Assembly (NCBI GenBank): GCA_023249375.1
Contig: JAHFCT010000012.1
Location: forward strand, 1-64,000
DNA from: Gemmatimonadota bacterium
GTDB lineage: Bacteria > Gemmatimonadota > Gemmatimonadetes > Gemmatimonadales > Gemmatimonadaceae
Length of the DNA: 64,000 bases
Reading direction: 5' to 3'
A program made the translations under genes and the position numbers. This document shows positions 1 to 64,000 of this stretch, piece by piece; position 1 is the stretch's first letter; every line of letters begins with the position of its first letter. The notes beneath the pieces were generated by a model that saw only the letters and a list, made by a program, of their open reading frames with translations, did no database searches and was not told where the DNA came from.

Positions 1-623
1 CTCAGGTAGCGCAGGCGCGGCAGCGAGAGATCGAGGATCGTCACCTTGGCGCCCATGCCGGCCGCCATCTTCGCCGCGTTTATGCCGACGATGCCGCCGC
101 CCAGCACCACGACGTTGGCCGGCTGTACGCCCGGCACGCCGCCCAGCAGCATGCCCAGCCCGCCGTACAGCTTCTCCAGGTACTTGGCGCCTTCCTGCAC
201 CGCCATGCGCCCGGCCACTTCGGACATCGGGATCAGCAGCGGCAAATCGCCGTTGACCAGCTCCACGGTCTCGTACGCAATGCACGTCGCGCCCGAATCG
301 ATGTGCGCCTTCGTGAGCTTCTCGTCCGCGGCAAAGTGGAAATAGGTGAAGAGCGTCTGGCCCTTCTTCATGCGCGGCCACTCGACCGCGATGGGCTCCT
401 TCACCTTGATGATCATCTCCGCTTCCTTCCACACTTCATCGGCCGTGTTGAGGATCTTGGCGCCGACGGCGACGTACTGCTCGTCGCTGAAGCCGCTCCC
501 CTCACCCGCCGACTTTTCGACGTACACGGTGTGCCCCGCCGACACGAGCGCTTCGACGCCGGCCGGCACGCACGAGACGCGATTTTCGTTGGTCTTAATT
601 TCCTTCGGGATGCCAATGCGCAT
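1..623 (-). CDS. ald: Alanine dehydrogenase, 3' end cut by window edge
   Basis: NAD-dependent oxidative deamination of L-alanine to pyruvate and ammonia, a cytosolic enzyme. About 207 N-terminal codons are present (family length about 370). The start [16 protein letters not shown] is the typical Ald opening, the substrate-domain stretch around [12 protein letters not shown] follows, and the NAD-binding glycine motif [10 protein letters not shown] is reached near residue 170 before the sequence leaves the window. ATG at 621-623 is preceded by a good promoter (665-694). The pyridine nucleotide transhydrogenase alpha subunit shares this fold, but the N-terminus matches Ald better. No operon partner is visible on this side. 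Confidence 0.93.
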
Positions 624-664
624 GGTATGATCGCCGTTAGATGGTCATGGGATTCCAGCACCTA

Positions 665-694
665 ATTCTACCACTGAATTTGCATGACTGCCCA
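665..694 (-). promoter_or_regulatory. Putative sigma70 promoter for ald
   Basis: On the minus strand a TGGGCA -35 (689-694) and a TAGAAT -10 (665-670) are separated by 18 bp. The -10 lies about 40 bp before the ald ATG. The local sequence is AT-rich compared with the genes around it. The rest of the 624-749 gap shows no gene. Confidence 0.5.
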
Positions 695-749
695 CTCGTG
701 TTTCCCCTAAACGGAGTCAGGCAAATCCCCGTTGCGGCGCATGCTGCCG

Positions 750-2021
750 CTACCCCGGCCCCAAGCTGACAATCGTCTGCCGCTCCGGCCCAAAGAACTC
801 CCCGCACACCTCACGCGCCGCGTCAACGTCAATGGCGTCGATGCAGCGCAGCACTTCATCCAGCGGACGGAACGGCTCGTGGTACAGCTCCACCGCCGCC
901 GCGCGGTACATCCGCGCCGAGGGGCTCTCGAGGCCGAGCGTGATCTGGCCCTTCAGCTGCTGTCGTCCCTGCGCCAGTTCCGCCTCGGGAATGCCGTCAT
1001 CGGTCACACGGCGGAGTTCGGCTTGCACCGCCGCGAGCGCGTCATCACGCGTCTCGGGCGCGGTCCCCACATATACGCCATGCGCGCCCGTGAGCGAATG
1101 GAAGCTCTGGAACGTGTACACGCTGTACGCGAGCCCAAGTTCCTCGCGCACCTTCTGGAACAGCCGCGAACTCATGCCGCCGCCGAGCAGCGTGTCCACG
1201 AGCATCAGCGCATAGCGCCGCGGGTCGCGGTGCGGCACCGTGGGCGAGCCGAGCACGACGTGGCTCTGCGCGCCGTCACGCACCACATGCTTGGCCTGCG
1301 GCACCAGCGGCACGCCCTGCAGTTCCACCATCGGCGTGTCGTCGCCGCGCGGCAGGTCGGTCCATCCCGTCTCGGCCAGCACCTGCAGCAGCTGCTCGTG
1401 TGTCACGTTGCCCGCCGCCGACACCACCACGTGCGGCGGATGGTACGCCCGCGCATGCAGTGCACGCAGATCGTCCAGCTTCATCTGCGCCACCGTGTCG
1501 CGCGTCCCGAGAATCGAGTAACCCATGGGGTGCGTACCCCAGAGTGTCTCGTTGTGGAGCTCAAAGACGAGATCATCGGGCGTATCCTCCACCATCGAGA
1601 TCTCTTCGAGCACCACTTTCCGCTCGAGCCGCAGGTCCTCGGCCCGCAGCAGCGGGCGGAACATCAGGTCAAGCATCACGTCCGCGGCCTGCGGCAGGTG
1701 TTCGTCGAGCACGCGCGCCTGAAACGACGTATGCTCGCGCGACGTGTACGCGTCCAGCGAGCCGCCCAGTGACTCGAGCGACAGGGCCAGCTGGTGCGCG
1801 CTGCGCCGCTCCGTCCCCTTGAACACCAGGTGTTCGAGTAGATGCGAGACGCCCATCACGTCGCGCGCCTCATGCACCGACGCCGCGCGCACCCACGCAC
1901 CCAGCGCCACGGAACGCACGCCCGGATAGAACTCCGAGAGCACGGTCAAACCGTTGGGCAGCACGGTGCGCTGCACCCCAGTCTCAGGGGCGGACAACTC
2001 GAGTTCGGTGGGTGTGATCAT
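750..2021 (-). CDS. M16 family zinc metallopeptidase
   Basis: Insulinase/processing-peptidase-like (M16) endopeptidase of 423 aa. The inverted zinc motif HLLEH is near residue 60, and the downstream glutamate helix (ERKVVLEEI) that supplies the third ligand is about 75 residues later. The N-terminal strand TVLPNGLTVLSE is typical of the family. A C-terminal M16 half-domain follows, so this is the usual one-active-half plus partner arrangement of bacterial short M16 proteins. It lies just downstream of pnp on the same strand, the common bacterial arrangement (pnp followed by an M16 gene). I used ATG at 2019-2021; a TTG three codons earlier is possible. No signal peptide is evident, so it is probably cytosolic. 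Confidence 0.9.
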   Translation of the reverse strand: MITPTELELSAPETGVQRTVLPNGLTVLSEFYPGVRSVALGAWVRAASVHEARDVMGVSHLLEHLVFKGTERRSAHQLALSLESLGGSLDAYTSREHTSFQARVLDEHLPQAADVMLDLMFRPLLRAEDLRLERKVVLEEISMVEDTPDDLVFELHNETLWGTHPMGYSILGTRDTVAQMKLDDLRALHARAYHPPHVVVSAAGNVTHEQLLQVLAETGWTDLPRGDDTPMVELQGVPLVPQAKHVVRDGAQSHVVLGSPTVPHRDPRRYALMLVDTLLGGGMSSRLFQKVREELGLAYSVYTFQSFHSLTGAHGVYVGTAPETRDDALAAVQAELRRVTDDGIPEAELAQGRQQLKGQITLGLESPSARMYRAAAVELYHEPFRPLDEVLRCIDAIDVDAAREVCGEFFGPERQTIVSLGPG

Positions 2022-2082
2022 CGGTGACAAAGAACGACGCGGGGACTGCCGTCGTCAACCCGCGCGGCGATCGAATGACAAA

Positions 2083-2113
2083 GGGGGAACCGCGACCCCG
2101 TCGCAGTTCCCCC
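2083..2113 (-). terminator. Hairpin terminator after pnp
   Basis: GGGGGAAC (2083-2090) pairs with GTTCCCCC (2106-2113), with an inner GCGAC/GTCGC stem (2092-2096/2100-2104). On the minus strand the stem is followed by TTTGTCATT, a weak U-rich tail. It lies 70 bp downstream of the pnp stop and before the M16 gene, so it likely ends or attenuates the rpsO-pnp transcript. Confidence 0.6.
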
Positions 2114-2182
2114 CGTCACTCCTTCGCGCCCCGTCGCGCGCGTCAACCTTCGCGGTCGACGTCGCGCCGCGCCACGCGCAGG

Positions 2183-4453
2183 CTACTTACGCGGCCCGCG
2201 CCCACCACGGCCGCCACGGCCGCGATCGCCACCTTCACGGCGCGGACGCTCGTGGTGCTGCTCGCCGCCGTCGGCGGCCGGCGCTTCCGGCGCGCCTTCC
2301 GTCGTGGCGTAGGCATCACCCTCGGGCGCAGCGGTCGCGGCCGGCGCGGCGCCGGCTTCGCCGGCACCCGGCTTCGGCAGCAACGCCTTCATCGAAAGGC
2401 GCAGGCGGCCGCGCTCGTCGCGCTCCACCAGCTTCACCGTCACGACTTCACCCTTCTTCACCACGTCTTCCGGCTTCTCGACGCGCGTGTGGCGCATCTC
2501 CGAGACGTGCAGCAGCGCTTCGGTGCCCGGCATGATCTCGATGAACGCGCCGAACGCGGTCACGCTCTTCACCGTGCCCTGATACGTCAGGCCAACTTCG
2601 GGCTCGGCGGTGATCGCCGCCACCATCTGGCGCGCGCGCTCCATCGCTTCGCCACCCACGGCCGCGATCGTCACCAGGCCGGTGTCGTCCACCGTCACCT
2701 CGGCGCCCGTCTCGTCCTGGATGCCGCGAATCGTCTTGCCCTTCGGGCCGATGAGATCGCCGATCTTCTCGGGGTTGATGTTCATCGTCACGATGCGCGG
2801 CGCCCACGGCGACAGCTCCGGACGCACCGTCGGCAGCGCCTTGTTCATCTCGCCCAGAATGTGCAAGCGACCCAGTTTGGCCTGCGCCAGCGCCTCGGCC
2901 ATGATCTTGAGGTCGAGTCCCTGGATCTTGATGTCCATCTGGATCGACGTGATGCCGTCCTTCGTGCCGGCTACCTTGAAGTCCATGTCGCCGAGGTGGT
3001 CTTCGGTGCCGAGGATATCGGTGAGGATGGCGTACTTCTTCCCTTCCTTGATGAGCCCCATCGCGACGCCGGCCACCGCGCCCTTGAGCGGGATGCCCGC
3101 GTCAAAGCACGAGAGCGAGCCGCCGCAGACCGTGGCCATCGAGGACGAGCCGTTGCTCTCGAGCACGTCGGAGACGATGCGGATGGTGTACGGGAATTCC
3201 GCGAAGTCGGGAAGCACGCCCTGAATGGCGCGCTCGGCCAGGTTGCCGTGGCCAATCTCGCGGCGGCTCGTGCCGCGCATCGGGCGCACTTCGCCCGTGG
3301 AGAACGGCGGGAAGTTGTAGTGCAGCATGAACGCCTTGGTGGTTTCCTTGGCGTCGTCGATGCTGTCCATGCGTTGCACGTCGTTGGCCGTTCCGAGCGT
3401 CGCCGCCACGAGGGCCTGCGTCTGGCCGCGCGTGAAGAGCGCCGAGCCGTGAGCGCGCGGCAGCACGCTGGCGTCGATGCTGATGGGGCGCACTTCGGTG
3501 GGTTTGCGGCCGTCGACGCGCAGGCCCGTCTCGAGCACCTGCTCGCGGAGCGCGTTGTACTCGAGGTCGCCAAGCACGTTGCCGATGAACGGCACCTGCT
3601 CGGGGGTGAGCGACGCCGTCAGATCCGTCTTCACCGCGTCCTTCACGGCCTCGACGGCCTGAATGCGCGTGTGCTTTTCCTTCTGGTTGATGGCGGCTTC
3701 GATCTTCGACTTGGCGGCCTTGGTCACGATCTTCTGGACGTCCGCCGGCGTCTCGTTCTTGCTCCACTCCATCTTCTCGACCGTGATCTTCGAGAGCAGC
3801 TCTTCTTGCATCGCGATCAGCTCGCGAATGCCGCCCTGTGCGATCTCGAGGCCCTTGATGACGTCATCTTCGCCGATCTCCAGCGCGCCGCCCTCGACCA
3901 TCATGATCGAGTCCTGCGAGCCGGCGACCACGAGATCGAGGTCGGAGAACTCGAGCGCCTGGAACGTCGGGTTCAGCACCCACTTGTTCTCCACGCGGCC
4001 CACGCGCACGCCGGCAATCGGGCCGGCCCACGGGATGCGGCTCGCGCTCAGTGCGAACGACGTGGCGACGAGGCCGAGCACGTCGGCGTCATTCTCCTGG
4101 TCCGCGCTGATGACGTAGATGAAGACCTGAACTTCGTTCTGGAAGCCTTCCGGGAAGAGCGGGCGGATGGAGCGGTCGATGATGCGGCACGAGAGGATTT
4201 CCTCGTCGCGCGGCCGTCCTTCCCGCTTGATGAAGCCGCCCGGGATCTTGCCCGCGGCGTAGGTCTTTTCCTTGTACTCGACGGTCAGCGGGAAGAAGGG
4301 CAGCGTGCTCTTCTTGTCGCTGACAGTGACGGCCGCGAGGACCATCGTGTCGCCGAACTGGACGAGCGCCGATCCGGCGGCCTGCTTGGCCATCCGCCCC
4401 GTCTCGATGACGAGCTTGCGACCGGCAAAGGTCCGCTCAATGCGATGCATCAT
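2183..4453 (-). CDS. pnp: Polyribonucleotide nucleotidyltransferase (PNPase)
   Basis: Phosphorolytic 3'-5' exoribonuclease of the RNA degradosome. At 756 aa it has the full order: RNase PH-like domain 1 (about 10-145), alpha-helical linker, RNase PH-like domain 2 (about 320-540, with [16 protein letters not shown] and the [12 protein letters not shown] stretch), KH domain (about 560-620, [19 protein letters not shown]) and S1 domain (about 630-700). After S1 there is an acidic/alanine-rich linker and a tail rich in Arg-Gly ([12 protein letters not shown] end), longer than in many PNPases and possibly RNA-binding. It lies 75 bp after rpsO, the conserved rpsO-pnp pair known for pnp autocontrol in other bacteria. 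ATG at 4451-4453; a second ATG follows directly. Confidence 0.97.
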
Positions 4454-4528
4454 GTTGTTTTTTCTCGGGAGAATGCAAAACGCGCGGGCCGCCGTGAATG
4501 CGTCCGCGCGATCTGCGTTGCGTGGTGC

Positions 4529-4789
4529 TTAGTAGCGCAGGCCCAGGTCTGCGATGAGTTTGCGGTACGATTCGATGTCCGTGCGCCGGAGATACGTCAG
4601 CAAGCGCTTGCGCTGGCCGACCATCTTGAGGAGGCCGCGGCGGCCATGGTGGTCCTTGGCATGCAGACGGAAGTGATCAGTGAGGTAGTTGATCCGTTCC
4701 GTGAGAATACCGACCTGGACAGGCGTCGAGCCGGTGTCGGTCTCGTGGCGGCGATTCTTGGCGATCGCCGGGGTCTTATCAAATGGCAT
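4529..4789 (-). CDS. rpsO: 30S ribosomal protein S15
   Basis: Primary 16S rRNA-binding protein of the small subunit platform, 86 aa (normal 85-89). It shows the conserved core [15 protein letters not shown] and the rRNA-contact helix [25 protein letters not shown]. It is upstream of pnp on the same strand. The leader contains a strong hairpin and a TATAAC box; S15 and PNPase leaders are regulatory in other bacteria, but I see no recognisable known S15 leader class. Confidence 0.98.
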
Positions 4790-4849
4790 TTCCTGGTTCT
4801 CTGCGAACTACGGTGACTTAGGCCGATTCCGTTATAGCTGTTGAACTTA

Positions 4850-4886
4850 CCGCCCCGTGGGCCTTCTGTAAAGGCCCACGGGGCGG
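4850..4886 (-). terminator. Strong hairpin between rseP and rpsO
   Basis: A perfect 16-bp stem (4850-4865 with 4871-4886) and a 5-nt loop. It is about 140 bp past the rseP stop and about 60 bp before the rpsO ATG. There is no U-tract on either strand, so it may be a rho-independent-like stop for the dxr-rseP transcript, a protective 5' hairpin, or a regulatory leader element of rpsO. A TATAAC box follows it on the minus strand, with no convincing -35. Confidence 0.5.
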
Positions 4887-4895
4887 GATTCAGGA

Positions 4896-5026
4896 CATTG
4901 ATCACGGATCAGGATTCCGGATCACGAATCCGGAGTCCGATGGCGATGATCCGAGCCCCGTCACCGATCCATCGCGATCTTTACCCTCAATCGAAATCCC
5001 TAATCGAAATCCGTGATCCATGTCCT
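4896..5026. repeat. Degenerate intergenic repeat (GATCC / CGAAATCC type)
   Basis: Low-complexity stretch built from variants of ATCCGGATC, CGAAATCC and GTGATCC. It starts at the rseP stop codon and runs to the hairpin before rpsO. The end beside rseP (about 5000-5026) is nearly the same as 61295-61325 beside the nadK stop, sharing ATCCGTGATCC-TGTCCTC. Base composition is clearly lower in G+C than the genes. No ORF of note lies inside. Confidence 0.7.
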
Positions 5027-6223
5027 CTATCTGAAGAGTGCAACGAGATCATTGAACATCACCACCGCAAACAAGGCTACAATCGCCGCCAGCCCCACCC
5101 GCATCACATTCTCGCGGGTACGCACGGTGAACGGCTTCCCCTTGATCGACTCGGCGACCGTCATCAGCACCTGACCGCCGTCCAGAATCGGCACAGGCAG
5201 CAGGTTCAGAATGGCTAAGTTGATGCTAAGAAAAGCGATGAGCGCCCACACCGACTCCAGTCCCGTGCGCGCGGCCGCGACCGACGTACGGGCGATCGCC
5301 ACGGGGCCGCCAAGGTTCTTCACGGATATCGAGCCACGCAGCAGGCCGCCGACGACACCCACCACCGAACTTGCCATCGCCCATGTGGCCCGCCAGCCCG
5401 CCCCGACGGCCGGCACCAATCCAAGGCGGTCGCGCTCGACACGATCCTTGGGATAGGCGCCAACGCGTCCGACCATGATGGCCTTCCCCGTGGCCGCATC
5501 CGCACCCTTCTGGGAAACGGGCGTCATCTCAAGCGTGAGCGGCGACCCGTGACGCTCGATCCCGATGGCGATCTGCTTCCCCGCCGAACCAGAGACGGTG
5601 ACGAGCAGGTCATTCCAGGTCCGTACCCGGACGCCGTTGATCGCCGTGATGGAATCGCCCGGCTGAAGCCCCGCCTTCTCGGCGGGCATCCCCGCAACGA
5701 GAGAGTCCACAACGGCCGGCACGTACGGCCGGCCGTAATACGCGAACACACCGGTCGAAACAACAAGCGTGAGGATGACATTCATCGTCACGCCTGCGAG
5801 CATGATCACTACCCGCGCCCAGAGCGGCTTGCTCTCAAACCAACGGTCAGGCGGCACCGGCTTGGGCCCGAAGGGAACCATCGCCTCTTCATCCCAATCC
5901 GCAGGCTTCGCCTCCCCGCTCCCCTGCACCTCACCCTGCCCCTTCCCCTGCGCCTGCTTTTGCTCGTGCCCTTCAGGCGTGCCACCTTCGATCAGCGCCA
6001 TCGTCTCGTCCTCGCGAGACGCCATCCGCACGTAGCCGCCGATCGGCAGCCAGGCCAGCACGTACTCGGTCTCGCCGCGGCGCATCTTCCACAAGGCGCG
6101 GCCGAAGCCGAGCGAGAAACGCGGCGCGTACACGCCCGTCCACTTGGCGGCCAGAAAATGCCCGAGCTCGTGCACGAAAATCACGAGCCCAAGAACGAGC
6201 ACCGGGGCGAGCCATGCTAGCAT
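5027..6223 (-). CDS. rseP: Site-2 protease RseP (M50 zinc metalloprotease)
   Basis: Inner-membrane intramembrane protease that cleaves anti-sigma factors and signal-peptide remnants; 398 aa. The first membrane segment carries the zinc motif HELGH (about residue 20), a PDZ domain is at about 190-270 (AGLQPGDSITAINGVRV), and the C-terminal membrane segment carries the NLLPVPILDGG (LDG) motif. Between the first membrane segment and the PDZ there is a hydrophilic insertion of about 50 residues rich in Gln, Gly, Lys and Glu. ATG at 6221-6223 gives MLAWLAPVL; the longer frame upstream is not conserved-looking. It overlaps the dxr stop by 7 nt, the usual uppS-cdsA-dxr-rseP order. Confidence 0.95.
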   Translation of the reverse strand: MLAWLAPVLVLGLVIFVHELGHFLAAKWTGVYAPRFSLGFGRALWKMRRGETEYVLAWLPIGGYVRMASREDETMALIEGGTPEGHEQKQAQGKGQGEVQGSGEAKPADWDEEAMVPFGPKPVPPDRWFESKPLWARVVIMLAGVTMNVILTLVVSTGVFAYYGRPYVPAVVDSLVAGMPAEKAGLQPGDSITAINGVRVRTWNDLLVTVSGSAGKQIAIGIERHGSPLTLEMTPVSQKGADAATGKAIMVGRVGAYPKDRVERDRLGLVPAVGAGWRATWAMASSVVGVVGGLLRGSISVKNLGGPVAIARTSVAAARTGLESVWALIAFLSINLAILNLLPVPILDGGQVLMTVAESIKGKPFTVRTRENVMRVGLAAIVALFAVVMFNDLVALFR

Positions 6224-7350
6224 CCGAGCGTCTCCCTGACGGTTCGCCGTGCCACGGCATCGGCGTGCCACAATGCTTCAAGATCACCACCGGCGAGTCC
6301 GGCGTGACGATCCAATGCTGCTGATATGCCGTCCGCAATCGCGCCGAATGCTACTCGACCCTCGAGGAACAGCGCGACCGCCTGCTCATTCGCACCGTTG
6401 AACACGGCAGGCGCTGCGCCGCCCGCTCGCCCGGCGGAAACGCCAAGTTGCAGGCAGGGGAAGGTGTCATGGCGCACTGGCTCAAAGGTCAGCCGCGCCG
6501 CTGCCAGTGCATCGAACACCGGAATCCCCGCGTCCTCGAGCCGTTCCGGATGCGACAGTGCGTACAGAATGGGGAGTTCCATTGAAGGCACGCCGAGCTG
6601 AGCCAGCACGCTGCCGTCGCGGAACTCCACCATCGAATGCACGATGCTCTGCGGATGCACCACGACGTCGATCTGGTCGTACCCCACGCCGAACAGGAAG
6701 TGCGCCTCGATCACCTCGAGCGCCTTGTTGGCGAGCGTGGCGCTGTCCACCGTGATCTTGCGCCCCATCGACCACGTCGGGTGGTTCAGCGCATCCCGCA
6801 CGGACGCGGCGCGTACCCTCTCGGCCGGCCACTCACGGAACGGCCCGCCCGATGCCGTGATCACCAGGCGGCGCACGTCGGCCGCGCTGCGACCGCCGAG
6901 ACACTGGAGGATCGCCGAGTGCTCGCTGTCAACCGGCACCACGCGGCCACCGCCGCGACGCGCGGCGGCATCCACGAGCGCGCCGCCCACCACCAGCGAT
7001 TCCTTGTTGGCCAGCGCCACGCGCTTCCCTGCCTCGAGTGCCGCGAGCGTCGCGTCGAGTCCCGCCGCGCCAACGATGGCGTTGAGCACGACATCAACGT
7101 TTGGCAGTCGTGCGGCTTCGAGGAGGGCGTTCGCGCCGCGTCGCCACGACGCCGGCGCGTCGCCGTCTCCCTCGACGAGCGCCACGAAGTCGGGCTTCCA
7201 CGCGGCCACCTGCTCCCGCAGCAGCGCGGCGTTCCCGTGCGCCGTCATCGCACGCACCGCAAACCGTTCACGATGGCGCGACAGCACGCGCAGGGCCGTC
7301 GTGCCAATCGACCCGGTGGAGCCGAGGAGGGCGACTCCCTGCGGCGGCAT
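6217..7350 (-). CDS. dxr: 1-deoxy-D-xylulose-5-phosphate reductoisomerase
   Basis: Second step of the MEP isoprenoid pathway: DXP to 2-C-methyl-D-erythritol 4-phosphate with NADPH. 377 aa, normal length. NADPH-binding start VALLGSTGSIGTTALRVL, metal/substrate motif PVDSEHSAI near 145, and ITASGGPFREW near 175 are all visible. Overlaps cdsA by one base and rseP by seven, so the genes are probably translated from one mRNA. dxs, the first pathway enzyme, is at the far right end of the window. Confidence 0.97.
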   Translation of the reverse strand: MPPQGVALLGSTGSIGTTALRVLSRHRERFAVRAMTAHGNAALLREQVAAWKPDFVALVEGDGDAPASWRRGANALLEAARLPNVDVVLNAIVGAAGLDATLAALEAGKRVALANKESLVVGGALVDAAARRGGGRVVPVDSEHSAILQCLGGRSAADVRRLVITASGGPFREWPAERVRAASVRDALNHPTWSMGRKITVDSATLANKALEVIEAHFLFGVGYDQIDVVVHPQSIVHSMVEFRDGSVLAQLGVPSMELPILYALSHPERLEDAGIPVFDALAAARLTFEPVRHDTFPCLQLGVSAGRAGGAAPAVFNGANEQAVALFLEGRVAFGAIADGISAALDRHAGLAGGDLEALWHADAVARRTVRETLGC

Positions 7351-8204
7351 CAGGGCCGGTAGGTGAGGAAGCTCCCGAGGAGCACGTAGCCAACGGGGAG
7401 CGTGAACAGCAGCGAGTCGACGCGGTCAAGCACGCCGCCGTGGCCGGGAATGAGCCGCGAACTGTCCTTCACGCCTGCCTCACGCTTGAACATCGACTCA
7501 GCGAGGTCGCCAATCTGTGCGGCGAGGCTGAGCCCGACGCCGACGGCCACGATCCCCACCGGCCGAAGCGAGAGATGCGCGAGCGGCGGCAGTGCGTATT
7601 CGGCCAGGGCCCACGTGGTGAGCACGCTCGCGGCGACCGCGCCGTACGCTCCAGCCCACGTCTTTCCCGGGCTCACCGAGGGCATGAGCTTGGTTCGCCC
7701 CCACGCGCGGCCGGCGAGAAACGCGCCCGTGTCGTTGAGCCACGTCACGAGCACGGGCAGCAGCACGAGCGCGGCGCCGCCGCGCGCATCCACAACGAAC
7801 GCGTGATAGCGCAAGGCGTACGCGAAGCTCAGCATGCCGCCGGTGTAGACGATGCCAACAAGTGTCGCGCCCACGGCGGCCATGGGATGGCCAGCCGAGC
7901 CGCGCGCAAACAGCGCCACTGTCAGCAGCAGAGGCACGAGCAGCGCGACCACGCTCACCGGCGGCACCCAGAATCCGAGAAACCGCGCATGCACCACCAC
8001 CGGCAGCGCCGCGCTCAGCGCGACGCCCACCGTGTAGAGCGGCCGCACGCCGCGCGCTTCGGCAAGCCGAAAGAACTCCCAGCAGGCGATGCCCGCGGCC
8101 ACCGCAAGCATCGTCACCAGCGCTGGGCCGCCGGCCCAGACGCAGGCAACCACGATCGGAATGAGCACGATCGCGACCAGCACGCGCTTGGCAAACTCTC
8201 TCAC
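7350..8204 (-). CDS. cdsA: Phosphatidate cytidylyltransferase
   Basis: Makes CDP-diacylglycerol from phosphatidic acid and CTP in the inner membrane. 284 aa with about eight hydrophobic segments. The C-terminal CDS signature is clear: SMFKREAGVKDSSRLIPGHG followed by GVLDRVDS, near residues 220-250. Start is GTG at 8202-8204; the first segment begins at once (FAKRVLVAIVLIPIVVACVW). Sits between uppS and dxr in the classical order. Confidence 0.95.
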   Translation of the reverse strand: MREFAKRVLVAIVLIPIVVACVWAGGPALVTMLAVAAGIACWEFFRLAEARGVRPLYTVGVALSAALPVVVHARFLGFWVPPVSVVALLVPLLLTVALFARGSAGHPMAAVGATLVGIVYTGGMLSFAYALRYHAFVVDARGGAALVLLPVLVTWLNDTGAFLAGRAWGRTKLMPSVSPGKTWAGAYGAVAASVLTTWALAEYALPPLAHLSLRPVGIVAVGVGLSLAAQIGDLAESMFKREAGVKDSSRLIPGHGGVLDRVDSLLFTLPVGYVLLGSFLTYRP

Positions 8205-8216
8205 GTGAGCGCCAGG

Positions 8217-8963
8217 CTACGCGGAGACGCGGCCGAAGCGGCGCTCGCGGCTCTGAAAATCGAGGATCGCCTGATACAACTCGGCCCGCCCGAAGTCGGG
8301 CCACAGCACCGGCGAGATGTGCAGCTCCGTGTACGCGAGCTGCCAAAGCAGGAAGTTGGAGATCCGCTTCTCGCCCGAGGTGCGGATGAGCAGATCCGGG
8401 TCGGGACATCCCGCGGTGAACAGCCGGTCGGTGACCGCGGCCTCGTCCACCTGCGCCGGTGACATCCGTCCCGCCGCGACCTCCTCGGCGATCAACCGCG
8501 CGGCGCGCACCAGTTCAGCGCGCGCACCGTACGAGATGAACAGGTTGAGCACCAGCTTGGTGTTGTGCGTGGTCTGCGCCATGATGCCGTCGACCGACGC
8601 GCGCTGCCGCGCCGGCAGGCGGTCGAGATCGCCAAGAAAGATCACGCGCACGCCCTGCTGGTCGAGCTCGTTGGCCTCTTTCTGGATGTACTCCTCGAGC
8701 AGCGACATCAGCGCCGACACTTCGGTCGCCGGGCGCTGCCAATTCTCCTGCGAGAAGGCGAACAGCGAGAGCACCTCGACCCCGGCCTCGATGGCCGCCT
8801 CCACCACTTCGCGCACCGACTTCATGCCGTTGCGGTGGCCCACCGGCCGCGGAAGCATGCGCTCGCGCGCCCAGCGCCCGTTGCCGTCCATGATGATCGC
8901 AACATGGCGCGGGATCGCGCCCTGCGCGCGCACCTGGGCGAGGAGTTGGTCGGCGGCGCTCAT
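8217..8963 (-). CDS. uppS: Undecaprenyl diphosphate synthase (cis-prenyltransferase)
   Basis: Makes the C55 lipid carrier for peptidoglycan and O-antigen. 248 aa. Conserved region I HVAIIMDGNGRWARER (about 19-34) with the catalytic Asp, GHRNGMKSVREVV, the FSQENWQRP region, and the C-terminal LIRTSGEKRISNFLLWQ (about 195-212) are all present. Ends 12 bp before cdsA and starts 7 bp after frr. Confidence 0.97.
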   Translation of the reverse strand: MSAADQLLAQVRAQGAIPRHVAIIMDGNGRWARERMLPRPVGHRNGMKSVREVVEAAIEAGVEVLSLFAFSQENWQRPATEVSALMSLLEEYIQKEANELDQQGVRVIFLGDLDRLPARQRASVDGIMAQTTHNTKLVLNLFISYGARAELVRAARLIAEEVAAGRMSPAQVDEAAVTDRLFTAGCPDPDLLIRTSGEKRISNFLLWQLAYTELHISPVLWPDFGRAELYQAILDFQSRERRFGRVSA

Positions 8964-8970
8964 CGGCCGC

Positions 8971-9525
8971 TCAAACCTCCATGATCTCGGCTTCCTTCGC
9001 CTTGCTCAGCGCATCCACCTTGCTGATGTGGTCATCGTGCATCTTCTGCAGCTCCTTCTCGGCGTGTTTCACATCGTCCTCGGACACGCCGTCGAGCTTC
9101 TTGAGCACGTCGCGGGCATGCGTGCGCGCGTGACGGATGGCGATGTGCCCATCCTCGACGTACTTGTGCACGAGCTTCACCAGCTCCTTGCGCCGCTGCT
9201 CATTCATCGCCGGCAGCGGCACGCGGATGAACGTGCCCTGGATGGCCGGGTCAAAGCCGAGTCCCGACTCGCGGATGGCCTTTTCGACGGCGCGAATCTG
9301 TCCCTTGTCGAACGGCGTGACGATGAGCGCGCGCGGCTCGGGTGCGTTGACCGACGCTACCTGGTTGAGCGACACCAGCGCGCCGTACGCCTCCACCTTC
9401 ACCGCGTCGAGCATGCTGGGCGCCGCCTTGCCGGAGCGCACGGACATGAACTCGCGCTTCACCGCCTCGATGCCCTTTTCCATGTGGGCGCGGCATTCCT
9501 TCGTGATGTCTGCAATGGTCGTCAT
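8971..9525 (-). CDS. frr: Ribosome recycling factor
   Basis: Splits post-termination ribosomes with EF-G. 184 aa, usual length (about 185). It shows the three-helix-bundle parts [21 protein letters not shown], the central beta domain, and [21 protein letters not shown]. Its ATG forms an ATGA overlap with the pyrH stop (9522-9525), the conserved pyrH-frr coupling. Confidence 0.98.
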
Positions 9526-10235
9526 GAAACCAGGGTCCCCACCGCCTTGCCATGGATCGCATCGGCCACGGCATCCGGTGTGTTGATGTTGAGCACGATC
9601 AGCGGCAGCGCATTCTCCTTGCAGAGCGTGATCGCCGTCTGATCCATCACGCCAAGCTCCTCGAGCATGACATCACGGTAGCTGATGCGATCGTACCGCG
9701 TGGCTGTCGGGTCCTTTTTCGGGTCGGCCGAGTAGACGCCGTCGACGCTCGTTGCCTTGATGATGACATCGGCCTTCATCTGGATGGCCCGCAGCACCGC
9801 CGCCGTGTCCGTGGAAAAGTACGGGTTTCCCGTCCCACCGGCAAAGACGACACAGCGTCCCTTTTCGAGGTGGCGCATGGCGCGCCGGCGGATGTACGGC
9901 TCCGCCAGCTCTTCCATGCGAATGGCCGTCATCACGCGCGTGTCGAGCCCGTCGCGCTCGAGCACGTCCTGCAGCGCGAGCGCGTTGATGACGGTGCCCA
10001 GCATGCCCATGTAGTCGGCGCTCACCCGATCCATGCCCATGCGCGAGAGTTGCGACCCGCGCACGATGTTGCCACCGCCAATCACCACCGCCACCTGCGC
10101 ACCCATCGCGTGAATGGCGCGAATCTGGTGCGAGAAGCGGGCAATGGCGTCGAAGTCGAATCCAAAGCCCTTCTCCCCGGCGAGCGCTTCGCCGGAGAGC
10201 TTGAGCAGAATGCGCGGATACTTGAGCTCGGCCAC
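9522..10235 (-). CDS. pyrH: UMP kinase
   Basis: Amino-acid-kinase-fold UMP kinase making UDP. 237 aa. Features include [16 protein letters not shown] at the N-terminus, [13 protein letters not shown] (about 57-69), the [17 protein letters not shown] allosteric/catalytic region, and the [20 protein letters not shown] nucleotide region. A longer reading frame exists, but I chose GTG at 10233-10235 because an AGGAGG ribosome-binding site sits 5 nt upstream, right after the tsf stop, and the protein then starts at the usual place ([13 protein letters not shown]). Confidence 0.96.
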
Positions 10236-10243
10236 TAGGCCTC

Positions 10244-11131
10244 CTATGCCTCGCCCATCTTGAAGCGCGCGAAGCGGACCACCGAGGCGCCGGCGCCGGC
10301 TTCCTTGATCACCTGGCCGATGGTCTTGCTGTCTTCGCGCACCCACGGCTGCTCGACCAGCACGATCTCGCCGAAGAACTTGTTGATGCGTCCCTCGGTC
10401 ATCTTCTCGGCAATCGCCTGCGGCTTCCCGCTGGCCACCGCCTGCTCCACGAAGATCGCGCGCTCTCGGGCCACGACGGCCGGGTCTACTTCAGCGCGGT
10501 TGACCGCCACGGCCGGCATCGGCACGCCCGCGGCAATGTGCTCGGCCACGGTATTGGCCAGTGTCGTCGCGGCCTCGCCGGTGATGCCGGCGACTTCAAC
10601 GAGCACGCCCACCTTGCCATTGAAGTGCAGGTAGAAGCCGACGGCGCCGCCGATGCCGGCCGTGAAGCGCGCAATCTGCTTGAGCACCACGTTCTCGCCC
10701 GTCTTCGCCGAGGCGCCCTTGACGATCTCGCCCACGGTGCGCGACGTCTCCGCGTGCCACTTCGCGGCCAAGTACTCGCCCTCGGCGCCGACCTTCACGT
10801 GGCCAGCGACGGCTTCATCGCGCGCCACCTGCTCGACCATCTGCTTGGCCAGTGCGACGAACTCATCGTTGCGCCCCACGAAGTCGGTCTCGGAGTTGAT
10901 CTCGATCATCGCCGCCGCCGTGCCATCCGGCGCCAGCCAAGTGACCACCTGCCCTTCGGAGGCGGAACGGTCGGCGCGCTTGCCGGCCTTGAGAATCCCC
11001 TTCTTGCGCAGGATGTCCACGGCCGTCTCCATGACGCCCGCGGCCTCTTCGAGCGCCTTCTTGCAATCCATCATGCCGGCGCCGGTGCGGGCGCGGAGTT
11101 CGGCAACGTCTTTCGCAGTGATAGCAGCCAT
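10244..11131 (-). CDS. tsf: Elongation factor Ts
   Basis: Guanine-nucleotide exchange factor for EF-Tu. 295 aa, usual length. The N-terminal UBA-like region has [20 protein letters not shown]; the core has [16 protein letters not shown] (the TDFV motif inserted into EF-Tu). Lies between rpsB and pyrH in the standard rpsB-tsf-pyrH-frr order. Confidence 0.98.
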
Positions 11132-11167
11132 ATGAATGATGCCTTTCGTGAGGTCAGTCGGTGTGAA

Positions 11168-11197
11168 GACGCCGCCGGCTATGCGGCCGGCGGCGTC
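11168..11197 (-). terminator. Hairpin between rpsB and tsf
   Basis: Perfect 12-bp stem GACGCCGCCGGC (11168-11179) with GCCGGCGGCGTC (11186-11197), 6-nt loop. There is no run of T after it on the minus strand, so it may lower read-through from rpsB into tsf or act on mRNA stability rather than fully terminate. Confidence 0.5.
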
Positions 11198-11241
11198 AGG
11201 AAAAATACGCGCTGGTCGGCGTGATCACCACGCCGGGGCGC

Positions 11242-12168
11242 TTACGCGCTCGGCTGGTCCGTTGTGTCCGCGGGCTTGTCGGCCGCTTCCGGGGCATCCC
11301 CCTTCAGGCGCGCCGCAATGGCGTCGGGCTTGGCCCGGCGGCGGCGCGGACGGTCGCCGCCACGCTCGCCACCACCACCACCCTGTCCACCACGACGGCC
11401 GCGATCCCGGTCCTGCGGCTCGGCGCCACGGTCGCTCGAATAGGTGTACGACTCGCCCGCCTCGGCTTCCTCGCGCACCGGCGCCTCGCGGCGCGCCTCG
11501 ACGATTGCATCGGTCACGGCGCTCGTCAGCAGCTCTACCGAACGAATGGCGTCGTCGTTGCCGGCGATCGGCACGGCGATGAGATCCGGATCGGAGTTGG
11601 TGTCGCAAATGGCGATGATCGGGATGCCGAGCTTCTTGGCCTCGTCCACCGCGATGCGCTCCTTCTTGGCATCGACGACGAAGAGCAGCCCCGGCAGGCG
11701 TCCCATGTTCTTGATGCCCGACAGATTCTTGAGGAGCTTGTCCTTCTGACGCGTGAGCATCAGCTGCTCCTTCTTGGTGTAGTTCTCGAATCCGCCGCCC
11801 GCCTCGGAGCCGGCCTCAAGCTCCTTGAGCTTGCGGATCTGCTTCTTGACGGTGGAGAAATTGGTGAGCAGGCCGCCGAGCCAGCGCTCGGTGACGGAGA
11901 GCGCACCGGCGCGCTCCGCTTCCTGCAGCACGATGGCCGCGAGCTGGCGCTTGGTGCAGACGTAGAGCACCTGGTCGCCGCGCAGCACGACTTCGCGGGC
12001 CAGCTTCTGGGCGAGTTCGATCTGCCGAAGCGTCTTCTGCAGGTCGATGATGTGGATCCCGTTGCGCTCCGCAAAAATGAAGCGGCGCATCTTGGGATTC
12101 CAACGGCGCGTCTGGTGTCCGAAGTGGACACCGGCTTTGAGCAGATCGTCGAGCGTGGGCTGTGCCAT
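11242..12168 (-). CDS. rpsB: 30S ribosomal protein S2 with R/G-rich C-terminal extension
   Basis: Small-subunit protein S2. 308 aa, about 60-70 residues longer than usual (about 240). The core is canonical: LLKAGVHFGHQTRRWNPKM at the N-terminus, then TERWLGGLLTNF, and GIPIIAICDTNSDPDLI near 190. After about residue 235 comes an Arg/Gly/Glu/Asp-rich low-complexity tail (RGGQGGGGGERGGDRPRRRR) and a short acidic/alanine end. ATG at 12166-12168. The 200-bp leader contains a complex inverted repeat that could be regulatory. Confidence 0.97.
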   Translation of the reverse strand: MAQPTLDDLLKAGVHFGHQTRRWNPKMRRFIFAERNGIHIIDLQKTLRQIELAQKLAREVVLRGDQVLYVCTKRQLAAIVLQEAERAGALSVTERWLGGLLTNFSTVKKQIRKLKELEAGSEAGGGFENYTKKEQLMLTRQKDKLLKNLSGIKNMGRLPGLLFVVDAKKERIAVDEAKKLGIPIIAICDTNSDPDLIAVPIAGNDDAIRSVELLTSAVTDAIVEARREAPVREEAEAGESYTYSSDRGAEPQDRDRGRRGGQGGGGGERGGDRPRRRRAKPDAIAARLKGDAPEAADKPADTTDQPSA

Positions 12169-12280
12169 GGTAGTGCGATTGCCTCGAACTGGTTTGGTCG
12201 TCCCGCGGGTTCAGCGCCCAGACAGACCGGCGAACCGGACCACTGCTGGGCTCCCCCACGGTGCAGGATGGAAGAGCAAC

Positions 12281-12362
12281 GGACGGAAGACGGAGAGCGG
12301 CAGACGGAGAAGAGTCTTTCGTGAGAGGCTGAAAGACTTCCGTCTTCCGTCCTCCGTCTGCC
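12281..12362. repeat. CNGACGG-type repeat with inverted copies, rpsB leader
   Basis: Direct variants of GGACGGAAGACGG and GGCAGACGG (12281-12309) are followed by exact inverted copies: CCGTCTTCCGTCC (12340-12352) and TCCGTCTGCC (12353-12362). Between them AGTCTTTC (12313-12320) pairs with GAAAGACT (12331-12338). The CAGACGG unit is the same as that in the array at 61187-61220. It lies between the rpsI stop and the rpsB start, so it would be in the rpsB leader if the genes are cotranscribed. Confidence 0.7.
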
Positions 12363-12374
12363 TGTGCAGGCGCT

Positions 12375-12767
12375 TTAGCGCTTGCTGAACTGGAAGCGCT
12401 TGCGCGCCTTCGGACGGCCCGGCTTCTTGCGCTCGACGGCACGCGCATCGCGCGTGAGCAAGCCAAGATCGCGAAGTTTGCGGCGATGCGTCTCGTCGAC
12501 GATGACGAGGGCGCGGGCCGCGGCGAGGCGCAGCGCGCCGGCCTGGCCGGTGACGCCGCCGCCATCGATGTTGGCCTGCACGTCAAAGCGGCCAAGCGTG
12601 TCGGTCGCCGTAAACGGCTGCTGAATGGCGCTCACGAGCACCGGACGCGGGAAGTAGTCGCCGAGCGTGCGCCCGTTGACACTCCACTTGCCCGAGCCGG
12701 GCTTCAGGTACAGGCGGCACACCGCTTCCTTGCGACGGCCGATGGTGTGAATGGTCTGGTCGGCCAT
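12375..12767 (-). CDS. rpsI: 30S ribosomal protein S9
   Basis: S9, whose C-terminal tail reaches the P-site tRNA. 130 aa. Starts HTIGRRKEAVCRLYLKPG, has GGGVTGQAGALRLAAARAL in the middle, and ends with the conserved SKR. It is 3 nt after rplM, the standard rplM-rpsI pair. Confidence 0.98.
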   Translation of the reverse strand: MADQTIHTIGRRKEAVCRLYLKPGSGKWSVNGRTLGDYFPRPVLVSAIQQPFTATDTLGRFDVQANIDGGGVTGQAGALRLAAARALVIVDETHRRKLRDLGLLTRDARAVERKKPGRPKARKRFQFSKR

Positions 12768-12770
12768 TGC

Positions 12771-13220
12771 TTACTTCGCCTCGGCTGTCTTGAAGGTGAG
12801 CGGCGTGGGCTGCTGCGCCACGTGCGGGTGATCGGCGCCCGAGTAGACGCGGAGCTTGTTGCGCAGCTTGCCGCGGCCGAGGGCGTTCTTCGGCAGCATG
12901 CCGTAGACGGCCTTCTCGATGACGCGCTCAGGGTGCTTGGCCAGCATGGTCGCGAACGGCGTGTACAGCTCGTGGCCCATGTAGCCCGTGTGGCGGAAGT
13001 ACTCCTTCTGCTCCGCCTTGCGGCCGGTCACCTTCACCTTGGACGCATTGATCACGATAACGAAGTCGCCGGTGTCCATATGCGGCGTGAACATCGGCTT
13101 GTGCTTGCCGCGGAGGATCTTGGCGACCTCGGTGGCAAGCCGTCCCAGGACCATGCCGCTGGCGTCTACGACGAACCAGCGATGTTCGATGTCCTTGGGT
13201 GTAGCAGAATAGGTCTTCAT
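12771..13220 (-). CDS. rplM: 50S ribosomal protein L13
   Basis: Early large-subunit assembly protein. 149 aa. [20 protein letters not shown] start, [19 protein letters not shown], and the YRHTGY-like FRHTGYMG motif are present. The reading frame is open for 35 more codons upstream, but that part looks unlike L13 and overlaps the promoter; ATG at 13218-13220 is chosen. The mRNA leader from the mapped promoter would be about 100 nt, long enough for the L13 autocontrol known elsewhere. Confidence 0.98.
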
Positions 13221-13327
13221 GTGAAACGATTGGGCAGTACTTCGACTGCGTTGGGACTTCGCCTCACCGGTGCGGAATGCAACCCGGGTCTCGGCCGCCA
13301 CAAAGGGCTGTTTTCGGACAGACATGT

Positions 13328-13356
13328 AAGCTAGACAACAACTTAGGGGCGGTCAA
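13328..13356 (-). promoter_or_regulatory. Strong sigma70-type promoter for rplM operon
   Basis: TTGACC (-35, 13351-13356) and TAGCTT (-10, 13328-13333) with a 17-bp spacer on the minus strand. It is the best-matching promoter seen in the window and would start a leader of about 100 nt before rplM. No other clear promoter is seen before rpsI, rpsB or tsf, so it may drive all of them. Confidence 0.7.
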
Positions 13357-13436
13357 GGGTCGCCGGCTCGTTGCCGGAGATGGCCGGCGGACGGTGGCCG
13401 GAGCCCCGGTCCGACCCCAACGCCATTTCACGCTCG

Positions 13437-14321
13437 CTATGGACCGCGTTTCTTCGTCACATACGAGGATGGATCGTAGTACGAAGGACCTGACAGCTTG
13501 ACGAGCCGCAGGGTTAGGAGCACGTCGGCGGTGGTGCCCAAATCGGGCCGTCCCGAATGGACGAGCAGTGGCTTGAGAATATCGAGCGTCCGGTCGAGAT
13601 ACCGCACCGTCGCGTCCGGGTTATTTGTCACCACGGCAAGGCGCGTGAGGCAAGACGCGAAATCCAATTCCCCGCCTGCAACCTTGCTCTTGCCCAGACG
13701 ATTGTTCTCGTCGACCAGACCGTTGAAGCGCCGGTCCGCGTCCTTCAGCACCGCCGCGGCGGCCGTAAGATCGGCGCCGGTGACGTCCACCGCATCGGCG
13801 CAGTGCATGGTCAGGTGGTACATCTCGTCGTACTTGTCATCTTGGTCGTCAGTGACCCACGAGATGCTGGCCAGAAGCTTGGCGGACGCCGAGTCCGAGA
13901 ACTGCTGCCATGCGGAGTTCAGCGCCTTGCGCAGAAACCGGTCGCCGTACGGCGTGGCCCGCTCAAACGCGGACCCGGTTCGAGAACGACGCAGCGGAAC
14001 GAGGCGCCCCACGGAGTCGCGGCCCAGCATGTTCGTCTCGACGAACCGTCTCAGGCTGCGGAATCGCGACGAGTCTTGCACGAGCGCGAGGTACCGCATC
14101 ACCGGGCCGATATCCGACAGGTACAGGTAGCCGTCGCTGCGGAGCAGCCGCTCCGGCTGCCCCGAGATGCCCGACACCGTCCACAGATAGCTCTCGGTGG
14201 CGAGGACGCGCTCCATCGAGGGATCGAGCGCGCGATGCATACGGCTCTGCGTGGAGGCGCACGACGCGCCAGACGCGAGCGCGGCAGCGAGCACAACACG
14301 CACGAACAGCGGGCGGCGCAT
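13437..14321 (-). CDS. Putative lipoprotein of unknown function
   Basis: 294 aa, family not recognised. The N-terminus is a signal sequence (RRPLFVRVVLAAALASGASCAS) with a possible lipobox Cys near residue 22, so export to the envelope is likely. The rest is soluble-looking and helical with no motif I can name. It contains two Cys (in MHCADAV and FASCL contexts) well separated. It is the last gene of the carboxylase operon: its ATG overlaps the carrier-protein stop by one base (a GTG just before would overlap by four). Whether it has a role in fatty-acid or propionate metabolism cannot be said. Confidence 0.75.
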   Translation of the reverse strand: MRRPLFVRVVLAAALASGASCASTQSRMHRALDPSMERVLATESYLWTVSGISGQPERLLRSDGYLYLSDIGPVMRYLALVQDSSRFRSLRRFVETNMLGRDSVGRLVPLRRSRTGSAFERATPYGDRFLRKALNSAWQQFSDSASAKLLASISWVTDDQDDKYDEMYHLTMHCADAVDVTGADLTAAAAVLKDADRRFNGLVDENNRLGKSKVAGGELDFASCLTRLAVVTNNPDATVRYLDRTLDILKPLLVHSGRPDLGTTADVLLTLRLVKLSGPSYYDPSSYVTKKRGP

Positions 14322-14821
14322 CACATCAGCTCCACGAGGAGGGTGCCCTTCTCCACCGCCTGTCCCGGTCTCACCAGCACAGCCTTCACGGTTCCGGCTG
14401 TCGTGGTCCGCAATTCATTTTCCATCTTCATGGCCTCCATCGCGATTACACCCTGCCCCGCGCTCACCGCATCGCCGACCCGCACATGCACCCGCACGAT
14501 CATTCCCGGCATCGGCGCCGTCACCGGCACCGGCCCCGCCTGCGCCGCCTGCTGCGACGTGAGGTCGCGAATGGCGCGCGTGCGTTCATCGAGCGCCTCG
14601 ACCTCAAGCCGCCATCCATCGAGCCGCAGCGTGTAGCGTCCGCGCTCGGCGTGACGGTGCGCCACCACGCGATGCACGCGCTCACCGATCCCGACGAGAT
14701 GCACCGGCGTCCCCTCGACATCGGAGAGATGCACGGCGCGCCCGACGCCATCGATGCGCGCCGTCTCGCCGTCCAATTCCACCGTCAGGCGTTCGCCGCC
14801 GATGTCCACGATGTACTTCAC
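14321..14821 (-). CDS. Biotin carboxyl carrier protein (C-terminal part of an acyl-CoA carboxylase alpha subunit)
   Basis: Carries biotin between the biotin carboxylase and the acyl-CoA carboxyltransferase. 166 aa. The C-terminal biotinyl domain (about 97-166) has the modification site AMEAMKMENE with Lys132 as biotinylated residue, and the usual PGMIVRVHVRVGDAV start. The N-terminal 90 residues are beta-rich and resemble the linker/BT region of propionyl- or methylcrotonyl-CoA carboxylase alpha chains rather than AccB. GTG start at 14819-14821 makes a GTGA overlap with the methyltransferase stop. See the finding on the split alpha subunit. Confidence 0.9.
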   Translation of the reverse strand: MKYIVDIGGERLTVELDGETARIDGVGRAVHLSDVEGTPVHLVGIGERVHRVVAHRHAERGRYTLRLDGWRLEVEALDERTRAIRDLTSQQAAQAGPVPVTAPMPGMIVRVHVRVGDAVSAGQGVIAMEAMKMENELRTTTAGTVKAVLVRPGQAVEKGTLLVELM

Positions 14822-16053
14822 GCGCCCTCCGGCACAAGCTCGCACACCGTTTCGACGTGCGCCGTCTGTGGAAACATGTCGAAGCACTCCAGCGAGGCCA
14901 CGCGCCAGCCGGCCAGCCGGGCCACGTCGCGAGCCAGCGTCGCCGGATCGCAGCTTACATAGATAATCGCCCGGGGCTGTGGCGCGCTCTGCGAGAGCGT
15001 GGCGGTGACCGTCGCATCGAGTCCCGCGCGCGGCGGGTTGAGCAGGACGACATCGGCGGGCAGCACGGTGGGCAGCTCGTGTTCCACCCGCCCCCGCAGC
15101 GCGCGGGATGGCGCGGCAAGTCGCGAGGCACACACCGCGATGGCGTCGGCGTCGAGTTCGATGGCCGACACGGTGATGCCACGAGCGCTGAGCGCGACGG
15201 CGATGTCGCCGGTGCCGGCGTAGCCGTCGATGACGGTCGCGGGATCGTGCGCCAACACCCGCGCTTCGGCGTGCGCTCGCAGCAGCGAGGCCACCGCGGC
15301 GTTGACTTGGACGAACGACGCACCGGCATCGCGGGCGCCGCGGCGGTCGAGAAGCAACCGGCGGCGGCCTTCGTCGTTCACCCACCACGTGGCGGCCACA
15401 GCACCGAGGGCCGCGGCAAAGGACTTGGCTTCCGGCCACTGCATGCCGCCTTCGATGACCAGCAGCAGGTCGTCGTCGGCGCGCCTGATGGACGCGCGCA
15501 GCGCGGGAATGCTCGGCAGTAAGTGGCCAGCCTGCGCGAGCATCGACGCGAAGCCTTCCACGATGCGCGCGTCGGTGATCAGACAATCACGCAATGCGAA
15601 GATCTCGTCGGGCGCGAGAGCGCGGTGCAGCCCGGCGCGCCAACCATCGGGCGTTCGGCGCAATGCGAGCGTCAACTTGCGCCGGTACCGCCATGCATCG
15701 CCCGCGCCTCGCACCGTGGGCAGCGGCACATCGCGCTTGCCGATGCGTGCGAACGCATCCTGTACAATGCGCGCCTTCGCATCGCGCTGCAGGTCGAGGG
15801 ACAGGTGCTGCAGCTGACAGCCGCCGCACCGGTCTGCTTCATAGTGAAGGCACGCCGGCGCCACGCGACCCGGCCCGGGCCTCTCCACCGCCACCACCGC
15901 CCCACGCGCGAATCGCCCCTTCGCATTCACGCGCGTGCGCACGCGGTCACCGGGCGCCGTGCGCGGAACGAAGACCACCATGCCGTCGTGGCGAGCGACA
16001 CCGTCGCCGCCCGCGGCGATCGACGTGATGTCGAGCGTGGCGAGCGAGCTCAC
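14818..16053 (-). CDS. rlmD: 23S rRNA (uracil-5-)-methyltransferase, RlmD/RumA family
   Basis: SAM-dependent m5U methyltransferase of the TrmA/RlmC/RlmD family; 411 aa. N-terminal TRAM-like barrel (about 1-55, with GGDGVARHDGMVVFVPRTAPGD), then a four-Cys iron-sulfur set (CLHYEADRCGGCQLQH plus a later Cys in ALRDCL), SAM motif VIDGYAGTGDIAVALS near 270, LLNPPRAGLD, and the nucleophile motif YVSCDPATLARDV near 370. The first Cys gap is seven residues where five is usual. Substrate position (U747 or U1939) cannot be told. GTG at 16051-16053 overlaps the accC stop (GTGA), so it is translationally coupled inside a carboxylase operon. Confidence 0.9.
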   Translation of the reverse strand: MSSLATLDITSIAAGGDGVARHDGMVVFVPRTAPGDRVRTRVNAKGRFARGAVVAVERPGPGRVAPACLHYEADRCGGCQLQHLSLDLQRDAKARIVQDAFARIGKRDVPLPTVRGAGDAWRYRRKLTLALRRTPDGWRAGLHRALAPDEIFALRDCLITDARIVEGFASMLAQAGHLLPSIPALRASIRRADDDLLLVIEGGMQWPEAKSFAAALGAVAATWWVNDEGRRRLLLDRRGARDAGASFVQVNAAVASLLRAHAEARVLAHDPATVIDGYAGTGDIAVALSARGITVSAIELDADAIAVCASRLAAPSRALRGRVEHELPTVLPADVVLLNPPRAGLDATVTATLSQSAPQPRAIIYVSCDPATLARDVARLAGWRVASLECFDMFPQTAHVETVCELVPEGA

Positions 16054-17579
16054 GTCTGGCGCAGCCCCTGCGCGCGGGCAAGCTGTGCCCACGCCGACTG
16101 CGCGGGCGGCGGCGCAGCGGCCGCGCCGGTTGCCGCCGCACCCGCGGCGCGTGGCGAGCGCGACAGACGGTCGCGCTCCGCGAGCAGCGCCGCGGTGATC
16201 GCCGCCGCCTCGATCTGTGCGCGCGGCGCGCTCGCCCCGACGAGCGAATCCAGCCGGCGCTCGAGCCACTGAATGTCGATCGCGCCGCGCTGGAACTCGT
16301 CGTCTTCCATCACCCGCAGGTGGAACTCGCGCGACGTCTCGACGCCATCGATGGTGAGCTCGTCGAGCGCGCGATGCATGCGGCTGATGGCGTCGGCGCG
16401 GTTCGGCGCCCAGACCACCAGCTTGGCGAGCATGGGATCGTAGTAGAGCGTCACGTCGCTCCCCGCGCCGACGCCGCTGTCCCAGCGGACGCCGGGTCCG
16501 CCGGGGATGCGCAGGTATCCAATGCGCCCCGTGCTCGGCAGAAAGTGATTCGACGCGTCCTCGCTCGTAATGCGGCACTCGATGGCCCAGCCACGCGGCT
16601 CGATGGACGACGTAAACGGCAGGCGCTCGCCCGCCGCGATGCGCAGTTGCCACTGCACGAGGTCGATGCCCGTCACCATTTCCGTAACGGGATGCTCCAC
16701 CTGGATGCGCGTGTTCATCTCGAGGAAATAGAACTGACTGTCGGACGCGAGCAGAAACTCGCACGTGCCGGCATTCTGGTAGCCCGCGGCCTTGGCCACG
16801 CGCACGGCGGCCGTTCCCATCCGCTTGCGCAGGTCGGCGTTCACGGCCGGACTCGGCGCTTCCTCGATCATCTTCTGGTGACGACGCTGCACCGAGCACT
16901 CGCGCTCGCCAAGCGAAACGCAGCGGCCGTGCCCGTCCGCGAGCACCTGGATTTCGACGTGCCGAGGCCCGTCGATGTACTTCTCGACATAGACGGCATC
17001 GTCGCCGAACGCATTCATCGCCTCGCGTTGCGCCGACTCGAGCGACGCCGCCATCGCCGCGGGCTCGCGGACGACGCGCATGCCTTTGCCGCCGCCGCCT
17101 GCCGACGCCTTGAGCAGCACGGGATAGCCGAATTGCTGCGCGACGGCCTGCGCTTCCTTCGCATCGCGCAGCGGCTCGGTGGTGCCCGGCACCACAGGGA
17201 CATCGTGCGCGATGGCGAGCGTGCGCGCGGCAGTCTTGGAACCCATCGCGGCGATCGCTTCGGCGGGCGGTCCGACCCAGATGAGCCCGGCGTCGCGCAC
17301 GGCGCGCGCGAACCACTCACGTTCGGAGAGGAAGCCGTACCCCGGATGAATGGCGTCGACGCCAACACGCTTGGCCGCGGCGATGATCAGCTCGCCACGA
17401 AGATAGCTCTCGGAGGATGGCGCCGGCCCGAGACGCACCGCTTCGTCCGCCTCGCGCACGTGGGGGGCGCGGGCGTCGGCGTCTGAATAGACCGCGACCG
17501 ATCGCAGGCCGAGCTCTCGACAGGCACGGATGACCCGCAGCGCAATCTCGCCGCGGTTCGCAATGAGCACCTTCTTCAC
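16050..17579 (-). CDS. accC: Biotin carboxylase subunit of acyl-CoA carboxylase
   Basis: ATP-dependent carboxylation of biotin. 509 aa, about 60 longer than stand-alone Acc[20 protein letters not shown] opening, ATP-grasp with [14 protein letters not shown] (about 155-170), [20 protein letters not shown], and [14 protein letters not shown] (about 285-298). The C-terminal 70 residues (Ala/Pro-rich) look like the start of a propionyl/methylcrotonyl-CoA carboxylase alpha linker. The protein stops before a biotinyl domain, which is encoded two genes on. GTG start at 17577-17579 overlaps the pccB stop by four bases. Confidence 0.95.
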
Positions 17580-19120
17580 AGCGGGATGTTTCCGTGTTTC
17601 TTCGGCGGATTCCGGTCGCGCTTGCCCTGCAGCGTCTCGAGCGCGTCGATGAGCCGCATGCGCGTGTCGCGCGGATCGATGATGTCATCCACGTACCCGC
17701 GGCTCGCCGCGACGTACGGATTGGCGAACTTCTCGGCGTACTCGGCGACGCGCTGCTCCATGGCGGCGGCCGGGTCGGCGCTCTCGGAGATTTCCTTCTT
17801 GAAGAGAATCTCCACCGCGCCCTTGGGTCCCATCACCGCAATCTCGGCCGTCGGCCACGCCACGTTGAAGTCGCCGCGGATGTGTTTGGAACTCATCACG
17901 TCATAGGCGCCGCCATACGCCTTGCGCGTAATGACCGTGAGCTTGGGCACGGTTGCTTCGCAGTACGCGTAGAGCAGTTTGGCGCCGTGTTTGATGATGC
18001 CGCCGTGCTCCTGCGCCACGCCCGGCAGAAAGCCCGGCACGTCCTCGAACGTCACCACCGGAATGTTGAACGCGTCACAGAAGCGGATGAAGCGCGCCGC
18101 CTTGGTGCTGGCATTGATATCGAGCACGCCGGCGAGCACCGCCGGCTGGTTGGCGACGATCCCGACCGAGAAGCCGCCGAGGTGCGCGAAGCCGCAGAGG
18201 ATATTCCCTGCGTACTCCTTGTGCACCTCAAGGAACTCACCGTCGTCGACGACGCGCGAAATCACACCGTGCATGTCGTACGGCTTGCTCGGATGGTCGG
18301 GGACGACGTCGAGCAGCGCCTCGTCGCGGCGGTCGCGCGGGTCGGACGACGCGCCGCGCGGCGGCGCCTCCACATTGTTGGCGGGGAGAAACCGCATCAG
18401 GTCGCGAATGCCCTGCAGGCAGGCGAGTTCGCTGTCGCACGTGAAGTGCGACACGCCGGACGTGGCGCCGTGGGTGTCGGCGCCGCCGAGTGCCTCCATC
18501 GTGACGTCTTCGTGGGTCACCGTCTTCACGACGTTGGGTCCGGTCACGAACATGTAGCTCGTGTGCCGGGTCATGAAGACAAAGTCGGTGATGGCCGGCG
18601 AGTACACCGCCCCGCCCGCGCAGGGCCCAAGTATGGCAGAGATCTGCGGCACGACACCCGACGCCAGCGTATTGCGCAGGAAGATCTCGGCGTAGCCGCC
18701 TAGCGACACGACGCCTTCCTGGATGCGCGCGCCGCCCGAGTCGTTAAGGCCGATCACGGGCGCGCCGTTACGCACCGCAAGATCCATCACCTTGCAGATC
18801 TTCTCGGCGAACGCCTCGCTCAGCGAGCCGCCGAAGACGGTGAAGTCCTGCGAGAAGACGTAGACGAGCCGGCCATCGATGCGCCCGGAGCCGGTAACGA
18901 CGCCGTCGCCATAGTAATGCTGATCCTCGAGCCCGAAGTCGTGCGACCGGTGGACGACGAAGCGGTCGAGTTCGACGAAGGAGCCGTCATCAAGCAGCAG
19001 GTCGAGCCGCTCCCTGGCCGACAGCTTGCCCTTGTCGTGCTGGGCCTGCAGGCGCTTGGCGCCGCCGCCCAGCTCGGACTCGGCGCGCCGGCGCTCGAGG
19101 AGATCGAGTTTTTCGCGCAT
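17576..19120 (-). CDS. pccB: Acyl-CoA carboxylase carboxyltransferase (propionyl-CoA carboxylase beta-like)
   Basis: Transfers carboxyl from biotin to an acyl-CoA, likely propionyl-CoA. 514 aa from the chosen start. Two crotonase-like halves: the N-half has [20 protein letters not shown] and [20 protein letters not shown]; the C-half has [20 protein letters not shown] and [18 protein letters not shown]. Acetyl-CoA versus propionyl-CoA preference depends on one residue in the C-half that I did not assign. ATG at 19118-19120 has AGGG at 8 nt; an ATG two codons earlier is only 2 nt away from it. First gene of the operon pccB-accC-rlmD-carrier-lipoprotein. Confidence 0.93.
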
Positions 19121-19180
19121 GCTCATGTCCCTAAACAAACGCCCAACGCCGCGTGGGGAAAGGTCGGCGGGTGGCGGCGG

Positions 19181-19222
19181 GCGCGCGGCAAGCGCGCGGC
19201 CGGCGCGCGGCAGGCGCGCGGC
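19181..19222. repeat. Four 11-bp-period GCGCGCGGC direct repeats
   Basis: GCGCGCGGC occurs at 19181-19189, 19192-19200, 19203-19211 and 19214-19222, each separated by two variable bases (AA, CG, AG), so the period is exactly 11 bp. It lies between the pccB promoter and its start codon, in the predicted 5' leader. It could bind a regulator on one DNA face or be a slippage product. Confidence 0.75.
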
Positions 19223-19250
19223 GGTCAACGACGTCGCGAAATGTGACGGT

Positions 19251-19280
19251 AGGATAGCCGGCAGTGACCCTGATGTTCAA
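19251..19280 (-). promoter_or_regulatory. Putative promoter for the pccB operon
   Basis: TTGAAC (-35, 19275-19280) and TATCCT (-10, 19251-19256) with an 18-bp spacer on the minus strand. Transcription would start near 19244 and give a leader of about 120 nt that includes the four 11-bp repeats. Confidence 0.45.
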
Positions 19281-19372
19281 ATAACGGGCACCGGAGGCTC
19301 AAGTCAGGCGAACGCAGACCGAAAATCAGAATTGGGATGACCCCAACCGACCGCCATGGAGGGCACGAGGAT

Positions 19373-19789
19373 ATGGAACACACTGTCGCAGTACCCCGCA
19401 CGACGCGGGCATTTTGGGGATTGCTGGCCGCCACCGCGTTGCTCCTGATCCCGACGATCGGACGCGCGCAGGACGCCACGAAGATCTATGAGCTGAGCGA
19501 AGTGGAGACGATGCCGAAACTGTCGTCGACCGCGTTTATGGCGCGCATCGTGCAAGAGGCGTATCCGGCCTCGCTGCGGAGGGCAGGTGTCGGCGGCGCC
19601 GTGCAGATGGAGTTCGTCGTGGATGAAAAAGGCAAAGTGGATGCGTCGTCCGTCGACGCCATCTCGAATGTTCCGCTGCTCGTCACGGCGGCCAAGGAAG
19701 TGGCGCCGAAGCTCGAGTTCGTGCCGGCCAAGATCAAGGGCACCGCGGTGAAGTCACGCGTGGTGCTGCCGCTGATCTTCAAACCGTAG
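19373..19789 (+). CDS. Exported TonB C-terminal-domain protein
   Basis: 138 aa. A signal peptide (ends about IGRAQDA, residue 24) is followed by a TonB C-terminal-like domain: EAYPASLRRAGVGGAVQMEF, VDEKGKVDASSV, and a final LEFVPAKIKGTAVKSRVVLP. The usual TonB membrane anchor and Pro-rich spacer are missing, so it is probably a periplasmic stand-alone domain that may bind peptidoglycan or an outer-membrane receptor, not a full energy transducer. ATG at 19373 with GGAGG 10 nt upstream; an ATG 12 codons earlier is open. No ExbB/ExbD nearby. Confidence 0.75.
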   Translation: MEHTVAVPRTTRAFWGLLAATALLLIPTIGRAQDATKIYELSEVETMPKLSSTAFMARIVQEAYPASLRRAGVGGAVQMEFVVDEKGKVDASSVDAISNVPLLVTAAKEVAPKLEFVPAKIKGTAVKSRVVLPLIFKP

Positions 19790-19867
19790 TCATTGGCAGG
19801 GCGATGGCGGTGGCGGGCGTCACGCTTCGGCGCGGCGCCCGCGAGGGTTGCGCACAAGGCCCGGCGC

Positions 19868-21850
19868 TTAGGGTGAGCGCTCGAATCCCACGCCGTCGAG
19901 CAGCACCGTGCCGGTTTCGCTGCGGTCGAACACGAATCGCACGGTGCGCACCTTGGACGCCGTGAACCCTGGCACCTTCTGTTCGAGCGCTGCCAGCGGC
20001 ACGGCGTATCGCGTCAGCACCTGGTCGTAGTCTCGCGACGCGGCGCCGAACCTCTTCTCACTGCGCGCCCACTTGTAGAGCCGAATGGTCAGCGGCGGCG
20101 GCAGCGGCGCGAGATCCGACAGCGCGACGGATGCCGTGACGCCATCGCTCGTCTCGAGTTCGATGCGGAAGTCGAGCACCGTCACGGAATCCTTGTTTGA
20201 TTTCGCACGCGGCTTCGCGCGGCTGCTGTCTGGCGCGCTGCGCGCCGGCTTCGCCTTCGCGCTATCCGGCGGCGCGCCACTCGAATCGGATCTTCCGCCG
20301 CGCAGCCACGAGGGGAGCCAGCCAAACCGCGGCGCCTTTGGCATCGGCCCAACGCCGGGAGCCGTATCGGAGGCGGCAAGCGCTTTGGGCTTATCGCTCT
20401 CACTTTCCGTCTCGAAGACCAGCGCGCTCTGCGCATCAACCGGCAGCGCCGCCGCCACGGAATCGGGCCAGCGCACTTCGTACCGCGCCGCCGGATCGGT
20501 GGCGCGCCGCTTGGCCCAGCCCAGACGCACGACGTGGTTTTCGTACGGCGAGTTGCCGCGCGAGCGCATGCTGAGGCCGAGTTCGCGCCACGTCGCTAGT
20601 CCGGAACCCGCGAGTCGCACGCCCGGCACCGACCCGGTCGTGACGTCCACGTCTTCTTCGAAGCTGGCCAGGCGACGGGTGCTCGGATCCTCGTAGCGCG
20701 TCAGGTAGATGGTGCGCGGCAGCCAGCTGCCGCCGCGGCGCGCGTCGCGGAAAAGGGGCTCGTACCCCGCCGCCCCGCGCAGCGTGAGATCGAGAAAGGC
20801 GCTGATGAAGACTTTCCCCGCCTGCCGCTGCTCCTCGCCCGCGAGCAGGTTCTTCTTCTGGAGCAGCAGGCCGAGTTCAGGGCCGACATTGCTCGACCCC
20901 CAGACGGTGTTGAACTGGCCGTGATTGGCGCGATAGATGTAGATGGCCGACTTGCGCCATACCCCCGGCTTGGTGAACTGAATGCGCTGGAACTGCCGCT
21001 GCCCCATGAACGTCGAGACATCGGCGTCGTGCGCGCCATGAAGCACCAGGTAGTTGATGTCGGTGAGTGGCGTGCCCTGGTCCGCCGGGCGGTACTGGCC
21101 ATCCACCGGCGCGATCGCGACCAGCGTCTTGATGTCGAAGCCGAAGTTGAAGATCACCCGTGCATCGTCGGGATAGCGCGGCAGGCGGTTGAACGCGGCC
21201 GCGACGGCAATGGCCTCGCCGCCGCGCGAGTGACCCATCAGCGCAATGCGGGAGAGGTCAACCTTGTGGTAGAGCGGCGACGCGCTGTCCGCGTTGAAGC
21301 GCCGCCACGCGACGAGATGCTCCAACAGCATCCAGCCGCGCGCATCGTTCTCGCCGCGCAGGTTGCCGTTGAGAAAGTTCTCGTCCACCGACGCGAGAAT
21401 GTACCCGCGACTGGCGAGCAGTTCGCCAAGGTAGGCGTAACCCGGGTCGGAGTACTGCTTCATGTCGTGATTGCCGTGCACGATGAGCACGAGCGGAAAT
21501 GGCCCCTGCCCCTCGGGATACCAGACGCGCCCGTTGACCGGCAGCCGTTTGCCGTCGAACCCCCAGTACTTCCAGCGCGCCTTGAGCAGTTTGGCGTCAG
21601 CGCCTTTGATGAACGGCGTGCCGTTGACGACGGGGGTCTTGAGGCTGACGGAGTCGCGGTACTCGGCGCGGCGTTTGTCGGTGCCGCTGCCGTAGAACAG
21701 CCGACGCACGATGAACGCACCCGGCCGCGAGGGATCGGAGGCATTGATACCGCTCGAGGCGTCCGGCGCAAAACGCGAGGGATCGACGAGCCGGCTCGGC
21801 TGATAGCAGGCAGCCGCACCGATGGCGGCGAGGACGACGAGCGTACGCAT
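19868..21850 (-). CDS. Alpha/beta-hydrolase lipoprotein
   Basis: 660 aa. Starts MRTLVVLAAIGAAACYQ with Cys15 as probable lipidation site. The hydrolase core has an oxyanion-type HGNHDM (about 125), nucleophile elbow GHSRGG with Ser208, an Asp in VLHGAHDADVS and His in YRANHGQFN, a full Ser-Asp-His set. The remaining C-terminal half has a beta-rich part and a Lys/Ser/Asp/Pro-rich linker before a last domain that looks carbohydrate-binding-like. Substrate unknown; a polyester, lipid or peptide ester are all possible. A longer frame upstream of 21850 crosses the rpsA terminator and is rejected. Confidence 0.8.
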   Translation of the reverse strand: MRTLVVLAAIGAAACYQPSRLVDPSRFAPDASSGINASDPSRPGAFIVRRLFYGSGTDKRRAEYRDSVSLKTPVVNGTPFIKGADAKLLKARWKYWGFDGKRLPVNGRVWYPEGQGPFPLVLIVHGNHDMKQYSDPGYAYLGELLASRGYILASVDENFLNGNLRGENDARGWMLLEHLVAWRRFNADSASPLYHKVDLSRIALMGHSRGGEAIAVAAAFNRLPRYPDDARVIFNFGFDIKTLVAIAPVDGQYRPADQGTPLTDINYLVLHGAHDADVSTFMGQRQFQRIQFTKPGVWRKSAIYIYRANHGQFNTVWGSSNVGPELGLLLQKKNLLAGEEQRQAGKVFISAFLDLTLRGAAGYEPLFRDARRGGSWLPRTIYLTRYEDPSTRRLASFEEDVDVTTGSVPGVRLAGSGLATWRELGLSMRSRGNSPYENHVVRLGWAKRRATDPAARYEVRWPDSVAAALPVDAQSALVFETESESDKPKALAASDTAPGVGPMPKAPRFGWLPSWLRGGRSDSSGAPPDSAKAKPARSAPDSSRAKPRAKSNKDSVTVLDFRIELETSDGVTASVALSDLAPLPPPLTIRLYKWARSEKRFGAASRDYDQVLTRYAVPLAALEQKVPGFTASKVRTVRFVFDRSETGTVLLDGVGFERSP

Positions 21851-21895
21851 GGGCACGAAGCCTATCTTGGCGTGCGTTGCGCTGGAAGGGCGCAA

Positions 21896-21934
21896 GACGA
21901 ACCCCCACCCGGCAGCGCCGGGTGGGGGTTCGTC
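21896..21934 (-). terminator. Long hairpin terminator after rpsA
   Basis: A perfect 18-bp stem (21896-21913 with 21917-21934) and a 3-nt loop, 14 bp past the rpsA stop. Only two T follow on the minus strand. It separates rpsA from the hydrolase gene. Confidence 0.7.
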
Positions 21935-21947
21935 GACTGCACAGCGA

Positions 21948-23771
21948 CTACGCCTCGTCGGCTTCGTCGAGCACGGCCGACAGATCGGCCGGGATCTCCG
22001 GCACCGCATCGCCTTCCTCGGTGTGCACCTTGGACGGCTCGGCGGGGCGCTCCTGCCCTTCCGGAATGTTCGTCACGGTCAGCACGATGCGGCGATGGAT
22101 GGGATCGACCTCGAGCACGCGCAGGTCGAGCGCCATCTTCTCCCACGCGATTTCCGCGGGGCTCTGGATCGTCTTGCCCGTGATGTTCAGCTGCGAGATC
22201 GGCACGAAGCCCTCGATGTCGTTGCCGACATCGACGACCACGCCCTTCTCCATCAGGCGCACCACGTGGCCCTTGAGCTCGGTGCCGACCGGATAGGTCT
22301 CGCCGATCTTCAGCCACGGATCTTCCTCGGCCTGCTTGAGGCCGAGCGAGATGCGCTTGTTGTCGCTGTCGATGTTGAGGATCACCACGTCGACCGCGTC
22401 GCCCTTCTTGACCACTTCCGAGGGATGCTGGACGCGCTTGGTCCAGGACATGTCGGAGATGTGGATGAGCCCGTCGATGCCCGGCTCGATTTCGACGAAC
22501 GCGCCGAACGAGGTCAGGTTGCGGACCTTGCCGTTGATGCGCGTGCCCACCGGGTACTTGAGCGGCAGCACCATCCACGGATCCTGCTCGGTCTGCTTCA
22601 TGCCGAGCGAGATCTTCTCTTCGTTCGGATCGACCTTGAGCACCACGGCCTCGATGGCCTCGCCGATGCTGACGAGCTTCGAGGGGTGGCGGACGTTGCG
22701 CGTCCAGCTCATCTCGCTGATGTGCACCAGGCCTTCGATGCCCGGCTCGAGCTCGATGAAGGCACCGTAGTTGGTGATTGAGACGACCTTGCCCGAGACG
22801 CGCGTGCCGACCGGGTACTTGGCGGCGACGTCCTTCCACGGATAGGCCTGAAGCTGCTTGAGGCCGAGCGAAATGCGCTCGCGCTCCCAGTCGATGTCGA
22901 GGACCTTGATCTCGAGCTCGGCGCCGATGGCGACCATCTCGCTCGGGTGCTGAATGCGGCCCCACGACATGTCGGTGATGTGGAGCAGGCCGTCCACGCC
23001 GCCGAGGTCGATGAACGCCCCGAAGTCGGTGATGTTCTTGACGACGCCCTTGCGCACCTGGTCCTTCTGGAGCTCCTTCATCAGCTTCTCGCGCTTGCCG
23101 GCACGCTCGGTCTCGAGGATGACGCGGCGCGAGACGACGATGTTGCGGCGGCGCTTGTTGAGCTTGATGATCTTGAACTCGTACTTCTGGCCGAGCAGCT
23201 CGTCGATGTTCGGGACGCGGCGGAGCGCGATCTGCGACCCCGGGAGGAACGCATCGACGCCCATGAGGTCGACGACCACGCCACCCTTGATCTTCTTGAC
23301 GAGCACGCCTTCCACCGGCTGGTCGGACTCGTACGCGACGCGGATCTTCTCCCACACGCGCATGAAGTCGGCTTTCTTCTTGGACAGGACGACCGAACCT
23401 TCCTGGTCTTCGAGGTGCTCGAGGAGCACTTCGACTTCGTCGCCGGCCTTGAGGTCCGGCATGTCCTTGAACTCTTCGAGCGGGATGGAGCCTTCGGACT
23501 TGAAGCCGATGTCGAGGACGACGAGGTTGTCGCGGATCTCGAGCACCACGGACTTGACGATCTCGCCTTCTTCAATGGAAGCGAGCGTGCCGTTGTACAG
23601 ATCCATCATCGCTTCGTAGTCGGAGGACGTGTACTCGTCTTCCTCGTAGAGCTCCGGGCGGCGATTCGCGAGCGGGCGCAGCACGGCCTTCTGGGCCATG
23701 CGCTTTTCACGCTCGATCATTTGCGGGGTGGCGGCCGGTGATGCGGCCACGGGTTCGACTTCAGTCGACAT
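21948..23771 (-). CDS. rpsA: 30S ribosomal protein S1
   Basis: mRNA-binding ribosomal protein S1, 607 aa. Six S1 OB-fold repeats can be counted (from about residue 65 to 580); repeats 3-5 show the canonical GAFIDLGGVDGLLHITDMSW, GAFIELEPGIEGLVHISEMSW and GAFVEIEPGIDGLIHISDMSW, while repeats 1, 2 and 6 are more divergent. Acidic C-terminus (VLDEADEA). Downstream of cmk, the widespread cmk-rpsA pair. Confidence 0.97.
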   Translation of the reverse strand: MSTEVEPVAASPAATPQMIEREKRMAQKAVLRPLANRRPELYEEDEYTSSDYEAMMDLYNGTLASIEEGEIVKSVVLEIRDNLVVLDIGFKSEGSIPLEEFKDMPDLKAGDEVEVLLEHLEDQEGSVVLSKKKADFMRVWEKIRVAYESDQPVEGVLVKKIKGGVVVDLMGVDAFLPGSQIALRRVPNIDELLGQKYEFKIIKLNKRRRNIVVSRRVILETERAGKREKLMKELQKDQVRKGVVKNITDFGAFIDLGGVDGLLHITDMSWGRIQHPSEMVAIGAELEIKVLDIDWERERISLGLKQLQAYPWKDVAAKYPVGTRVSGKVVSITNYGAFIELEPGIEGLVHISEMSWTRNVRHPSKLVSIGEAIEAVVLKVDPNEEKISLGMKQTEQDPWMVLPLKYPVGTRINGKVRNLTSFGAFVEIEPGIDGLIHISDMSWTKRVQHPSEVVKKGDAVDVVILNIDSDNKRISLGLKQAEEDPWLKIGETYPVGTELKGHVVRLMEKGVVVDVGNDIEGFVPISQLNITGKTIQSPAEIAWEKMALDLRVLEVDPIHRRIVLTVTNIPEGQERPAEPSKVHTEEGDAVPEIPADLSAVLDEADEA

Positions 23772-23894
23772 GTGTCGGTTGGACGCGGATTTCTGCGGCT
23801 CGCCGCGCGCGAGGATGCGGGTGGTTGTTTCCCGGAAGACGAGGGCGTAGTGGCCGTCGAGGTCCCGAGTCTCGCCATTCGACGAGAGCCAAGA

Positions 23895-23923
23895 AATATG
23901 GCCGCTCTCCGCCCTGTAGGCAA
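23895..23923 (-). promoter_or_regulatory. Putative promoter for rpsA
   Basis: TTGCCT (-35, 23918-23923) and CATATT (-10, 23895-23900), 17-bp spacer, in the 173-bp gap between cmk and rpsA. It lies just downstream of the palindrome at the cmk stop. Confidence 0.4.
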
Positions 23924-23926
23924 GGT

Positions 23927-23952
23927 GGCGGCGGGGCTGAAGCCCTACCGCC
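23927..23952 (-). terminator. REP-like palindrome at the cmk stop codon
   Basis: GGCGG-cg-GGGCT-ga-AGCCC-ta-CCGCC: two paired arms with a symmetric 2x2 internal loop. It overlaps the cmk stop (23945-23947). It may stop the dap-aro-cmk transcript or be a repeated extragenic palindrome; no T-run follows. Confidence 0.45.
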
Positions 23953-24619
23953 GCTGTTCGGCCAGGGACACGATCCGCCCGACCTGCTCGTCCTGGCTGA
24001 TGCCGGTGGTGTCAATCCAGACGGCGTCGGCCGCGGGCTGCGTCTGTTCGCGGTCCTTGAGGTCGCGCGCCTCGAGATCGGCGGTCTCCGCGGCCAGTTC
24101 GTCCGGCGTGGGCCCGCGCCCGAGACGCTGCAGCACGCGCCGGCGCGCACGCTCCTCCGGAAGCGCCACCAGCCAGACCTTGAGCCGGGCATCGGGGAAG
24201 ACCGCCGTTCCCATGTCGCGTCCATCGACGACGATTTCGTGTGATGCGGCCGTGGAGCGAACCATCGCGTTCACCCACGCGCGCACGTGGGGCATCTTGG
24301 CAACGAGGCTCACCTGGCCCGTCACCGCTTCGCCGCGGATTTCGGCTTCGCACTCTGCGCCGTCGAGCCGCGGCACGAAACTCGTTTCGCCGGGCACGAG
24401 CGTCACGTGGCACGCGGCGTCGAGCACCGATTGCTCCGTCCACAGCTCGGGGGCCTCGCCGCCCCGCATTTGGGATGCCGTGACCGTGCGATAGAGCGTG
24501 CCGCTGTCGACGTGGCGCATGCCGAGCCTCGCCGCCACCAGCTTGGCCGTGCTCGACTTGCCCGATGCCGCCGGGCCATCGATGGTGACTACGAGCGGGG
24601 ACCGATCAAACGACGACAC
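23945..24619 (-). CDS. cmk: Cytidylate kinase
   Basis: Phosphorylates CMP/dCMP. 224 aa from the chosen start. P-loop VTIDGPAASGKSSTAKLVA (about 11-29), VDSGTLYRTVTA for the NMP site, VDGRDMGTAVFPDA near 130, and the LID-type RARRRVLQRLGR. The frame is open upstream, but GTG at 24617-24619, overlapping the aroA end by 14 nt, places the P-loop at the usual distance from the N-terminus. aroA-cmk-rpsA is a common order. Confidence 0.93.
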   Translation of the reverse strand: MSSFDRSPLVVTIDGPAASGKSSTAKLVAARLGMRHVDSGTLYRTVTASQMRGGEAPELWTEQSVLDAACHVTLVPGETSFVPRLDGAECEAEIRGEAVTGQVSLVAKMPHVRAWVNAMVRSTAASHEIVVDGRDMGTAVFPDARLKVWLVALPEERARRRVLQRLGRGPTPDELAAETADLEARDLKDREQTQPAADAVWIDTTGISQDEQVGRIVSLAEQRR

Positions 24620-25922
24620 GCGACAGCTCCTCCCAGAACGTTGGAAATGACACCGCGGCGCAGTCCGGGTCGTCCACGGTGATCGCACTTCCAGGAATGG
24701 CCCCGAGCACGCCGAACGCCATCGCAATGCGGTGATCCGCGTGGGTGGCGACGCGGCCGGCGAACGGCCGCCGTCCCGTGCCGCGCACGACAAAACCGTC
24801 CGGCAATTCCTCGGCGTCCGCGCCCACGGCACGCAAGTTGTTCACGATCGCGGCGATGCGATCGCTCTCCTTGACGCGCAGCTCGCTCGCGCCCGTCACC
24901 CGCGTTTCGCCGTCGGCGCACGCGGCGACGCAGGCAAGCACCGGCAGTTCATCAACGAGCGAAGGCACTTCGCCGCCATCGATGACGACCCCGCGCAGCG
25001 CGCCGGGGGTCACGACGACGCGCGCGACGTCCTCCCCGCCCTCGGCGCGCACGTTTTCGAAGGCGATCTTCGCCCCCATGCGCCGCAGGACGCCGAAGGC
25101 GCCGGCGCGCGTGGGATTGACGCACACGTCGTCGAGCGCGATCGAGCCATGATCGGCGATCGCGGCGAGCGCCGCGAAGAACGCCGCCGAGGACGGGTCG
25201 GCCGGCACCAGCTGGTCGGACGCGTCGAGCCGGGCGGTCGGCACGAGCGTCACGACATTCTCTTCGACGCGCAGATCGACGCCGCGCCCGGCGAACATGC
25301 GCTCGGTATGATCGCGCGTTCGCTCCTGCTCGACGACTTCCACGGGGACATCGGCAACGAGTCCCGCCAGCAGAATCGCGCTCTTCACTTGGGCGCTCGC
25401 CGTTTCCATATGCCAGGTGAGCCCGCGGAGCGCGCCGCCGTGCACCGTCATCGGCAGGCCGTCGCCGCGAGCGTCGAAGTCGAAGCGCGCGCCCATCTGC
25501 GCGAGCGGCCGCGCCACGCGACCCATCGGGCGCCGGCTCAGGCTCGCGTCGCCAATGAAACGCCCGGCGAGCGGCGACCCGGCCACGATGCCCGCCATCA
25601 ATCGCGTGGTGGTGCCGCTGTTGCCGCAGTCGAGGTCCACGCCCGGCCCGCGGAGCCCCCGCAGGCCGACGCCCTCGATGACGATGTCATCGCCAAGCGC
25701 CGGCACCGCAACACCGAGTGCGCGCAACACGCCCGCGGTACTGTGCACGTCGAGCGACTGGAGCACGCCGCGCACGCGCGACACACCGGCACCGAGCGCG
25801 CCGAGCATCAGCGCGCGGTGCGAAATGGACTTGTCGCCCGGAACGCGCAGGACGCCGTCTACACGCACGCGGCGCTCACCGGAGCCAGGCCTCGAGTGCC
25901 GTGGACGTGTCGGTCTTGTCAT
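24606..25922 (-). CDS. aroA: 3-phosphoshikimate 1-carboxyvinyltransferase (EPSP synthase)
   Basis: Shikimate-pathway enzyme joining PEP and shikimate-3-phosphate. About 438 aa. Conserved VPGDKSISHRALMLGAL near the start, LDCGNSGTTTRLMAG (about 100-115), and RVKESDRIAAI in the C-terminal domain. ATG at 25922 overlaps dapD by 47 bp; a GTG at 25868, 8 bp past the dapD stop, is an alternative that would give a shorter N-terminus. Coupled to dapD upstream and cmk downstream. Confidence 0.93.
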   Translation of the reverse strand: MTRPTRPRHSRPGSGERRVRVDGVLRVPGDKSISHRALMLGALGAGVSRVRGVLQSLDVHSTAGVLRALGVAVPALGDDIVIEGVGLRGLRGPGVDLDCGNSGTTTRLMAGIVAGSPLAGRFIGDASLSRRPMGRVARPLAQMGARFDFDARGDGLPMTVHGGALRGLTWHMETASAQVKSAILLAGLVADVPVEVVEQERTRDHTERMFAGRGVDLRVEENVVTLVPTARLDASDQLVPADPSSAAFFAALAAIADHGSIALDDVCVNPTRAGAFGVLRRMGAKIAFENVRAEGGEDVARVVVTPGALRGVVIDGGEVPSLVDELPVLACVAACADGETRVTGASELRVKESDRIAAIVNNLRAVGADAEELPDGFVVRGTGRRPFAGRVATHADHRIAMAFGVLGAIPGSAITVDDPDCAAVSFPTFWEELSRVVV

Positions 25923-26751
25923 CGCGGTACTTCACGATCACGGGCGTTTGCAGCGAAATCCCCTGACCGTGCCCCCAACCCGCGGTGACCTGACGAGCCC
26001 CGGGAACGACGACGGCGCCGGCCGGCACCTGCAGCACACCGCCGGCCGGCGCACGAATCACGCGCTCGTGGACGAGGTCGTAGATGGGCGTGCCGCGCGT
26101 CAGCACGACGCCGGCGGCGAGCACGGCGCGCGCCCGTACCACGGTCCCCTCGTACACACCGCAGTTGCCGCCGACGATCGCATCCGCCTCGATCACCACG
26201 GGCGAGGCATTCACCGGCTCAAGCACGCCGCCAATCTGGGCCGCGGCGCTCACATGCACGCGCTCGCCAATCTGGGCGCACGAGCCGATGAGCGCGTGCG
26301 AGTCAATCATCGACCCCGCGCCGACGTACGCGCCGACGTTCACGAACATCGGTGGCATGCAGACCACGCCCCGCGCCACGAACGCGCCGCGGCGAATGGA
26401 CGACCCACCGGGGACGACGCGAATGCCGTCATCGAGTGTGAGTGCGCGCGTGGGATACGTGTGCTTGTCGAAGAACGTGAACGGCCGGCTCACTCGCGCG
26501 TCGCCGAGCACCGACTGATCCACCATGCGCCCGACGCGGAATCCGGCGAGGATGCCGCGCTTGACCCACGGCACGGCCACCCAGTGGTCGTGCTCATCGA
26601 GCACGGCCGCGCGCGCCACGCCGCGCTCGAGCGCCGTGAGCATCAGGTCGATGGTCTCTTCGGCGTCGTCCGGCATTCCGAGCTGTTGCGGAACGGCGAA
26701 GAGTGCGTCGACGCGGTGCGCGAGCGCGACCAGATCGATGGTGGCATTCAT
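25876..26751 (-). CDS. dapD: 2,3,4,5-tetrahydropyridine-2,6-dicarboxylate N-succinyltransferase
   Basis: Succinyl branch of the diaminopimelate pathway. 291 aa. The left-handed beta-helix is clear from about 110 to 250 (hexapeptides such as FVNVGAYVGAGSMIDSHA and IGGVLEPVNASPVVIEADA), with the C-terminal WGHGQGISLQTPVIVKY. Presence of DapD with a DapE-like gene in one operon says the organism uses the acylated (succinyl) route. ATGA overlap with dapA. Confidence 0.95.
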   Translation of the reverse strand: MNATIDLVALAHRVDALFAVPQQLGMPDDAEETIDLMLTALERGVARAAVLDEHDHWVAVPWVKRGILAGFRVGRMVDQSVLGDARVSRPFTFFDKHTYPTRALTLDDGIRVVPGGSSIRRGAFVARGVVCMPPMFVNVGAYVGAGSMIDSHALIGSCAQIGERVHVSAAAQIGGVLEPVNASPVVIEADAIVGGNCGVYEGTVVRARAVLAAGVVLTRGTPIYDLVHERVIRAPAGGVLQVPAGAVVVPGARQVTAGWGHGQGISLQTPVIVKYRDDKTDTSTALEAWLR

Positions 26752-27641
26752 GAAAGCACGACTCCTGCGCTCGAGAGCGCGAGGCGCAATTGCGGTTCGT
26801 GCCGCGGGTCGAGCGGCACGAGCGGAAGGCGCAGCACATTGCCCATACGACCCATCAGCGCGAGCGCCGCCTTGATGGGCATGGGATTGGATTCAACAAA
26901 CGCCGCCTCAAAAAGCGAGGCGAGCGAATCGTGAACGGCGCGCGTTGCCTCAACATCACCGCGCGACGCCTGCACGGTCAGTGCATGCATGGCGGCGGGC
27001 ACCGCGTTGGACACGACGGAGATGACGCCGCTGCCGCCAAGGGACATCACTTCGGCAGTCAGTGAATCGTCGCCGGAGAGCACGGCAAAACCCAACGGAC
27101 GGCCGCGAATGATCTCGGCGATCTGCTCGATATTGCCCGACGCTTCCTTGGTGGCCACGATGTTGGGATGCTCGGCGAGCGCGAGCTGCGTCTCGGGCGT
27201 CATGTTGCTCGCCGTGCGTCCCGGCACGTTGTAGAGCACGACGGGCAGCGGCGCGGCGTCGGCCACGGCGCGGAAGTGCGCGACGAGCCCGCGCTGCGGC
27301 GGCTTGCTGTACATCGGCGAGACGTGCAGCAGGTGCGTGGCGCCGGCCGCGCCGAGCACCCGGGAGTTCTCGATGGCCACGGCGGTGTCGTTGCTGCCGG
27401 CCCCCGCAATCACGGGCACGCGGCCGGCGACGGTCTCGGCGGTGATGGCGACGACGCGCTCACGCTCCGCGAGCGAGAGCGTCGCGGCTTCGCCGGTGGA
27501 GCCGACGGGAACCACGGCGTCGATGCCCTGCTCCACCTGCCACGCGACAAGAGCACGCAGCGCGCGCTCGTCGACCTTGCCGTCAGGCGTGAAGGGCGTG
27601 ACGAGCGCGGTGATGGCGCCGCGCAGCGCACAGGCACCCAT
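26748..27641 (-). CDS. dapA: 4-hydroxy-tetrahydrodipicolinate synthase
   Basis: Condenses pyruvate with aspartate-semialdehyde. 297 aa TIM barrel. PVGSTGEAATLS, LYNVPGRTASNM with the catalytic Tyr, and the Schiff-base Lys in IVATKEASGN (about residue 166) are seen. One-base overlap (TGATG) with dapB upstream. Confidence 0.97.
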   Translation of the reverse strand: MGACALRGAITALVTPFTPDGKVDERALRALVAWQVEQGIDAVVPVGSTGEAATLSLAERERVVAITAETVAGRVPVIAGAGSNDTAVAIENSRVLGAAGATHLLHVSPMYSKPPQRGLVAHFRAVADAAPLPVVLYNVPGRTASNMTPETQLALAEHPNIVATKEASGNIEQIAEIIRGRPLGFAVLSGDDSLTAEVMSLGGSGVISVVSNAVPAAMHALTVQASRGDVEATRAVHDSLASLFEAAFVESNPMPIKAALALMGRMGNVLRLPLVPLDPRHEPQLRLALSSAGVVLS

Positions 27642-28345
27642 CAGGCCCCCCGCTCGGACGCGAGCATGTCATCGAGCGTGAACACGCCGCGGCGGCCAGC
27701 GATCCAGCGGGCCGCGGTGATCGCGCCGAGGGCGAAGACGCGGCGGTCGCGCGCCTCGTGCACGAGGCGCAGCTGTTCAAACGCCCCGTCGAGAAAGAGT
27801 TCGTGGGTGCCCGGTACGCTGCCGAAGCGCACCGACGTGATGGGGACGGGCGACCCCGACGCCGCCTCGGCCGCATCGGCAAGCAGACGCGCCGTGCCGG
27901 ACGGCGCATCGCGCTTGCCCGCGTGATGCGTCTCCACGAGGTGCGCATCGAAGCCGCCCGCGGAGCGCGCCAGACGCGCGGCCTCGGCGACGAGTCGCAT
28001 GAAGAGGTGCACTCCGAGTGAGAAATTGGGCGCCCAGAGCAGGGCGCCGCCACGGGCGCGCACCTCGGCCTCGACCGTGGCGCGCTCGGCGTCCCAGCCC
28101 GTCGTGCCGCAGACCACGGGACAGCCCGCTTTGAGGCACGCGCGCACATTCGCGGCCGCCGCCGCCGGCTCGGTGAACTCGATGGCCACGGACGCGCCGT
28201 TTAGCACCTCCGCCGTGATGCCAAGCGCGGTGACAATCTCCTTGCCGAGCATCGCGCGCACCTCCACGCCCTCCTCGGCCGCGAGCGCGGCGACGAGACG
28301 GCCCATCTTGCCGTCGCCGATTATGGCCAGGCGCAGCGCGTTCAT
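27641..28345 (-). CDS. dapB: 4-hydroxy-tetrahydrodipicolinate reductase
   Basis: NAD(P)H-dependent second step of the branch. 234 aa. LAIIGDGKMGRLVAALA start, GTTGW, and the active-site signature ETHHAGKRDAPSGTA near residue 145. It is on the short side (common 240-270) but all motifs are there. ATGA overlap with lysC. Confidence 0.96.
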   Translation of the reverse strand: MNALRLAIIGDGKMGRLVAALAAEEGVEVRAMLGKEIVTALGITAEVLNGASVAIEFTEPAAAAANVRACLKAGCPVVCGTTGWDAERATVEAEVRARGGALLWAPNFSLGVHLFMRLVAEAARLARSAGGFDAHLVETHHAGKRDAPSGTARLLADAAEAASGSPVPITSVRFGSVPGTHELFLDGAFEQLRLVHEARDRRVFALGAITAARWIAGRRGVFTLDDMLASERGA

Positions 28346-29697
28346 GCGGCCTCCTCGAAGAAAGCACGGTGCAGGCGGCGCATCGCTTCGTGCACCTGGT
28401 CGCCGTCAACGATGAGCGTGAGGTTGATGGCGCTGGCGCTGAGCGAGCACATATGCACGCGCATGTCGCCGAGTGCGGCGAGGGCGCGCGCCATCGTGGG
28501 TGTGTGCCCGCCAAGACCGGAACCTACGACGGCGACGATGCCACGGTGGCGTTCCACCGTGACGTCGCCGAACGAGCGGAGCTCCGTGAGCACTGCGTCG
28601 AGGTGCAGGTCCGCATCGAGCGTGACCGACACGCTGACCTCCGAGGTGGCGATGACGTCCACCGACAGCTTGAAGCGTTCGAAGACCGAGAAGATGCCGC
28701 GCACGATGCCCGGCGTGCCGAGCATCAGGCTGGACTTCACGTTCACGAGCACGATGTTGCCGCGACCGGCGACGGCGCGCACCGAGAGCCGCGGCGCGTC
28801 GAACGTGATGCGCGTGCCCGCCGCCTGCGGGCGATGCGAGTTGTAGATGAAGACGGGAATGCTGCGCTGCACGGCGGGCGCGATGGTGCTGGGGTGCAGC
28901 ACCTTGGCGCCGAAGCTGGCGAGCTCCGCCGCTTCGTCGAAGCGGATATGCTCGATGAGCTTGGCGCCGGGAATGACGCGCGGATCGGCGGTCAGCATGC
29001 CGTCGACATCGGTCCAGATCTCGATGGCCTCGGCGTCGAGCGCGGCGCCGAAGAGCGCGGCGCTATAGTCGGATCCGCCGCGGCCGAGCGTCGTGGTGAT
29101 TCCCTCGGGCGTGGCGCCGATGTAGCCGCCCAGCACGGGCACGCGGCCGTCGCGCAGGATTGGCAGCAGGTGTTCGCGCGCCGCTTCGGCGATGGCGTCG
29201 GTCTGCGGCCGTGCCTTGCCGTACGCGCCGTCGGTGACCATCACCTTGCGCGCATCCACCCAGACGGCGGGAATGCCGCGCTGCTGAAACGCGGCCGCGA
29301 CGATGGGCGACGACAAGCGCTCGCCGTACGAGGCGACGGCGTCGAGCGAGCGCAGGCTCAGGTCGCCGAGCACCGACAGCGCTTCACCGAGGTGAGCGAG
29401 TTCATCGAAGAGCATGCTGACGTCGGCGGCGACGTCGTTGGCCTCGGCGCTGCCGTCGAGCAGCTCGTCGACGACGGCGAGGTGCCGTTCACGCAGCATC
29501 TCGATGCCGCGAATGGCGACGATGAACTGTCCCTTGGCCGCCTGCGTTGCGATGTCGAGCAGCGCGTTGGTGGTGCCGGCGAGCGCCGACACGACGACGA
29601 CCGGCTGCTGCGCGAGCCGGCCGCGCACGATCGCCGCCGTGCGTTCGATCGCGGCCGTGTCGCCGACGGAGGTGCCGCCGAACTTGGCGACGATCAT
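28342..29697 (-). CDS. lysC: Aspartate kinase
   Basis: First, regulated step of the aspartate family. 451 aa. MIVAKFGGTSVG start, GRGGSDYSAALFGAALDA (about 205-222), and two C-terminal ACT regions (about 300-445) that in this family bind lysine or threonine for feedback inhibition. Monofunctional: no homoserine dehydrogenase part. ATG at 29695-29697 forms ATGA with the asd stop. Confidence 0.96.
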   Translation of the reverse strand: MIVAKFGGTSVGDTAAIERTAAIVRGRLAQQPVVVVSALAGTTNALLDIATQAAKGQFIVAIRGIEMLRERHLAVVDELLDGSAEANDVAADVSMLFDELAHLGEALSVLGDLSLRSLDAVASYGERLSSPIVAAAFQQRGIPAVWVDARKVMVTDGAYGKARPQTDAIAEAAREHLLPILRDGRVPVLGGYIGATPEGITTTLGRGGSDYSAALFGAALDAEAIEIWTDVDGMLTADPRVIPGAKLIEHIRFDEAAELASFGAKVLHPSTIAPAVQRSIPVFIYNSHRPQAAGTRITFDAPRLSVRAVAGRGNIVLVNVKSSLMLGTPGIVRGIFSVFERFKLSVDVIATSEVSVSVTLDADLHLDAVLTELRSFGDVTVERHRGIVAVVGSGLGGHTPTMARALAALGDMRVHMCSLSASAINLTLIVDGDQVHEAMRRLHRAFFEEAA

Positions 29698-30761
29698 GCC
29701 GCGCCGACGCGGCCGGTGGCCGACAGCAGTTCCGCGTTGAGAATGGAACCGCCGGCTGCTCCGCGAATGGTGTTGTGCCCCGTTGCGACGAACTTCAGGT
29801 GAAAGAGCGGATCGGGGCGCAGGCGCCCGACCGAGACGGTCATGCCGCGACCGCGCATGACGTCGCGCCGCGGCTGCGGCCGATCGTCGTTCTCGAAGAA
29901 ATGCAGCGGCACCGCCGGCGCCGACGGCAGGCCGCGCACGGCGGGCGCTCCCCGCCACGCGCGCAGAACGCTTGCGGCTTCGTCGAGCCGCGGCTCGCGC
30001 TCGAACTCCACGGAGAGACAGACCGTGTGGCCGTTCTCCACGGCCACGCGATTGGCGTGCGCGCTCACGACAAACGACGCGTGCTGCACGGCGTCGGCGC
30101 CGAGGACGCCGAGCATCTTCTGCATCTCGCGCTCGATCTTCGGCTCTTCCTCGCCGATGTACGGAATCACATTGCCGAGGATGTCGAGCGAAGGCACGCC
30201 GGGATAGCCGGCACCGCTCACCGCCTGCATGGTCGCGACGAACACGCGGCGCGCGCCGAAGGCCTGGTGCAGCGGCGCGAGCGCCATGGCCGCCATGGTG
30301 GCGGCGCAGTTTGCGTTCGTGACAATGCCGCCCGTCCAGCCGCGCCGCGCGCGTTGCACGTCGAGCAGGGCGAGATGATCGGCGTTGACTTCGGGAATCA
30401 CGAGCGGAACGTCGGGTTCCATGCGGTAGTTCTTCGCGTTGCTCAGCACGAGACGGCCAGCCGCGGCGAACGCGGCCTCGACGTCGCCGGCCACATTGCT
30501 GTCGAGGGCGGAGAAGACGATGGGTGATTCCACGAGCGCCGGATCGCACGCCTTCACGGTGAGCCCCGCCACTGCCGCGGGAAGGTCGCCCTCAATCCAT
30601 CGCGTCACCGCGGCGTACGGCTTTCCCGCGGACCGCGCCGACGCGGCCACCTCGGCGACTTCAAACCATGGGTGATTCTCGAGCAGACGCACGAACGTCT
30701 GGCCGACGGCGCCGGTCGCGCCGAGGACCGCGACCTTTGTCAGGGGGCGCTTGGATGTCAT
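29694..30761 (-). CDS. asd: Aspartate-semialdehyde dehydrogenase
   Basis: NADPH-dependent reduction of aspartyl phosphate. 355 aa. KVAVLGATGAVGQTFVRLL start and catalytic Cys in TNANCAATMAAMAL (about 155), a pattern nearer to the archaeal/fungal type of ASADH than to the E. coli type. Late motif RMRGRG-like VSVGRLR region is seen. ATGA overlap with the dapE-like gene upstream. Confidence 0.93.
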   Translation of the reverse strand: MTSKRPLTKVAVLGATGAVGQTFVRLLENHPWFEVAEVAASARSAGKPYAAVTRWIEGDLPAAVAGLTVKACDPALVESPIVFSALDSNVAGDVEAAFAAAGRLVLSNAKNYRMEPDVPLVIPEVNADHLALLDVQRARRGWTGGIVTNANCAATMAAMALAPLHQAFGARRVFVATMQAVSGAGYPGVPSLDILGNVIPYIGEEEPKIEREMQKMLGVLGADAVQHASFVVSAHANRVAVENGHTVCLSVEFEREPRLDEAASVLRAWRGAPAVRGLPSAPAVPLHFFENDDRPQPRRDVMRGRGMTVSVGRLRPDPLFHLKFVATGHNTIRGAAGGSILNAELLSATGRVGAA

Positions 30762-31753
30762 GAGGCGAGGAGCGTGCGCACGAGGCGTTCGTAGATGTCC
30801 ACCGAGGCGCGCAGCTCATCGAGAGCGACGAACTCGTCCGGCGTGTGTGCCACGTGTATGGAGCCGGGCCCGAAGAGCAGCGGCGTGCCCCAGCGCGGCA
30901 GCAGCGGGATGTCGGAGGTGTACGCCATCGCGGCCGTCTCGAAGCCGGGCACGACGTGGAAGCGCTGCGCCGGAATGAAGGAACCGTAGCTGAGCTCCGC
31001 GCGGCCACGCGCCCATGCTTCGAGCGCGGCCTGCACCGGCGCACGCTCGCCAACCAGCCGCACCATCAGTTCGGCCTCGCAGTGCGCGGGGACGATGTTC
31101 GCCTCGGTGCCGCCGCGAATGACGCCGATGTTCATCGTCGTCGGTCCGAGCGCAGCGTCCACCGGCAGCGCCAGCGAGGCGAGCGACGGCAGCAGTTCGC
31201 ACATCGGAACGATGGCGGACGCGCCGAGTTCGGGATACGCCGAGTGCGCCTCTCGGCCGCGCGTACGGACGGTGACGCGCCAGGCGCCCTTGCAGCCCGT
31301 GGCGAGGCGGCTCTCGGTCGGTTCGCCGTTGATGAGGAATCGCGACGTCGCCTCGAGCTGGTTTGCGGCGCGCGCGCCGTCGGAGCCGCGTTCCTCGCCG
31401 ACGACGAAGAGCAGGTCCACGCGCTCTTCGCCGGCTTCGGCCAGACGGTCGGCGGCGACGAGCATCGCCGCGGCAATGCCTTTGGCATCGCAGGCACCGC
31501 GTCCGTAGAGACGGTCGCCGTCGAGCCGCGGCGGAACATAGGGCGGAACCGTGTCGAGATGCGTGGAGAGGGTGACGCCGCCGCCGCGGCGCGACGCCCA
31601 TACGTTGCTTCGGCCGGGCGAGACGTCCTGCAGGGTGACGTTCCAGCCGCGGGCGATCAGCCAGCGGGAGACGAACTCCACGGCGCGCCCCTCGTCGCGC
31701 GACGGCGACTGAATGGCGAGCAATTCGGCGGCGAGCGAGACGACGTCGGACAT
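30758..31753 (-). CDS. dapE: M20 family amidohydrolase, probable succinyl-diaminopimelate desuccinylase
   Basis: 331 aa zinc peptidase-like enzyme. Metal ligands STHLDTVPP (His65, Asp67), GRGACDAKG (Asp89), catalytic/ligand pair VVGEERGSDG (Glu120-Glu121) and a late His in IHVAHTPDEFV. By sequence alone it could be ArgE or a lysine-type deacylase; its place at the head of asd-lysC-dapB-dapA-dapD makes DapE the best reading. First gene of the operon, with a promoter so close that the mRNA may be almost leaderless. Confidence 0.85.
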   Translation of the reverse strand: MSDVVSLAAELLAIQSPSRDEGRAVEFVSRWLIARGWNVTLQDVSPGRSNVWASRRGGGVTLSTHLDTVPPYVPPRLDGDRLYGRGACDAKGIAAAMLVAADRLAEAGEERVDLLFVVGEERGSDGARAANQLEATSRFLINGEPTESRLATGCKGAWRVTVRTRGREAHSAYPELGASAIVPMCELLPSLASLALPVDAALGPTTMNIGVIRGGTEANIVPAHCEAELMVRLVGERAPVQAALEAWARGRAELSYGSFIPAQRFHVVPGFETAAMAYTSDIPLLPRWGTPLLFGPGSIHVAHTPDEFVALDELRASVDIYERLVRTLLAS

Positions 31754-31763
31754 GATTTGGCAA

Positions 31764-31791
31764 TCTATAGAAAGGCGCCAGCGCGTGACAG
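31764..31791 (-). promoter_or_regulatory. Putative promoter for the dapE operon
   Basis: CTGTCA (-35, 31786-31791) and TATAGA (-10, 31764-31769) with a 16-bp spacer on the minus strand. The -10 ends only 10 bp from the dapE ATG, so the transcript would have almost no leader. The -35 lies inside the first palindrome of the twin operator. Confidence 0.45.
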
Positions 31792-31815
31792 GCGGCGCTC
31801 CACGCGTGACACGCG
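31782..31815. promoter_or_regulatory. Twin palindromic operator candidate between dapE and the ROK gene
   Basis: CGCGTG-A-CACGCG (31803-31815) is a perfect 13-bp palindrome; CGCGTG-A-CAGGCG (31782-31794) is the same with one mismatch. The centres are 21 bp apart, two helical turns, so both face the same side of DNA. The pair overlaps the -35 of the dapE promoter in a divergent intergenic region. This fits a repressor binding cooperatively. Confidence 0.6.
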
Positions 31816-31903
31816 CCGCCGCCTTTCGTAGCTTTGCGAAGCGATTGGCGGTTCCGCCCCCGGGGCGCCGCAGGTTCGCCCACCCTGCAGGGGGAGCACG
31901 GAC

Positions 31904-32860
31904 ATGGCGGTCATCGGCATCGATCTTGGCGGCACAAAGATCGCGGGCGCCGTGTTTGAGACCAGCGGCCAGGTGATCGCCGAGCACAGCGCGTTGCTGG
32001 ACCATCGTTCGGGCTCGGAGGTCGGCGCGCTGGTCGTGGACTGCCTCCACCGCCTGATGGCGAAGGCCGGCACCGTGGATGCGATTGGCATCGCGGTGCC
32101 CGGCATCAGCCACCCGACCACCGGCCACGTCTGGGCACCGAACATCGAGGGATGGGGCGACTACCCGCTGCGCGACGAGATTCGGGCGTCGCTGTCGTAC
32201 GAGGATGTCCCCGTCGTGGTCGAATCGGACCGCTCGTGCTGCATCATGGGAGAAGCCTGGCATGGCGCCGCGCGCGGATGCCGCAATGCCATTTTTCTCA
32301 CCGTCGGCACCGGGATCGGCGCCGGCATTCTCGTCGACGGCCGCGTGCTGCACGGCGCGCACGACATCGGGGGCGCGATCGGCTGGATGGCGCTCGACCG
32401 TCCGTGGGACGAGAAGTACCGCGCGTGCGGCTGCTTTGAGTACTACGCATCGGGCGACGGCATCGCCCGCTACGCTCGCGATTTGCTCGCCGAGCGCACC
32501 GAGTACGACGGCGCGCTGCGCCGCCTCGGCGCCCAGGCGCTGAGCGCGCACGATGTATTCGTCGCGCAGGAACACGGCGACGGGCTGGCCGTCGCCGTGC
32601 TCGAGCGCGCTGTCTCGCTGTGGGGAATGGCAACGGCAAACCTCGTGAGCCTGTTCAATCCGGAGCGCATCATTTTTGGCGGCGGCGTCTTTGGCCCAGC
32701 GGTGCGTTTTCTCGACGACATCGAGCGCGAGGCCAAACGGTGGGCGCAGCCCATCAGCGTCACGCAGGTGGCGCTGGCGCCCTCGGCCCTCGGCGGGGCG
32801 GCGGCGATGCACGGCGCCGGACACTTTGCGCTGCGCGCGCAGAACTCGGGAGTCGCATGA
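31904..32860 (+). CDS. ROK family sugar kinase
   Basis: 318 aa. IGIDLGGTKIAGAVFE phosphate motif at the N-terminus and FLTVGTGIGAGILVDGRVL in the second half are typical ROK. The catalytic Asp fits in VVVESDRSCCIMGE. The zinc signature is unusual: the His-bearing GEIGH is GAIGW here and the Cys cluster is reduced to RACGCFEYYASG. It could be a glucokinase- or N-acetylhexosamine-kinase-like enzyme. GGGGGAG about 8 nt upstream of the ATG is a good ribosome-binding site. ATGA overlap with an MFS gene says uptake and phosphorylation are coupled. Confidence 0.85.
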   Translation: MAVIGIDLGGTKIAGAVFETSGQVIAEHSALLDHRSGSEVGALVVDCLHRLMAKAGTVDAIGIAVPGISHPTTGHVWAPNIEGWGDYPLRDEIRASLSYEDVPVVVESDRSCCIMGEAWHGAARGCRNAIFLTVGTGIGAGILVDGRVLHGAHDIGGAIGWMALDRPWDEKYRACGCFEYYASGDGIARYARDLLAERTEYDGALRRLGAQALSAHDVFVAQEHGDGLAVAVLERAVSLWGMATANLVSLFNPERIIFGGGVFGPAVRFLDDIEREAKRWAQPISVTQVALAPSALGGAAAMHGAGHFALRAQNSGVA

Positions 32861-34020
32861 CCTACCGGAAGAACCTCGTCTTTGCCGCGGCCTGCGTTGG
32901 CATGCTGCTGTTCGGCATCTCGCTGCTGTCGCTCGGTTCCCTGCTCCCGTCGATTGCGGCGCGCTTTCATCTCGACGGCATCGCGACCGGAGCGCTGGTG
33001 TCGGTGCTCCCGTTCGGGCTGCTCGGCGGCTCCATGGTGTTTGGGCCGCTTGTTGACCGGTTCGGCTACAAGCTGCTTCTGCTGTTGAGCGCGCTCGTCG
33101 TCATCGCGGGACTCGAGGCGATCGCGCTGGCGCCGTCGCTGGCGCTCCTGCGTGTGGCGATTCTCGCCATTGGGTTTGCGGGCGGCATGCTCAACGGTGG
33201 CACCAACGCGCTCGTCGCCGACATCTCGACGGACGATCGCGGCGCGAAGCTCAGCCTGCTGGGCGTCTTCTTCGGCGTTGGCGCGCTCGGCATGCCGGTG
33301 CTGCTCGGCACGCTGCGCGGCGTGGAACATTCGACGATCCTGATGGGCATCGGCGCGGCGCTGCTGCTTCCGGTGCTCTACCTGGGCCTCATCGCTTTCC
33401 CTGAGCCAAAACACGCGCAGGGCGTTCCGCTCGCCGAGGGGCTGGCGCTGCTGAAGGATGGGGCGCTGATGTCCATCGCACTGACGCTCGCGCTGCAGAG
33501 CGGCATTGAGGGCGTCGTCAGCAACTGGAGCACCACGTACCTGCAGGGCGCCCGCGGCCTCGAGAGTGGCGATGCGCTGTTCGCGCTGTCGGCGTGTGTC
33601 GGCGCGATGACGGTGACGCGGCTCGTGCTCTCGGGCGTATTGCAGAAGATCCCGGGCGGGCGCGTGCTCTTCGGCGGGATGGGACTCACGGCGATCGGCC
33701 TCGTCGTGATCGCGTACGCGCCGAATGCGGCGGCGGCGGGGGCCGGCCTCGCGATGATGGGCGCCGGGCTCGCCGCGGCGTTCCCGATGCTGATGGGCTA
33801 CGCGGCGGACCTGTATCCGAGGATCTCGGGGACGGCGTTCAGCGTCGTGCTCGCCATCGCGCTGCCCGGCAACATGCTGCTGAACTACCTGATGGGCGTG
33901 CTCAGTGACTGGGCCGGCGTGCGCGCGCTGCCGCTGTATCTCAGCATCGCGCTCGCCATGCAGCTCGGCCTCGCGGTGGCGGCAGTGCGGGCCTACCAGC
34001 GGAGAATGCGCGCCGCCTAG
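32857..34020 (+). CDS. MFS transporter, probable sugar permease
   Basis: 387 aa, about 12 membrane segments. The A-like motif GPLVDRFGYKLLLLLSALVV between segments 2 and 3 and the start LVFAAACVGMLLFGISLLSLGSLLPSIAARF mark the major facilitator superfamily, near the FucP/glucose-galactose group. The 4-nt overlap with the ROK kinase suggests a sugar or amino-sugar substrate. Its 3' end overlaps the SIS gene (opposite strand) by 4 bp. Confidence 0.85.
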   Translation: MTYRKNLVFAAACVGMLLFGISLLSLGSLLPSIAARFHLDGIATGALVSVLPFGLLGGSMVFGPLVDRFGYKLLLLLSALVVIAGLEAIALAPSLALLRVAILAIGFAGGMLNGGTNALVADISTDDRGAKLSLLGVFFGVGALGMPVLLGTLRGVEHSTILMGIGAALLLPVLYLGLIAFPEPKHAQGVPLAEGLALLKDGALMSIALTLALQSGIEGVVSNWSTTYLQGARGLESGDALFALSACVGAMTVTRLVLSGVLQKIPGGRVLFGGMGLTAIGLVVIAYAPNAAAAGAGLAMMGAGLAAAFPMLMGYAADLYPRISGTAFSVVLAIALPGNMLLNYLMGVLSDWAGVRALPLYLSIALAMQLGLAVAAVRAYQRRMRAA

Positions 34021-34778
34021 ATCAGCGCGACACGGCGTTTGTACTCGGCAAGCGCGGCATCGAGCCGTTCGCGCGCGGTGGTGTCGCCGGGCACGTTGTG
34101 CGACGGATGGATGTGCAGCGGCACCCCGCGGTCGGCGAGGATCTCGGCGACGGTCGCGATGGTCATCCAGACCGTGGTGACGAACGCCATGGTGCTGAGC
34201 GGGCCGATCTTGTCGAAGTGATTCTTGAGGTCCACCGACGAGTCGCCGACTGGAACACAGGTGTCGATGACGATGTCGGCAAGATCGAAGATCGTCTTGC
34301 CGCAGGAATGGCGCGTGACCTTGCCCTTGGCTTCCGCGGCCGAACCGCAGACGACGACGGTCATTCCCTTCTTCTTCGCTTCGAGCGCCACGTCGATGTT
34401 GACGGCATTGATGCCCGTGTGCGAAAAGATCCACATCGTGTCCTTCGGGTCGAACGAGTATCCCTTCATGATCTCGACGCCGAAGCCCTCGGCGCGTTCG
34501 AGGAAGAGAAACTGGTGGATGCCCATCTCCCCGGTGATGTGCGTGAAGAAGGTGAGCGGCAGTTCGACCATGGGGTGGAAGCCCACGAAGCCGCCGATGC
34601 GCGGATACATCTCTTCCACGGGAATGGTGGCGTGCCCGCAGCCAAAGGTGTGCACCCAGCGGCCGGCCTCGATGGAATCGGCCATCGCGAGCGCGGCGAT
34701 GCGGATATTGTCCTGCTGTGTCCGCTCGATCGCGCTCATGACGGTGCGCGCGTTGTCGAGCCACTGCGTTGACAGCAT
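34017..34778 (-). CDS. SIS-domain protein (UPF0309-like sugar isomerase)
   Basis: 253 aa. One SIS (phosphosugar-binding) domain: GRWVHTFGCGHATIPVEEMY near 40-60 and WIFSHTGINAVNIDVALEAK near 115-135, the fold used in GlmS, MurQ and GmhA. The likely role is isomerisation or lyase action on a sugar phosphate. Together with the convergent ROK kinase and MFS permease it may form a small sugar or amino-sugar catabolic set; substrate unproven. RBS CGGAG lies 8 nt before the ATG. The region 34779-35031 up to the next gene shows no ORF with support. Confidence 0.8.
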   Translation of the reverse strand: MLSTQWLDNARTVMSAIERTQQDNIRIAALAMADSIEAGRWVHTFGCGHATIPVEEMYPRIGGFVGFHPMVELPLTFFTHITGEMGIHQFLFLERAEGFGVEIMKGYSFDPKDTMWIFSHTGINAVNIDVALEAKKKGMTVVVCGSAAEAKGKVTRHSCGKTIFDLADIVIDTCVPVGDSSVDLKNHFDKIGPLSTMAFVTTVWMTIATVAEILADRGVPLHIHPSHNVPGDTTARERLDAALAEYKRRVALI

Positions 34779-35031
34779 GCTGTAATCTCCGGTTGGTCAT
34801 CGGTGCGACGGTACGCCGTGTGCCGGGGGAAACGTCCCGGCGGACGCCGATGTCGTCAAGGGGACGGACGGAGCGCGCCGGGCAAGCCCGCCGCGTCTCG
34901 CTCGACGGACCGATGCTCGTTGGCGCGCACCGGATTGCTGGCGGCTGGGCGACACTGACTCCAAGCTTGAATCGTCGGCGGAACCCCGGCCCGGCCGATC
35001 GTGATCCGTTGCCCCCACAGGACGACAACGC

Positions 35032-35838
35032 GTGCCCGCGGACGAATCCACGGCGGAGCGATTCTCGCTGACGAAATGGTATCTCGACTGCGCTGACGCG
35101 GACGGCCGCGTCGCCATCGGGTACTGGGCGTCGGTGTGCTGGCGCGGGCTCGCGGTGAACTGGCACAGCGTGGCGGTGCACGAGCCTGGTCTCGCACCGC
35201 GCGTGCATTCGAGCGTACGGCAGGTCGCGGCGCCGGCGCAGTCGGGCAGAGAGATCACGTGGCAGTCGCCCGCCCTGCACTGCGCGTTCGTGGTTGACGC
35301 GTGCACTTCGAGCCCACCGCTCCGCCTGCTGGATGGTCCGGACGGGCACGTGGATTGGCAGTGCGTGGCACCCGCCGCGCACACGATGGTGGTGACCGAT
35401 CACTGTGCGCCGATTCGCGGCGTCGGATACGCGGAGTGCATGGCGATCACGATGCTCCCGTGGAAGCTGCCGATCGACGAACTGCGCTGGGGCCGATGGG
35501 CAGCGGGGGACGCGGCGCACTCGGTGGTGTGGATCGACTGGCAGGGCGCGGCGCCGAATCGATGGGTCCTGGTGAACGGCACGCTTTGCGATGCGTCGAG
35601 CGTGAGCGATGACGAGGTCGCCGTCGACGGCGGCGTGCTCACGCTGGCGCAGCCGCGCACGCTGCACAAGCGATTGCTCGGCGAAATCGTTGCCTCGGTG
35701 CCGCCGCTGCCCGCGCTGCTGCCGCCGTCGATGCTCTCGTTGCGAGAGCACAAGTGGTGCAGCGAGGGGACGTGGCGCGCGGGCAGTGGCACACCCGAGA
35801 CCGGATGGGCCATCCACGAAGTGGTGCGCTTCAGATGA
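35032..35838 (+). CDS. Hypothetical protein with AttH/CrtC-like features
   Basis: 268 aa, soluble, no signal peptide. Two parts: an N-terminal FSLTKWYLDCADADGRVAIGY block and a C-terminal block with GYAECMAITMLPWKLPIDEL followed by RWGRW and WVLVNG. This two-lobed Trp/Gly pattern recalls the AttH/CrtC (hydroxyneurosporene synthase-like) lipocalin-type proteins, which bind lipid or isoprenoid ligands; this is a weak match by eye. GTG start at 35032. Its stop overlaps the next gene by ATGA, so the two are likely coupled in function as well. Confidence 0.6.
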   Translation: MPADESTAERFSLTKWYLDCADADGRVAIGYWASVCWRGLAVNWHSVAVHEPGLAPRVHSSVRQVAAPAQSGREITWQSPALHCAFVVDACTSSPPLRLLDGPDGHVDWQCVAPAAHTMVVTDHCAPIRGVGYAECMAITMLPWKLPIDELRWGRWAAGDAAHSVVWIDWQGAAPNRWVLVNGTLCDASSVSDDEVAVDGGVLTLAQPRTLHKRLLGEIVASVPPLPALLPPSMLSLREHKWCSEGTWRAGSGTPETGWAIHEVVRFR

Positions 35839-37775
35839 CACCGGCCAAGATGCGCCGTCGGGGCGCCGCTGGCCGCATCGCGTACGGTTCGCTGTTCGTT
35901 GTCGCGCTCCCTGCCCTGCTCGCGCTCTGGGCGCGCCAGCTCGATCGGCTGGTCAGCTTGCCAGCGCTGGGCTCGCGGAGCGTCGGCGGTGCGGTCGCAT
36001 TGGTTGGGGCTGCCGCGATGGCCGCGGGTACGCTCGCGTTGTGGACGAGAGGTCGCGGCCTGCCGATGAGCGCGTATCCCCCTGAGCGCCTCGTCACGGA
36101 AGGCATCTATCGATATGTGTCGGACCCGCTGTACGTGGGGGCCGTGTTTGTGTGCGCCGGTGTTTCGCTCTTCGCGCATTCCGCTGCCGGACTGTGGATC
36201 GTGACGCCGGTGCTCGCGCTGTGCATCGCCGCGTGGGTGTTCGGCTTTGAACGCGACCTCACGCGACGGCACTTCGGCGCGCTCGCCGAGCCGCTGTTGC
36301 GGCTGCCGTCGGACATCGAAGATCGGCCAACGGCGTGGCATCGCATCTCGTTCTACGTACTCGTCTTCGCTCCGTGGCTTGTCTGCTTCCAGTCGGTCGA
36401 GTTCCTCGGCGTGCCGGCAGGCGCGCTCACCGCCACGTCGGCGCTCGATGCGCGGATACCCGTGATTCCGTGGACGGAAGCGCTGTATTTCTTCGCCTAT
36501 CCCTTTACGATGCTCGCGCCGCTCGCGGCGACGCGGCAGCGCGATCTTCGACGGTTGGCCGTGCGTGCGCTCTGGGCCACCGGGGTGATCATCACGTTCT
36601 ATCTGCTCGTCCCCGTCGTCGCCGAGGCGAAGCCAGTGGCTGGTGACGGCTTTTGGCAGATGATGCTGCGCTGGGAGCGGTGGGGTGACACACCGGCGAC
36701 GGCGTTTCCGTCGTTCCACGTCGTGTGGGCGTGCCTAGCGGCCGAGTTGTACGCCACGACGTGGCCATCACGCCGCTGGCTGGCGTGGGGCGCGGCGGTG
36801 CTGATCTCGGTGAGTTGCCTCACGACGGGAATGCATGCGATGGCCGATCTGCCGGCGGGCGTGGCGGCCTATGTCTTGGTCGCGCGCGGCCGCTCGGTGT
36901 GGTCGTTCATTCGCCGCCAGGCGGAGCGCATCGCCAACTCGTGGTGGGAGCTGACGCTGGGTCCGGTGCGCCTTCAGAGCCACGCGCTGTACATCGGGCT
37001 TTCGACCGTGCTCACGATGCCGGTGGCCGTCTGGCTGAGTGGACGCGAGCTGCGGTGGTGGGTGTTCGGCGTCTCGGTGGCGGCGGGCGTGGGGGCCGCG
37101 GTGTGGGCGCAGGTGATTGAGGGATCGCCGCAGCTGCTGCGCCCGTTCGGTTACTTCGGCGGCATCTTCACCGTGGTTCTCGCGATACCGGTGGCGGCAT
37201 TCGCGGGCGTCGATGCCTGGCGTTTCTTCGCCGCCTACTGCGTGGCCGTCGCGTTTGGGCAAGGACTCGCGCGCCTGCGCTGCCTCGTGAACGGCTGCTG
37301 TCACGGGCGCCAAGCCCCCGAAGCGATCGGCGTGCGCTACACGCACCCGGCCAACCGCGTCACGCGACTGAGCCGTCTCGGCGGCGTGCCCATTCATCCG
37401 ACGCAGATCTACTCGCTCGGGTGGATGATACTCGTGGGATGCATCCTGCTCCGGTTCTGGATGGTCGAAGCACCGCTGCCTTTCATTGCGGGCTTCTACT
37501 TTCTGCTCAGCGGTCTGGGACGATTTGTCGAGGAGCATTTCCGCGGCGAACCGCAGACGGCGACGTTCGGCGGGCTTCGCCTCTACCAGTGGCTGGCACT
37601 GCTGTTCATCGTCGGCGGCGGCGCCCTCTCGGCAATCCCGGGCGCGAGCGCTCCGGCCCCCACGTGGCCCGGCTGGAGCGCGCTGGGCATCGCGGCGCTC
37701 GCCGCGGTCCTCGGCATCGCGATGTTCGGCGTCGACTTCCCCCGCTCCCAACGGCGGTTCTCGAGGCTATCATAG
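35835..37775 (+). CDS. Three-domain membrane protein: ICMT-like methyltransferase, PAP2-like phosphatase, Lgt-like transferase
   Basis: 646 aa, about 15-18 membrane segments. Residues about 1-150 resemble the isoprenylcysteine/phospholipid methyltransferase family (LVTEGIYRYVSDPLYVGAVF, then FERDLTRRHFG). About 150-360 resemble PAP2/AUR1-type lipid phosphatase: FPSFHVVWA and SCLTTGMHAMADLPAG (the PSxH and HxxxD parts; the Arg of the SR motif is a Cys). About 400-600 resemble prolipoprotein diacylglyceryl transferase: RLRCLVNGCCHGRQAPEAIG, VPIHPTQIYSLGW and LSGLGRFVEEHFRGE. I know of no named family with this order. ATG at 35835 makes ATGA with the gene before; the permease follows after 3 bp. 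Confidence 0.75.
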   Translation: MTPAKMRRRGAAGRIAYGSLFVVALPALLALWARQLDRLVSLPALGSRSVGGAVALVGAAAMAAGTLALWTRGRGLPMSAYPPERLVTEGIYRYVSDPLYVGAVFVCAGVSLFAHSAAGLWIVTPVLALCIAAWVFGFERDLTRRHFGALAEPLLRLPSDIEDRPTAWHRISFYVLVFAPWLVCFQSVEFLGVPAGALTATSALDARIPVIPWTEALYFFAYPFTMLAPLAATRQRDLRRLAVRALWATGVIITFYLLVPVVAEAKPVAGDGFWQMMLRWERWGDTPATAFPSFHVVWACLAAELYATTWPSRRWLAWGAAVLISVSCLTTGMHAMADLPAGVAAYVLVARGRSVWSFIRRQAERIANSWWELTLGPVRLQSHALYIGLSTVLTMPVAVWLSGRELRWWVFGVSVAAGVGAAVWAQVIEGSPQLLRPFGYFGGIFTVVLAIPVAAFAGVDAWRFFAAYCVAVAFGQGLARLRCLVNGCCHGRQAPEAIGVRYTHPANRVTRLSRLGGVPIHPTQIYSLGWMILVGCILLRFWMVEAPLPFIAGFYFLLSGLGRFVEEHFRGEPQTATFGGLRLYQWLALLFIVGGGALSAIPGASAPAPTWPGWSALGIAALAAVLGIAMFGVDFPRSQRRFSRLS

Positions 37776-37778
37776 GGC

Positions 37779-39119
37779 ATGCCTCCCGCGGAACGACGGC
37801 CAACCGAGCTGCGCCGTTCGATTGGACTCGTGCGCGCCACGTCGATGGTGGTGGGCATCATCATCGGCGCCTCGATCTTCGTGCAGCCGTCGGCCATCGC
37901 GCATGAGGTGACGAGCATCGCCGGCATCATCGCCGTCTGGTGCGCCGCAGGTTTTCTGACGCTCATCGGCGCGCTGGTGGTGGCGGAGCTCAGCTCGGCG
38001 TGGCCTCAGACGGGCGGCGTCTACGTCTTTCTTCGCGAAGCGTATTCGCCCGTCGTCGGTTTTCTCTGGGGCTGGGCCATGCTCCTCACCATGCACACCG
38101 GCATTCTCGCAGCGATCGCGACGATCTTCGCGACGTATGTGGGCACGTTCGTGCCGCTGTCGAGCACCGGCACGCGCGTGGTGGCCATTGCCGCCGTGCT
38201 GCTGCTCTCCGCCGTGAACTATCGCGGCGTGCGACAGGGAGCGGCGCTGCAGGCGGCACTGGCGTTCGTGAAGGTCGGTGCGATCCTGCTTATCGTCGTG
38301 CTGGCGGTGGCGTACGCCGGGCCGGCGCCCGACGCGCCGTCATCCGTCGCGCCACTCGCCGCGGCGCCGAGTGGCGTGAGCGCTTCCGGGTTCTTTGCCG
38401 CGCTCGTCGCCGGTTTGTTCGCGTACGGCGGATGGCACATGGTGACGTACGCGGCCGAGGAGACGATTGATCCCGTGCGCACGATTCCGCGCGCGCTGTT
38501 GCTCGGCACGGCAATCGTCACGGCGTCGTATGTCGGCGTCAATGCCGCGTACCTGCACGTCCTGCCACTCGCCACGGTGAGCGCATCGCCGCGCGTCGCG
38601 GCCGACTTCGCGAGCGCCACGATGGGCGGCGGCGGCAGCGGGCTCGTCAGCGCGCTCGTCATCTTTTCCACACTCGGCGCGATGAACGGCGTCATTCTCG
38701 CCGGGCCGCGCGTGTATCTCGCGATGGCGCGCGACGGGCTGCTCGTTCCGTGGATCGCCGCCGTGCATCCGGCGTATCGCACGCCGCACCGCGCCATCGC
38801 ACTGCAGGCGGTGTGGGCGGCGGTGCTCGTCGGCACCGGCACGTTTCGACAGCTCTTTACTCGCGTGGTCTACACCGAGTGGATTTTCTTCGGCCTGCTC
38901 GCGTGCGCGCTCTTCGTGCTGCGGCGCCGCGTCGGCTATGCTCCCCCGTACCGGGTCTGGCTCTACCCGCTCTTCCCCGCGCTCTTCGTGCTCGGTACCG
39001 TGGCGATCGTCGTCAACCAAATGGTGCGCGAACCCGTAAGCAGTGCGATTGGCCTGCTGCTCGTCCTGAGCGGACTGCCCGTCTACTACCTGCTCGCACG
39101 CCCCCGCATCCCCCGCTGA
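37779..39119 (+). CDS. APC superfamily amino-acid permease
   Basis: 446 aa, about 12 membrane segments. LRRSIGLVRATSMVVGIIIG with GASIF is the typical segment 1 with the substrate-binding GxG; AAEETI after the sixth segment and the late VLRRRVGYAPPYRVWLYP also fit amino-acid/polyamine/LAT-type transporters. Substrate unknown. It follows the fusion gene by 3 bp and precedes the amidohydrolase by 17 bp, so the four plus-strand genes are probably one transcript. Confidence 0.88.
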   Translation: MPPAERRPTELRRSIGLVRATSMVVGIIIGASIFVQPSAIAHEVTSIAGIIAVWCAAGFLTLIGALVVAELSSAWPQTGGVYVFLREAYSPVVGFLWGWAMLLTMHTGILAAIATIFATYVGTFVPLSSTGTRVVAIAAVLLLSAVNYRGVRQGAALQAALAFVKVGAILLIVVLAVAYAGPAPDAPSSVAPLAAAPSGVSASGFFAALVAGLFAYGGWHMVTYAAEETIDPVRTIPRALLLGTAIVTASYVGVNAAYLHVLPLATVSASPRVAADFASATMGGGGSGLVSALVIFSTLGAMNGVILAGPRVYLAMARDGLLVPWIAAVHPAYRTPHRAIALQAVWAAVLVGTGTFRQLFTRVVYTEWIFFGLLACALFVLRRRVGYAPPYRVWLYPLFPALFVLGTVAIVVNQMVREPVSSAIGLLLVLSGLPVYYLLARPRIPR

Positions 39120-39136
39120 TCCACCGGAGTTCCCTC

Positions 39137-40120
39137 GTGCGCATCGTCGACGTCCACAACCATTTCTATCCGCCCAAGTACATGGAGGCGCTCCGCTCCG
39201 GCGACAGCGCCATCACGATCAAGATTGACGCCGACGGCAACCCTGAAGTGCACTATCCGGGCGACTTCAACACCGCCGTGCTCGGTCACCGCGACATCGC
39301 GTATCGGCAGGGCGTGCTCGAGCAGGAAGGCGTGGACACGCAGATCATCACGCTGACGACGCCCGGCACGCATGTCGAAACGCCGGAGCGCGCCGTGCGG
39401 TTGGCGCGCATGGTGAACGACGAGTTCGCGGAGATCGTCGCGGCGCGGCGGCCGCGCTTCGCCGCGCTCGCCACGCTGCCGCTCAATGATCCCGCCGCAT
39501 CAGTGGTGGAGCTGCGACGCGCCGTCGAGCAGCTCGGCATGCCGGGCGCGATGCTCTTCTCCAACGTCAACGGCGTGGCGCTCGCCGACGAGCGCTACTG
39601 GCCGCTGTACGAGGCGGCCAACGACCTCGGGTGCATCCTGCACATCCATCCCACGAATCCGATCAGCGTGGAGGCGATGCGCGAGTACTGGCTGATGCCG
39701 CTCGTGGGATTCCTGTTCGATACGACGGTGGCGGCCGGACATCTCGTCTTCGCCGGCGTCGGCGAGCGCTTCCCGCGCATCAACTGGGTGCTCAGCCATC
39801 TGGGCGGCGCCATTCCGTATCTCGCCGAGCGGCTGGATCGCGGCTACGAGGCGTTCAAGGAATGCCGCGCGCATATCGTGAAGCCGCCCAGCGAGTACTT
39901 GAAGACCTGGTATTTCGACACGGTGAACTTCGACCCGACGGCGCTCGAACTCGCGGTGAAGTTCGCGGGAGCGAGTCATATCATGGCGGGCAGCGATTAT
40001 CCGCACGCCATCGGCAGCATCCCGTACATGAAGCGCGCGCTGACCGCGATGAATGTATCGGAGAGCGATCGTGCGCTGATCATGGGTGGCAACGCGGCGA
40101 AGCTGTACAAGCTGGGCTAG
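39137..40120 (+). CDS. Amidohydrolase (ACMSD-like, amidohydrolase-2 family)
   Basis: 327 aa TIM-barrel metal hydrolase/decarboxylase. Metal ligands VHNHF (His-x-His) at the N-terminus, a His in HIHPTNPIS, HLGGAIPYLAERLDRG (His about 220) and GSDYPHAIG (Asp about 290). This set is that of aminocarboxymuconate-semialdehyde decarboxylase and relatives; the exact substrate cannot be told. GTG at 39137-39139 is chosen because GGAG lies 8 nt upstream and the protein then begins at the barrel (VRIVDVHNHF). Ends 10 bp from the convergent metzincin gene. Confidence 0.85.
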   Translation: MRIVDVHNHFYPPKYMEALRSGDSAITIKIDADGNPEVHYPGDFNTAVLGHRDIAYRQGVLEQEGVDTQIITLTTPGTHVETPERAVRLARMVNDEFAEIVAARRPRFAALATLPLNDPAASVVELRRAVEQLGMPGAMLFSNVNGVALADERYWPLYEAANDLGCILHIHPTNPISVEAMREYWLMPLVGFLFDTTVAAGHLVFAGVGERFPRINWVLSHLGGAIPYLAERLDRGYEAFKECRAHIVKPPSEYLKTWYFDTVNFDPTALELAVKFAGASHIMAGSDYPHAIGSIPYMKRALTAMNVSESDRALIMGGNAAKLYKLG

Positions 40121-40130
40121 GCCGCGGTCG

Positions 40131-42506
40131 CTACGGCGCCACGAGCGCGCTGCGGCGCGTGCGTACGCCGTCGCTGCATGTGACGACGAGGGTGCTGCCG
40201 GACGAGGCGCCCACGTGCAGCGTGGCGCCGCGTGCGGTGCCGAGCAGCGCACCAGTGCGCGCGTCCTGCACGGCAATGCCTCGCGTCGCCGCGTCGGCGC
40301 ACGATAGCCGCAGGGCGGCCGCGCCATTTTCCCGCGCCGCCAGCGGCGCCACGGCAGCGGACACATTGACGGCCGCGTCGGCGTTCGAGCGCGCCATCAC
40401 CTGCCCTACGCCAGCACCCGTCACGCGAATCATCTGGAGTTCGCGGTCGATGCGATCCGTCAGCGGAATCGTGAACAGGAACGGACGCGCCGTCGAGTGG
40501 TCGAGCCGCGCGGGCTCGAATGCGTACCGGAACAAGAGGTCCCCATTCTCCGCGACGCCCTCGAGCGTGTACGGCCCGGATTCCGGCGAGGATGGCAACG
40601 CGGTGAGCGTCAGCGTGGGCTCAAGCGAGACGACGCCGTCTTCTATGGCGCCGCGCACGGCGAGCACCGGCTGAGCCGCCTGCACCGCCTGCACCGCCTG
40701 CACCGCCTGCACCGCCTGCACCGCCTGCACGGTGCCAGTCTCGTTCGCACGTGCAGACGCCGTGGTGCCGCGGAAGTTCAGCACGGCCTGGTAGGTGTAG
40801 GCGCTGGCCCAGACGGGGAAACAGTAACCCATCACATCGCCGGTGCTCGCCGCCACGGCCGCCGCGCTGGACGACGCGCCCTGCGAACGCTGGTAGACAT
40901 CGTGGCCGATGACTCCGATACTGCCATTTGCACCAGGGAAGCTGGCATCAATCGGCGCCCCCGCGCCGCAGGACGGCGCGTGCTGCCGGCCGAAGTTGTG
41001 CCCGAGTTCGTGCGCCACCAGGTCGCGCGACTGCGTCGGCCGGCCGAACCACCCGACGTTCACGATCGAGGACGTCTTGGTCGCCGCGCCGAACGACGCG
41101 TAGTTGTTCGGGATGTACGCCATTCCGCCGTAGTCGGTGTAGGTGAATCCGCTCGGCGGCGCCACGATGGCCATCCAGTGCGCGCTCACGTTCAACGGAT
41201 CGGCGAGTCGCGCGAGGTCGAGCTCGCTGATGATCTGGCTCCAAAAGGCCGACTGCCCTCCATTCGGCGCCGTGCCGAAGTTCGCGGCCGTGAAGAACGG
41301 CGCGCCAACCGTCACTTGAACGGCGCCCAGTGGATGCACGCTGAGCAGCGTCTGCGTGTAGAGATTGGTGTTCGCCGCCGACACGTTTCCCGTGCTGTTG
41401 GCGTGCGAGGTCAGCACGATCGGCACGAGCCGGAGCTTGAGCGCGTTGGGCGTGACAGCCGCGAGCGCCGCCGGGCCACCGCTCGGATAGCGGTCGTTGG
41501 ACGCGGACGCATCGGCCGCAACGCCGCGGGGATCGCGCACCAGTTCCCACTTGAGTCCCGCGCGAAGCGCCGACGCCGGCACGAAGAACTGCGCGCTTGG
41601 CGCGTCGAAGCCCGGCGCGGTCGCCGGCACACTGGCAATCGCGATGGTATCCGTGCGCACGACGAGGCCGCTTACCGCGTCCGTCAAGCGCAGCAGTAGC
41701 TGCATCGGCGTGCTGACGGTCTGATTCGCCGCGAGAATCACGTTCACGACGGCGCCATTGCCGCCGAGCATCATCGGCAGCGAGCCCGTGGCGTCCTGCA
41801 CCGCCTGCGTCCACTGCGCCGACTGGATGGAGACGTCAACCGACGACAGCACAATCACGGTGATGGCCGCCGTGCCGCTCTTCCCTTCGCACGTGGCGGT
41901 GACCGTCGCAACGCCGGCCGCGGCGGCCGTGATCATCCCGTTGCCGCTGACCGTCACCTTGGCAGCATCGGACGTTGTCCACGTGATCACGCGCCCCGAC
42001 AACGCCGTGCCTGCGGCATCATGCGCGGTCGCCACGAGCTGCTGCGTGGTGCCAATTGCCATCGACGCAGTACCAGGCGTCACGGTGACCGACGCCACGG
42101 GCACCTGGCTGACGGTGACGAGTGCCTGCCCGACCTTGCCGGCCGACGTCGCGAGAATCGTCGATTGTCCCGCGGCGAGACCCGTGACGGTGCCCGAGGG
42201 GTTGATCGAGACGATGAACGACGAGCCCACCGACCAGGCAACGGTACTGAGGCTGTAGGGCGCGCCGTTCTGGTCGACTCCCGCCGCGCTCGCGGTGGTG
42301 GTGGCGCCAACGTTGATAGCCGAGGCCGCCAGCGTGACGCTGATTGACGTCAGTACCGGCGTGGGTTTTGGCGGCGTCGCGGTCGGACTGTCTCCCTTGC
42401 CGCAGGATACGAGCAGCATCACGCACGCGGCACGCAGCACGGCGCGCCGCCGGCGACGGAGCCCGACGCGAGCAACGCAAGAGCGGTCGAGTCGCGACGG
42501 GATCAT
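40131..42506 (-). CDS. Secreted metzincin-type metalloprotease lipoprotein with Big-2 domains
   Basis: 791 aa. Signal with lipobox VMLLVSCGKG (Cys about 35), two Big-2 immunoglobulin-like domains (about 48-205, e.g. VAWSVGSSFIVSINPSGTVT), then a protease domain with the zinc motif HELGHNFGRQHAP and a Met-turn VMGYCF, as in M11/M12B-type metzincins. After it a run of six VQA triplets, then a beta-rich C-terminal part ending near a Cys-containing strand. Likely anchored in the outer membrane or secreted. ATG at 42504-42506; the open frame upstream runs through a tRNA relic and is not used. Confidence 0.8.
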   Translation of the reverse strand: MIPSRLDRSCVARVGLRRRRRAVLRAACVMLLVSCGKGDSPTATPPKPTPVLTSISVTLAASAINVGATTTASAAGVDQNGAPYSLSTVAWSVGSSFIVSINPSGTVTGLAAGQSTILATSAGKVGQALVTVSQVPVASVTVTPGTASMAIGTTQQLVATAHDAAGTALSGRVITWTTSDAAKVTVSGNGMITAAAAGVATVTATCEGKSGTAAITVIVLSSVDVSIQSAQWTQAVQDATGSLPMMLGGNGAVVNVILAANQTVSTPMQLLLRLTDAVSGLVVRTDTIAIASVPATAPGFDAPSAQFFVPASALRAGLKWELVRDPRGVAADASASNDRYPSGGPAALAAVTPNALKLRLVPIVLTSHANSTGNVSAANTNLYTQTLLSVHPLGAVQVTVGAPFFTAANFGTAPNGGQSAFWSQIISELDLARLADPLNVSAHWMAIVAPPSGFTYTDYGGMAYIPNNYASFGAATKTSSIVNVGWFGRPTQSRDLVAHELGHNFGRQHAPSCGAGAPIDASFPGANGSIGVIGHDVYQRSQGASSSAAAVAASTGDVMGYCFPVWASAYTYQAVLNFRGTTASARANETGTVQAVQAVQAVQAVQAVQAAQPVLAVRGAIEDGVVSLEPTLTLTALPSSPESGPYTLEGVAENGDLLFRYAFEPARLDHSTARPFLFTIPLTDRIDRELQMIRVTGAGVGQVMARSNADAAVNVSAAVAPLAARENGAAALRLSCADAATRGIAVQDARTGALLGTARGATLHVGASSGSTLVVTCSDGVRTRRSALVAP
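40677..40730. repeat. 9-bp tandem repeat inside the metzincin gene
   Basis: Six exact copies of CCGCCTGCA (period 9), read on the minus strand as six VQA triplets. It is in frame, so copy-number changes would alter linker length between the protease and the C-terminal domain without frameshift. Confidence 0.9.
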
Positions 42507-42609
42507 GGCGTGTCGTTCACCGGCTGGGGGGCACGGGCCGCGCGGACTTTCGAGGTTCGCCGGCGATCCGTGGGGCTGATTCGTTCGCTCTCTCGACTGC
42601 GCGCTTCCA

Positions 42610-42693
42610 TGCCGGGGCTGGGGATCGAGCCCAAATGGGATTGCCCCAAAGGGATTCAACTCCCTTTCCCCACTCTGAGAACTCCCCAACGCC
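42610..42693 (-). pseudogene. Decayed tRNA-Leu-like relic
   Basis: 84 bp clearly related to the tRNA-Leu at 54343-54427: 3' acceptor CCCCGGC and A73, a T-arm (with CTCGATC in place of TTCGATT), the long variable arm TTTGGGGCAATCCCA and the anticodon stem AGGGA/TCCCT are kept. The 5' acceptor strand no longer pairs, the D-arm is lost, and the anticodon loop seems one base short (GTTGAA). It is unlikely to be functional. The flanking TTCCATGCCGGGG is also shared with the real gene. Confidence 0.65.
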
Positions 42694-42750
42694 CTCTGGC
42701 GGACGCTGCAATTGTCCGCAAGCGTTCACGGAGTTCGCAACAACTGTGCA

Positions 42751-42798
42751 GAATACCGCAACAGACCGCAATTGGGTTCCGCGTACGTTGCGGTATTC
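42751..42798 (-). terminator. 12-bp inverted repeat at the end of the signalling cassette
   Basis: GAATACCGCAAC (42751-42762) and GTTGCGGTATTC (42787-42798) are exact inverted copies with a 24-nt spacer. The right arm overlaps the stop codon of the GGDEF gene (42797-42799). It may end the operon's mRNA. It is AT-richer than its surroundings and lies beside the tRNA relic. Confidence 0.5.
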
Positions 42799-44170
42799 AG
42801 ACGTCGCCCGGCACGCGTCCAAGCAAAGGGATGGACTCCTCGCCCGCGCCGCGCTGCATCATCTCGCCGATAGTCGACAGCAGCAGGTCAACGCCAATTG
42901 GCTTTTGCAGAAAAGCGACCGCCGCGCCAGGAAGTCCGCTCCAACTCACCGGGCCGTTCACGTAGCCCGACATGTAGACGACGCGGACCGACGGGTCGAC
43001 TTGCGTGATCTGGTCGATCATCGTCATGCCGGTCATGTCGGGCATGATGACGTCGGTGAGGATGACCCCCGGCCGCTCCGCTGCGTCTGCCGCGGCAAAG
43101 TGACGCACCACCTCCTTCGGGTCGCCGCACTCCCACACCTCGTAGCCGTCCTCCTCCAGGACCAAACGCAGCGCGCTCCGCATCTCGACCAAATCGTCCA
43201 CGAGGTACACTCGCCCGCGCCGCGGCGCGGCCTCGGGGACGACCGCCGCCGCAAGGGCGTGCTCGGCGACGCCCTGAAGCTCCGGTCCAAACCGCGGCGC
43301 CACACGGACGCAGTCGCGACCGCCGCCTTTGGCTTCATACAGCGCACGATCGGCTGCTCCTAGCAACAGCTCGTATGACCCCATGCCCGGTTCGTGCACC
43401 GCAATGCCCGCGCTGACCGTCTGCACTCCCCAGGGAAACGTCTTCGCGCGCATCTGGGCAAGCACGCGCTCGGCGAACACGACCGCGCCGTCGCTATCAG
43501 CGCCGGCCAGAATCGTGGCGAACTCCTCGCCGCCAAAGCGCGCCGACAGATTGTCCCGCCGCGTGCACGCCTGCAGTACGCCCGCAAACTCGCGGAGCGC
43601 CTCGTCTCCGGCCGAGTGACCATGCGTGTCGTTCACGCGCTTGAACCGGTCGAGGTCGAACATCACCACGGCCAGCGGCTGTCCGCGCTCCGCCGCCGCG
43701 AAGGCGCTCTCGAGTGCCAGGTCCAGATGACGGCGGTTGGCCAGATTCGTCAGCCGATCCATCAGTGCCAGGTTCTCGGCGCTGATCCGCTCGCGGCGGA
43801 GCAGCTCGGAGAGCACGGCAATGCCTATCGACACACCCAGGTAGACGGCCACGATGCCGAGCAAGAGCGACCAGTCCGGCTCGGCAATCTCGAAGAGCAC
43901 GACGCTTAGCTGCGTGGCGGTGATGACAGCCATTCCGCCGGACAAGGCGATGGCCACGCCGCGCAGTCCGCGGTAGTACGAGAGCAGGAAAGCCGGGATG
44001 AGCGCCGAGAGCCACACGAGCATCCCGTAGCTGGTGCTGGTACCCGTTGGAAACTCGAACACCGCGGCAATCGGAACCGCGAACGCCAGCACCGAAATCG
44101 CCAGTGCGCGCGTGGGGATCGGTGGCGGCTTGACCGAGACCACCTGCTGCGCGCCGGCACGCGCCGTCAT
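42797..44170 (-). CDS. Membrane diguanylate cyclase with C-terminal receiver domain
   Basis: 457 aa. Four N-terminal membrane segments (about 15-135), a GGDEF domain (about 155-310) with active motif RFGGEEF and DLDRFKRVNDTHGHSAGDEAL, and a C-terminal receiver (about 325-440): VYLVDDLVEM, phospho-Asp in VILTDVIMPD, FLQKPI. Makes c-di-GMP. The product-inhibition site before GGEEF reads RRDN instead of RxxD, so feedback may be lost. A receiver after the GGDEF, rather than before it, is unusual. ATG at 44168-44170 makes ATGA with the EAL gene. Confidence 0.9.
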   Translation of the reverse strand: MTARAGAQQVVSVKPPPIPTRALAISVLAFAVPIAAVFEFPTGTSTSYGMLVWLSALIPAFLLSYYRGLRGVAIALSGGMAVITATQLSVVLFEIAEPDWSLLLGIVAVYLGVSIGIAVLSELLRRERISAENLALMDRLTNLANRRHLDLALESAFAAAERGQPLAVVMFDLDRFKRVNDTHGHSAGDEALREFAGVLQACTRRDNLSARFGGEEFATILAGADSDGAVVFAERVLAQMRAKTFPWGVQTVSAGIAVHEPGMGSYELLLGAADRALYEAKGGGRDCVRVAPRFGPELQGVAEHALAAAVVPEAAPRRGRVYLVDDLVEMRSALRLVLEEDGYEVWECGDPKEVVRHFAAADAAERPGVILTDVIMPDMTGMTMIDQITQVDPSVRVVYMSGYVNGPVSWSGLPGAAVAFLQKPIGVDLLLSTIGEMMQRGAGEESIPLLGRVPGDV

Positions 44171-45402
44171 CGCAGCGTCCGCGAGTTCCATTGACGAATC
44201 CACTCCGCCAGTCCTGCCTCGGACATCGGCCGTGCCACGTGGTAACCCTGGATGACGTCGCATCCGAGCGCGACGAGCACGTGCCAGTCGGCGCGCTCCT
44301 CAACACCCTCCGCCACGGTCGTCAGCTCTAGGTTGCGCGCCAGCGCCAGGCTGGCCTCGACCACGGAGCGCTGCGTAGCGGAGCGCGAGCACCCGTGCAC
44401 GAACTGGCGGTCGATCTTGATCTCGTTGAATGGAAGCTGGCGGAGCTGCGACAGTCCCGACTGCCCGGTGCCGAAGTCGTCGATGGATAGGTTGAAGCGC
44501 TTGAGCCGCAGCCGACTGGCCACCTGTGCCATGCGGATCACGTCGCGCGCCACCTGCGTCTCGGTCACTTCAAGCGTGATGCACTCGTTGGGCACTGCCG
44601 CCTCGCGCGCGATCTCGGCGATGCGCTCCGGCAGGTCGGCCTCCGCCAGGGCGCTCGCGCTGAGGTTGATCGCCACCCGCAAGTCCCCGCCGGCGCGGCG
44701 CCAGCGTCCGGCACAGGCAATCGCGTGCCGAAGCGCGAACTCGCTCAGCATCCCCGTGAAGTCGGACGACCGCTCGATGAGGGGCACGAAGTTGTTCGGT
44801 AGTATCAGGCCGAGGGTCGGATGCTGCCAGCGCACGAGCGCCTCGACGCCCACGAAGCGCCGTGTCCGGACCTGCACTTTGGGCTGGTACACAAGGTGAA
44901 ACTCGTCGAGACGAAAGGCGTCGCGGACCTCCTGGGACCGCACCGTGACCGGCACCGACTCCGGCTCGGGACGTTCGTCGTTCAGGCGCCCGAGGAGCGT
45001 CTGCATGGTGGCTAGATCGATCGGCTTCTGCACCGCGCCGAGCAGGAGGAGTCCCTGCGCCTTGGCAATCAGGCCGACGCTTTCAATGATGCGGCGGTCC
45101 TCGACGCTCATGACGACGAACGCCGCGTCGATCCCGAGGTCGGCCAGCGCGTGCAGCGTCTCCACGCCGTCTCCGCCAGCCATCTGGAGGTCGCAGAAAA
45201 TGAGGTCGAACCGAACGCCCTGCTCGGTAACGGCGGCCAGCGCCTCTTCCCCGCTTCCCACCGCAACGACTCGCGTCACCCCCAACGCGTTCAACACGCT
45301 GGTGGTGTACTCGCGCACTTCGGCCTGGTCGTCGATGATCAGGACGCGCGGATCGGGCAGGACGGAAGGCGGGGTCACCTGGCCCTGTTCGGGAGATAGC
45401 AT
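44167..45402 (-). CDS. Receiver-EAL protein, probable c-di-GMP phosphodiesterase
   Basis: 411 aa. Receiver (about 18-135) with LIIDDQ, phospho-Asp in LIFCDLQMAGG, VMSVED and AVQKP; EAL domain (about 160-405) with all usual catalytic parts: GVEALVRWQHP, AINLSASAL, TLEVTETQV, SIDDFGTGQSG, IKIDRQF, TVAEGVEE, GYHVARP. It should hydrolyse c-di-GMP when phosphorylation allows. It is the intact sister of the next gene, with which it shares a special SVED...AKxQGL...GAxQKP receiver block. Confidence 0.92.
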   Translation of the reverse strand: MLSPEQGQVTPPSVLPDPRVLIIDDQAEVREYTTSVLNALGVTRVVAVGSGEEALAAVTEQGVRFDLIFCDLQMAGGDGVETLHALADLGIDAAFVVMSVEDRRIIESVGLIAKAQGLLLLGAVQKPIDLATMQTLLGRLNDERPEPESVPVTVRSQEVRDAFRLDEFHLVYQPKVQVRTRRFVGVEALVRWQHPTLGLILPNNFVPLIERSSDFTGMLSEFALRHAIACAGRWRRAGGDLRVAINLSASALAEADLPERIAEIAREAAVPNECITLEVTETQVARDVIRMAQVASRLRLKRFNLSIDDFGTGQSGLSQLRQLPFNEIKIDRQFVHGCSRSATQRSVVEASLALARNLELTTVAEGVEERADWHVLVALGCDVIQGYHVARPMSEAGLAEWIRQWNSRTLR

Positions 45403-45406
45403 CGGC

Positions 45407-46618
45407 TCATCGCATGCTGCTGACCGTCATCATCCAGCGCGTGATCCACATCGCGAAGTCATCCGCACCAACGGGCCGCGCGATGAACGGTCCCTGGGCG
45501 GCGTCGCATCCCAGCTGCCCTAGCAAGTTCCACTCCGGTCGGTTCGCCACCCCCACAGCCACGGTCCGCAGACGGAGGCGACTCGCCAGCGCCATGCTCG
45601 CCTCCACCAGCGCACGCTTTCGCTCATCTTCCGCGCAGCCCGCCACGATGGCGCGATCGAGCTTGAGCTCGCTGAACGGCACCTCGTCGAGGAAGTCCAT
45701 GGCCGCATGTCCCGAGCCGAACTCGCTGATCGCCAGTCGGAATCCCTTGATCCGCAGCCGGGCGGCGATATCGATGAGCGCCACGTGGTGCTCGGGCAGC
45801 CGCTGCGCCGAGAGTTCGATCGTCACGGCCGCCGGCAGCACGTGGTGCTCGATCGCAATGGCCTCGATCTGCTCGGTGAAGTCCACGCGGTCGAAGGCAA
45901 GTGAGGAGAGCGGGATCGAGACCCCGGCCGGGTGATTCCCCCGTTGCCACGCGGCGCATGCCACGATGGCGTCGTGCAGCATCACCGAGGCGAGTCGCTT
46001 GGCGTCCGCCGGAATGCGTTCGAAGTAGTTGCGAAACTCCTCGGACTCGAGTGTTCCCCGCAGCGGATGCGTCCATCCGAGCACCGCCTCCGCACTCTCG
46101 CACTCGCCCGAGCGAATGTTGATTTGCGGGTCGAAGGTCACGGTGAGCTGACTGGCCTCGAAGGCATCACGGATTTCCGCAGGTGCAATGCCCGGCAGTC
46201 CCGGCTGTACGGAGTGAACACCCTCCAGCACGCGCTGCAGCACCGGCTCCAGTTTGTCCGCCGTCAGCGGCTTCTGGATGGCGCCGAGAAATCGCAGCCC
46301 CTGCAGCTTGGCCAGGCTCCCGACGGCGTCGATGACATGCTCGTCCTCCACGCTTACGATGGCCACCGCGCAGCGCGCGCGCTGCCGCGACATCTCGCGA
46401 ATGGTCTCCACGCCATCGAGGTCAGCCATCTTCAGGTCCACCAGCGCGAGGTCGAAGGTCCTGCCCGGCTCATGCATCGCCGCCAGCGCCGCACGGCCGC
46501 TGTTGGCCTCCGTGACCTGCTCGATGCCCATTCCTGCCAGGATGCCGCGTACGAACTGCCGGACGTGCTGCTGATCGTCCACCACCAGGATGCGGAGCGT
46601 CGAGTAGTCGTTTGTCAT
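45407..46618 (-). CDS. Receiver-EAL protein with degenerate catalytic site
   Basis: 403 aa, same architecture as the neighbour. The receiver keeps VVDDQ, the Asp in LALVDLKMADLD and IQKP. The EAL domain has lost key residues: AEAVLGW in place of EALxRW, a Pro where the metal-binding Asn should be (VSIPLSSL), SEFGSG for DDFGTG, and AVGVANR for AEGVE. It probably does not hydrolyse c-di-GMP; it may bind it or act as a partner. A recent-looking paralogue of the gene 4 bp downstream. Confidence 0.88.
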   Translation of the reverse strand: MTNDYSTLRILVVDDQQHVRQFVRGILAGMGIEQVTEANSGRAALAAMHEPGRTFDLALVDLKMADLDGVETIREMSRQRARCAVAIVSVEDEHVIDAVGSLAKLQGLRFLGAIQKPLTADKLEPVLQRVLEGVHSVQPGLPGIAPAEIRDAFEASQLTVTFDPQINIRSGECESAEAVLGWTHPLRGTLESEEFRNYFERIPADAKRLASVMLHDAIVACAAWQRGNHPAGVSIPLSSLAFDRVDFTEQIEAIAIEHHVLPAAVTIELSAQRLPEHHVALIDIAARLRIKGFRLAISEFGSGHAAMDFLDEVPFSELKLDRAIVAGCAEDERKRALVEASMALASRLRLRTVAVGVANRPEWNLLGQLGCDAAQGPFIARPVGADDFAMWITRWMMTVSSMR

Positions 46619-47847
46619 GTGGAGTGGCCCGGAGCTGCAGCGAGCCCCGCCGGCGCGCTCGGCGCGCCGGGTTGGAGTAGGCGGAGCAACGCCGAGGACA
46701 GTTCGGCTATCGCGAACGGCTTCGATAGAAATGCGGTGCTTCCATCCGGCGACGCGTCGACGCGCCCCGAAACCACGAGCAGCCTCGGTGCCGGCCGCTC
46801 GAGCGACAGCAACGCCGCCAGTTGTGCGCTCGACATGTCCCGCAGTGTGCTGTCACTGACCACCACGTGCACGGGCTCGACCCTCTCACGCACCGTGCGC
46901 AGCGCCTCGCCGCCGTCGCTCGCCGTGAGAACCGTACAGCGAAGCTCCTCCAGCATCTCCGTCATGGACTGGCGGACGCCGTCGTGCCCGTCCACCAGCA
47001 GCACGGTCGTCCCCGTCGGCAAGGAGAGCCGCGGCGCCGTGCGCTCGGCCGATGCGCGCGGCGCCGTCGCTCCCGGAAAGTGCAATTCGATGCAAAGCCC
47101 CGTGGATGCGTCGCGACGCACATCCATCCGGCCGCCGAGCGAGCGCATGATCTCGTTCGCCGCCTCCAGCGTAAGACCCTGATCGTCGAGGATCGGACTC
47201 TCGCGCTCGGCAACGACGGCCATCTCCTGCCCACCAGTGGACTCATTCGGTCGGGCCGGCGCATCGGCGCTGGCACCGGGCAGTGCGACCACTCGCAACA
47301 TCACCGGGGCGCCGGCCACGACCTCGTCCGGTCCCGCGATTGCTGAGGCGGCCGGGTCCACACCGTCCGTCACGGTCTCGATCCGCATCACGGCGCCGTC
47401 GGCCAACGTCTCCATCGCATTCGTCACGACGTCCAGCAGCAGCTCGTCGATGAGCCCCGGATCGGCGGTCACCGACGGCAGCGTCTCCTGCAAATGCAAC
47501 TCCACCTTCACTTGCACCGGCAGTACGCGGCGGAGGAGCAGCTCCACCGGGCGGAGCGCCACATTGAGGTCCACGGCGTCGGCGATGCCCTTGTTGCGTC
47601 GACTGTGGATGAGCAGTTGCCGCGAAAGCCACGCCGCGCTCTCCGCGGCGCCTCGAATGGACTGCATGCGCGCGCGCTGCTTGCCGGCGAGCGTGGGGTC
47701 GAGAAGGGCGAGGTCCGCGTAGGCGCTAATAACGGTGAGCAGGTTGTTGAAGTCGTGCGCGACGACGTTTGCCAGTCGGCCGATCGCCGCCAGCTTCTGT
47801 GCGTCGCGACGCTCCTCTTCGAGCCGTGGACTGTCGGGCCGGGTCAT
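46615..47847 (-). CDS. Histidine-kinase-like protein with degenerate ATPase and C-terminal receiver
   Basis: 410 aa, soluble. H-box AHDFNNLLTVISAYADLAL (His31). The ATPase-like region (about 130-290) has an N-box-like VVTNAMETLADG but no clear DxGxG or G2 box where they should be, so kinase activity is doubtful. C-terminal receiver (about 305-400): acid pocket LLVDGHDG has Gly for one Asp; Asp in VVVSDSTL and Lys in FLSKPF are kept. It may be a histidine phosphotransfer or phosphatase module. ATGA overlaps on both sides. Confidence 0.8.
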   Translation of the reverse strand: MTRPDSPRLEEERRDAQKLAAIGRLANVVAHDFNNLLTVISAYADLALLDPTLAGKQRARMQSIRGAAESAAWLSRQLLIHSRRNKGIADAVDLNVALRPVELLLRRVLPVQVKVELHLQETLPSVTADPGLIDELLLDVVTNAMETLADGAVMRIETVTDGVDPAASAIAGPDEVVAGAPVMLRVVALPGASADAPARPNESTGGQEMAVVAERESPILDDQGLTLEAANEIMRSLGGRMDVRRDASTGLCIELHFPGATAPRASAERTAPRLSLPTGTTVLLVDGHDGVRQSMTEMLEELRCTVLTASDGGEALRTVRERVEPVHVVVSDSTLRDMSSAQLAALLSLERPAPRLLVVSGRVDASPDGSTAFLSKPFAIAELSSALLRLLQPGAPSAPAGLAAAPGHST

Positions 47848-48011
47848 GCTTCCACCGTCGCGCGCAGCGCCCGCGCCAAACTGCGAAGGAAATACGGCTT
47901 CGCCAGAACCAGCAGCAGGCTGGAGCCGAGGAAGACGAAGCCGAACGCCGCCGTGGTAGAAACGCGCCACCGCTGCTCCCCGGGCAGGCACATCAGGAGC
48001 GCCGGTTTCAT
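47844..48011 (-). CDS. 55-aa coupled small protein, one hydrophobic segment
   Basis: ATG at 48009-48011 overlaps the stop of the hybrid kinase (ATGA), and its own stop overlaps the next ATG (ATGA again). This exact fit on both sides supports that it is translated. It contains one hydrophobic stretch (AAFGFVFLGSSLLLVLA) and ends LAKPYFLRSLARALRATVEA, which looks like the last strand and helix of a receiver domain (compare [20 protein letters not shown] just upstream). It may be a receiver remnant or a small membrane protein; family unknown. Confidence 0.55.
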   Translation of the reverse strand: MKPALLMCLPGEQRWRVSTTAAFGFVFLGSSLLLVLAKPYFLRSLARALRATVEA

Positions 48012-50713
48012 TTGAGGAGCGCCTCGCGCACGGCGGCCGCGACGCTCTCCAGCTGGTAGGGCTTTTCCAGAAAATGGATGTCGGGCGAAAGCAGGCCGTG
48101 CGTGCCGATCACATCCGCCGTATAGCCGGAAGTGAACAGCACCTTGATCCCTGGTCGCAGCATCGCCACCGCCTCGCTCACCGCCTTGCCGTTCAAGCCC
48201 GGCATCACCACGTCCGTCATCAGGAGGTGAATCGGTCCTTCGTGTCGGCTGGCCAGTTCGATGGCCTCGGCGCCGCCCTTCGCGATGAGCACCGAGTAGC
48301 CCAACTCCTGGAGGAGCAGTTCGCCCACCTCGAGCACCGATGCCTCGTCCTCCACCAGCAGCACGGTCCCATTCCCTCTCTGCAGTGGGGCGATGGGCTC
48401 CTCCGCAGGGACCGGTCTGGCTTCCCGATTGCAGGGCAAGTAGATGGAGAACCGCGTGCCGCGTCCGGGTGCCGTCTCCACGTCGATCCACCCCTTGTTC
48501 TGTTGTACGATGCCGTAAACAGTCGCCAACCCGAGCCCCGTCCCCTTGCCTGTTTCCTTCGTGGTGAAGAACGGCTCGAAGACGTGTTCGCGCGTTTCGG
48601 CATCCATCCCGCTGCCATTGTCGCGCACATCGATGCGCACGTACTCGCCGGCGTGCGGGCCGTGCGGCGTCTCGAATGCGGGTGCCGGTGCGTGGACGTT
48701 TTCGGTCGAAATCGTCAGTGTTCCACCCTGCGGCATGGCGTCTCGCGCATTGACCGCGAGGTTGGCGAGTACCTGGTCCACCTGACCCGGATCCATCAGC
48801 ACCGGCCAGAGTTCCTGTTGCGGCTTCCACTCCAGCAGCACGTCCTCGCCCACGAGCCGCCGAAGCATTTTCAGGAGATTCTCAATCGTCTCATTAAGCG
48901 GAAGCACCCGCGGCATGATCACCTGCTTCCGGGCGAAGGCCAGAAGTTGCGAGGTCAACGCCGTCGAGCGTCGTGCGGCCTCCTCGATCTCCTGCAGGTG
49001 CGAGAGCACGCGGTGGCCGGGCGGCAGCGCCCGTTGCGCCAGCGAAGCGCGTGCCATGATCACGCCCAGCATATTGTTGAAGTCGTGCGCCACGCCGCCG
49101 GCCAGGCGCCCCACCGATTCCATCTTCTGCGCGTGCGCCAGTTGGGCCAGCAGCGAGCTTCGCTCCTCCTCCGCCCGTCGCAGGTCGGTGATGTCCTGCA
49201 CGGCTCCCGACAACTGCAAGAGCACGCCATCGTCGTCCTTCTTCGGCTCACCAGGCGTCGCCAGCAGCGTGCGAACCTCACCGTCTGGTCGAACGACGCG
49301 ATAAGTGAGCACCCGCGGAGTACGCCCCCGCATGGCAGCGGCAAGCTCCTCTTCGAACATCGCCCGGTCGTCGGGATGCAGACGCGTCTGGATGGCCTCG
49401 GCCAGCTCGACCTGCGTCCTCTCAGGATCGATGCCCCACATCTTCTGCATTTCGTTCGACCAGTCAAGGACGCCCCCGCGGCAGTCCCAGCGCCAGTGCC
49501 CCACGTGCGCCAGGCGCTCCGCCTCGCGCAGGTCGCGCTCGCTCTCCTGCAGGGCTTCTTCCCATCGCAGGCGATCGCTGATGTCGCGCTTGACCGCGAC
49601 GTAGTTCACGATCTCGCCCATCTCGTCGCGAACGGGGGAAATGGACGCTTCCTCGGTGAAGAGCGTGCCATCGCGTCGCTTGTTGACGAAGCGGCCGTGC
49701 CACGTCCGTCCGGCGGTGACGGTGTTCCAGAGCTCACGGTAGAACGAAGCGTCCTGCACGCCACTCTTCATGACGCGCGGGTTTTGGCCTATCACCTCGT
49801 CGCGCCGGTACCCCGTCACCGCCTCGAAGGCGGGATTCACGTACTCGATCAGCGCGTCACGATTGGTTACCACCACCACTTCCGCCGTCTGCTCGATGGC
49901 CGCGAGCAGTCGCTCGCGCTCCCGCTGCGCCTGCCAGCGCTCGGTGACGTCCTGTACGGCGCCTTCCATGCCGATGATGTGACCGTCGCCGTCTCTCAGG
50001 GGGTTTCCAATGGCTACGATGCGCACGGGCGACCCATCCGGCCGGACGAGCGTCATCTCCACTTCATACCGGCGCTCGGCCCGCCACGCCTCCGTCGCCG
50101 TCACGCGGAGGCGCTCCGCGTCCGCCGGTGAGTAGTACGATGCCTCTTCCGCCGGGCTGGGTGGGCCGAGCGCTGGATCGCGGCCGTAGATCTCGTACAC
50201 CACGTCCGACCAGAAGAGCGTTTGCGTCGCAAACTCGAACCGCCAGTAGCCGAGGCGCCCCAGCCGTTGCGCCTCGAATAGCCGCCGCTCGCTGTCAACT
50301 CGCGCCTGCTCCTGCGCCACCTTTTCGCGGCGCAGGTGTCGCGCACGCATCGCGCCTTCGACTGCCGAGGCCAGCCGCTTGACGTGCTCCTTGATGACGT
50401 AATCCCAAGCGCCGGCCTTCATGCACGCGACGGCCGTGTCCTCGTTCGTCGATCCGGTCACGATGATGAATGGCACGTCGGGCAGCCGCTGCTGCGCAAT
50501 GGTCAGCGCCTGCATGCCGTCGAAGCGCGGCATCATGTAGTCCGACAGGATCAGCTCGGGCTTGAACGATTCCAGTGCGTCGAGGTACGCCTCGCGGGAG
50601 TCGACTCGCAGAAACGTGCAATCGGCACAGACACGCCGGACTTCGCGTTCGTTGAGCTCCGCGTCGGACGGCAGGTCTTCGACGATCAGCACGCGCATGC
50701 AGTTCACCGTCAT
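48008..50713 (-). CDS. Hybrid sensor histidine kinase (REC-PAS-PAS-PAS-HK-REC)
   Basis: 901 aa, no membrane segments. N-terminal receiver (about 7-120, Asp in [13 protein letters not shown]), three PAS/PAC units (about 135-255, 260-385, 395-520), HisKA with [12 protein letters not shown], HATPase with [19 protein letters not shown] and [15 protein letters not shown], and a C-terminal receiver (about 785-900, Asp in [16 protein letters not shown]). All kinase boxes are intact. The upstream GTG is too close to the AAGGAG site; ATG at 50711-50713 (5 nt spacing) is chosen. Likely receives signal from or passes phosphate within this cassette. Confidence 0.92.
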
Positions 50714-50750
50714 CACGGCTCCTTCGTCGGAGTTGACCGTGGTTTCACAG

Positions 50751-51194
50751 TCACGCCGGTGGCCGGTTCACGAGCAGCCAGTACAGGCCCAGCTTGGAGA
50801 CCGCCTCCGAGAACGCGTCGAAATCCACCGGCTTCACCACATAGCTGTTCGCGCCCAGTTCGTAGGCGGCCTTCACGTCCGGATCCTCGCTGGACGACGT
50901 CACCACCACCACGGGAATCAGGCGCGTCTTCTCGTGACGCCGGATTTCGCGAAGCACGTCGAGGCCGCTCACCTTGGGCAGCTTGAGATCGAGCAGCACG
51001 ACGCGCGGCGCTTCGCCGATGTTCCGCCCCGCGTACGCGCCGGTGCAGAACATGTAGTCGAGGGCGGCGGCACCGTCCTCCACCAGCGTGATCCGGTTGG
51101 CCAGTCGGTCCTTCTTGAGGGCACGCATGGTCAACTCGGCGTCCTGCGGGTTGTCCTCGACGAGCAGGATGTCGATGGCGGAACCGTCGTCCAT
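50751..51194 (-). CDS. Single-domain response regulator (Rcp1-like)
   Basis: 147 aa, receiver only. [20 protein letters not shown], phospho-Asp in [26 protein letters not shown] and [10 protein letters not shown] are the canonical acid pocket, Asp, Ser/Thr and Lys. The type (VEDNPxDxEL, long loop after helix 2) is that of regulators paired with phytochrome-like or PAS kinases such as Cph1/Rcp1. Two bp downstream of the PAS kinase, so it is probably its direct target. Confidence 0.94.
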
Positions 51195-51196
51195 GG

Positions 51197-54004
51197 TCAG
51201 GCCTCAGGCTGTTGAAGTGCAAAACTGAACGTCGCGCCGCTCCCCACCTCGCCGTGCGCCCAGACGCGGCCCCCGTGCCGGCGCACGATGCGCTGCACGA
51301 GGGCAAGTCCCACGCCCGTCCCCTCGAACTCCTTCGTGCTGTGCAGGCGCTGGAAGACGCCGAACAACTTGTCCGCATAGCGCATGTCGAACCCGGCGCC
51401 GTTGTCCCGCACCGAGTACACAGTCTCCCCGTCAACCTGCGCGGCCGTCACCTCGATGACCGCCCCTTCCCGCTTGGACGAGAACTTGATGGCGTTCGAC
51501 AGCAGGTTGGACCACACCTGTCGCATCAGCGACGGATCTCCCACGGCAGCGGGCAGTTCGCCTACCCGGAAATCGATGCGGGCAAGTTCCTCAGGCGTCA
51601 CGAGGAGTTCGCGAAACACGGAGTCCGCCATCACGCGCATCTCGATGCGCGACGGCTGCAGCTCGGCGCGACTCAGCCGTGAAAACGCGAGCAGGTCGTC
51701 GATGAGCCGGCCCATGCGGCCGGTGTTCTCGCGAATGATCCCGCAAATGCGCTGCTCTTCATCGCCGAGCCGTGGCCCGACTTCATCGACCAGGATGCGC
51801 GTAAAGCCGTCAATCGCGCGCAGTGGGGCGCGCAGGTCGTGGGACACGGAATAGGAGAACGCCTCCAGTTCGTGGTTCGACGCCTCGAGTTGCTCCGTGC
51901 GGTCGTGGACGCGCTGTTCCAGCTCGGCATTGAGGGTCCGCAGCTCCGACTCCACCCGCTTGCGCTCGGTGATCACGTCGAAGACCGCCACGAAGTGCTC
52001 GGGCTGCGGACAGTACACCGAGATCGAGAACCACATGCTTAGCGCCTCGACCAAGATCTCGACGGTCTCCGGCACGCCGGTTCGCGCCACGCGGCCGTAG
52101 ATGGCGAAAAGCTCCGGATCTGACTCCCGGATGCCGGGAATGACTTCGCTGACCCGCCGGCCGACCACATCCTTCAGCCCCGTCAGTGATGAAAAGGCGT
52201 CATTCACGTCCAGATACGTGAAGTCCGCCGCAACGTCACCATCGTAGAGCATCTTGCAGTACGCAAATCCGTTCAGCATGCGCTCGAAGAGCGACCGATA
52301 CTTGCGCTCGCTCTCCTGCAACGCGGTCAGCGTGCGCCGGCGTTCGCCGATGTCCTCCACGCTGCTGATGAAGAACGCGGGGAGACCCTGCGGGTCCCGC
52401 TGCAGCGTGGTGTTGACCTCGGTCCACACCGTGCGACCATTTCGATGGATGTAGCGCTTCTCGAAGCGTGCACTCGAAAGCGTTCCAGCCAGCATCGCAT
52501 CGAGTTGCCGGCGGGTCGCCGCCACGTCGTCTGGGTGGGTCAGATCATCCCAGCGCACGCCCGTGATTTCCTCGGCGGTATACCCGAGCATCTCGCCAAA
52601 GGCCCGGTTGGGATGGACGTCGCCGTTCGGGTAGGTGATGGACCGGCCAAGTGAGGCATTCTCGAACACCAACCGGAAGCGCTCCTCGCTCCGGCGCAAC
52701 GTCTCTTGGATCAGCCGATCCCGACTCTCGTCACGGATTACCAGGACCACGCCGGCGATTCGGCCGCCGACCTCCCTGATGGGCGCACCCGAGAACGCGA
52801 CGGGATGCTCCCGGCCGTCGCGCGCCACCAGGATGAGGCTGGCGAATCCCACCACCTCGCCTGCGCGCAGCACCTGCGACACCGGACTCTCGGCGTGTGC
52901 CCGGGTGTCCTCGCGCACAACGCGAAGCACCTCACCATGCGGCCGGTCGCGCGCCTCGTCCTGCGTCCAACCCGTCAGCTTCTCCGCCATGGAGTTCATC
53001 ATCTCGACCTTGCCGGCCGCATCGATGGAGATGACCCCTTCGCCGATGCTCTCAAGGGTGGCGCGACTCCGAGCTTCGCTCGCCCCGAGCCGGGCTTCAT
53101 TCTTTCTCCGTTCCGTGACGTCGATGCAGGTTCCCACCATCCGGGTCGGCTTGCCCCGCTCGTCCGTGAAGAGTGCGCCGCGGGCGCTGAGCGTCCGCCA
53201 CCCGCCATCTCGCAGTCGCACGCGGTAATCGGTGTCGTACGGGCGGCCGCGCTCAACAGCATCCGCCAATTCCTGCTCGACGCGCTCTCGCTCGTCCGGG
53301 TGGATTCGCGCACTCCACAGCTTCAAGCTGGCGATCTCCGCCGGCGTGCAGTCGAAGAGACGAACGAACTCATCCGACCCGACAATCGCGTTGTTGACGG
53401 TGTCCCATTCCCACGTACCGACGTGCGCCGCTCGCTGTGCCTCATGGAGCTGTTCGTGCGTGCGCCGGAGGGCGATCTCAGCATGCTTGCGCGTGGTGAT
53501 GTCGACCGAGAGGATCAGCACGCCCTCTGGCACGGGCTCGATCCGCAGGTCGAACCAGCCGAGCGTGCCATCCGGAAAGGCGAACTCGTTCTCCATCTGG
53601 CTGGCGACGCGGTCGCGCAGGACGCGGCCGATCAGGGCGAAGACCTCCGTCGCTTCGATCCCGGGCCACATCTCGACGTAGCGGCGGCCCAGAAGCTCCG
53701 AACTGGGACGTCGGTTCTGCGCCTCGGCCGCCGCGTTGATGTAGAGGTAGCGCCAATCATGGTCGAGGAGCTGACATCCCTCGAGCATGTGATCCATCGC
53801 GGACCGCACGCGCAGTTCGGGATCGTGCGCCGCGTTTCGTGGCAGGGGGCGCGCGGCGGACGACTTCTTCAGTGCCCGCTCTGGCGCGGCACCCTGCGCG
53901 AACGAAGTGTCGTTCGCCCGTGCCTCCTTCGCGCGGCTGCGCAGACCGCTTGGCACGGCCTTGGAATCGGGCTTCGTCGCCGCGATCCTCCCCTGCTTCT
54001 TCAT
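51197..54004 (-). CDS. Multi-PAS sensor histidine kinase
   Basis: 935 aa, soluble. After a basic low-complexity start there are about five PAS/PAC units (about 65-185, 190-310, 315-440, 445-565, 570-690), a coiled coil, HisKA with [20 protein letters not shown] and HATPase with [23 protein letters not shown] and [13 protein letters not shown]. The family resembles bacteriophytochrome-type kinases without the GAF/PHY part. Start: ATG at 54002-54004 (GAGG at 7 nt) is preferred over one seven codons earlier. First gene of the signalling operon, with a promoter upstream. Confidence 0.92.
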
Positions 54005-54131
54005 CCATTTGCCTCGCCTGGTCATCAGCCAGGCAGTCCACTCCGCAGGGCACGCGACGCGTCCGTGAACGGAGCGATGTCTAAGAAGTACGTGTGCACG
54101 AGGGGCAATGTTCCAGCGCGTATCTCGTTAC

Positions 54132-54161
54132 ATCATATAATAATCGCGCCGAAAAAGGCAA
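54132..54161 (-). promoter_or_regulatory. Putative promoter of the signalling cassette
   Basis: TTGCCT (-35, 54156-54161) and TATGAT (-10, 54132-54137), 18-bp spacer, in an AT-rich island in the 338-bp gap (54005-54342) between the PAS kinase and tRNA-Leu. The leader would be about 120 nt. Besides this and the tRNA terminator I see nothing in that gap. Confidence 0.5.
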
Positions 54162-54292
54162 ACCAATGTGTGCGGGTTCATTCAGCGTTCATTATCGCGG
54201 CGACGTTCGATTCAAGGAATCGACCTGGACCGCGGGACGGCACGATTTGCGCCACACGTTCGTCGACGGTGAGCGGCGGCGCACGGAGTCAG

Positions 54293-54326
54293 AAAAACCG
54301 AGGCCGCCCAGTGCGCCGGGCGGCCT
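54293..54326 (-). terminator. Rho-independent terminator after tRNA-Leu
   Basis: AGGCCGCCC (54301-54309) pairs with GGGCGGCCT (54318-54326), and on the minus strand the stem is followed by CGGTTTTT. This is the most classical terminator in the window, 17 bp past the tRNA 3' end. Confidence 0.85.
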
Positions 54327-54342
54327 GCTCGTTTTCCCTCCA

Positions 54343-54427
54343 TGCCGGGGCCGGGAATCGAACCCGGATGGGGTTGCCCCCAAGGGATTTTAAGTCCCTC
54401 GCGTCTAGCCAGTTTCGCCACCCCGGC
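54343..54427 (-). tRNA. tRNA-Leu (anticodon UAA)
   Basis: 85 nt class II tRNA. Acceptor GCCGGGG/CCCCGGC with A73, D-arm GGCGAAACTGGCTAGACGC, anticodon arm AGGGA-CTTAAAA-TCCCT (anticodon TAA), long variable arm TGGGGGCAACCCCA, T-arm CCGGGTTCGATTCCCGG. CCA is not encoded. A decayed relative lies at 42610-42693. Confidence 0.95.
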
Positions 54428-54439
54428 GGGGAACGACAC

Positions 54440-54502
54440 TCCGGATTGGGGATTCCGGAATTGGGATTCGGATTTCGGAGCGCCGTGCGATTGGGGATAT
54501 GG
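54440..54502. repeat. Degenerate GGATTCCGG/GGGGAT repeat between tRNAs
   Basis: Runs of GGATTGGGGATTCCGG, ATTGGGATTCGG and GATTGGGGATATGG between tRNA-Leu and the tRNA-Gly terminator. Similar in word content to the 4896-5026 and 61274-61329 repeats. Confidence 0.55.
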
Positions 54503-54523
54503 AATAATGATACGAGTAAGACA

Positions 54524-54555
54524 GAGGGCGGGAAGCCTCTCAGCTCCCCGCCCTC
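54524..54555 (-). terminator. Hairpin after tRNA-Gly
   Basis: GAGGGCGGG (54524-54532) pairs with CCCGCCCTC (54547-54555). On the minus strand it follows tRNA-Gly by about 27 bp and is followed by TGTCTTACTC, a weak T-rich tail. Confidence 0.5.
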
Positions 54556-54581
54556 CGGCGTCTCTCATTCATTCCATCCAG

Positions 54582-54654
54582 AGCGGGAAACGGGACTCGA
54601 ACCCGCGACCCCAACCTTGGCAAGGTTGTGCTCTACCAACTGAGCTATTCCCGC
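54582..54654 (-). tRNA. tRNA-Gly (anticodon GCC)
   Basis: 73 nt. Acceptor GCGGGAA/TTCCCGC, D-arm GCTCAGTTGGTAGAGC, anticodon arm CAACC-TTGCCAA-GGTTG (anticodon GCC), T-arm GCGGGTTCGAGTCCCGT. CCA not encoded. Has its own strong promoter. Confidence 0.96.
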
Positions 54655-54663
54655 GTGCAACGC

Positions 54664-54692
54664 ATTCTAGTGGCGCACGCCAGCCGCGGCAA
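54664..54692 (-). promoter_or_regulatory. Strong promoter for tRNA-Gly
   Basis: TTGCCG (-35, 54687-54692) and TAGAAT (-10, 54664-54669), 17-bp spacer. The -10 is 9 bp from the tRNA 5' end, so the primary 5' leader would be very short. Confidence 0.7.
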
Positions 54693-54694
54693 CC

Positions 54695-54776
54695 GCCATC
54701 TACCATCTGCCGTCCACCATCTGCCAGCTACCATCTGCCATCCACCATCTGCCAGCTACCAGCTACCAGCTGCCCT
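54695..54776. repeat. Degenerate CTACCATCTGCC repeat downstream of galK
   Basis: About six to seven imperfect copies of a 10-14-bp unit (CTACCATCTGCC, CGTCCACCATCTGCC, CAGCTACCATCTGCC). It begins at the galK stop and ends at the tRNA-Gly promoter. The unit CTACCATCT is the complement of the GGTAGATGG units at 61149-61182. Confidence 0.75.
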
Positions 54777-55913
54777 TCACCCCTCCACTCTCGCCCCATC
54801 ATCCGCCGACACCACCCACGTCCGCGGCTTGCGTCCCAGCGCCTGCGCAAAATCCGACGGCATCGACTCCTGCAGCGCCAGCAGGGCGCTCGTCTCGCCA
54901 AACACCACCGCGCAGCCACCCCAGCCGGCGCCGGTGAGTCGTGCCCCCGCCACGCCCGGCGCGCGCATGGCGTACTCGACCACCCAATCGAGCTCCGCGG
55001 ATGAGCACTCGTAGTCGTTGCGCAACGACTCGTGCGACGCGATCGCCAATCGGCCGGGAAACCGTTCACCCCGCGCCAGCGTTTGCATCGTCGCACGCAC
55101 CCGCTCGCACTCGGCGATCACGTGACGCGCACGGCGACGCTGCACGTCCGGCATCTCGGCGCTCCCAAGTTGCGACATTGTCGCCGCAGCCAGCGACGGC
55201 ACGTCCGGCGTCACCACGCGAATGGCGGCGAGCGCCGCGGCGCACTCGTCGACGCGTTCCGCGTACGCCGATCCGCGCAGGCTGCGCGGGACCGCCGTAT
55301 CGACAATGAGCACCGATTCCGTGAACGGCACGGCGCGGACCGTCGCCGGATTGAACTGCATGTACAGCGCGTGGCCACGTTGGCCGCACGCCGCGGACAG
55401 CTGGTCCATCGCGCCACACGGCACGCCGACGAACTGCCGCTCGGCCTGCTGGCAGAGCAGCGCGAGCGCCACGAGATCGGTGTCGAGCCCCATCAGCGTG
55501 TGCACCGCAAAACCAAACGACACTTCGAGCGCGGCGGACGAACTGAGTCCGCTCCCCGAGGGCACATCGCTCGCCACCGCCACTTCGAGCCCCGGCACGT
55601 CGACGCCGGCGCCAATGAGCTGATCAAGCACGCCCGCGGGATAGTCGGTCCACTGGCGCTTGCGGGCCAGGCTGGCGTGATCGAGCGTCAGCACGCCGCC
55701 CGTGCCTCCCGAGTTGATGCGCGTGGTCTTCGCGCCGTCACGCAGGCGGATCGCCACCGCCGTGCGACGCTGGATGGCGATCGGCAGCGCCTCGCCGCCA
55801 TTGTAGTCGACGTGTTCGCCAATGAGGTTCACGCGCCCGGCCGCCGAGACCACGAGCGTGGGCTCGCCGCCGAATGACTTGCCGAAGTGCTGCCGAACTT
55901 CGTCGATGATCAC
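54777..55913 (-). CDS. galK: Galactokinase
   Basis: GHMP kinase that phosphorylates galactose. 378 aa, usual length. AAGRVNLIGEHVDYNGGEALP (galactokinase signature, GEHVDYN), SDVPSGSGLSSSAALEV (GHMP ATP motif, about 122-138), catalytic base Asp in CGAMDQLSAACG, and ARLTGAGWGGCAVV near the end. GTG start at 55911-55913 makes GTGA with the glycosidase stop. Suggests that the coupled glycosidase releases galactose or that both serve glycan use. Confidence 0.95.
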   Translation of the reverse strand: MIIDEVRQHFGKSFGGEPTLVVSAAGRVNLIGEHVDYNGGEALPIAIQRRTAVAIRLRDGAKTTRINSGGTGGVLTLDHASLARKRQWTDYPAGVLDQLIGAGVDVPGLEVAVASDVPSGSGLSSSAALEVSFGFAVHTLMGLDTDLVALALLCQQAERQFVGVPCGAMDQLSAACGQRGHALYMQFNPATVRAVPFTESVLIVDTAVPRSLRGSAYAERVDECAAALAAIRVVTPDVPSLAAATMSQLGSAEMPDVQRRRARHVIAECERVRATMQTLARGERFPGRLAIASHESLRNDYECSSAELDWVVEYAMRAPGVAGARLTGAGWGGCAVVFGETSALLALQESMPSDFAQALGRKPRTWVVSADDGARVEG

Positions 55914-57688
55914 GGGCGTACTCCAAAGGCGTGCACCGCATACCAGGTGGCGTACGCGAGCAACCCCGCAAGCGCCGCATCGCCGCCGCCGGACGTCGCG
56001 TTGCCCTCCGCATCAATGCGCTCGGCGGCCACGCCCAGCGACAGCGGCGCGCGCCGCAGCCACTCGAGCACCGCCGGCGCATCGGGCCCCATCAGCCGTG
56101 CGAGTTGCTGCGAGAGATGCGTGGGCGCCACCACCTTCTTGGCCGTGCGACGGTAGGTGGAGTCCGTGCGTTCAACCGCCTCGTACAGCGGCAGCCAGAG
56201 CGCCGACCCGATGGCGTCGTCCTCGTCGCTCACCTTGCCGCCGAGGTCGCTGGCAGAGACGAACGCCGACTTGGCGCCACCCGGAGCGAAGTGGCGGCGC
56301 AGTGCGGCGCGCACCCCTTCGGCATCCTGCAGCGCCTTGGCGGCCTCTTCATCCAGCGTGCGCTTGAGGCACTCGAGCGCGTACGCCACCACCGCATTGC
56401 CGTGCAGCGTGAATGGCTGCAGGGCGCGCTCCCCGCCGAGCGTCACCTCGGTGTGGTACAGCGGATGATCCTTGTCGCGGCGCGCGGTGAGATCGTCGTT
56501 GGAGACGTACAGCGTATCAGCGAGCACCGGCTCTTCGACAATGCGGTCGTCGTTGGTGTCGCGAATGTAGCGGTCCACCGCGATCGCATACGACGCGCAT
56601 CCTTCGAGCGTGAAGCCGGGTTCGAAGATGGTGCCGTCGAGGTATCGCACCCCCTGCCCGGGGGCATAGCCGTGCAGCTCGCAGGCGCGCAGGATCAGCT
56701 CGCGCGCCAGCGGCGGGTCGGCCAGTTGCACCGCGGGAATGGTCCAGCAGAGCGCTTCCCAGTCGCGAATCGTGACCCCGGCGGGATGCCAGGGCGCGCG
56801 GCTGCGCACCAGATAGTACTGCGCATCGTCGAGCCCGCGCGCCACGCCGTAGAAGTACGCGAACAGCAGGTTGCGGTTGACGAGCAGATCCAGCGACTCG
56901 GTCCCCGTGCTCTGCTCCAGCGCGCGCAACGCCTCGCGCGTGGCCTGCAACAGCGCGCGCCATCCGCGGCGCCGCATCACCGACACCGTCGCCTGCGCGC
57001 CGTCGTACTCGGGGCCGGCGCCAATGTAAAACGCGCAGTCCACGCGCGCGCCGCCGGCCACCACGAACGAACGCTCTAAGGCATAGGTCGGCGACGCCCC
57101 GTCGGTGATGGTGACCGCCGCGTCCTCGTCACTCGCGATGGCGAGCGCGGCCAACCCCGGCGCGCTGACGCCATCCAGCACCACCGTGCCGCGCGGACCC
57201 GCGCTGACGCGCGACGCATCGTCGAGCGGCCGCGGCGTGCGCACGCGGAGCTGTCGGTGCCCCAGCGTTCCTTCGAGCGAAAACGAGACGCGGCGCTCCG
57301 CCGATCCACGGTTCTCGACCGCCAGCGCGTACACGGCCCCGGCGATATCCGCATCGAGGCCGAAGGGAGCAAACAGCGTCCCGCGAATGACGAGGTCGCC
57401 GACGGTAGCCGTGAACGTCGGCAGCCAGTTGAACGCGCGCTCCCACGCGATGCCGCCCTTCGCCAGTTCAATCCGCTCCCCATCGACGGTCAGGACCGGA
57501 CGCGCCAGCGCCGGTCCATCGCCAGTGAGAAAGCCCTCGCTCCCCGCAAACTCCACCGCCGAGCGTGCGCCGCGATGCAGGAGCCCCAGGGCGTGAACCG
57601 AGCCGTCCACGGGGTGTACGCAAGGAAGCGCCATCCAGTGGTTGCCGGTGACCTGCCAGGGGATGCTCGGAAGCGACGAATCGCGCAT
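55910..57688 (-). CDS. Putative (alpha/alpha)6-barrel glycosidase
   Basis: 592 aa, no signal peptide. N-terminal beta-sandwich (about 1-210) and C-terminal helical barrel with Trp/Asp-rich loops (AGVTIRDWEALCWTIPAVQL, GCASYAIAVDRYIRDTNDD, YHTEVTLGG). This two-part form is that of glucoamylase/GH63/GH94-type enzymes; I cannot name the family or substrate. Coupled to galK, so galactoside or mixed-glycan use is a reasonable guess. Cytosolic location fits a phosphorylase or oligosaccharide hydrolase. Confidence 0.65.
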   Translation of the reverse strand: MRDSSLPSIPWQVTGNHWMALPCVHPVDGSVHALGLLHRGARSAVEFAGSEGFLTGDGPALARPVLTVDGERIELAKGGIAWERAFNWLPTFTATVGDLVIRGTLFAPFGLDADIAGAVYALAVENRGSAERRVSFSLEGTLGHRQLRVRTPRPLDDASRVSAGPRGTVVLDGVSAPGLAALAIASDEDAAVTITDGASPTYALERSFVVAGGARVDCAFYIGAGPEYDGAQATVSVMRRRGWRALLQATREALRALEQSTGTESLDLLVNRNLLFAYFYGVARGLDDAQYYLVRSRAPWHPAGVTIRDWEALCWTIPAVQLADPPLARELILRACELHGYAPGQGVRYLDGTIFEPGFTLEGCASYAIAVDRYIRDTNDDRIVEEPVLADTLYVSNDDLTARRDKDHPLYHTEVTLGGERALQPFTLHGNAVVAYALECLKRTLDEEAAKALQDAEGVRAALRRHFAPGGAKSAFVSASDLGGKVSDEDDAIGSALWLPLYEAVERTDSTYRRTAKKVVAPTHLSQQLARLMGPDAPAVLEWLRRAPLSLGVAAERIDAEGNATSGGGDAALAGLLAYATWYAVHAFGVRP

Positions 57689-57752
57689 TAGGTTTCAGGG
57701 TTGCTGGTGTAAGGTCAATTTAGCTCGTTCACGCACTCAACGCTCATTGGTG

Positions 57753-59432
57753 ATGATCGCCCGTTTCACACGCGTCGCGCTCGTGGCCGTCCTGCTGACG
57801 GCCGTCGCACATCCTGCGGCGGCGCAGCGCGCGCTGGGCATCGGTGATGACGCCTCGACGCTCCCAGCCGGCATGCTGCGGTTCACCGCCGGCTCGTTGT
57901 GGGACCGGGCCAACGAGCGGTACGACGCGGACGGCAAGCTGCGCGCGCTGGGCGCCAGCGCGAGCACTCCGGCATGGAACGGGCTCTACGATACGCGGCT
58001 CATGCTGGCCGCGCCGCTCGTGAAGTCGCTCGGCGGAGTCTCCAGCTTCGATGCGTCGCTCGGTTCACTCGCGATCGGCCGGCGCGATGCGTCGTCTGAC
58101 GGCCTCTTCGGCATCGATCTTGGACTGCTGAAGCGGCTCACCGTCGGGGCGCGCGTGCGCGTGGCGAGCCACGGCATCGAACCGAATGTCGCCCTCAACC
58201 CTCGGCTCATCGAGGGCACGATGGGACTCAACCCCGCGTGGACGAACACGGTGGCGGCCGATCGCAACGCCGTCATCGTCGCGCAGTTCGACAGCGCCGT
58301 GGTGCAGACCACGCGGCGCATCGCGCAGTGTCAGGCGGCGCCGGGCGGCACTGGCTGCACCGCGATCACCGCCAACGTCGCGGCCGCGCAGACGATCGTC
58401 GCCAACGCCGCGTCGTTCGCGACGGCGATGAATGCACTTTACGGTGGCCGCAAGAACGCCGCGGGACTGCCGTTCGTACCCGTCAGCAACAGTTCCGCAC
58501 AGAAGGCCATCGACCAGCGCGTGCTGGGCTTCCGCGATCAGTTTGTCGCGCTCGGCAACTCGGCCATTGGCACACAGGGACCGACGGGGGGTGCGCTCTT
58601 CTCAGCCGCCGACATCACCACCCTGCTCGCCGATTCCCTCTACGGCTACTACCTGCGCCCGCTGCGCACGGTGCACGCGTACGGACTTGGCGAGATATCG
58701 GTGCATCTCAAGGCGCGGCTCTTCCAGACGACGGGCGATGACTCGTCGACCATTCACGGATTCGCCGTGCGACAGAGCGCGGGCGTGACGCTGCGCCTCA
58801 ACGGCGGCTCGACGCCGCAGGCCGACGAACCATTCGCCCCGGTGACCGGCGACGATGGCAAGGGCTTCACCGTTCAATCGTTCACCGACTTGTTCTACGG
58901 TTCGCGGTACTCGGCCACCGTCGTCGTCAACTTCGCGCAGAGCCAGGCGCAGCAATACACCATGCGCCTGCCGACGTTCGAGGCTCCGTCGGTGGGAGGC
59001 GTTCCGTTCCCGCTGCTGAGCGCCGATCGCGAAGCCACGATCACGCGTACGCCCGGCTCGCGCATCGACATCGCCGTCACGCCGCGCGTGGCAATGACGC
59101 CCAACATCTGGCTTGGCGCGAGCTGGATGATGTCGCAGCAGGCGGCCGATGCGTGGACCAACGCGGCCTTCGTGACGACGCCCACGGGCGTCGCCGCCGG
59201 CCCGATTTCCGCGGCCGAGCACTGGGCCGCGGCGACTGACTGGACAGAGCAGCGCCTCTCGCTCGGCGGCACCTACTCCACCGTGAACGCGGCTCATGCG
59301 GGCAAAACGAAGCGTGCCTTCGATGTCACGTACGAACACCAGCAGACGCTGAGTGGCAGCGGCTGGCGCGTATCGCACCTCAGCCGCGACGTGGTGTCCG
59401 TGCGCTGGTACCCGCGGGCCTGGGGGCGGTAG
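57753..59432 (+). CDS. Exported outer-membrane-type protein of unknown function
   Basis: 559 aa. Signal peptide MIARFTRVALVAVLLTAV-AHPAAAQ (cleavage about residue 25). The rest is beta-rich with alternating hydrophobic residues and ends in VVSVRWYPRAWGR, aromatic-rich like a beta-barrel strand but not a strict C-terminal Phe. No family recognised. ATG at 57753; GTG one codon earlier is possible. Its 3' end overlaps the recN end by 53 bp in the convergent direction. Confidence 0.7.
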   Translation: MIARFTRVALVAVLLTAVAHPAAAQRALGIGDDASTLPAGMLRFTAGSLWDRANERYDADGKLRALGASASTPAWNGLYDTRLMLAAPLVKSLGGVSSFDASLGSLAIGRRDASSDGLFGIDLGLLKRLTVGARVRVASHGIEPNVALNPRLIEGTMGLNPAWTNTVAADRNAVIVAQFDSAVVQTTRRIAQCQAAPGGTGCTAITANVAAAQTIVANAASFATAMNALYGGRKNAAGLPFVPVSNSSAQKAIDQRVLGFRDQFVALGNSAIGTQGPTGGALFSAADITTLLADSLYGYYLRPLRTVHAYGLGEISVHLKARLFQTTGDDSSTIHGFAVRQSAGVTLRLNGGSTPQADEPFAPVTGDDGKGFTVQSFTDLFYGSRYSATVVVNFAQSQAQQYTMRLPTFEAPSVGGVPFPLLSADREATITRTPGSRIDIAVTPRVAMTPNIWLGASWMMSQQAADAWTNAAFVTTPTGVAAGPISAAEHWAAATDWTEQRLSLGGTYSTVNAAHAGKTKRAFDVTYEHQQTLSGSGWRVSHLSRDVVSVRWYPRAWGR

Positions 59433-61140
59433 GCTTCGTCGACCCGTCGAGCGTGTGCGACGGCCGCGCCGCCTGCGCGGTGGCAATCTGTTCGCGGGCG
59501 TGTGCCCGGCTCGTCGCGCTGTCGCTGTCGCCGCCGAGCATGCGCGCGATCTCTTCGACTCGCGCGTCGCCGCCCAGCACCTCGATGTCCGCGGTGGTGA
59601 CGCCGTCCTTGGCGCCCTTGTGCACGCGAATGTGGTGATGCGCGCGTGAGGCGATCTGCGGCAAGTGCGTGATGGCGAAGACCTGATGATGCGCCGCCAC
59701 GCGCCGCATCGCGTCGCCCACCTGCTGCCCGACCTTGCCGCCGATCCCCGCATCAACTTCGTCGAAGATGAGCGTCGGCACGCGGTCCACGCCCGCCAGA
59801 ATAGTCTTGAGCGCCAGCATCACGCGCGCCAGCTCACCGCCCGACGCCACGCGCGAGAGCGGCCGCGCGTCGTGCCCGACGTTGAGCGCCACGCGAAATT
59901 CCACGTCCTCCGCGCCCATCGCGCCCGTTTCAGCCCGCGCGGCAAGCGCCACGTGGAACTTGCCGTCCTCGAGCCCGAGCCCGGGGAACTGCGCCTCAAC
60001 CTCACGCGCCAGCTTGGACGCGGCCTTCTGCCGCGCCCTGCTGAGCGCGACGGCCGCTTCGCGCAGCGCGGCCTCGGCCGTCGCAACACTCTCGTCCAAT
60101 TCGCGCAGATCGAGCGCCGCGCTGTCGAGCAGTGACAGCTCGGCGCGCGCTTCGCGCCCGGTCTCGAGCGCGGCGGCAATGCTGCCGCCGTATTTCTTGA
60201 CGAGCCGGAAGATCAGGTCGCGGCGCCGCTCCACGTCCGCCAAGCGCGCCGGATCGTGTTCGATGCCATCGCCGTACGCCGCGACCTCGCGCACGAGTTC
60301 TTCGAGCGCGTAGTAGGCAGCGTCGTAAAGCTCCTGCAGGCGCGCCACGCTGGGGTCGATGCGCTGCAGCGCGGCAAGCGGTTTCTGGAGCGCGCCGAGC
60401 TGGCTAAGCACCGCCCCTTCCTCCCCCTCAATCACCGCCGCGATCTCGCCGGCAATCGCCCGCAGTTCCTCGGCGTGGCTCAGGCGGCGCGCTTCGTCGT
60501 CGAGCTTTTGCTCCTCACCCTCGATGAGCTTCGCATCCAAGAGCTCGCGCGCCACGTGCTGCAGGTAGTCGGCGCGCTTCTGCGCCGCGTCGCGGCGCGC
60601 TTTCAAATCAGCGACCGCGTGTCGCGCGCTGGCCAGCGCGCCAAACGCCTTCGCCACGGCGGCCGCATGTGTCTGTGCTCCGGCGAACGCGTCGAGGATG
60701 CGCCGCTGCGCTTCGGGGTCGAGCAGCGACTGCGCCTCGTGCTGCCCGTGCACGTTGATGAGCGCGCGCCCGATGTCGGAGAGCACCGACGCGGTGACGG
60801 CGGTGCCATTGATCCACGCCCGCGCGCGGCCGCCAGTGGTGGCCGGCACTTCGCGCTTGAGCACCAGCACGCCGTCGTCGCACTCGATGCCACGCTCGTC
60901 GAGCTGCGAGCGCAGTTCGGGCGCATCGCCCAGCTCGAACGTCCCCTCCACGAGCGCGCGATCCGCCCCCGGCCGCACCAGATCGGCCGTCGCACGTTCA
61001 CCGATGAGCAGGCCCAGCGCGCCCACGATGATCGACTTCCCCGCCCCCGTCTCGCCCGACAGCACATTCAGTCCCGGCGCCAGCGGCAGCACCACGGCGT
61101 CGATGATGGCGAAGTTGCGGATGCGAAGTTCGGTGAGCAA
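59380..61140 (-). CDS. recN: DNA repair protein RecN
   Basis: SMC-like ATPase in double-strand-break repair. 586 aa. Walker A LSGETGAGKSIIVGALGLLIG (about 28-48), long coiled-coil centre, ABC signature SRVASGGELARVMLALK, Walker B LIFDEVDAGIGG, and an Arg/Pro/Thr-rich C-terminal tail of about 40 residues whose end overlaps the outer-membrane-type gene. The only fitting start is TTG at 61138-61140 (next codons LTELRIRNFAIID, as in other RecN). No ribosome-binding site is seen: the sequence just before the start is a repeat. Confidence 0.95.
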   Translation of the reverse strand: MLTELRIRNFAIIDAVVLPLAPGLNVLSGETGAGKSIIVGALGLLIGERATADLVRPGADRALVEGTFELGDAPELRSQLDERGIECDDGVLVLKREVPATTGGRARAWINGTAVTASVLSDIGRALINVHGQHEAQSLLDPEAQRRILDAFAGAQTHAAAVAKAFGALASARHAVADLKARRDAAQKRADYLQHVARELLDAKLIEGEEQKLDDEARRLSHAEELRAIAGEIAAVIEGEEGAVLSQLGALQKPLAALQRIDPSVARLQELYDAAYYALEELVREVAAYGDGIEHDPARLADVERRRDLIFRLVKKYGGSIAAALETGREARAELSLLDSAALDLRELDESVATAEAALREAAVALSRARQKAASKLAREVEAQFPGLGLEDGKFHVALAARAETGAMGAEDVEFRVALNVGHDARPLSRVASGGELARVMLALKTILAGVDRVPTLIFDEVDAGIGGKVGQQVGDAMRRVAAHHQVFAITHLPQIASRAHHHIRVHKGAKDGVTTADIEVLGGDARVEEIARMLGGDSDSATSRAHAREQIATAQAARPSHTLDGSTKPTAPRPAGTSARTPRRG

Positions 61141-61143
61141 AGG

Positions 61144-61220
61144 ACAGATGGTAGAGGGTAGAGGGTAGATGGTAGATGGTAGTCAGCAGACGGCAGACGG
61201 CAGACGGCAGACGGCAGACG
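61144..61220. repeat. GGTAGA and CAGACGG tandem repeats at the recN start
   Basis: On the plus strand, about five GGTAGA(T/G)G units (61149-61182) are followed by five CAGACGG units with exact 7-bp period (61187-61220). It directly abuts the recN start codon. The two words recur at 54695-54776 and 12281-12362. Confidence 0.85.
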
Positions 61221-61273
61221 AAACGACGCGACCGCTCGAGTGGAAACGGAACACGCCACACCGAGGCGCTCGC

Positions 61274-61329
61274 GATCGAAATCCGGGATCGAAATCCTCA
61301 ATCCAGATCCGTGATCCCTGTCCTCAATC
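61274..61329. repeat. Degenerate CGAAATCC / GTGATCC repeat after nadK
   Basis: CGAAATCCGGGAT, CGAAATCCTCAAT, CCAGATCCGTGATCC and TGTCCTCAATC, just 4 bp past the nadK stop. Its last part is nearly equal to that at the rseP stop (about 5000-5026), in the same position and orientation relative to the gene. Confidence 0.75.
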
Positions 61330-61333
61330 GCCG

Positions 61334-62197
61334 TTACCGATCTCTGTCCACAAGCCCGCCCCATCCCATCTTCGCCCGCAACCGCCCAAAGAACGTCGTG
61401 TCGTCCATTCGCACGATGCGCACCGGCTGAGCCGAACGGCGAACGGTCAGCCGCTGGTTGGGACCCAACTTAGTTCCCACCTGTCCATCCACCGTTACCA
61501 AAACCTCCTCGGGCGCATCATCCGGCTGCACCTCGACCACGGCGTCGGGCGGCAGCACGAACGGCCGGATCGCCAGCGTGTGCGCGGCCACCGGCGTCAC
61601 GAGGATCGACTCGTGCGTCGGCTCGACAATCGGGCCGCCGGCCGACAGCGAATACGCCGTCGAGCCGGTCGGCGTCGAGATGACGATGCCATCCGCGCCG
61701 ATCATCCCGAGTTTTTCGCCATTCACCGCCAGGTCGAGCCGCAGCACGCGCGCAAATCCGCCCTTATGCAGCACCACATCGTTCAGCGCTCGCAGGCGAG
61801 GCCCGGTGGGTCCGTGCGCGTCATGCGCCTGTGCCTCGAGCGCCATGCGCTGATCGGCGGTGTATTCGCCGCGCGCGAACCGCGGCAACGCGGCGCCAAA
61901 ATCCTCGATGCGGCACGTCGTGAGGAATCCGAGCTTGCCGGTATTCACGCCGAAGACGGGCGCATCCGCGCCGTCAAGCAGCCGTGCCGCGCGCAGCAGC
62001 GTTCCATCACCGCCCAGCGCCAGCATCGCGTCCAACGCGGACGGATCGCCCAGCGCCGCGGCGCCGGTTCCGACCATCGCCAGCAGATCGGCCTCGTACG
62101 AGAGCTGCAGCCCAAGCGACGGTGCCTGCTGCGACAGATGACGCAGGAGCTCATCGAGCCCTTCGTAGCCGAGGTGCCCGATGACGCCGACGCGCAT
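61334..62197 (-). CDS. nadK: NAD kinase
   Basis: Makes NADP from NAD. 287 aa. LALGGDGTLLRAARLL (GGDG motif, about 55-70), FGVNTGKLGFLT, NDVVLHKG (NE/ND motif), and ISTPTGSTAYSLSAGGPIV. ATG at 62195-62197 overlaps the dxs stop by one base. dxs-nadK-recN is a common gene order. Confidence 0.97.
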   Translation of the reverse strand: MRVGVIGHLGYEGLDELLRHLSQQAPSLGLQLSYEADLLAMVGTGAAALGDPSALDAMLALGGDGTLLRAARLLDGADAPVFGVNTGKLGFLTTCRIEDFGAALPRFARGEYTADQRMALEAQAHDAHGPTGPRLRALNDVVLHKGGFARVLRLDLAVNGEKLGMIGADGIVISTPTGSTAYSLSAGGPIVEPTHESILVTPVAAHTLAIRPFVLPPDAVVEVQPDDAPEEVLVTVDGQVGTKLGPNQRLTVRRSAQPVRIVRMDDTTFFGRLRAKMGWGGLVDRDR

Positions 62198-64000
62198 CAG
62201 CCGGCCAGGGCTTCGGCGTCGTGCAGTGCGCGCACCTTCGCCGCGATGCCGGCGGCGTCCAGCCCGCACTGCGCCAGCTGCCGCGCGCGCGACGCCGCGT
62301 ACACCACGCGATCTGGAACGCCGTGCGCAATCACGCGCACCTGCGGCTCCATCTGCTCGACCAGCGTCGACAAATACGCGCCAAACCCGTTGACCACCGT
62401 CCCTTCCTCGACCACGAGCAGCATCTTGTGATCCTGCGTCAGCGCCGCCAGCGACAACTGGTCGATGGGCTTGAGGAACCGGCAGTTCACGACCGTGACA
62501 TCGAGCCCGTCGGCGGCCAAGGTCTCCGCCGCCTTCGTCGCCTCGGCGACCATCGTGCCCACCGCGAGAATCGCCACCTCGTCGCGTCCCTTGCGCAGCA
62601 CGTCCCACGTGCCGTACGGCACCGCCGGAATGTCCCGCGCCGGCCCCACCACATCGGGCGCCGCGTCACGCGGGTACCGAATGCTGAACGGGTCGGTGTC
62701 GTGCGACATCGCGGTTCGCAGCAGGCCAATGAGTTCGGCACCGCTCGCGGGCGCCGTCACCGTCATGTGCGGAATCGCCAGCATATACGCGATGTCGTAC
62801 AGCCCGGCGTGCGTCTCACCGTCTTCGCCCACGAGCCCCGCACGATCAAGGCAGAAGATCACCGGCAAGTGCTGGATGGCGACGTCGTGGATGATGCTGT
62901 CGAAACCGCGCTGCAGGAACGTCGAGTAGATGGCCGTCACGGGCCGCAGTCCTTGCGTCGCCATGCCGGCGGCAAACGTCACCGCGTGGCCCTCGGCGAT
63001 GCCGACGTCGAAGAACCGCGTCGGGTGCACCTTCTGCACCTGATTGATGCCCGTGCCGCTCGGCATCGCCGCCGTGATCGCGACGAGCGTCGGCTCTTCT
63101 TCCATGAGCTCGGTGAGGCCGCGGCCGAAGACCGTCGTCCAGTTGGGATTCGCCTTCGACGCGGCAATCACCTTGCCCGTAGCGGGGTCATGCCCCGGCG
63201 GCAGCGCGTGCCACTTCTCCACGTGCTCGCCGGCGGGGAATCCCTTGCCCTTCTGCGTGATCACGTGCACGAGGCGCGGTCCCTTGAACTGCCGCACCGC
63301 GCGGAACGTCTCGATCATCCCATCCACGTCGTGCCCATCAATGGGACCGAAGTACCGGAAGCCGAGTTCTTCAAAGAGCACGCCCGGCGTGAGGAACGCC
63401 TTCACGCTCTCTTCCCAGCGCTTCACGATCGCGCCGATGTCGTGAATGGCGCCCTTGCCCTTGTCGTACGTCTCAAAGATCTGGCCCAGGCTGCTGCGCA
63501 AGCGGTTATACAGCGGGTTGCGCTGCACCGACGTGAGATACTTGTGCATCGCACCCACGTTGGGCGCGATCGACATCTCGTTGTCGTTCAACACGACGAT
63601 GATATCGCGGTCGGCGGCGCCGGCGTTGTTGAGGCCTTCATACGCCAGGCCGCTGCCCAGCGAGCCGTCGCCGATGATGGCCACGACCTTGAAGTTCTCC
63701 TTGTTCAAGTCGCGCCCCGCGGCGATGCCGAGCGCCGCCGAAATCGACGTCGCGGCGTGGCCCGCGCCAAAGGCGTCGTAGTCACTCTCGCTGCGCTTCA
63801 GGAAGCCCGACAGCCCGGACTCCTGCCGCAGCGTCGACATGCGGTCGCGGCGACCAGTCAGGACCTTGTGCGGATAGCCTTGGTGGCCCACGTCCCACAC
63901 CAGCTGGTCGCGCGGCGTATCGAACGCGTAATGAAGCGCGATGGTCAGCTCCACCACGCCCAGCCCGGCGCCGATATGACCGCCCGTGTTCGAGCAACTC
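62197..64000 (-). CDS. dxs: 1-deoxy-D-xylulose-5-phosphate synthase, 5' end cut by window edge
   Basis: First MEP-pathway step, TPP-dependent. About 600 C-terminal codons are inside. The visible start SNTGGHIGAGLGVVELTIAL matches residues about 45-60 of Dxs, so only the first 40-50 codons are missing. VWDVGHQGYPHKVLTGRRD, the TPP motif GDGSLGSGLAYEGLNNAG, DGHDVDGMI and the transketolase-type PRDAAPDV near the end are seen. Read-through to nadK is likely (TGATG). Confidence 0.97.
   Translation of the reverse strand, partial: SCSNTGGHIGAGLGVVELTIALHYAFDTPRDQLVWDVGHQGYPHKVLTGRRDRMSTLRQESGLSGFLKRSESDYDAFGAGHAATSISAALGIAAGRDLNKENFKVVAIIGDGSLGSGLAYEGLNNAGAADRDIIVVLNDNEMSIAPNVGAMHKYLTSVQRNPLYNRLRSSLGQIFETYDKGKGAIHDIGAIVKRWEESVKAFLTPGVLFEELGFRYFGPIDGHDVDGMIETFRAVRQFKGPRLVHVITQKGKGFPAGEHVEKWHALPPGHDPATGKVIAASKANPNWTTVFGRGLTELMEEEPTLVAITAAMPSGTGINQVQKVHPTRFFDVGIAEGHAVTFAAGMATQGLRPVTAIYSTFLQRGFDSIIHDVAIQHLPVIFCLDRAGLVGEDGETHAGLYDIAYMLAIPHMTVTAPASGAELIGLLRTAMSHDTDPFSIRYPRDAAPDVVGPARDIPAVPYGTWDVLRKGRDEVAILAVGTMVAEATKAAETLAADGLDVTVVNCRFLKPIDQLSLAALTQDHKMLLVVEEGTVVNGFGAYLSTLVEQMEPQVRVIAHGVPDRVVYAASRARQLAQCGLDAAGIAAKVRALHDAEALAG

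Follow-up and report, generated by a model that had tools for sequence, protein, structure and literature searches.

A candidate two-gene lipid-tailoring cassette composed of a three-domain membrane fusion and a double-lipocalin partner

Lgt-fold enzymes are known for modifying lipoproteins from the periplasmic face of the membrane. Lgt itself, phosphatidylglycerol:prolipoprotein diacylglyceryl transferase, moves a diacylglyceryl unit from phosphatidylglycerol to the cysteine of the lipobox, and the Escherichia coli enzyme requires residues Y26, H103, R143, N146, G154 and R239. The PEMT, PAP2 and Lgt families can all act on ordinary phospholipids, and members of the AttH superfamily act on prenyl, polyene or steroid chains; in the spheroidene branch, hydration by CrtC is followed by methylation. 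For this superfamily member, an H-x-W...Y-x-D motif is needed, with His239, Trp241, Tyr266 and Asp268 as the catalytic residues (PMC4717167). The active site of E. coli Lgt opens to the periplasm, and the protein follows the positive-inside rule (PMC4728403); accepted Lgts include some with variation at H103, N146 and E151, among them H103-to-Y and N146-to-C (PMC13251419).

The locus described here lies in a window of 64,000 nucleotides (the whole stretch of DNA that was analysed) from a Gemmatimonadota bacterium whose genome assembly comprises 3.8 Mb in 120 contigs, and it consists of a gene for a three-domain membrane fusion and an upstream partner gene (Table 1). Each domain of the fusion belongs to a known superfamily. 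The fusion gene is a real reading frame, open throughout, and a preliminary description had recognized in it, from motifs, three lipid-related families of membrane enzymes, all of which are significant in profile searches and exceed their Pfam cut-offs: PF04191 (PEMT; 42.4 bits vs a cut-off of 25), PAP2_3 (45.4 bits vs 27) and PF01790 (LGT, residues 439-598; E 1e-20, 74.6 bits vs 24.9). The motifs quoted at that time were found at residues 292-295 (PSFH), 334 and 338 (H and D), 485-492 (VNGCCHGR), 521-526 (HPTQIY) and 562-571 (GRFVEEHFRG), although the N-terminal part, then described as ICMT-like, is better termed PEMT-like, given that PF04140 (ICMT) scores 19.4 bits, under its cut-off of 24. 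Structure prediction yielded a model (pLDDT 92.5, pTM 0.92) in which the C-terminal part matches E. coli Lgt and the middle part matches IPC synthase, Aur1 and LpxE (Z 12-13), likewise in agreement with the earlier assignments; residues 1-150 fall outside the VIA structure list, and the methyltransferase fold is therefore taken from Pfam. Sequence searches of the PDB returned only a chance match for the single protein (phmmer) and only Aur1, at E 0.7, for the family profile. Among 56 full-length family proteins, the window's included, LGT and PEMT matched in all 56 and PAP2_3 in 54, and the fusion is therefore no chance or assembly join.

Table 1. Coordinates of the features of the locus, numbered from the first letter of the window
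Feature	Position	Strand	Basis or remark
Partner gene, 268 aa, GTG start; AttH/CrtC/pericyclase-type double lipocalin	35032..35838	+	AlphaFold, Foldseek/VIA
ATGA overlap of partner stop and fusion start	35835..35838	+	sequence; putative translational coupling
Three-domain membrane protein (PEMT-like, PAP2_3, Lgt-like), 646 aa	35835..37775	+	Pfam, homologues, structure model
PEMT-like methyltransferase domain, residues 84-148	36084..36278	+	Pfam E 1e-10
PAP2_3 domain, residues 216-349	36480..36881	+	Pfam E 1e-11 and structure match
PAP2 motif PSFH, residues 292-295	36708..36719	+	H295 in 77/79
PAP2 motif H334-x3-D338	36834..36848	+	H334 and D338 each in 78/79
Lgt-like domain, residues 357-604, predicted inverted	36903..37646	+	Z 15.3 to 5azb in comparison of the structure model; topology and charge statistics
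Lgt signature R480-L-R482-C483-x4-C488-C489-H490-G491-R	37272..37310	+	residue alignment
R563-F-V-E566-E567-x2-R570-G-E572, aligning with E. coli R239/E243	37521..37550	+	
Extra C-terminal TM helix (613-632), then positive tail FPRSQRRFSRLS	37671..37730	+	not in E. coli Lgt

Elsewhere in the window, a 9-base tandem repeat (40664-40730, 7.4 copies) encodes a VQA repeat in an ORF (40131-42689, - strand) resembling a secreted metalloprotease-like protein, a second tandem repeat with 7-, 14- and 28-base units (54695-54771) adjoins tRNA-Leu and tRNA-Gly genes, and two adjoining 7-base arrays (AGATGGT x5 and GCAGACG x5; 61146-61220) are intergenic.

Conservation of the active sites was counted in 79 family sequences. 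In the methyltransferase motif D97-P98-x-Y100-x-G102 with downstream E139, residues P98, Y100 and E139 are present in all 79 and G102 in 78, and position 97, an aspartate in the window's protein, is a histidine in 72. The PAP2 motifs are nearly as constant (Table 1), and within the Lgt-like domain R480, R482, C483, C488, C489, H490 and G491 as well as R563, E566, E567, R570 and E572 are invariant (79/79). The linker residues N368, W370 and H383 are nearly invariant. Because the active-site residues are conserved in this manner, all three sites look functional, the Lgt site in an altered form.

The fusion is rarely found without its partner. Among fusion loci with at least 700 bases of upstream sequence, a partner homologue lies upstream in 74 of 75, almost always directly before the fusion; at the sole exception (L056), the upstream position is occupied by a 188-aa ORF that has a similar GY...LP...LxWGR stretch and matches no family. 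Of 71 homologous pairs, 55 have overlapping genes by a nearest-start rule, and the ATGA overlap in the window, as judged from the sequence, probably couples their translation. The full fusion occurs in 4 of the 90 genomes of one acidobacterial order and the partner in exactly the same four, the two genes co-occur in the same close relatives, and their pairwise distances correlate over all pairs of 70 loci (r 0.87), a correlation that shared genome ancestry could partly explain. Apparent in-frame partner-fusion proteins at three loci (L091, L106 and L114) were rejected, the reading frames being different, and one of these loci, from a Myxococcales bin, carries two partner copies upstream of one fusion (L106:1124-1909 and 3110-3889). 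Clustering of the gene neighbourhoods for further partners returned a single specific recurrent gene: in six Acidobacteriota loci, the pair is directly preceded by a gene for a UbiA prenyltransferase (the two tested have Pfam E values of 5e-23 and 4e-21). Its position would count for a tailoring cassette and its confinement to one clade against; with no other recurrent specific neighbour, the pair is probably self-sufficient or uses general lipids. No description of the pair was found among open-licence papers.

The simplest reading of the fusion together with its partner is a single lipid-tailoring unit, and we assign a probability of about one half to the proposal, with its steps taken as a whole, that the two genes form a cassette acting on a non-protein lipid. 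The partner would bind a hydrophobic substrate in the cytoplasm, probably prepare it through a hydration, elimination or cyclisation reaction of its prenyl or polyene chain, and pass it to the fusion in the inner membrane. At the cytoplasmic face, the PEMT-like domain would methylate the substrate with SAM, and the Lgt-like domain, if inverted as predicted below, would join to it a diacylglyceryl or similar unit drawn from an inner-leaflet phospholipid; once the lipid had reached the outer leaflet, the PAP2 domain would remove or transfer a phosphate head group at its periplasmic site. The product would be an unusual lipid. A point against the proposal is that active sites facing both sides of the membrane call for a putative flipping step. 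The computations supply three domains with conserved residues, a near-obligate gene pair, and a charge pattern that, with the helix count, implies inversion; from these we infer the activity of all three domains, the order and chemistry of the steps, and the non-protein nature of the substrate.

The AlphaFold model of the partner (pLDDT 95.6) confirms, by fold, the AttH/CrtC-like nature of the coupled gene that the preliminary description had named. The fold of this superfamily extends along the whole partner with Z 16-22 (Foldseek/VIA; unrelated rows score about 8), the pericyclases Fsa2, CghA and Phm7 matching at 21-22 (up to 21.9), AttH (2ich) at 18.6, 25-phosphosteroid lyase at 18.4 and kievitone hydratase at 16.6. 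At the level of sequence, Pfam gave no convincing family match for 50 partner members, and a profile of partner members had no match among PDB sequences. No signal peptide is apparent, and the invariant residues include W109, Y133, E135, W153, W167, W170 and E263. At the places of the CrtC H-x-W and Y-x-D motifs, as located by motif position, the partner has W109-x-C111 and Y133-x-E135. Hydratase chemistry is therefore not assured, and the protein could be a carrier only; we infer a soluble enzyme or carrier of a hydrophobic, possibly prenyl-type molecule.

The same fold, the UbiA genes of the six loci, and the presence of the phytoene/squalene synthase family (PF00494) in 25 of 33 cassette genomes would all suit a cassette that tailors carotenoids or other C30/C40 isoprenoids through CrtC-like hydration, methylation and glycerolipid linkage. 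We nonetheless consider this reading distinctly unlikely: the partner, judged by motif position, appears to lack the CrtC H-x-W, no carotenoid gene recurs in the neighbourhoods, and PF00494 was not found in the other eight genomes, several of which are incomplete bins and one of which is the isolate Chitinophaga hostae, so that the cassette does not depend on the synthesis of carotenoids or squalene. The genomes of Neisseria wadsworthii and Neisseria sp. 83E34 (loci L080 and L085) each carry a pair of genes that strongly match the squalene/phytoene synthase family, which is unexpected for Neisseria.

Another alternative follows from the PAP2 part, whose top structural matches are IPC synthase, Aur1 and SMSr (Z 12-13), in keeping with its PAP2_3 family. 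On this account, the fusion would act as a sphingolipid-type head-group transferase, in the manner of inositol phosphorylceramide synthase or sphingomyelin synthase, with the partner ferrying ceramide-like lipids. Transfer of a phospho-head group to ceramide may be suggested by this structural resemblance, but LpxE is tied (12.1) and plain phosphatases follow (10-11), and no serine palmitoyltransferase was noticed in the neighbourhood of the pair; we therefore judge the sphingolipid account quite improbable.

The Lgt-like domain calls for closer comparison with the lipoprotein enzyme. In the alignment, R480, G491, R563 and E567 of the fusion correspond to R143, G154, R239 and E243 of E. coli Lgt, and in the fusion family H103 is replaced by phenylalanine or tyrosine and both N146 and E151 by cysteine. 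The residue set required in E. coli is thus incompletely kept (R143, G154 and R239 retained, H103 and N146 changed, Y26 not securely aligned). Normal Lgts of the window's phylum have W or Y at position 103 and C at 146, and because these as well as accepted Lgts vary there, the changes at 103, 146 and 151 do not by themselves exclude Lgt function. The NCBIfam lgt equivalog scores of the fusion are far under their cut-offs (TIGR00544, 34.5 vs 118.9 bits; NF000778, 62.6 vs 334 bits).

The predicted orientation of the domain sets it further apart. In the model, the first part spans the membrane with four helices, the PAP2 part with six and the Lgt part with eight; counting from a cytoplasmic SAM site, the PAP2 motifs would be periplasmic, as is usual, and the Lgt part would begin in the cytoplasm. 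The charges (K+R) of the loops in 56 fusions provide an independent check on this count. Loops of the Lgt part predicted to lie inside carry on average 1.4 (loop 2-3), 6.6 (head), 2.4 (loop 6-7) and 3.0 (tail) such residues, and those predicted to lie outside carry 0.36, 0.07, 0.11 and 0.30. When K+R is added up over the three loops that a normal Lgt keeps in the cytoplasm, identified by joint alignment, the 56 fusions reach 0-4, compared with 6-11 for 13 normal Lgts and 5-11 for 7 Lgt-like paralogues, the latter stand-alone or otherwise fused and several of them also with the GCC motif; the head loop, conversely, averages 6.6 in the fusions vs 3.5 and 2.1 in these two groups. As the ranges do not overlap, the predicted inversion is peculiar to the fusion within the set compared. 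Taken together, the helix count and the loop charges predict that the Lgt-like active site faces the cytoplasm, opposite to the periplasm-facing site of Lgt, and that the PAP2 site faces the periplasm. Two proteins of about 620 aa from one Bacteroidota genome (L141 and L142, G077) combine an Lgt-like GCCYG domain with a long uncharacterised C-terminal part, and L141, the one in which charges were counted, has the normal Lgt pattern.

These results bear on the possibility that the fusion is an accessory lipoprotein modifier, in which the Lgt-like domain attaches lipid to certain exported proteins and the other domains process the lipid. The clear homology to Lgt, including the equivalents of R143, R239, E243 and G154, the shared fold, and the H103-to-Y and N146-to-C changes of some accepted Lgts (PMC13251419) speak for such a role, whereas Lgt works on translocated proteins at the periplasmic side (PMC4728403), 32 of 33 cassette genomes, and also that of the window, contain a separate normal Lgt, and no gene for a secreted protein recurs beside the fusion in the neighbourhood clustering. 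With inversion predicted and a separate Lgt present, lipoprotein modification is very unlikely; thus, of the earlier suggestion that the domains act on lipids or lipid-modified proteins, the lipid part is supported and the protein part is not.

A profile and alignment scan of one genome per species yielded 170 candidate loci, of which the best 80 were kept; these 80 carry the fusion, nearly all at full length and with identical domain order. They represent at least nine phyla: Acidobacteriota, Bacteroidota, Gemmatimonadota, Ignavibacteriota, Zixibacteria, Planctomycetota, Verrucomicrobiota, Myxococcota (Minicystis rosea) and Pseudomonadota (Neisseria wadsworthii, Actibacterium atlanticum). The preliminary description had known of no named protein with this order, and a literature search on the domain combination, on Lgt with PAP2 or ICMT and on an inverted Lgt likewise found nothing relevant among open-licence papers; the order is, however, that of a widespread conserved family and no local oddity. 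A scan of the genome collection with the window's protein alone gave no match, and the family emerged from the alignment-based scan. Close relatives, sharing 54-58% identity, are found within the same genus and order. The distribution is patchy, with real homologues or pieces in about 8 of 60 relatives, and no homologue was found on 72,556 plasmids. In a tree, the Neisseria and Cardiobacteriaceae copies group with a flavobacterial copy, a placement that is consistent with transfer, of which a tree alone is no proof. A stand-alone protein in a Bryobacterales genome (G153, L134:8083-9003) corresponds only to the PAP2 region of the fusion (profile positions 131-363, E 4e-75) and is perhaps the remnant of a decayed fusion. 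In the window's own genus, a degraded fusion (genome G005, L028:8050-9348) is missing residues 1-59 as well as the catalytic core of PAP2 and the last Lgt helices, and the partner gene was not found in that genome. That the three domains are joined for assembly or stability only and act independently on bulk phospholipids, as all three families could and as the otherwise random neighbourhoods might suggest, is very improbable given that order, linker residues and partner are kept over at least nine phyla and that the degraded relative lost PAP2 core and partner together.

A more ambitious version of the tailoring-cassette reading, in our estimate unlikely, is that the pair makes a bacterial lipid of a new class, in which diacylglyceryl is linked as an ether or thioether to a prenyl- or polyene-type molecule, through an undescribed pathway that is widely and sporadically distributed. 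An Lgt-fold enzyme inverted in the membrane would build this lipid on the cytoplasmic side, and a PAP2 site on the opposite face of the same polypeptide would finish it. More generally, a conserved family in which an inverted Lgt fold is joined to a methyltransferase and a phosphatase or phosphotransferase, and paired with a lipocalin-type partner, would mean that evolution has put the Lgt fold to use in other lipid chemistry, and would define a new lipid pathway in at least nine phyla. The system is readily testable, with two genes, one topology prediction and one lipid profile.

Four known systems frame the cassette. With Lgt (PF01790; E. coli 5azb), the fusion shares the fold of residues 357-604, the R143, R239, E243 and G154 equivalents and the HPTQ motif, but it is predicted to be inverted, has F/Y for H103, Cys for N146 and E151 and an invariant C-x4-CCH, carries an extra C-terminal helix and two other attached enzymes, and is not the main Lgt of its genome. 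With the PAP2_3 enzymes (IPC synthase, Aur1, SMSr and LpxE), it shares the six-helix fold, the P-S/A-F-H and H-x3-D motifs and a predicted periplasm-facing site; it differs in having PSFH or PAFH in place of PSGH, in the third motif, whose usual arginine was not seen (T330-T331 region), and in lying between two other domains. The PEMT/ICMT methyltransferases (PF04191, PF04140) have in common with it H/D-P-x-Y-x-G, the downstream Glu and a predicted cytoplasmic SAM site, although the domain here is joined at the N-terminal side of PAP2 and falls under the ICMT model's cut-off. Finally, the partner resembles the superfamily of AttH, CrtC, kievitone hydratase, the fungal Diels-Alderases and 25-phosphosteroid lyase in the double-lipocalin fold along its whole length (Z 16-22); it is distinguished by the lack of a sequence match to PDB chains or Pfam, by W-x-C...Y-x-E (by motif position) in place of the CrtC H-x-W...Y-x-D, and by a gene order that ties it to a membrane fusion.

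Follow-up and report, generated by a model that had tools for sequence, protein, structure and literature searches.

The locus and its features

The window, by which we mean the whole 64,000-nucleotide stretch that was analysed (positions 1–64000 of contig C29 of genome G000), contains two tRNA genes called by ARAGORN, tRNA-Leu(UAA) and tRNA-Gly, both on the minus strand. A decayed partial copy of the tRNA-Leu, hereafter the relic, sits 11.7 kb downstream of the intact gene and on the same strand, an orientation that the initial annotation of this DNA had recorded correctly. The interval bracketed by the two copies (42666–54342) is almost wholly taken up by a signalling cassette (42797–54025). 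Beyond the relic lie further strain-specific genes and then the genus backbone (Table 1).

Table 1. Features of the tRNA-Leu locus, in window coordinates.
Feature	Position	Strand	Basis or remark
Genus backbone: ROK kinase, MFS transporter, SIS isomerase	31904–34778		Named by eye from sequence
Further strain-specific genes past the relic: metzincin, amidohydrolase, amino-acid permease, one more	34779–42609		Absent from congener loci
Relic: tRNA-Leu(UAA) 3' fragment, tRNA positions 29–85, attR-like	42610–42665	−	Own-genome blastn, alignment and shuffles
Perfect 7-bp inverted repeat with 6-base loop, from the anticodon arm	42648–42667	−	Folding
Segment assigned to the relic's 5' half, without homology to the tRNA	42666–42693	−	Chance-level score
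Seven-gene c-di-GMP/histidine-kinase signalling cassette	42797–54025	−	Pfam
HDLRHTF motif	54241–54261	+	Sole HDLRHT in six frames of the window
Terminator-like hairpin directly past the intact tRNA-Leu	54302–54325	−	Resembles flank of displaced G135 fragment
Intact tRNA-Leu(UAA), putative attL side	54343–54427	−	ARAGORN
tRNA-Gly(GCC), conserved upstream neighbour	54581–54654	−	ARAGORN and congener loci

By Pfam, the cassette encodes a GGDEF-Rec protein, two Rec-EAL proteins, a HisKA-Rec protein, a PAS kinase with Rec, a lone Rec and a PAS kinase, and no mobility gene was detected among the seven genes. Foreign codon use, for which the initial annotation had proposed a check, was rejected: both codon use and GC3 of the cassette fell within the genome's range, as approximated by 108 reference genes that a simple ORF rule called in some 200 kb of this genome. 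In order of transcription, the final five genes, from the Rec-bearing PAS kinase to the GGDEF-Rec gene, are colinear at a locus of G377 (L104), with identities of 49–73%. In the flanks of that operon we recognised no integrase among the ORFs by eye and found no tRNA-Leu; the locus has one tRNA gene, without a second copy of that gene. Rec-EAL and GGDEF-Rec genes also co-occur in further genomes of the family.

Two of the strain-specific genes past the relic were characterised. Positions 40131–42506 encode a Reprolysin-like metzincin with Big_2 domains and a run of VQA repeats (VQAVQAVQAVQA). The amidohydrolase (39182–40120) was found in two copies in G000 and in none of its ten congeners among the 11 genomes of the genus; the second copy (G000:C96:2705–3634, L240) is 71% identical.

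The tRNA-Leu fragment and its flanks

The relic corresponds to two-thirds of the tRNA, between the anticodon stem and the 3' terminus, and is identical to the intact tRNA-Leu(UAA) at 47 of 56 aligned bases, with substitutions scattered along its length. When used as a blastn query against its own 3.8 Mb genome, it matched itself and the intact tRNA-Leu (84% over about 60 bases, E 1.1e-10) and nothing else. Its local alignment score against the 3' part of the tRNA was 62, compared with 25 for the best unrelated place in the window and with a mean of 15 and a maximum of 29 among 1000 shuffled relics. The initial annotation had described a full-length copy. Decay was confirmed, but the 5' half was not: the segment assigned to it scored 11 locally against the tRNA 5' half (shuffle mean 11.7), with 662 of 1000 shuffles as good, and in global alignment 793 of 1000 shuffles did as well. 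Neither ARAGORN on the window nor an Rfam scan reported a tRNA at the relic. A CRISPR repeat was rejected as well, the one Rfam match of that kind reaching 16.5 bits and so falling below the cut-off of 38.

A 3' flank shared by the two copies (TTCCATGCCGGGG) had also been proposed. Most of this string is the acceptor end of the tRNA itself; past the end of the gene only TGGA is common to both copies, after which the flanks diverge. The 3' flank of the relic matched none of the congener flanks. The inverted repeat from the anticodon arm is a possible integrase core site.

The relic resembles the tRNA-Leu of G004 (50/56) and of G007 (49/56) more closely than that of its own genome, and both sides of one T-stem pair are common to the three. 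Simple likelihoods favoured an origin from a G004/G007-type allele by 5 to 11 log units, and the allele of G125, from another genus, fits the relic as well as that of G007. The 3' half of the intact gene is nearly identical in G377. By these comparisons of sequence two distinct alleles are involved, as expected if one half came with an element; either may be the native one. An origin of the intact 3' half outside the genus was considered and dropped, because G377, close to the genus by synteny, carries nearly the same allele.

A preserved integrase within the bracket was not found; the initial annotation had proposed a search for integrase remnants. A PF00589 profile search of the G000 genome gave two matches, neither of them on the contig of the window. 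At most, the spacer beside the intact tRNA-Leu carries one HDLRHTF motif, which we take to be box II of tyrosine recombinases. The motif lies 81 bases past the tRNA-Leu and runs towards it, as do the integrases of G002 and G135. It was noticed post hoc, after looking at the sequence, and in 20,000 shuffles of the spacer the strict motif arose in 5 and a loose form in 84. All other copies in the retrieved DNA were from the same genomic place. The frame that carries it had no Pfam match, no convincing relative in 178 family genomes and no match in a phage collection (best E 4). The motif is possibly the last trace of a tyrosine integrase directed towards the tRNA. A DNA match of the spacer to G365, traced to L242, was not within an integrase and was discarded.

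The same tRNA-Leu in related genomes

On the upstream side, galK, a sugar-processing gene and the tRNA-Gly were conserved in the congener loci examined. On the other side, the distance from tRNA-Leu to the backbone was about 90 bases in G004, 2.9 kb in G001 and 5.0 kb in G003, and reached 6.9 kb in G377, 13.4 kb in G002 and 19.6 kb in G000. The SIS/MFS/ROK block is missing from G007, where the next backbone genes are found instead. Nothing in the 34.8–54.3 kb part of the window, cassette included, matched in the congener loci examined. The congeners do not carry the cassette here. The tRNA of G004 adjoins the backbone, but the sequence directly beyond the relic differs from that backbone. The relic could not be upheld as the limit of the whole strain-specific region, because such DNA continues to 34.8 kb. 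Instead it splits a larger accessory region into 11.7 kb on the tRNA side and 7.8 kb beyond the relic.

We searched 118 genomes of the family for the tRNA-Leu and obtained matches in 111; the fragment counts, taken among the matches listed, are lower bounds. Fragments of the 3' part, cut at the anticodon arm, were present in at least five further genomes of the 118: G002, G135, G026 (two fragments), G068 and G076. Those of G002, G135 and G026 lay on the same contig and strand as a whole tRNA-Leu and downstream of it, at 6.8 kb in G002, 17.6 kb in G135, and 10.6 and 15.0 kb in G026. The relatives' fragments start exactly at CTTAAAATCCC in four of six cases and at GACTTAAAATCCC in two of six. 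Two further candidates (G114:C8 and G141:C8) were dropped because the contig ends inside a whole gene. A PF00589 search of 16 genomes placed an integrase directly beside the tRNA-Leu, inside the bracket, in G002 and G135, and Pfam agreed; the G026 bracket gave no PF00589 match. The G002 element encodes, with its integrase, a weak Rep_1 match and a CAP12/Pycsar-type TIR domain, and the G135 element an integrase and a DnaB/AAA_25 protein. The conclusion that this tRNA-Leu is an integration hot spot, reused within this Gemmatimonadota family, is well supported.

Three related loci deserve separate mention. The tRNA-Leu-to-fragment element at 4472–11559 of L033 (G002:C36) carries the integrase, the CAP12/Pycsar-type TIR protein, a DUF4145 protein and a sub-cut-off Rep_1 match. 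The flanks directly 3' of tRNA-Leu in L071 (G097) and L056 (G002) are similar (CTGTTGCAG...GAGTTACG) in genomes of different genera, a resemblance hinting that the G097 flank belongs to an element related to that in G002. In L081 (G026:C34), successive tRNA-Leu 3' fragments at contig positions 139600 and 143999 have similar 3' flanks, and the pair suggests tandem or nested insertions.

Origin of the fragment and comparison with known systems

We consider it probable that the relic is a decayed attR-like scar, left by an old integration at the recurrent tRNA-Leu site. An element with a tyrosine integrase would have inserted into tRNA-Leu(UAA) by crossing over within the anticodon loop. The incoming DNA would have restored the 3' half, so that the tRNA stayed whole, and the old 3' end would have been shifted to the far side of the insert to become the relic. 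The event would be old, the integrase having since been lost and the displaced end having decayed to about 84% identity. This origin is favoured because the fragment comprises only the 3' part, starts in the anticodon arm and follows the whole gene on the same strand at a distance of 11.7 kb, and because the same break point recurs in the five relatives, two of them with integrases. It is also favoured by the tRNA of G004 adjoining the backbone, with a tRNA-to-backbone distance of 0.09 to 19.6 kb across the genus; by the relic being nearer to the G004 and G007 alleles than to the intact gene, as expected of different origins of the 3' halves; and by the single HDLRHTF motif, whose place and direction are those expected.

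Several observations count against it: an integrase gene is missing, codon use in the cassette is ordinary, 7.8 kb of strain-specific DNA follows the relic, the 3' flank of the relic has no congener match, and the 3' half in G377 implies that the intact allele is not foreign. In addition, the terminator-like hairpin has remained beside the intact tRNA, whereas its best match in 179 family genomes (E 8e-5) directly follows the displaced fragment of G135. Should the hairpin be the native terminator, it and the intact gene never parted here, and an older or more complex event would have to account for the relic; should the element have carried the hairpin, the simple integration model holds. Because of this result, we left our confidence in the att origin at probable and set that in the cassette as cargo lower.

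The similarity itself might be attributed to chance or to a generic tRNA motif. ARAGORN and Rfam are indeed silent at the relic, but the gap between a score of 62 and the 25 of the best unrelated place, none of 1000 shuffles above 29 and the genome-wide E value of 1.1e-10 refute this idea, to which we attach practically no weight. It is improbable, too, that the relic arose as a tandem duplicate of the tRNA, which was later separated by an insertion and has decayed. Scattered substitutions and the missing integrase would suit a duplicate; the 5' half, however, is wholly absent, so that similarity does not extend over the whole gene, the break in the anticodon arm is that of the integrase-adjacent fragments in relatives, and the relic is closer to other alleles than to the intact gene.

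A much stronger competitor, to which we give nearly even chances, holds that the relic stems from an earlier, different integration, and that the operon arrived later by recombination or relocation, after most of the element had been lost, so that the bracketing is an outcome of history and the tRNA copies are not the ends of the cassette itself. It overlaps by design with the att origin that we prefer, since an att scar is part of both and the point of difference is the cassette's status as cargo. Seven genes without a mobility gene, their normal codon use, the different location of the operon in G377, where no integrase was recognised next to it, and accessory DNA on either side of the relic all speak for a separate arrival. 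Against it, a bracketed interval is most simply read as the insert, and the cassette fills this one almost completely.

The initial annotation had likened the two copies to attL and attR around the cassette. Its geometry stands, as does the parallel with a hot spot that has integrases and the same break point in relatives; that the cassette was cargo, of the same element or of a later one at that spot, we infer as plausible. We go no further because of the lack of an integrase, the ordinary codons, the extra 7.8 kb of accessory DNA, the terminator at the intact tRNA and the presence of a related operon elsewhere in a close relative. A more specific version is rather doubtful, namely that the c-di-GMP/phosphorelay operon was the sole cargo of a tRNA-Leu integrative element, became fixed after integrase loss and moves between loci in this group, as its other location in G377 hints. 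As cargo, the cassette would be a case of integration spreading an entire second-messenger signalling operon; otherwise the relic is an ordinary scar. In a bacterial family that has received little study, the analysis points to one tRNA-Leu gene where mobile DNA has landed repeatedly, and the locus is a concrete place to seek intact elements.

The elements of G002 and G135 share with the G000 interval the tRNA-Leu, the break point and the orientation. They bear integrases, together with Rep_1/TIR or DnaB/AAA_25 proteins, whereas the G000 interval holds signalling genes only. In the account of Islander (PMC4383910), tRNA-gene islands are defined by a whole tRNA and a displaced 3' fragment, span 2–200 kb and require an integrase; anticodon-centred sites are common among them (2083 of 3919 islands). 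By that account the G000 locus is similar in having a whole tRNA and a same-orientation 3' fragment on one replicon, 11.7 kb apart and anticodon-centred, but unlike those islands its bracket has no integrase gene and its fragment is decayed. With the Islander geometry and no integrase, the locus is island-like and not a certified island. Fragments of tRNA genes can be left by the integration of mobile elements, as described in PMC9897764. Unlike the fragments described there, the relic is too decayed for a tRNA call by ARAGORN; like them, it is a partial tRNA that integration would explain, and scars of this type, displaced 3' ends of tRNA genes, are well known.
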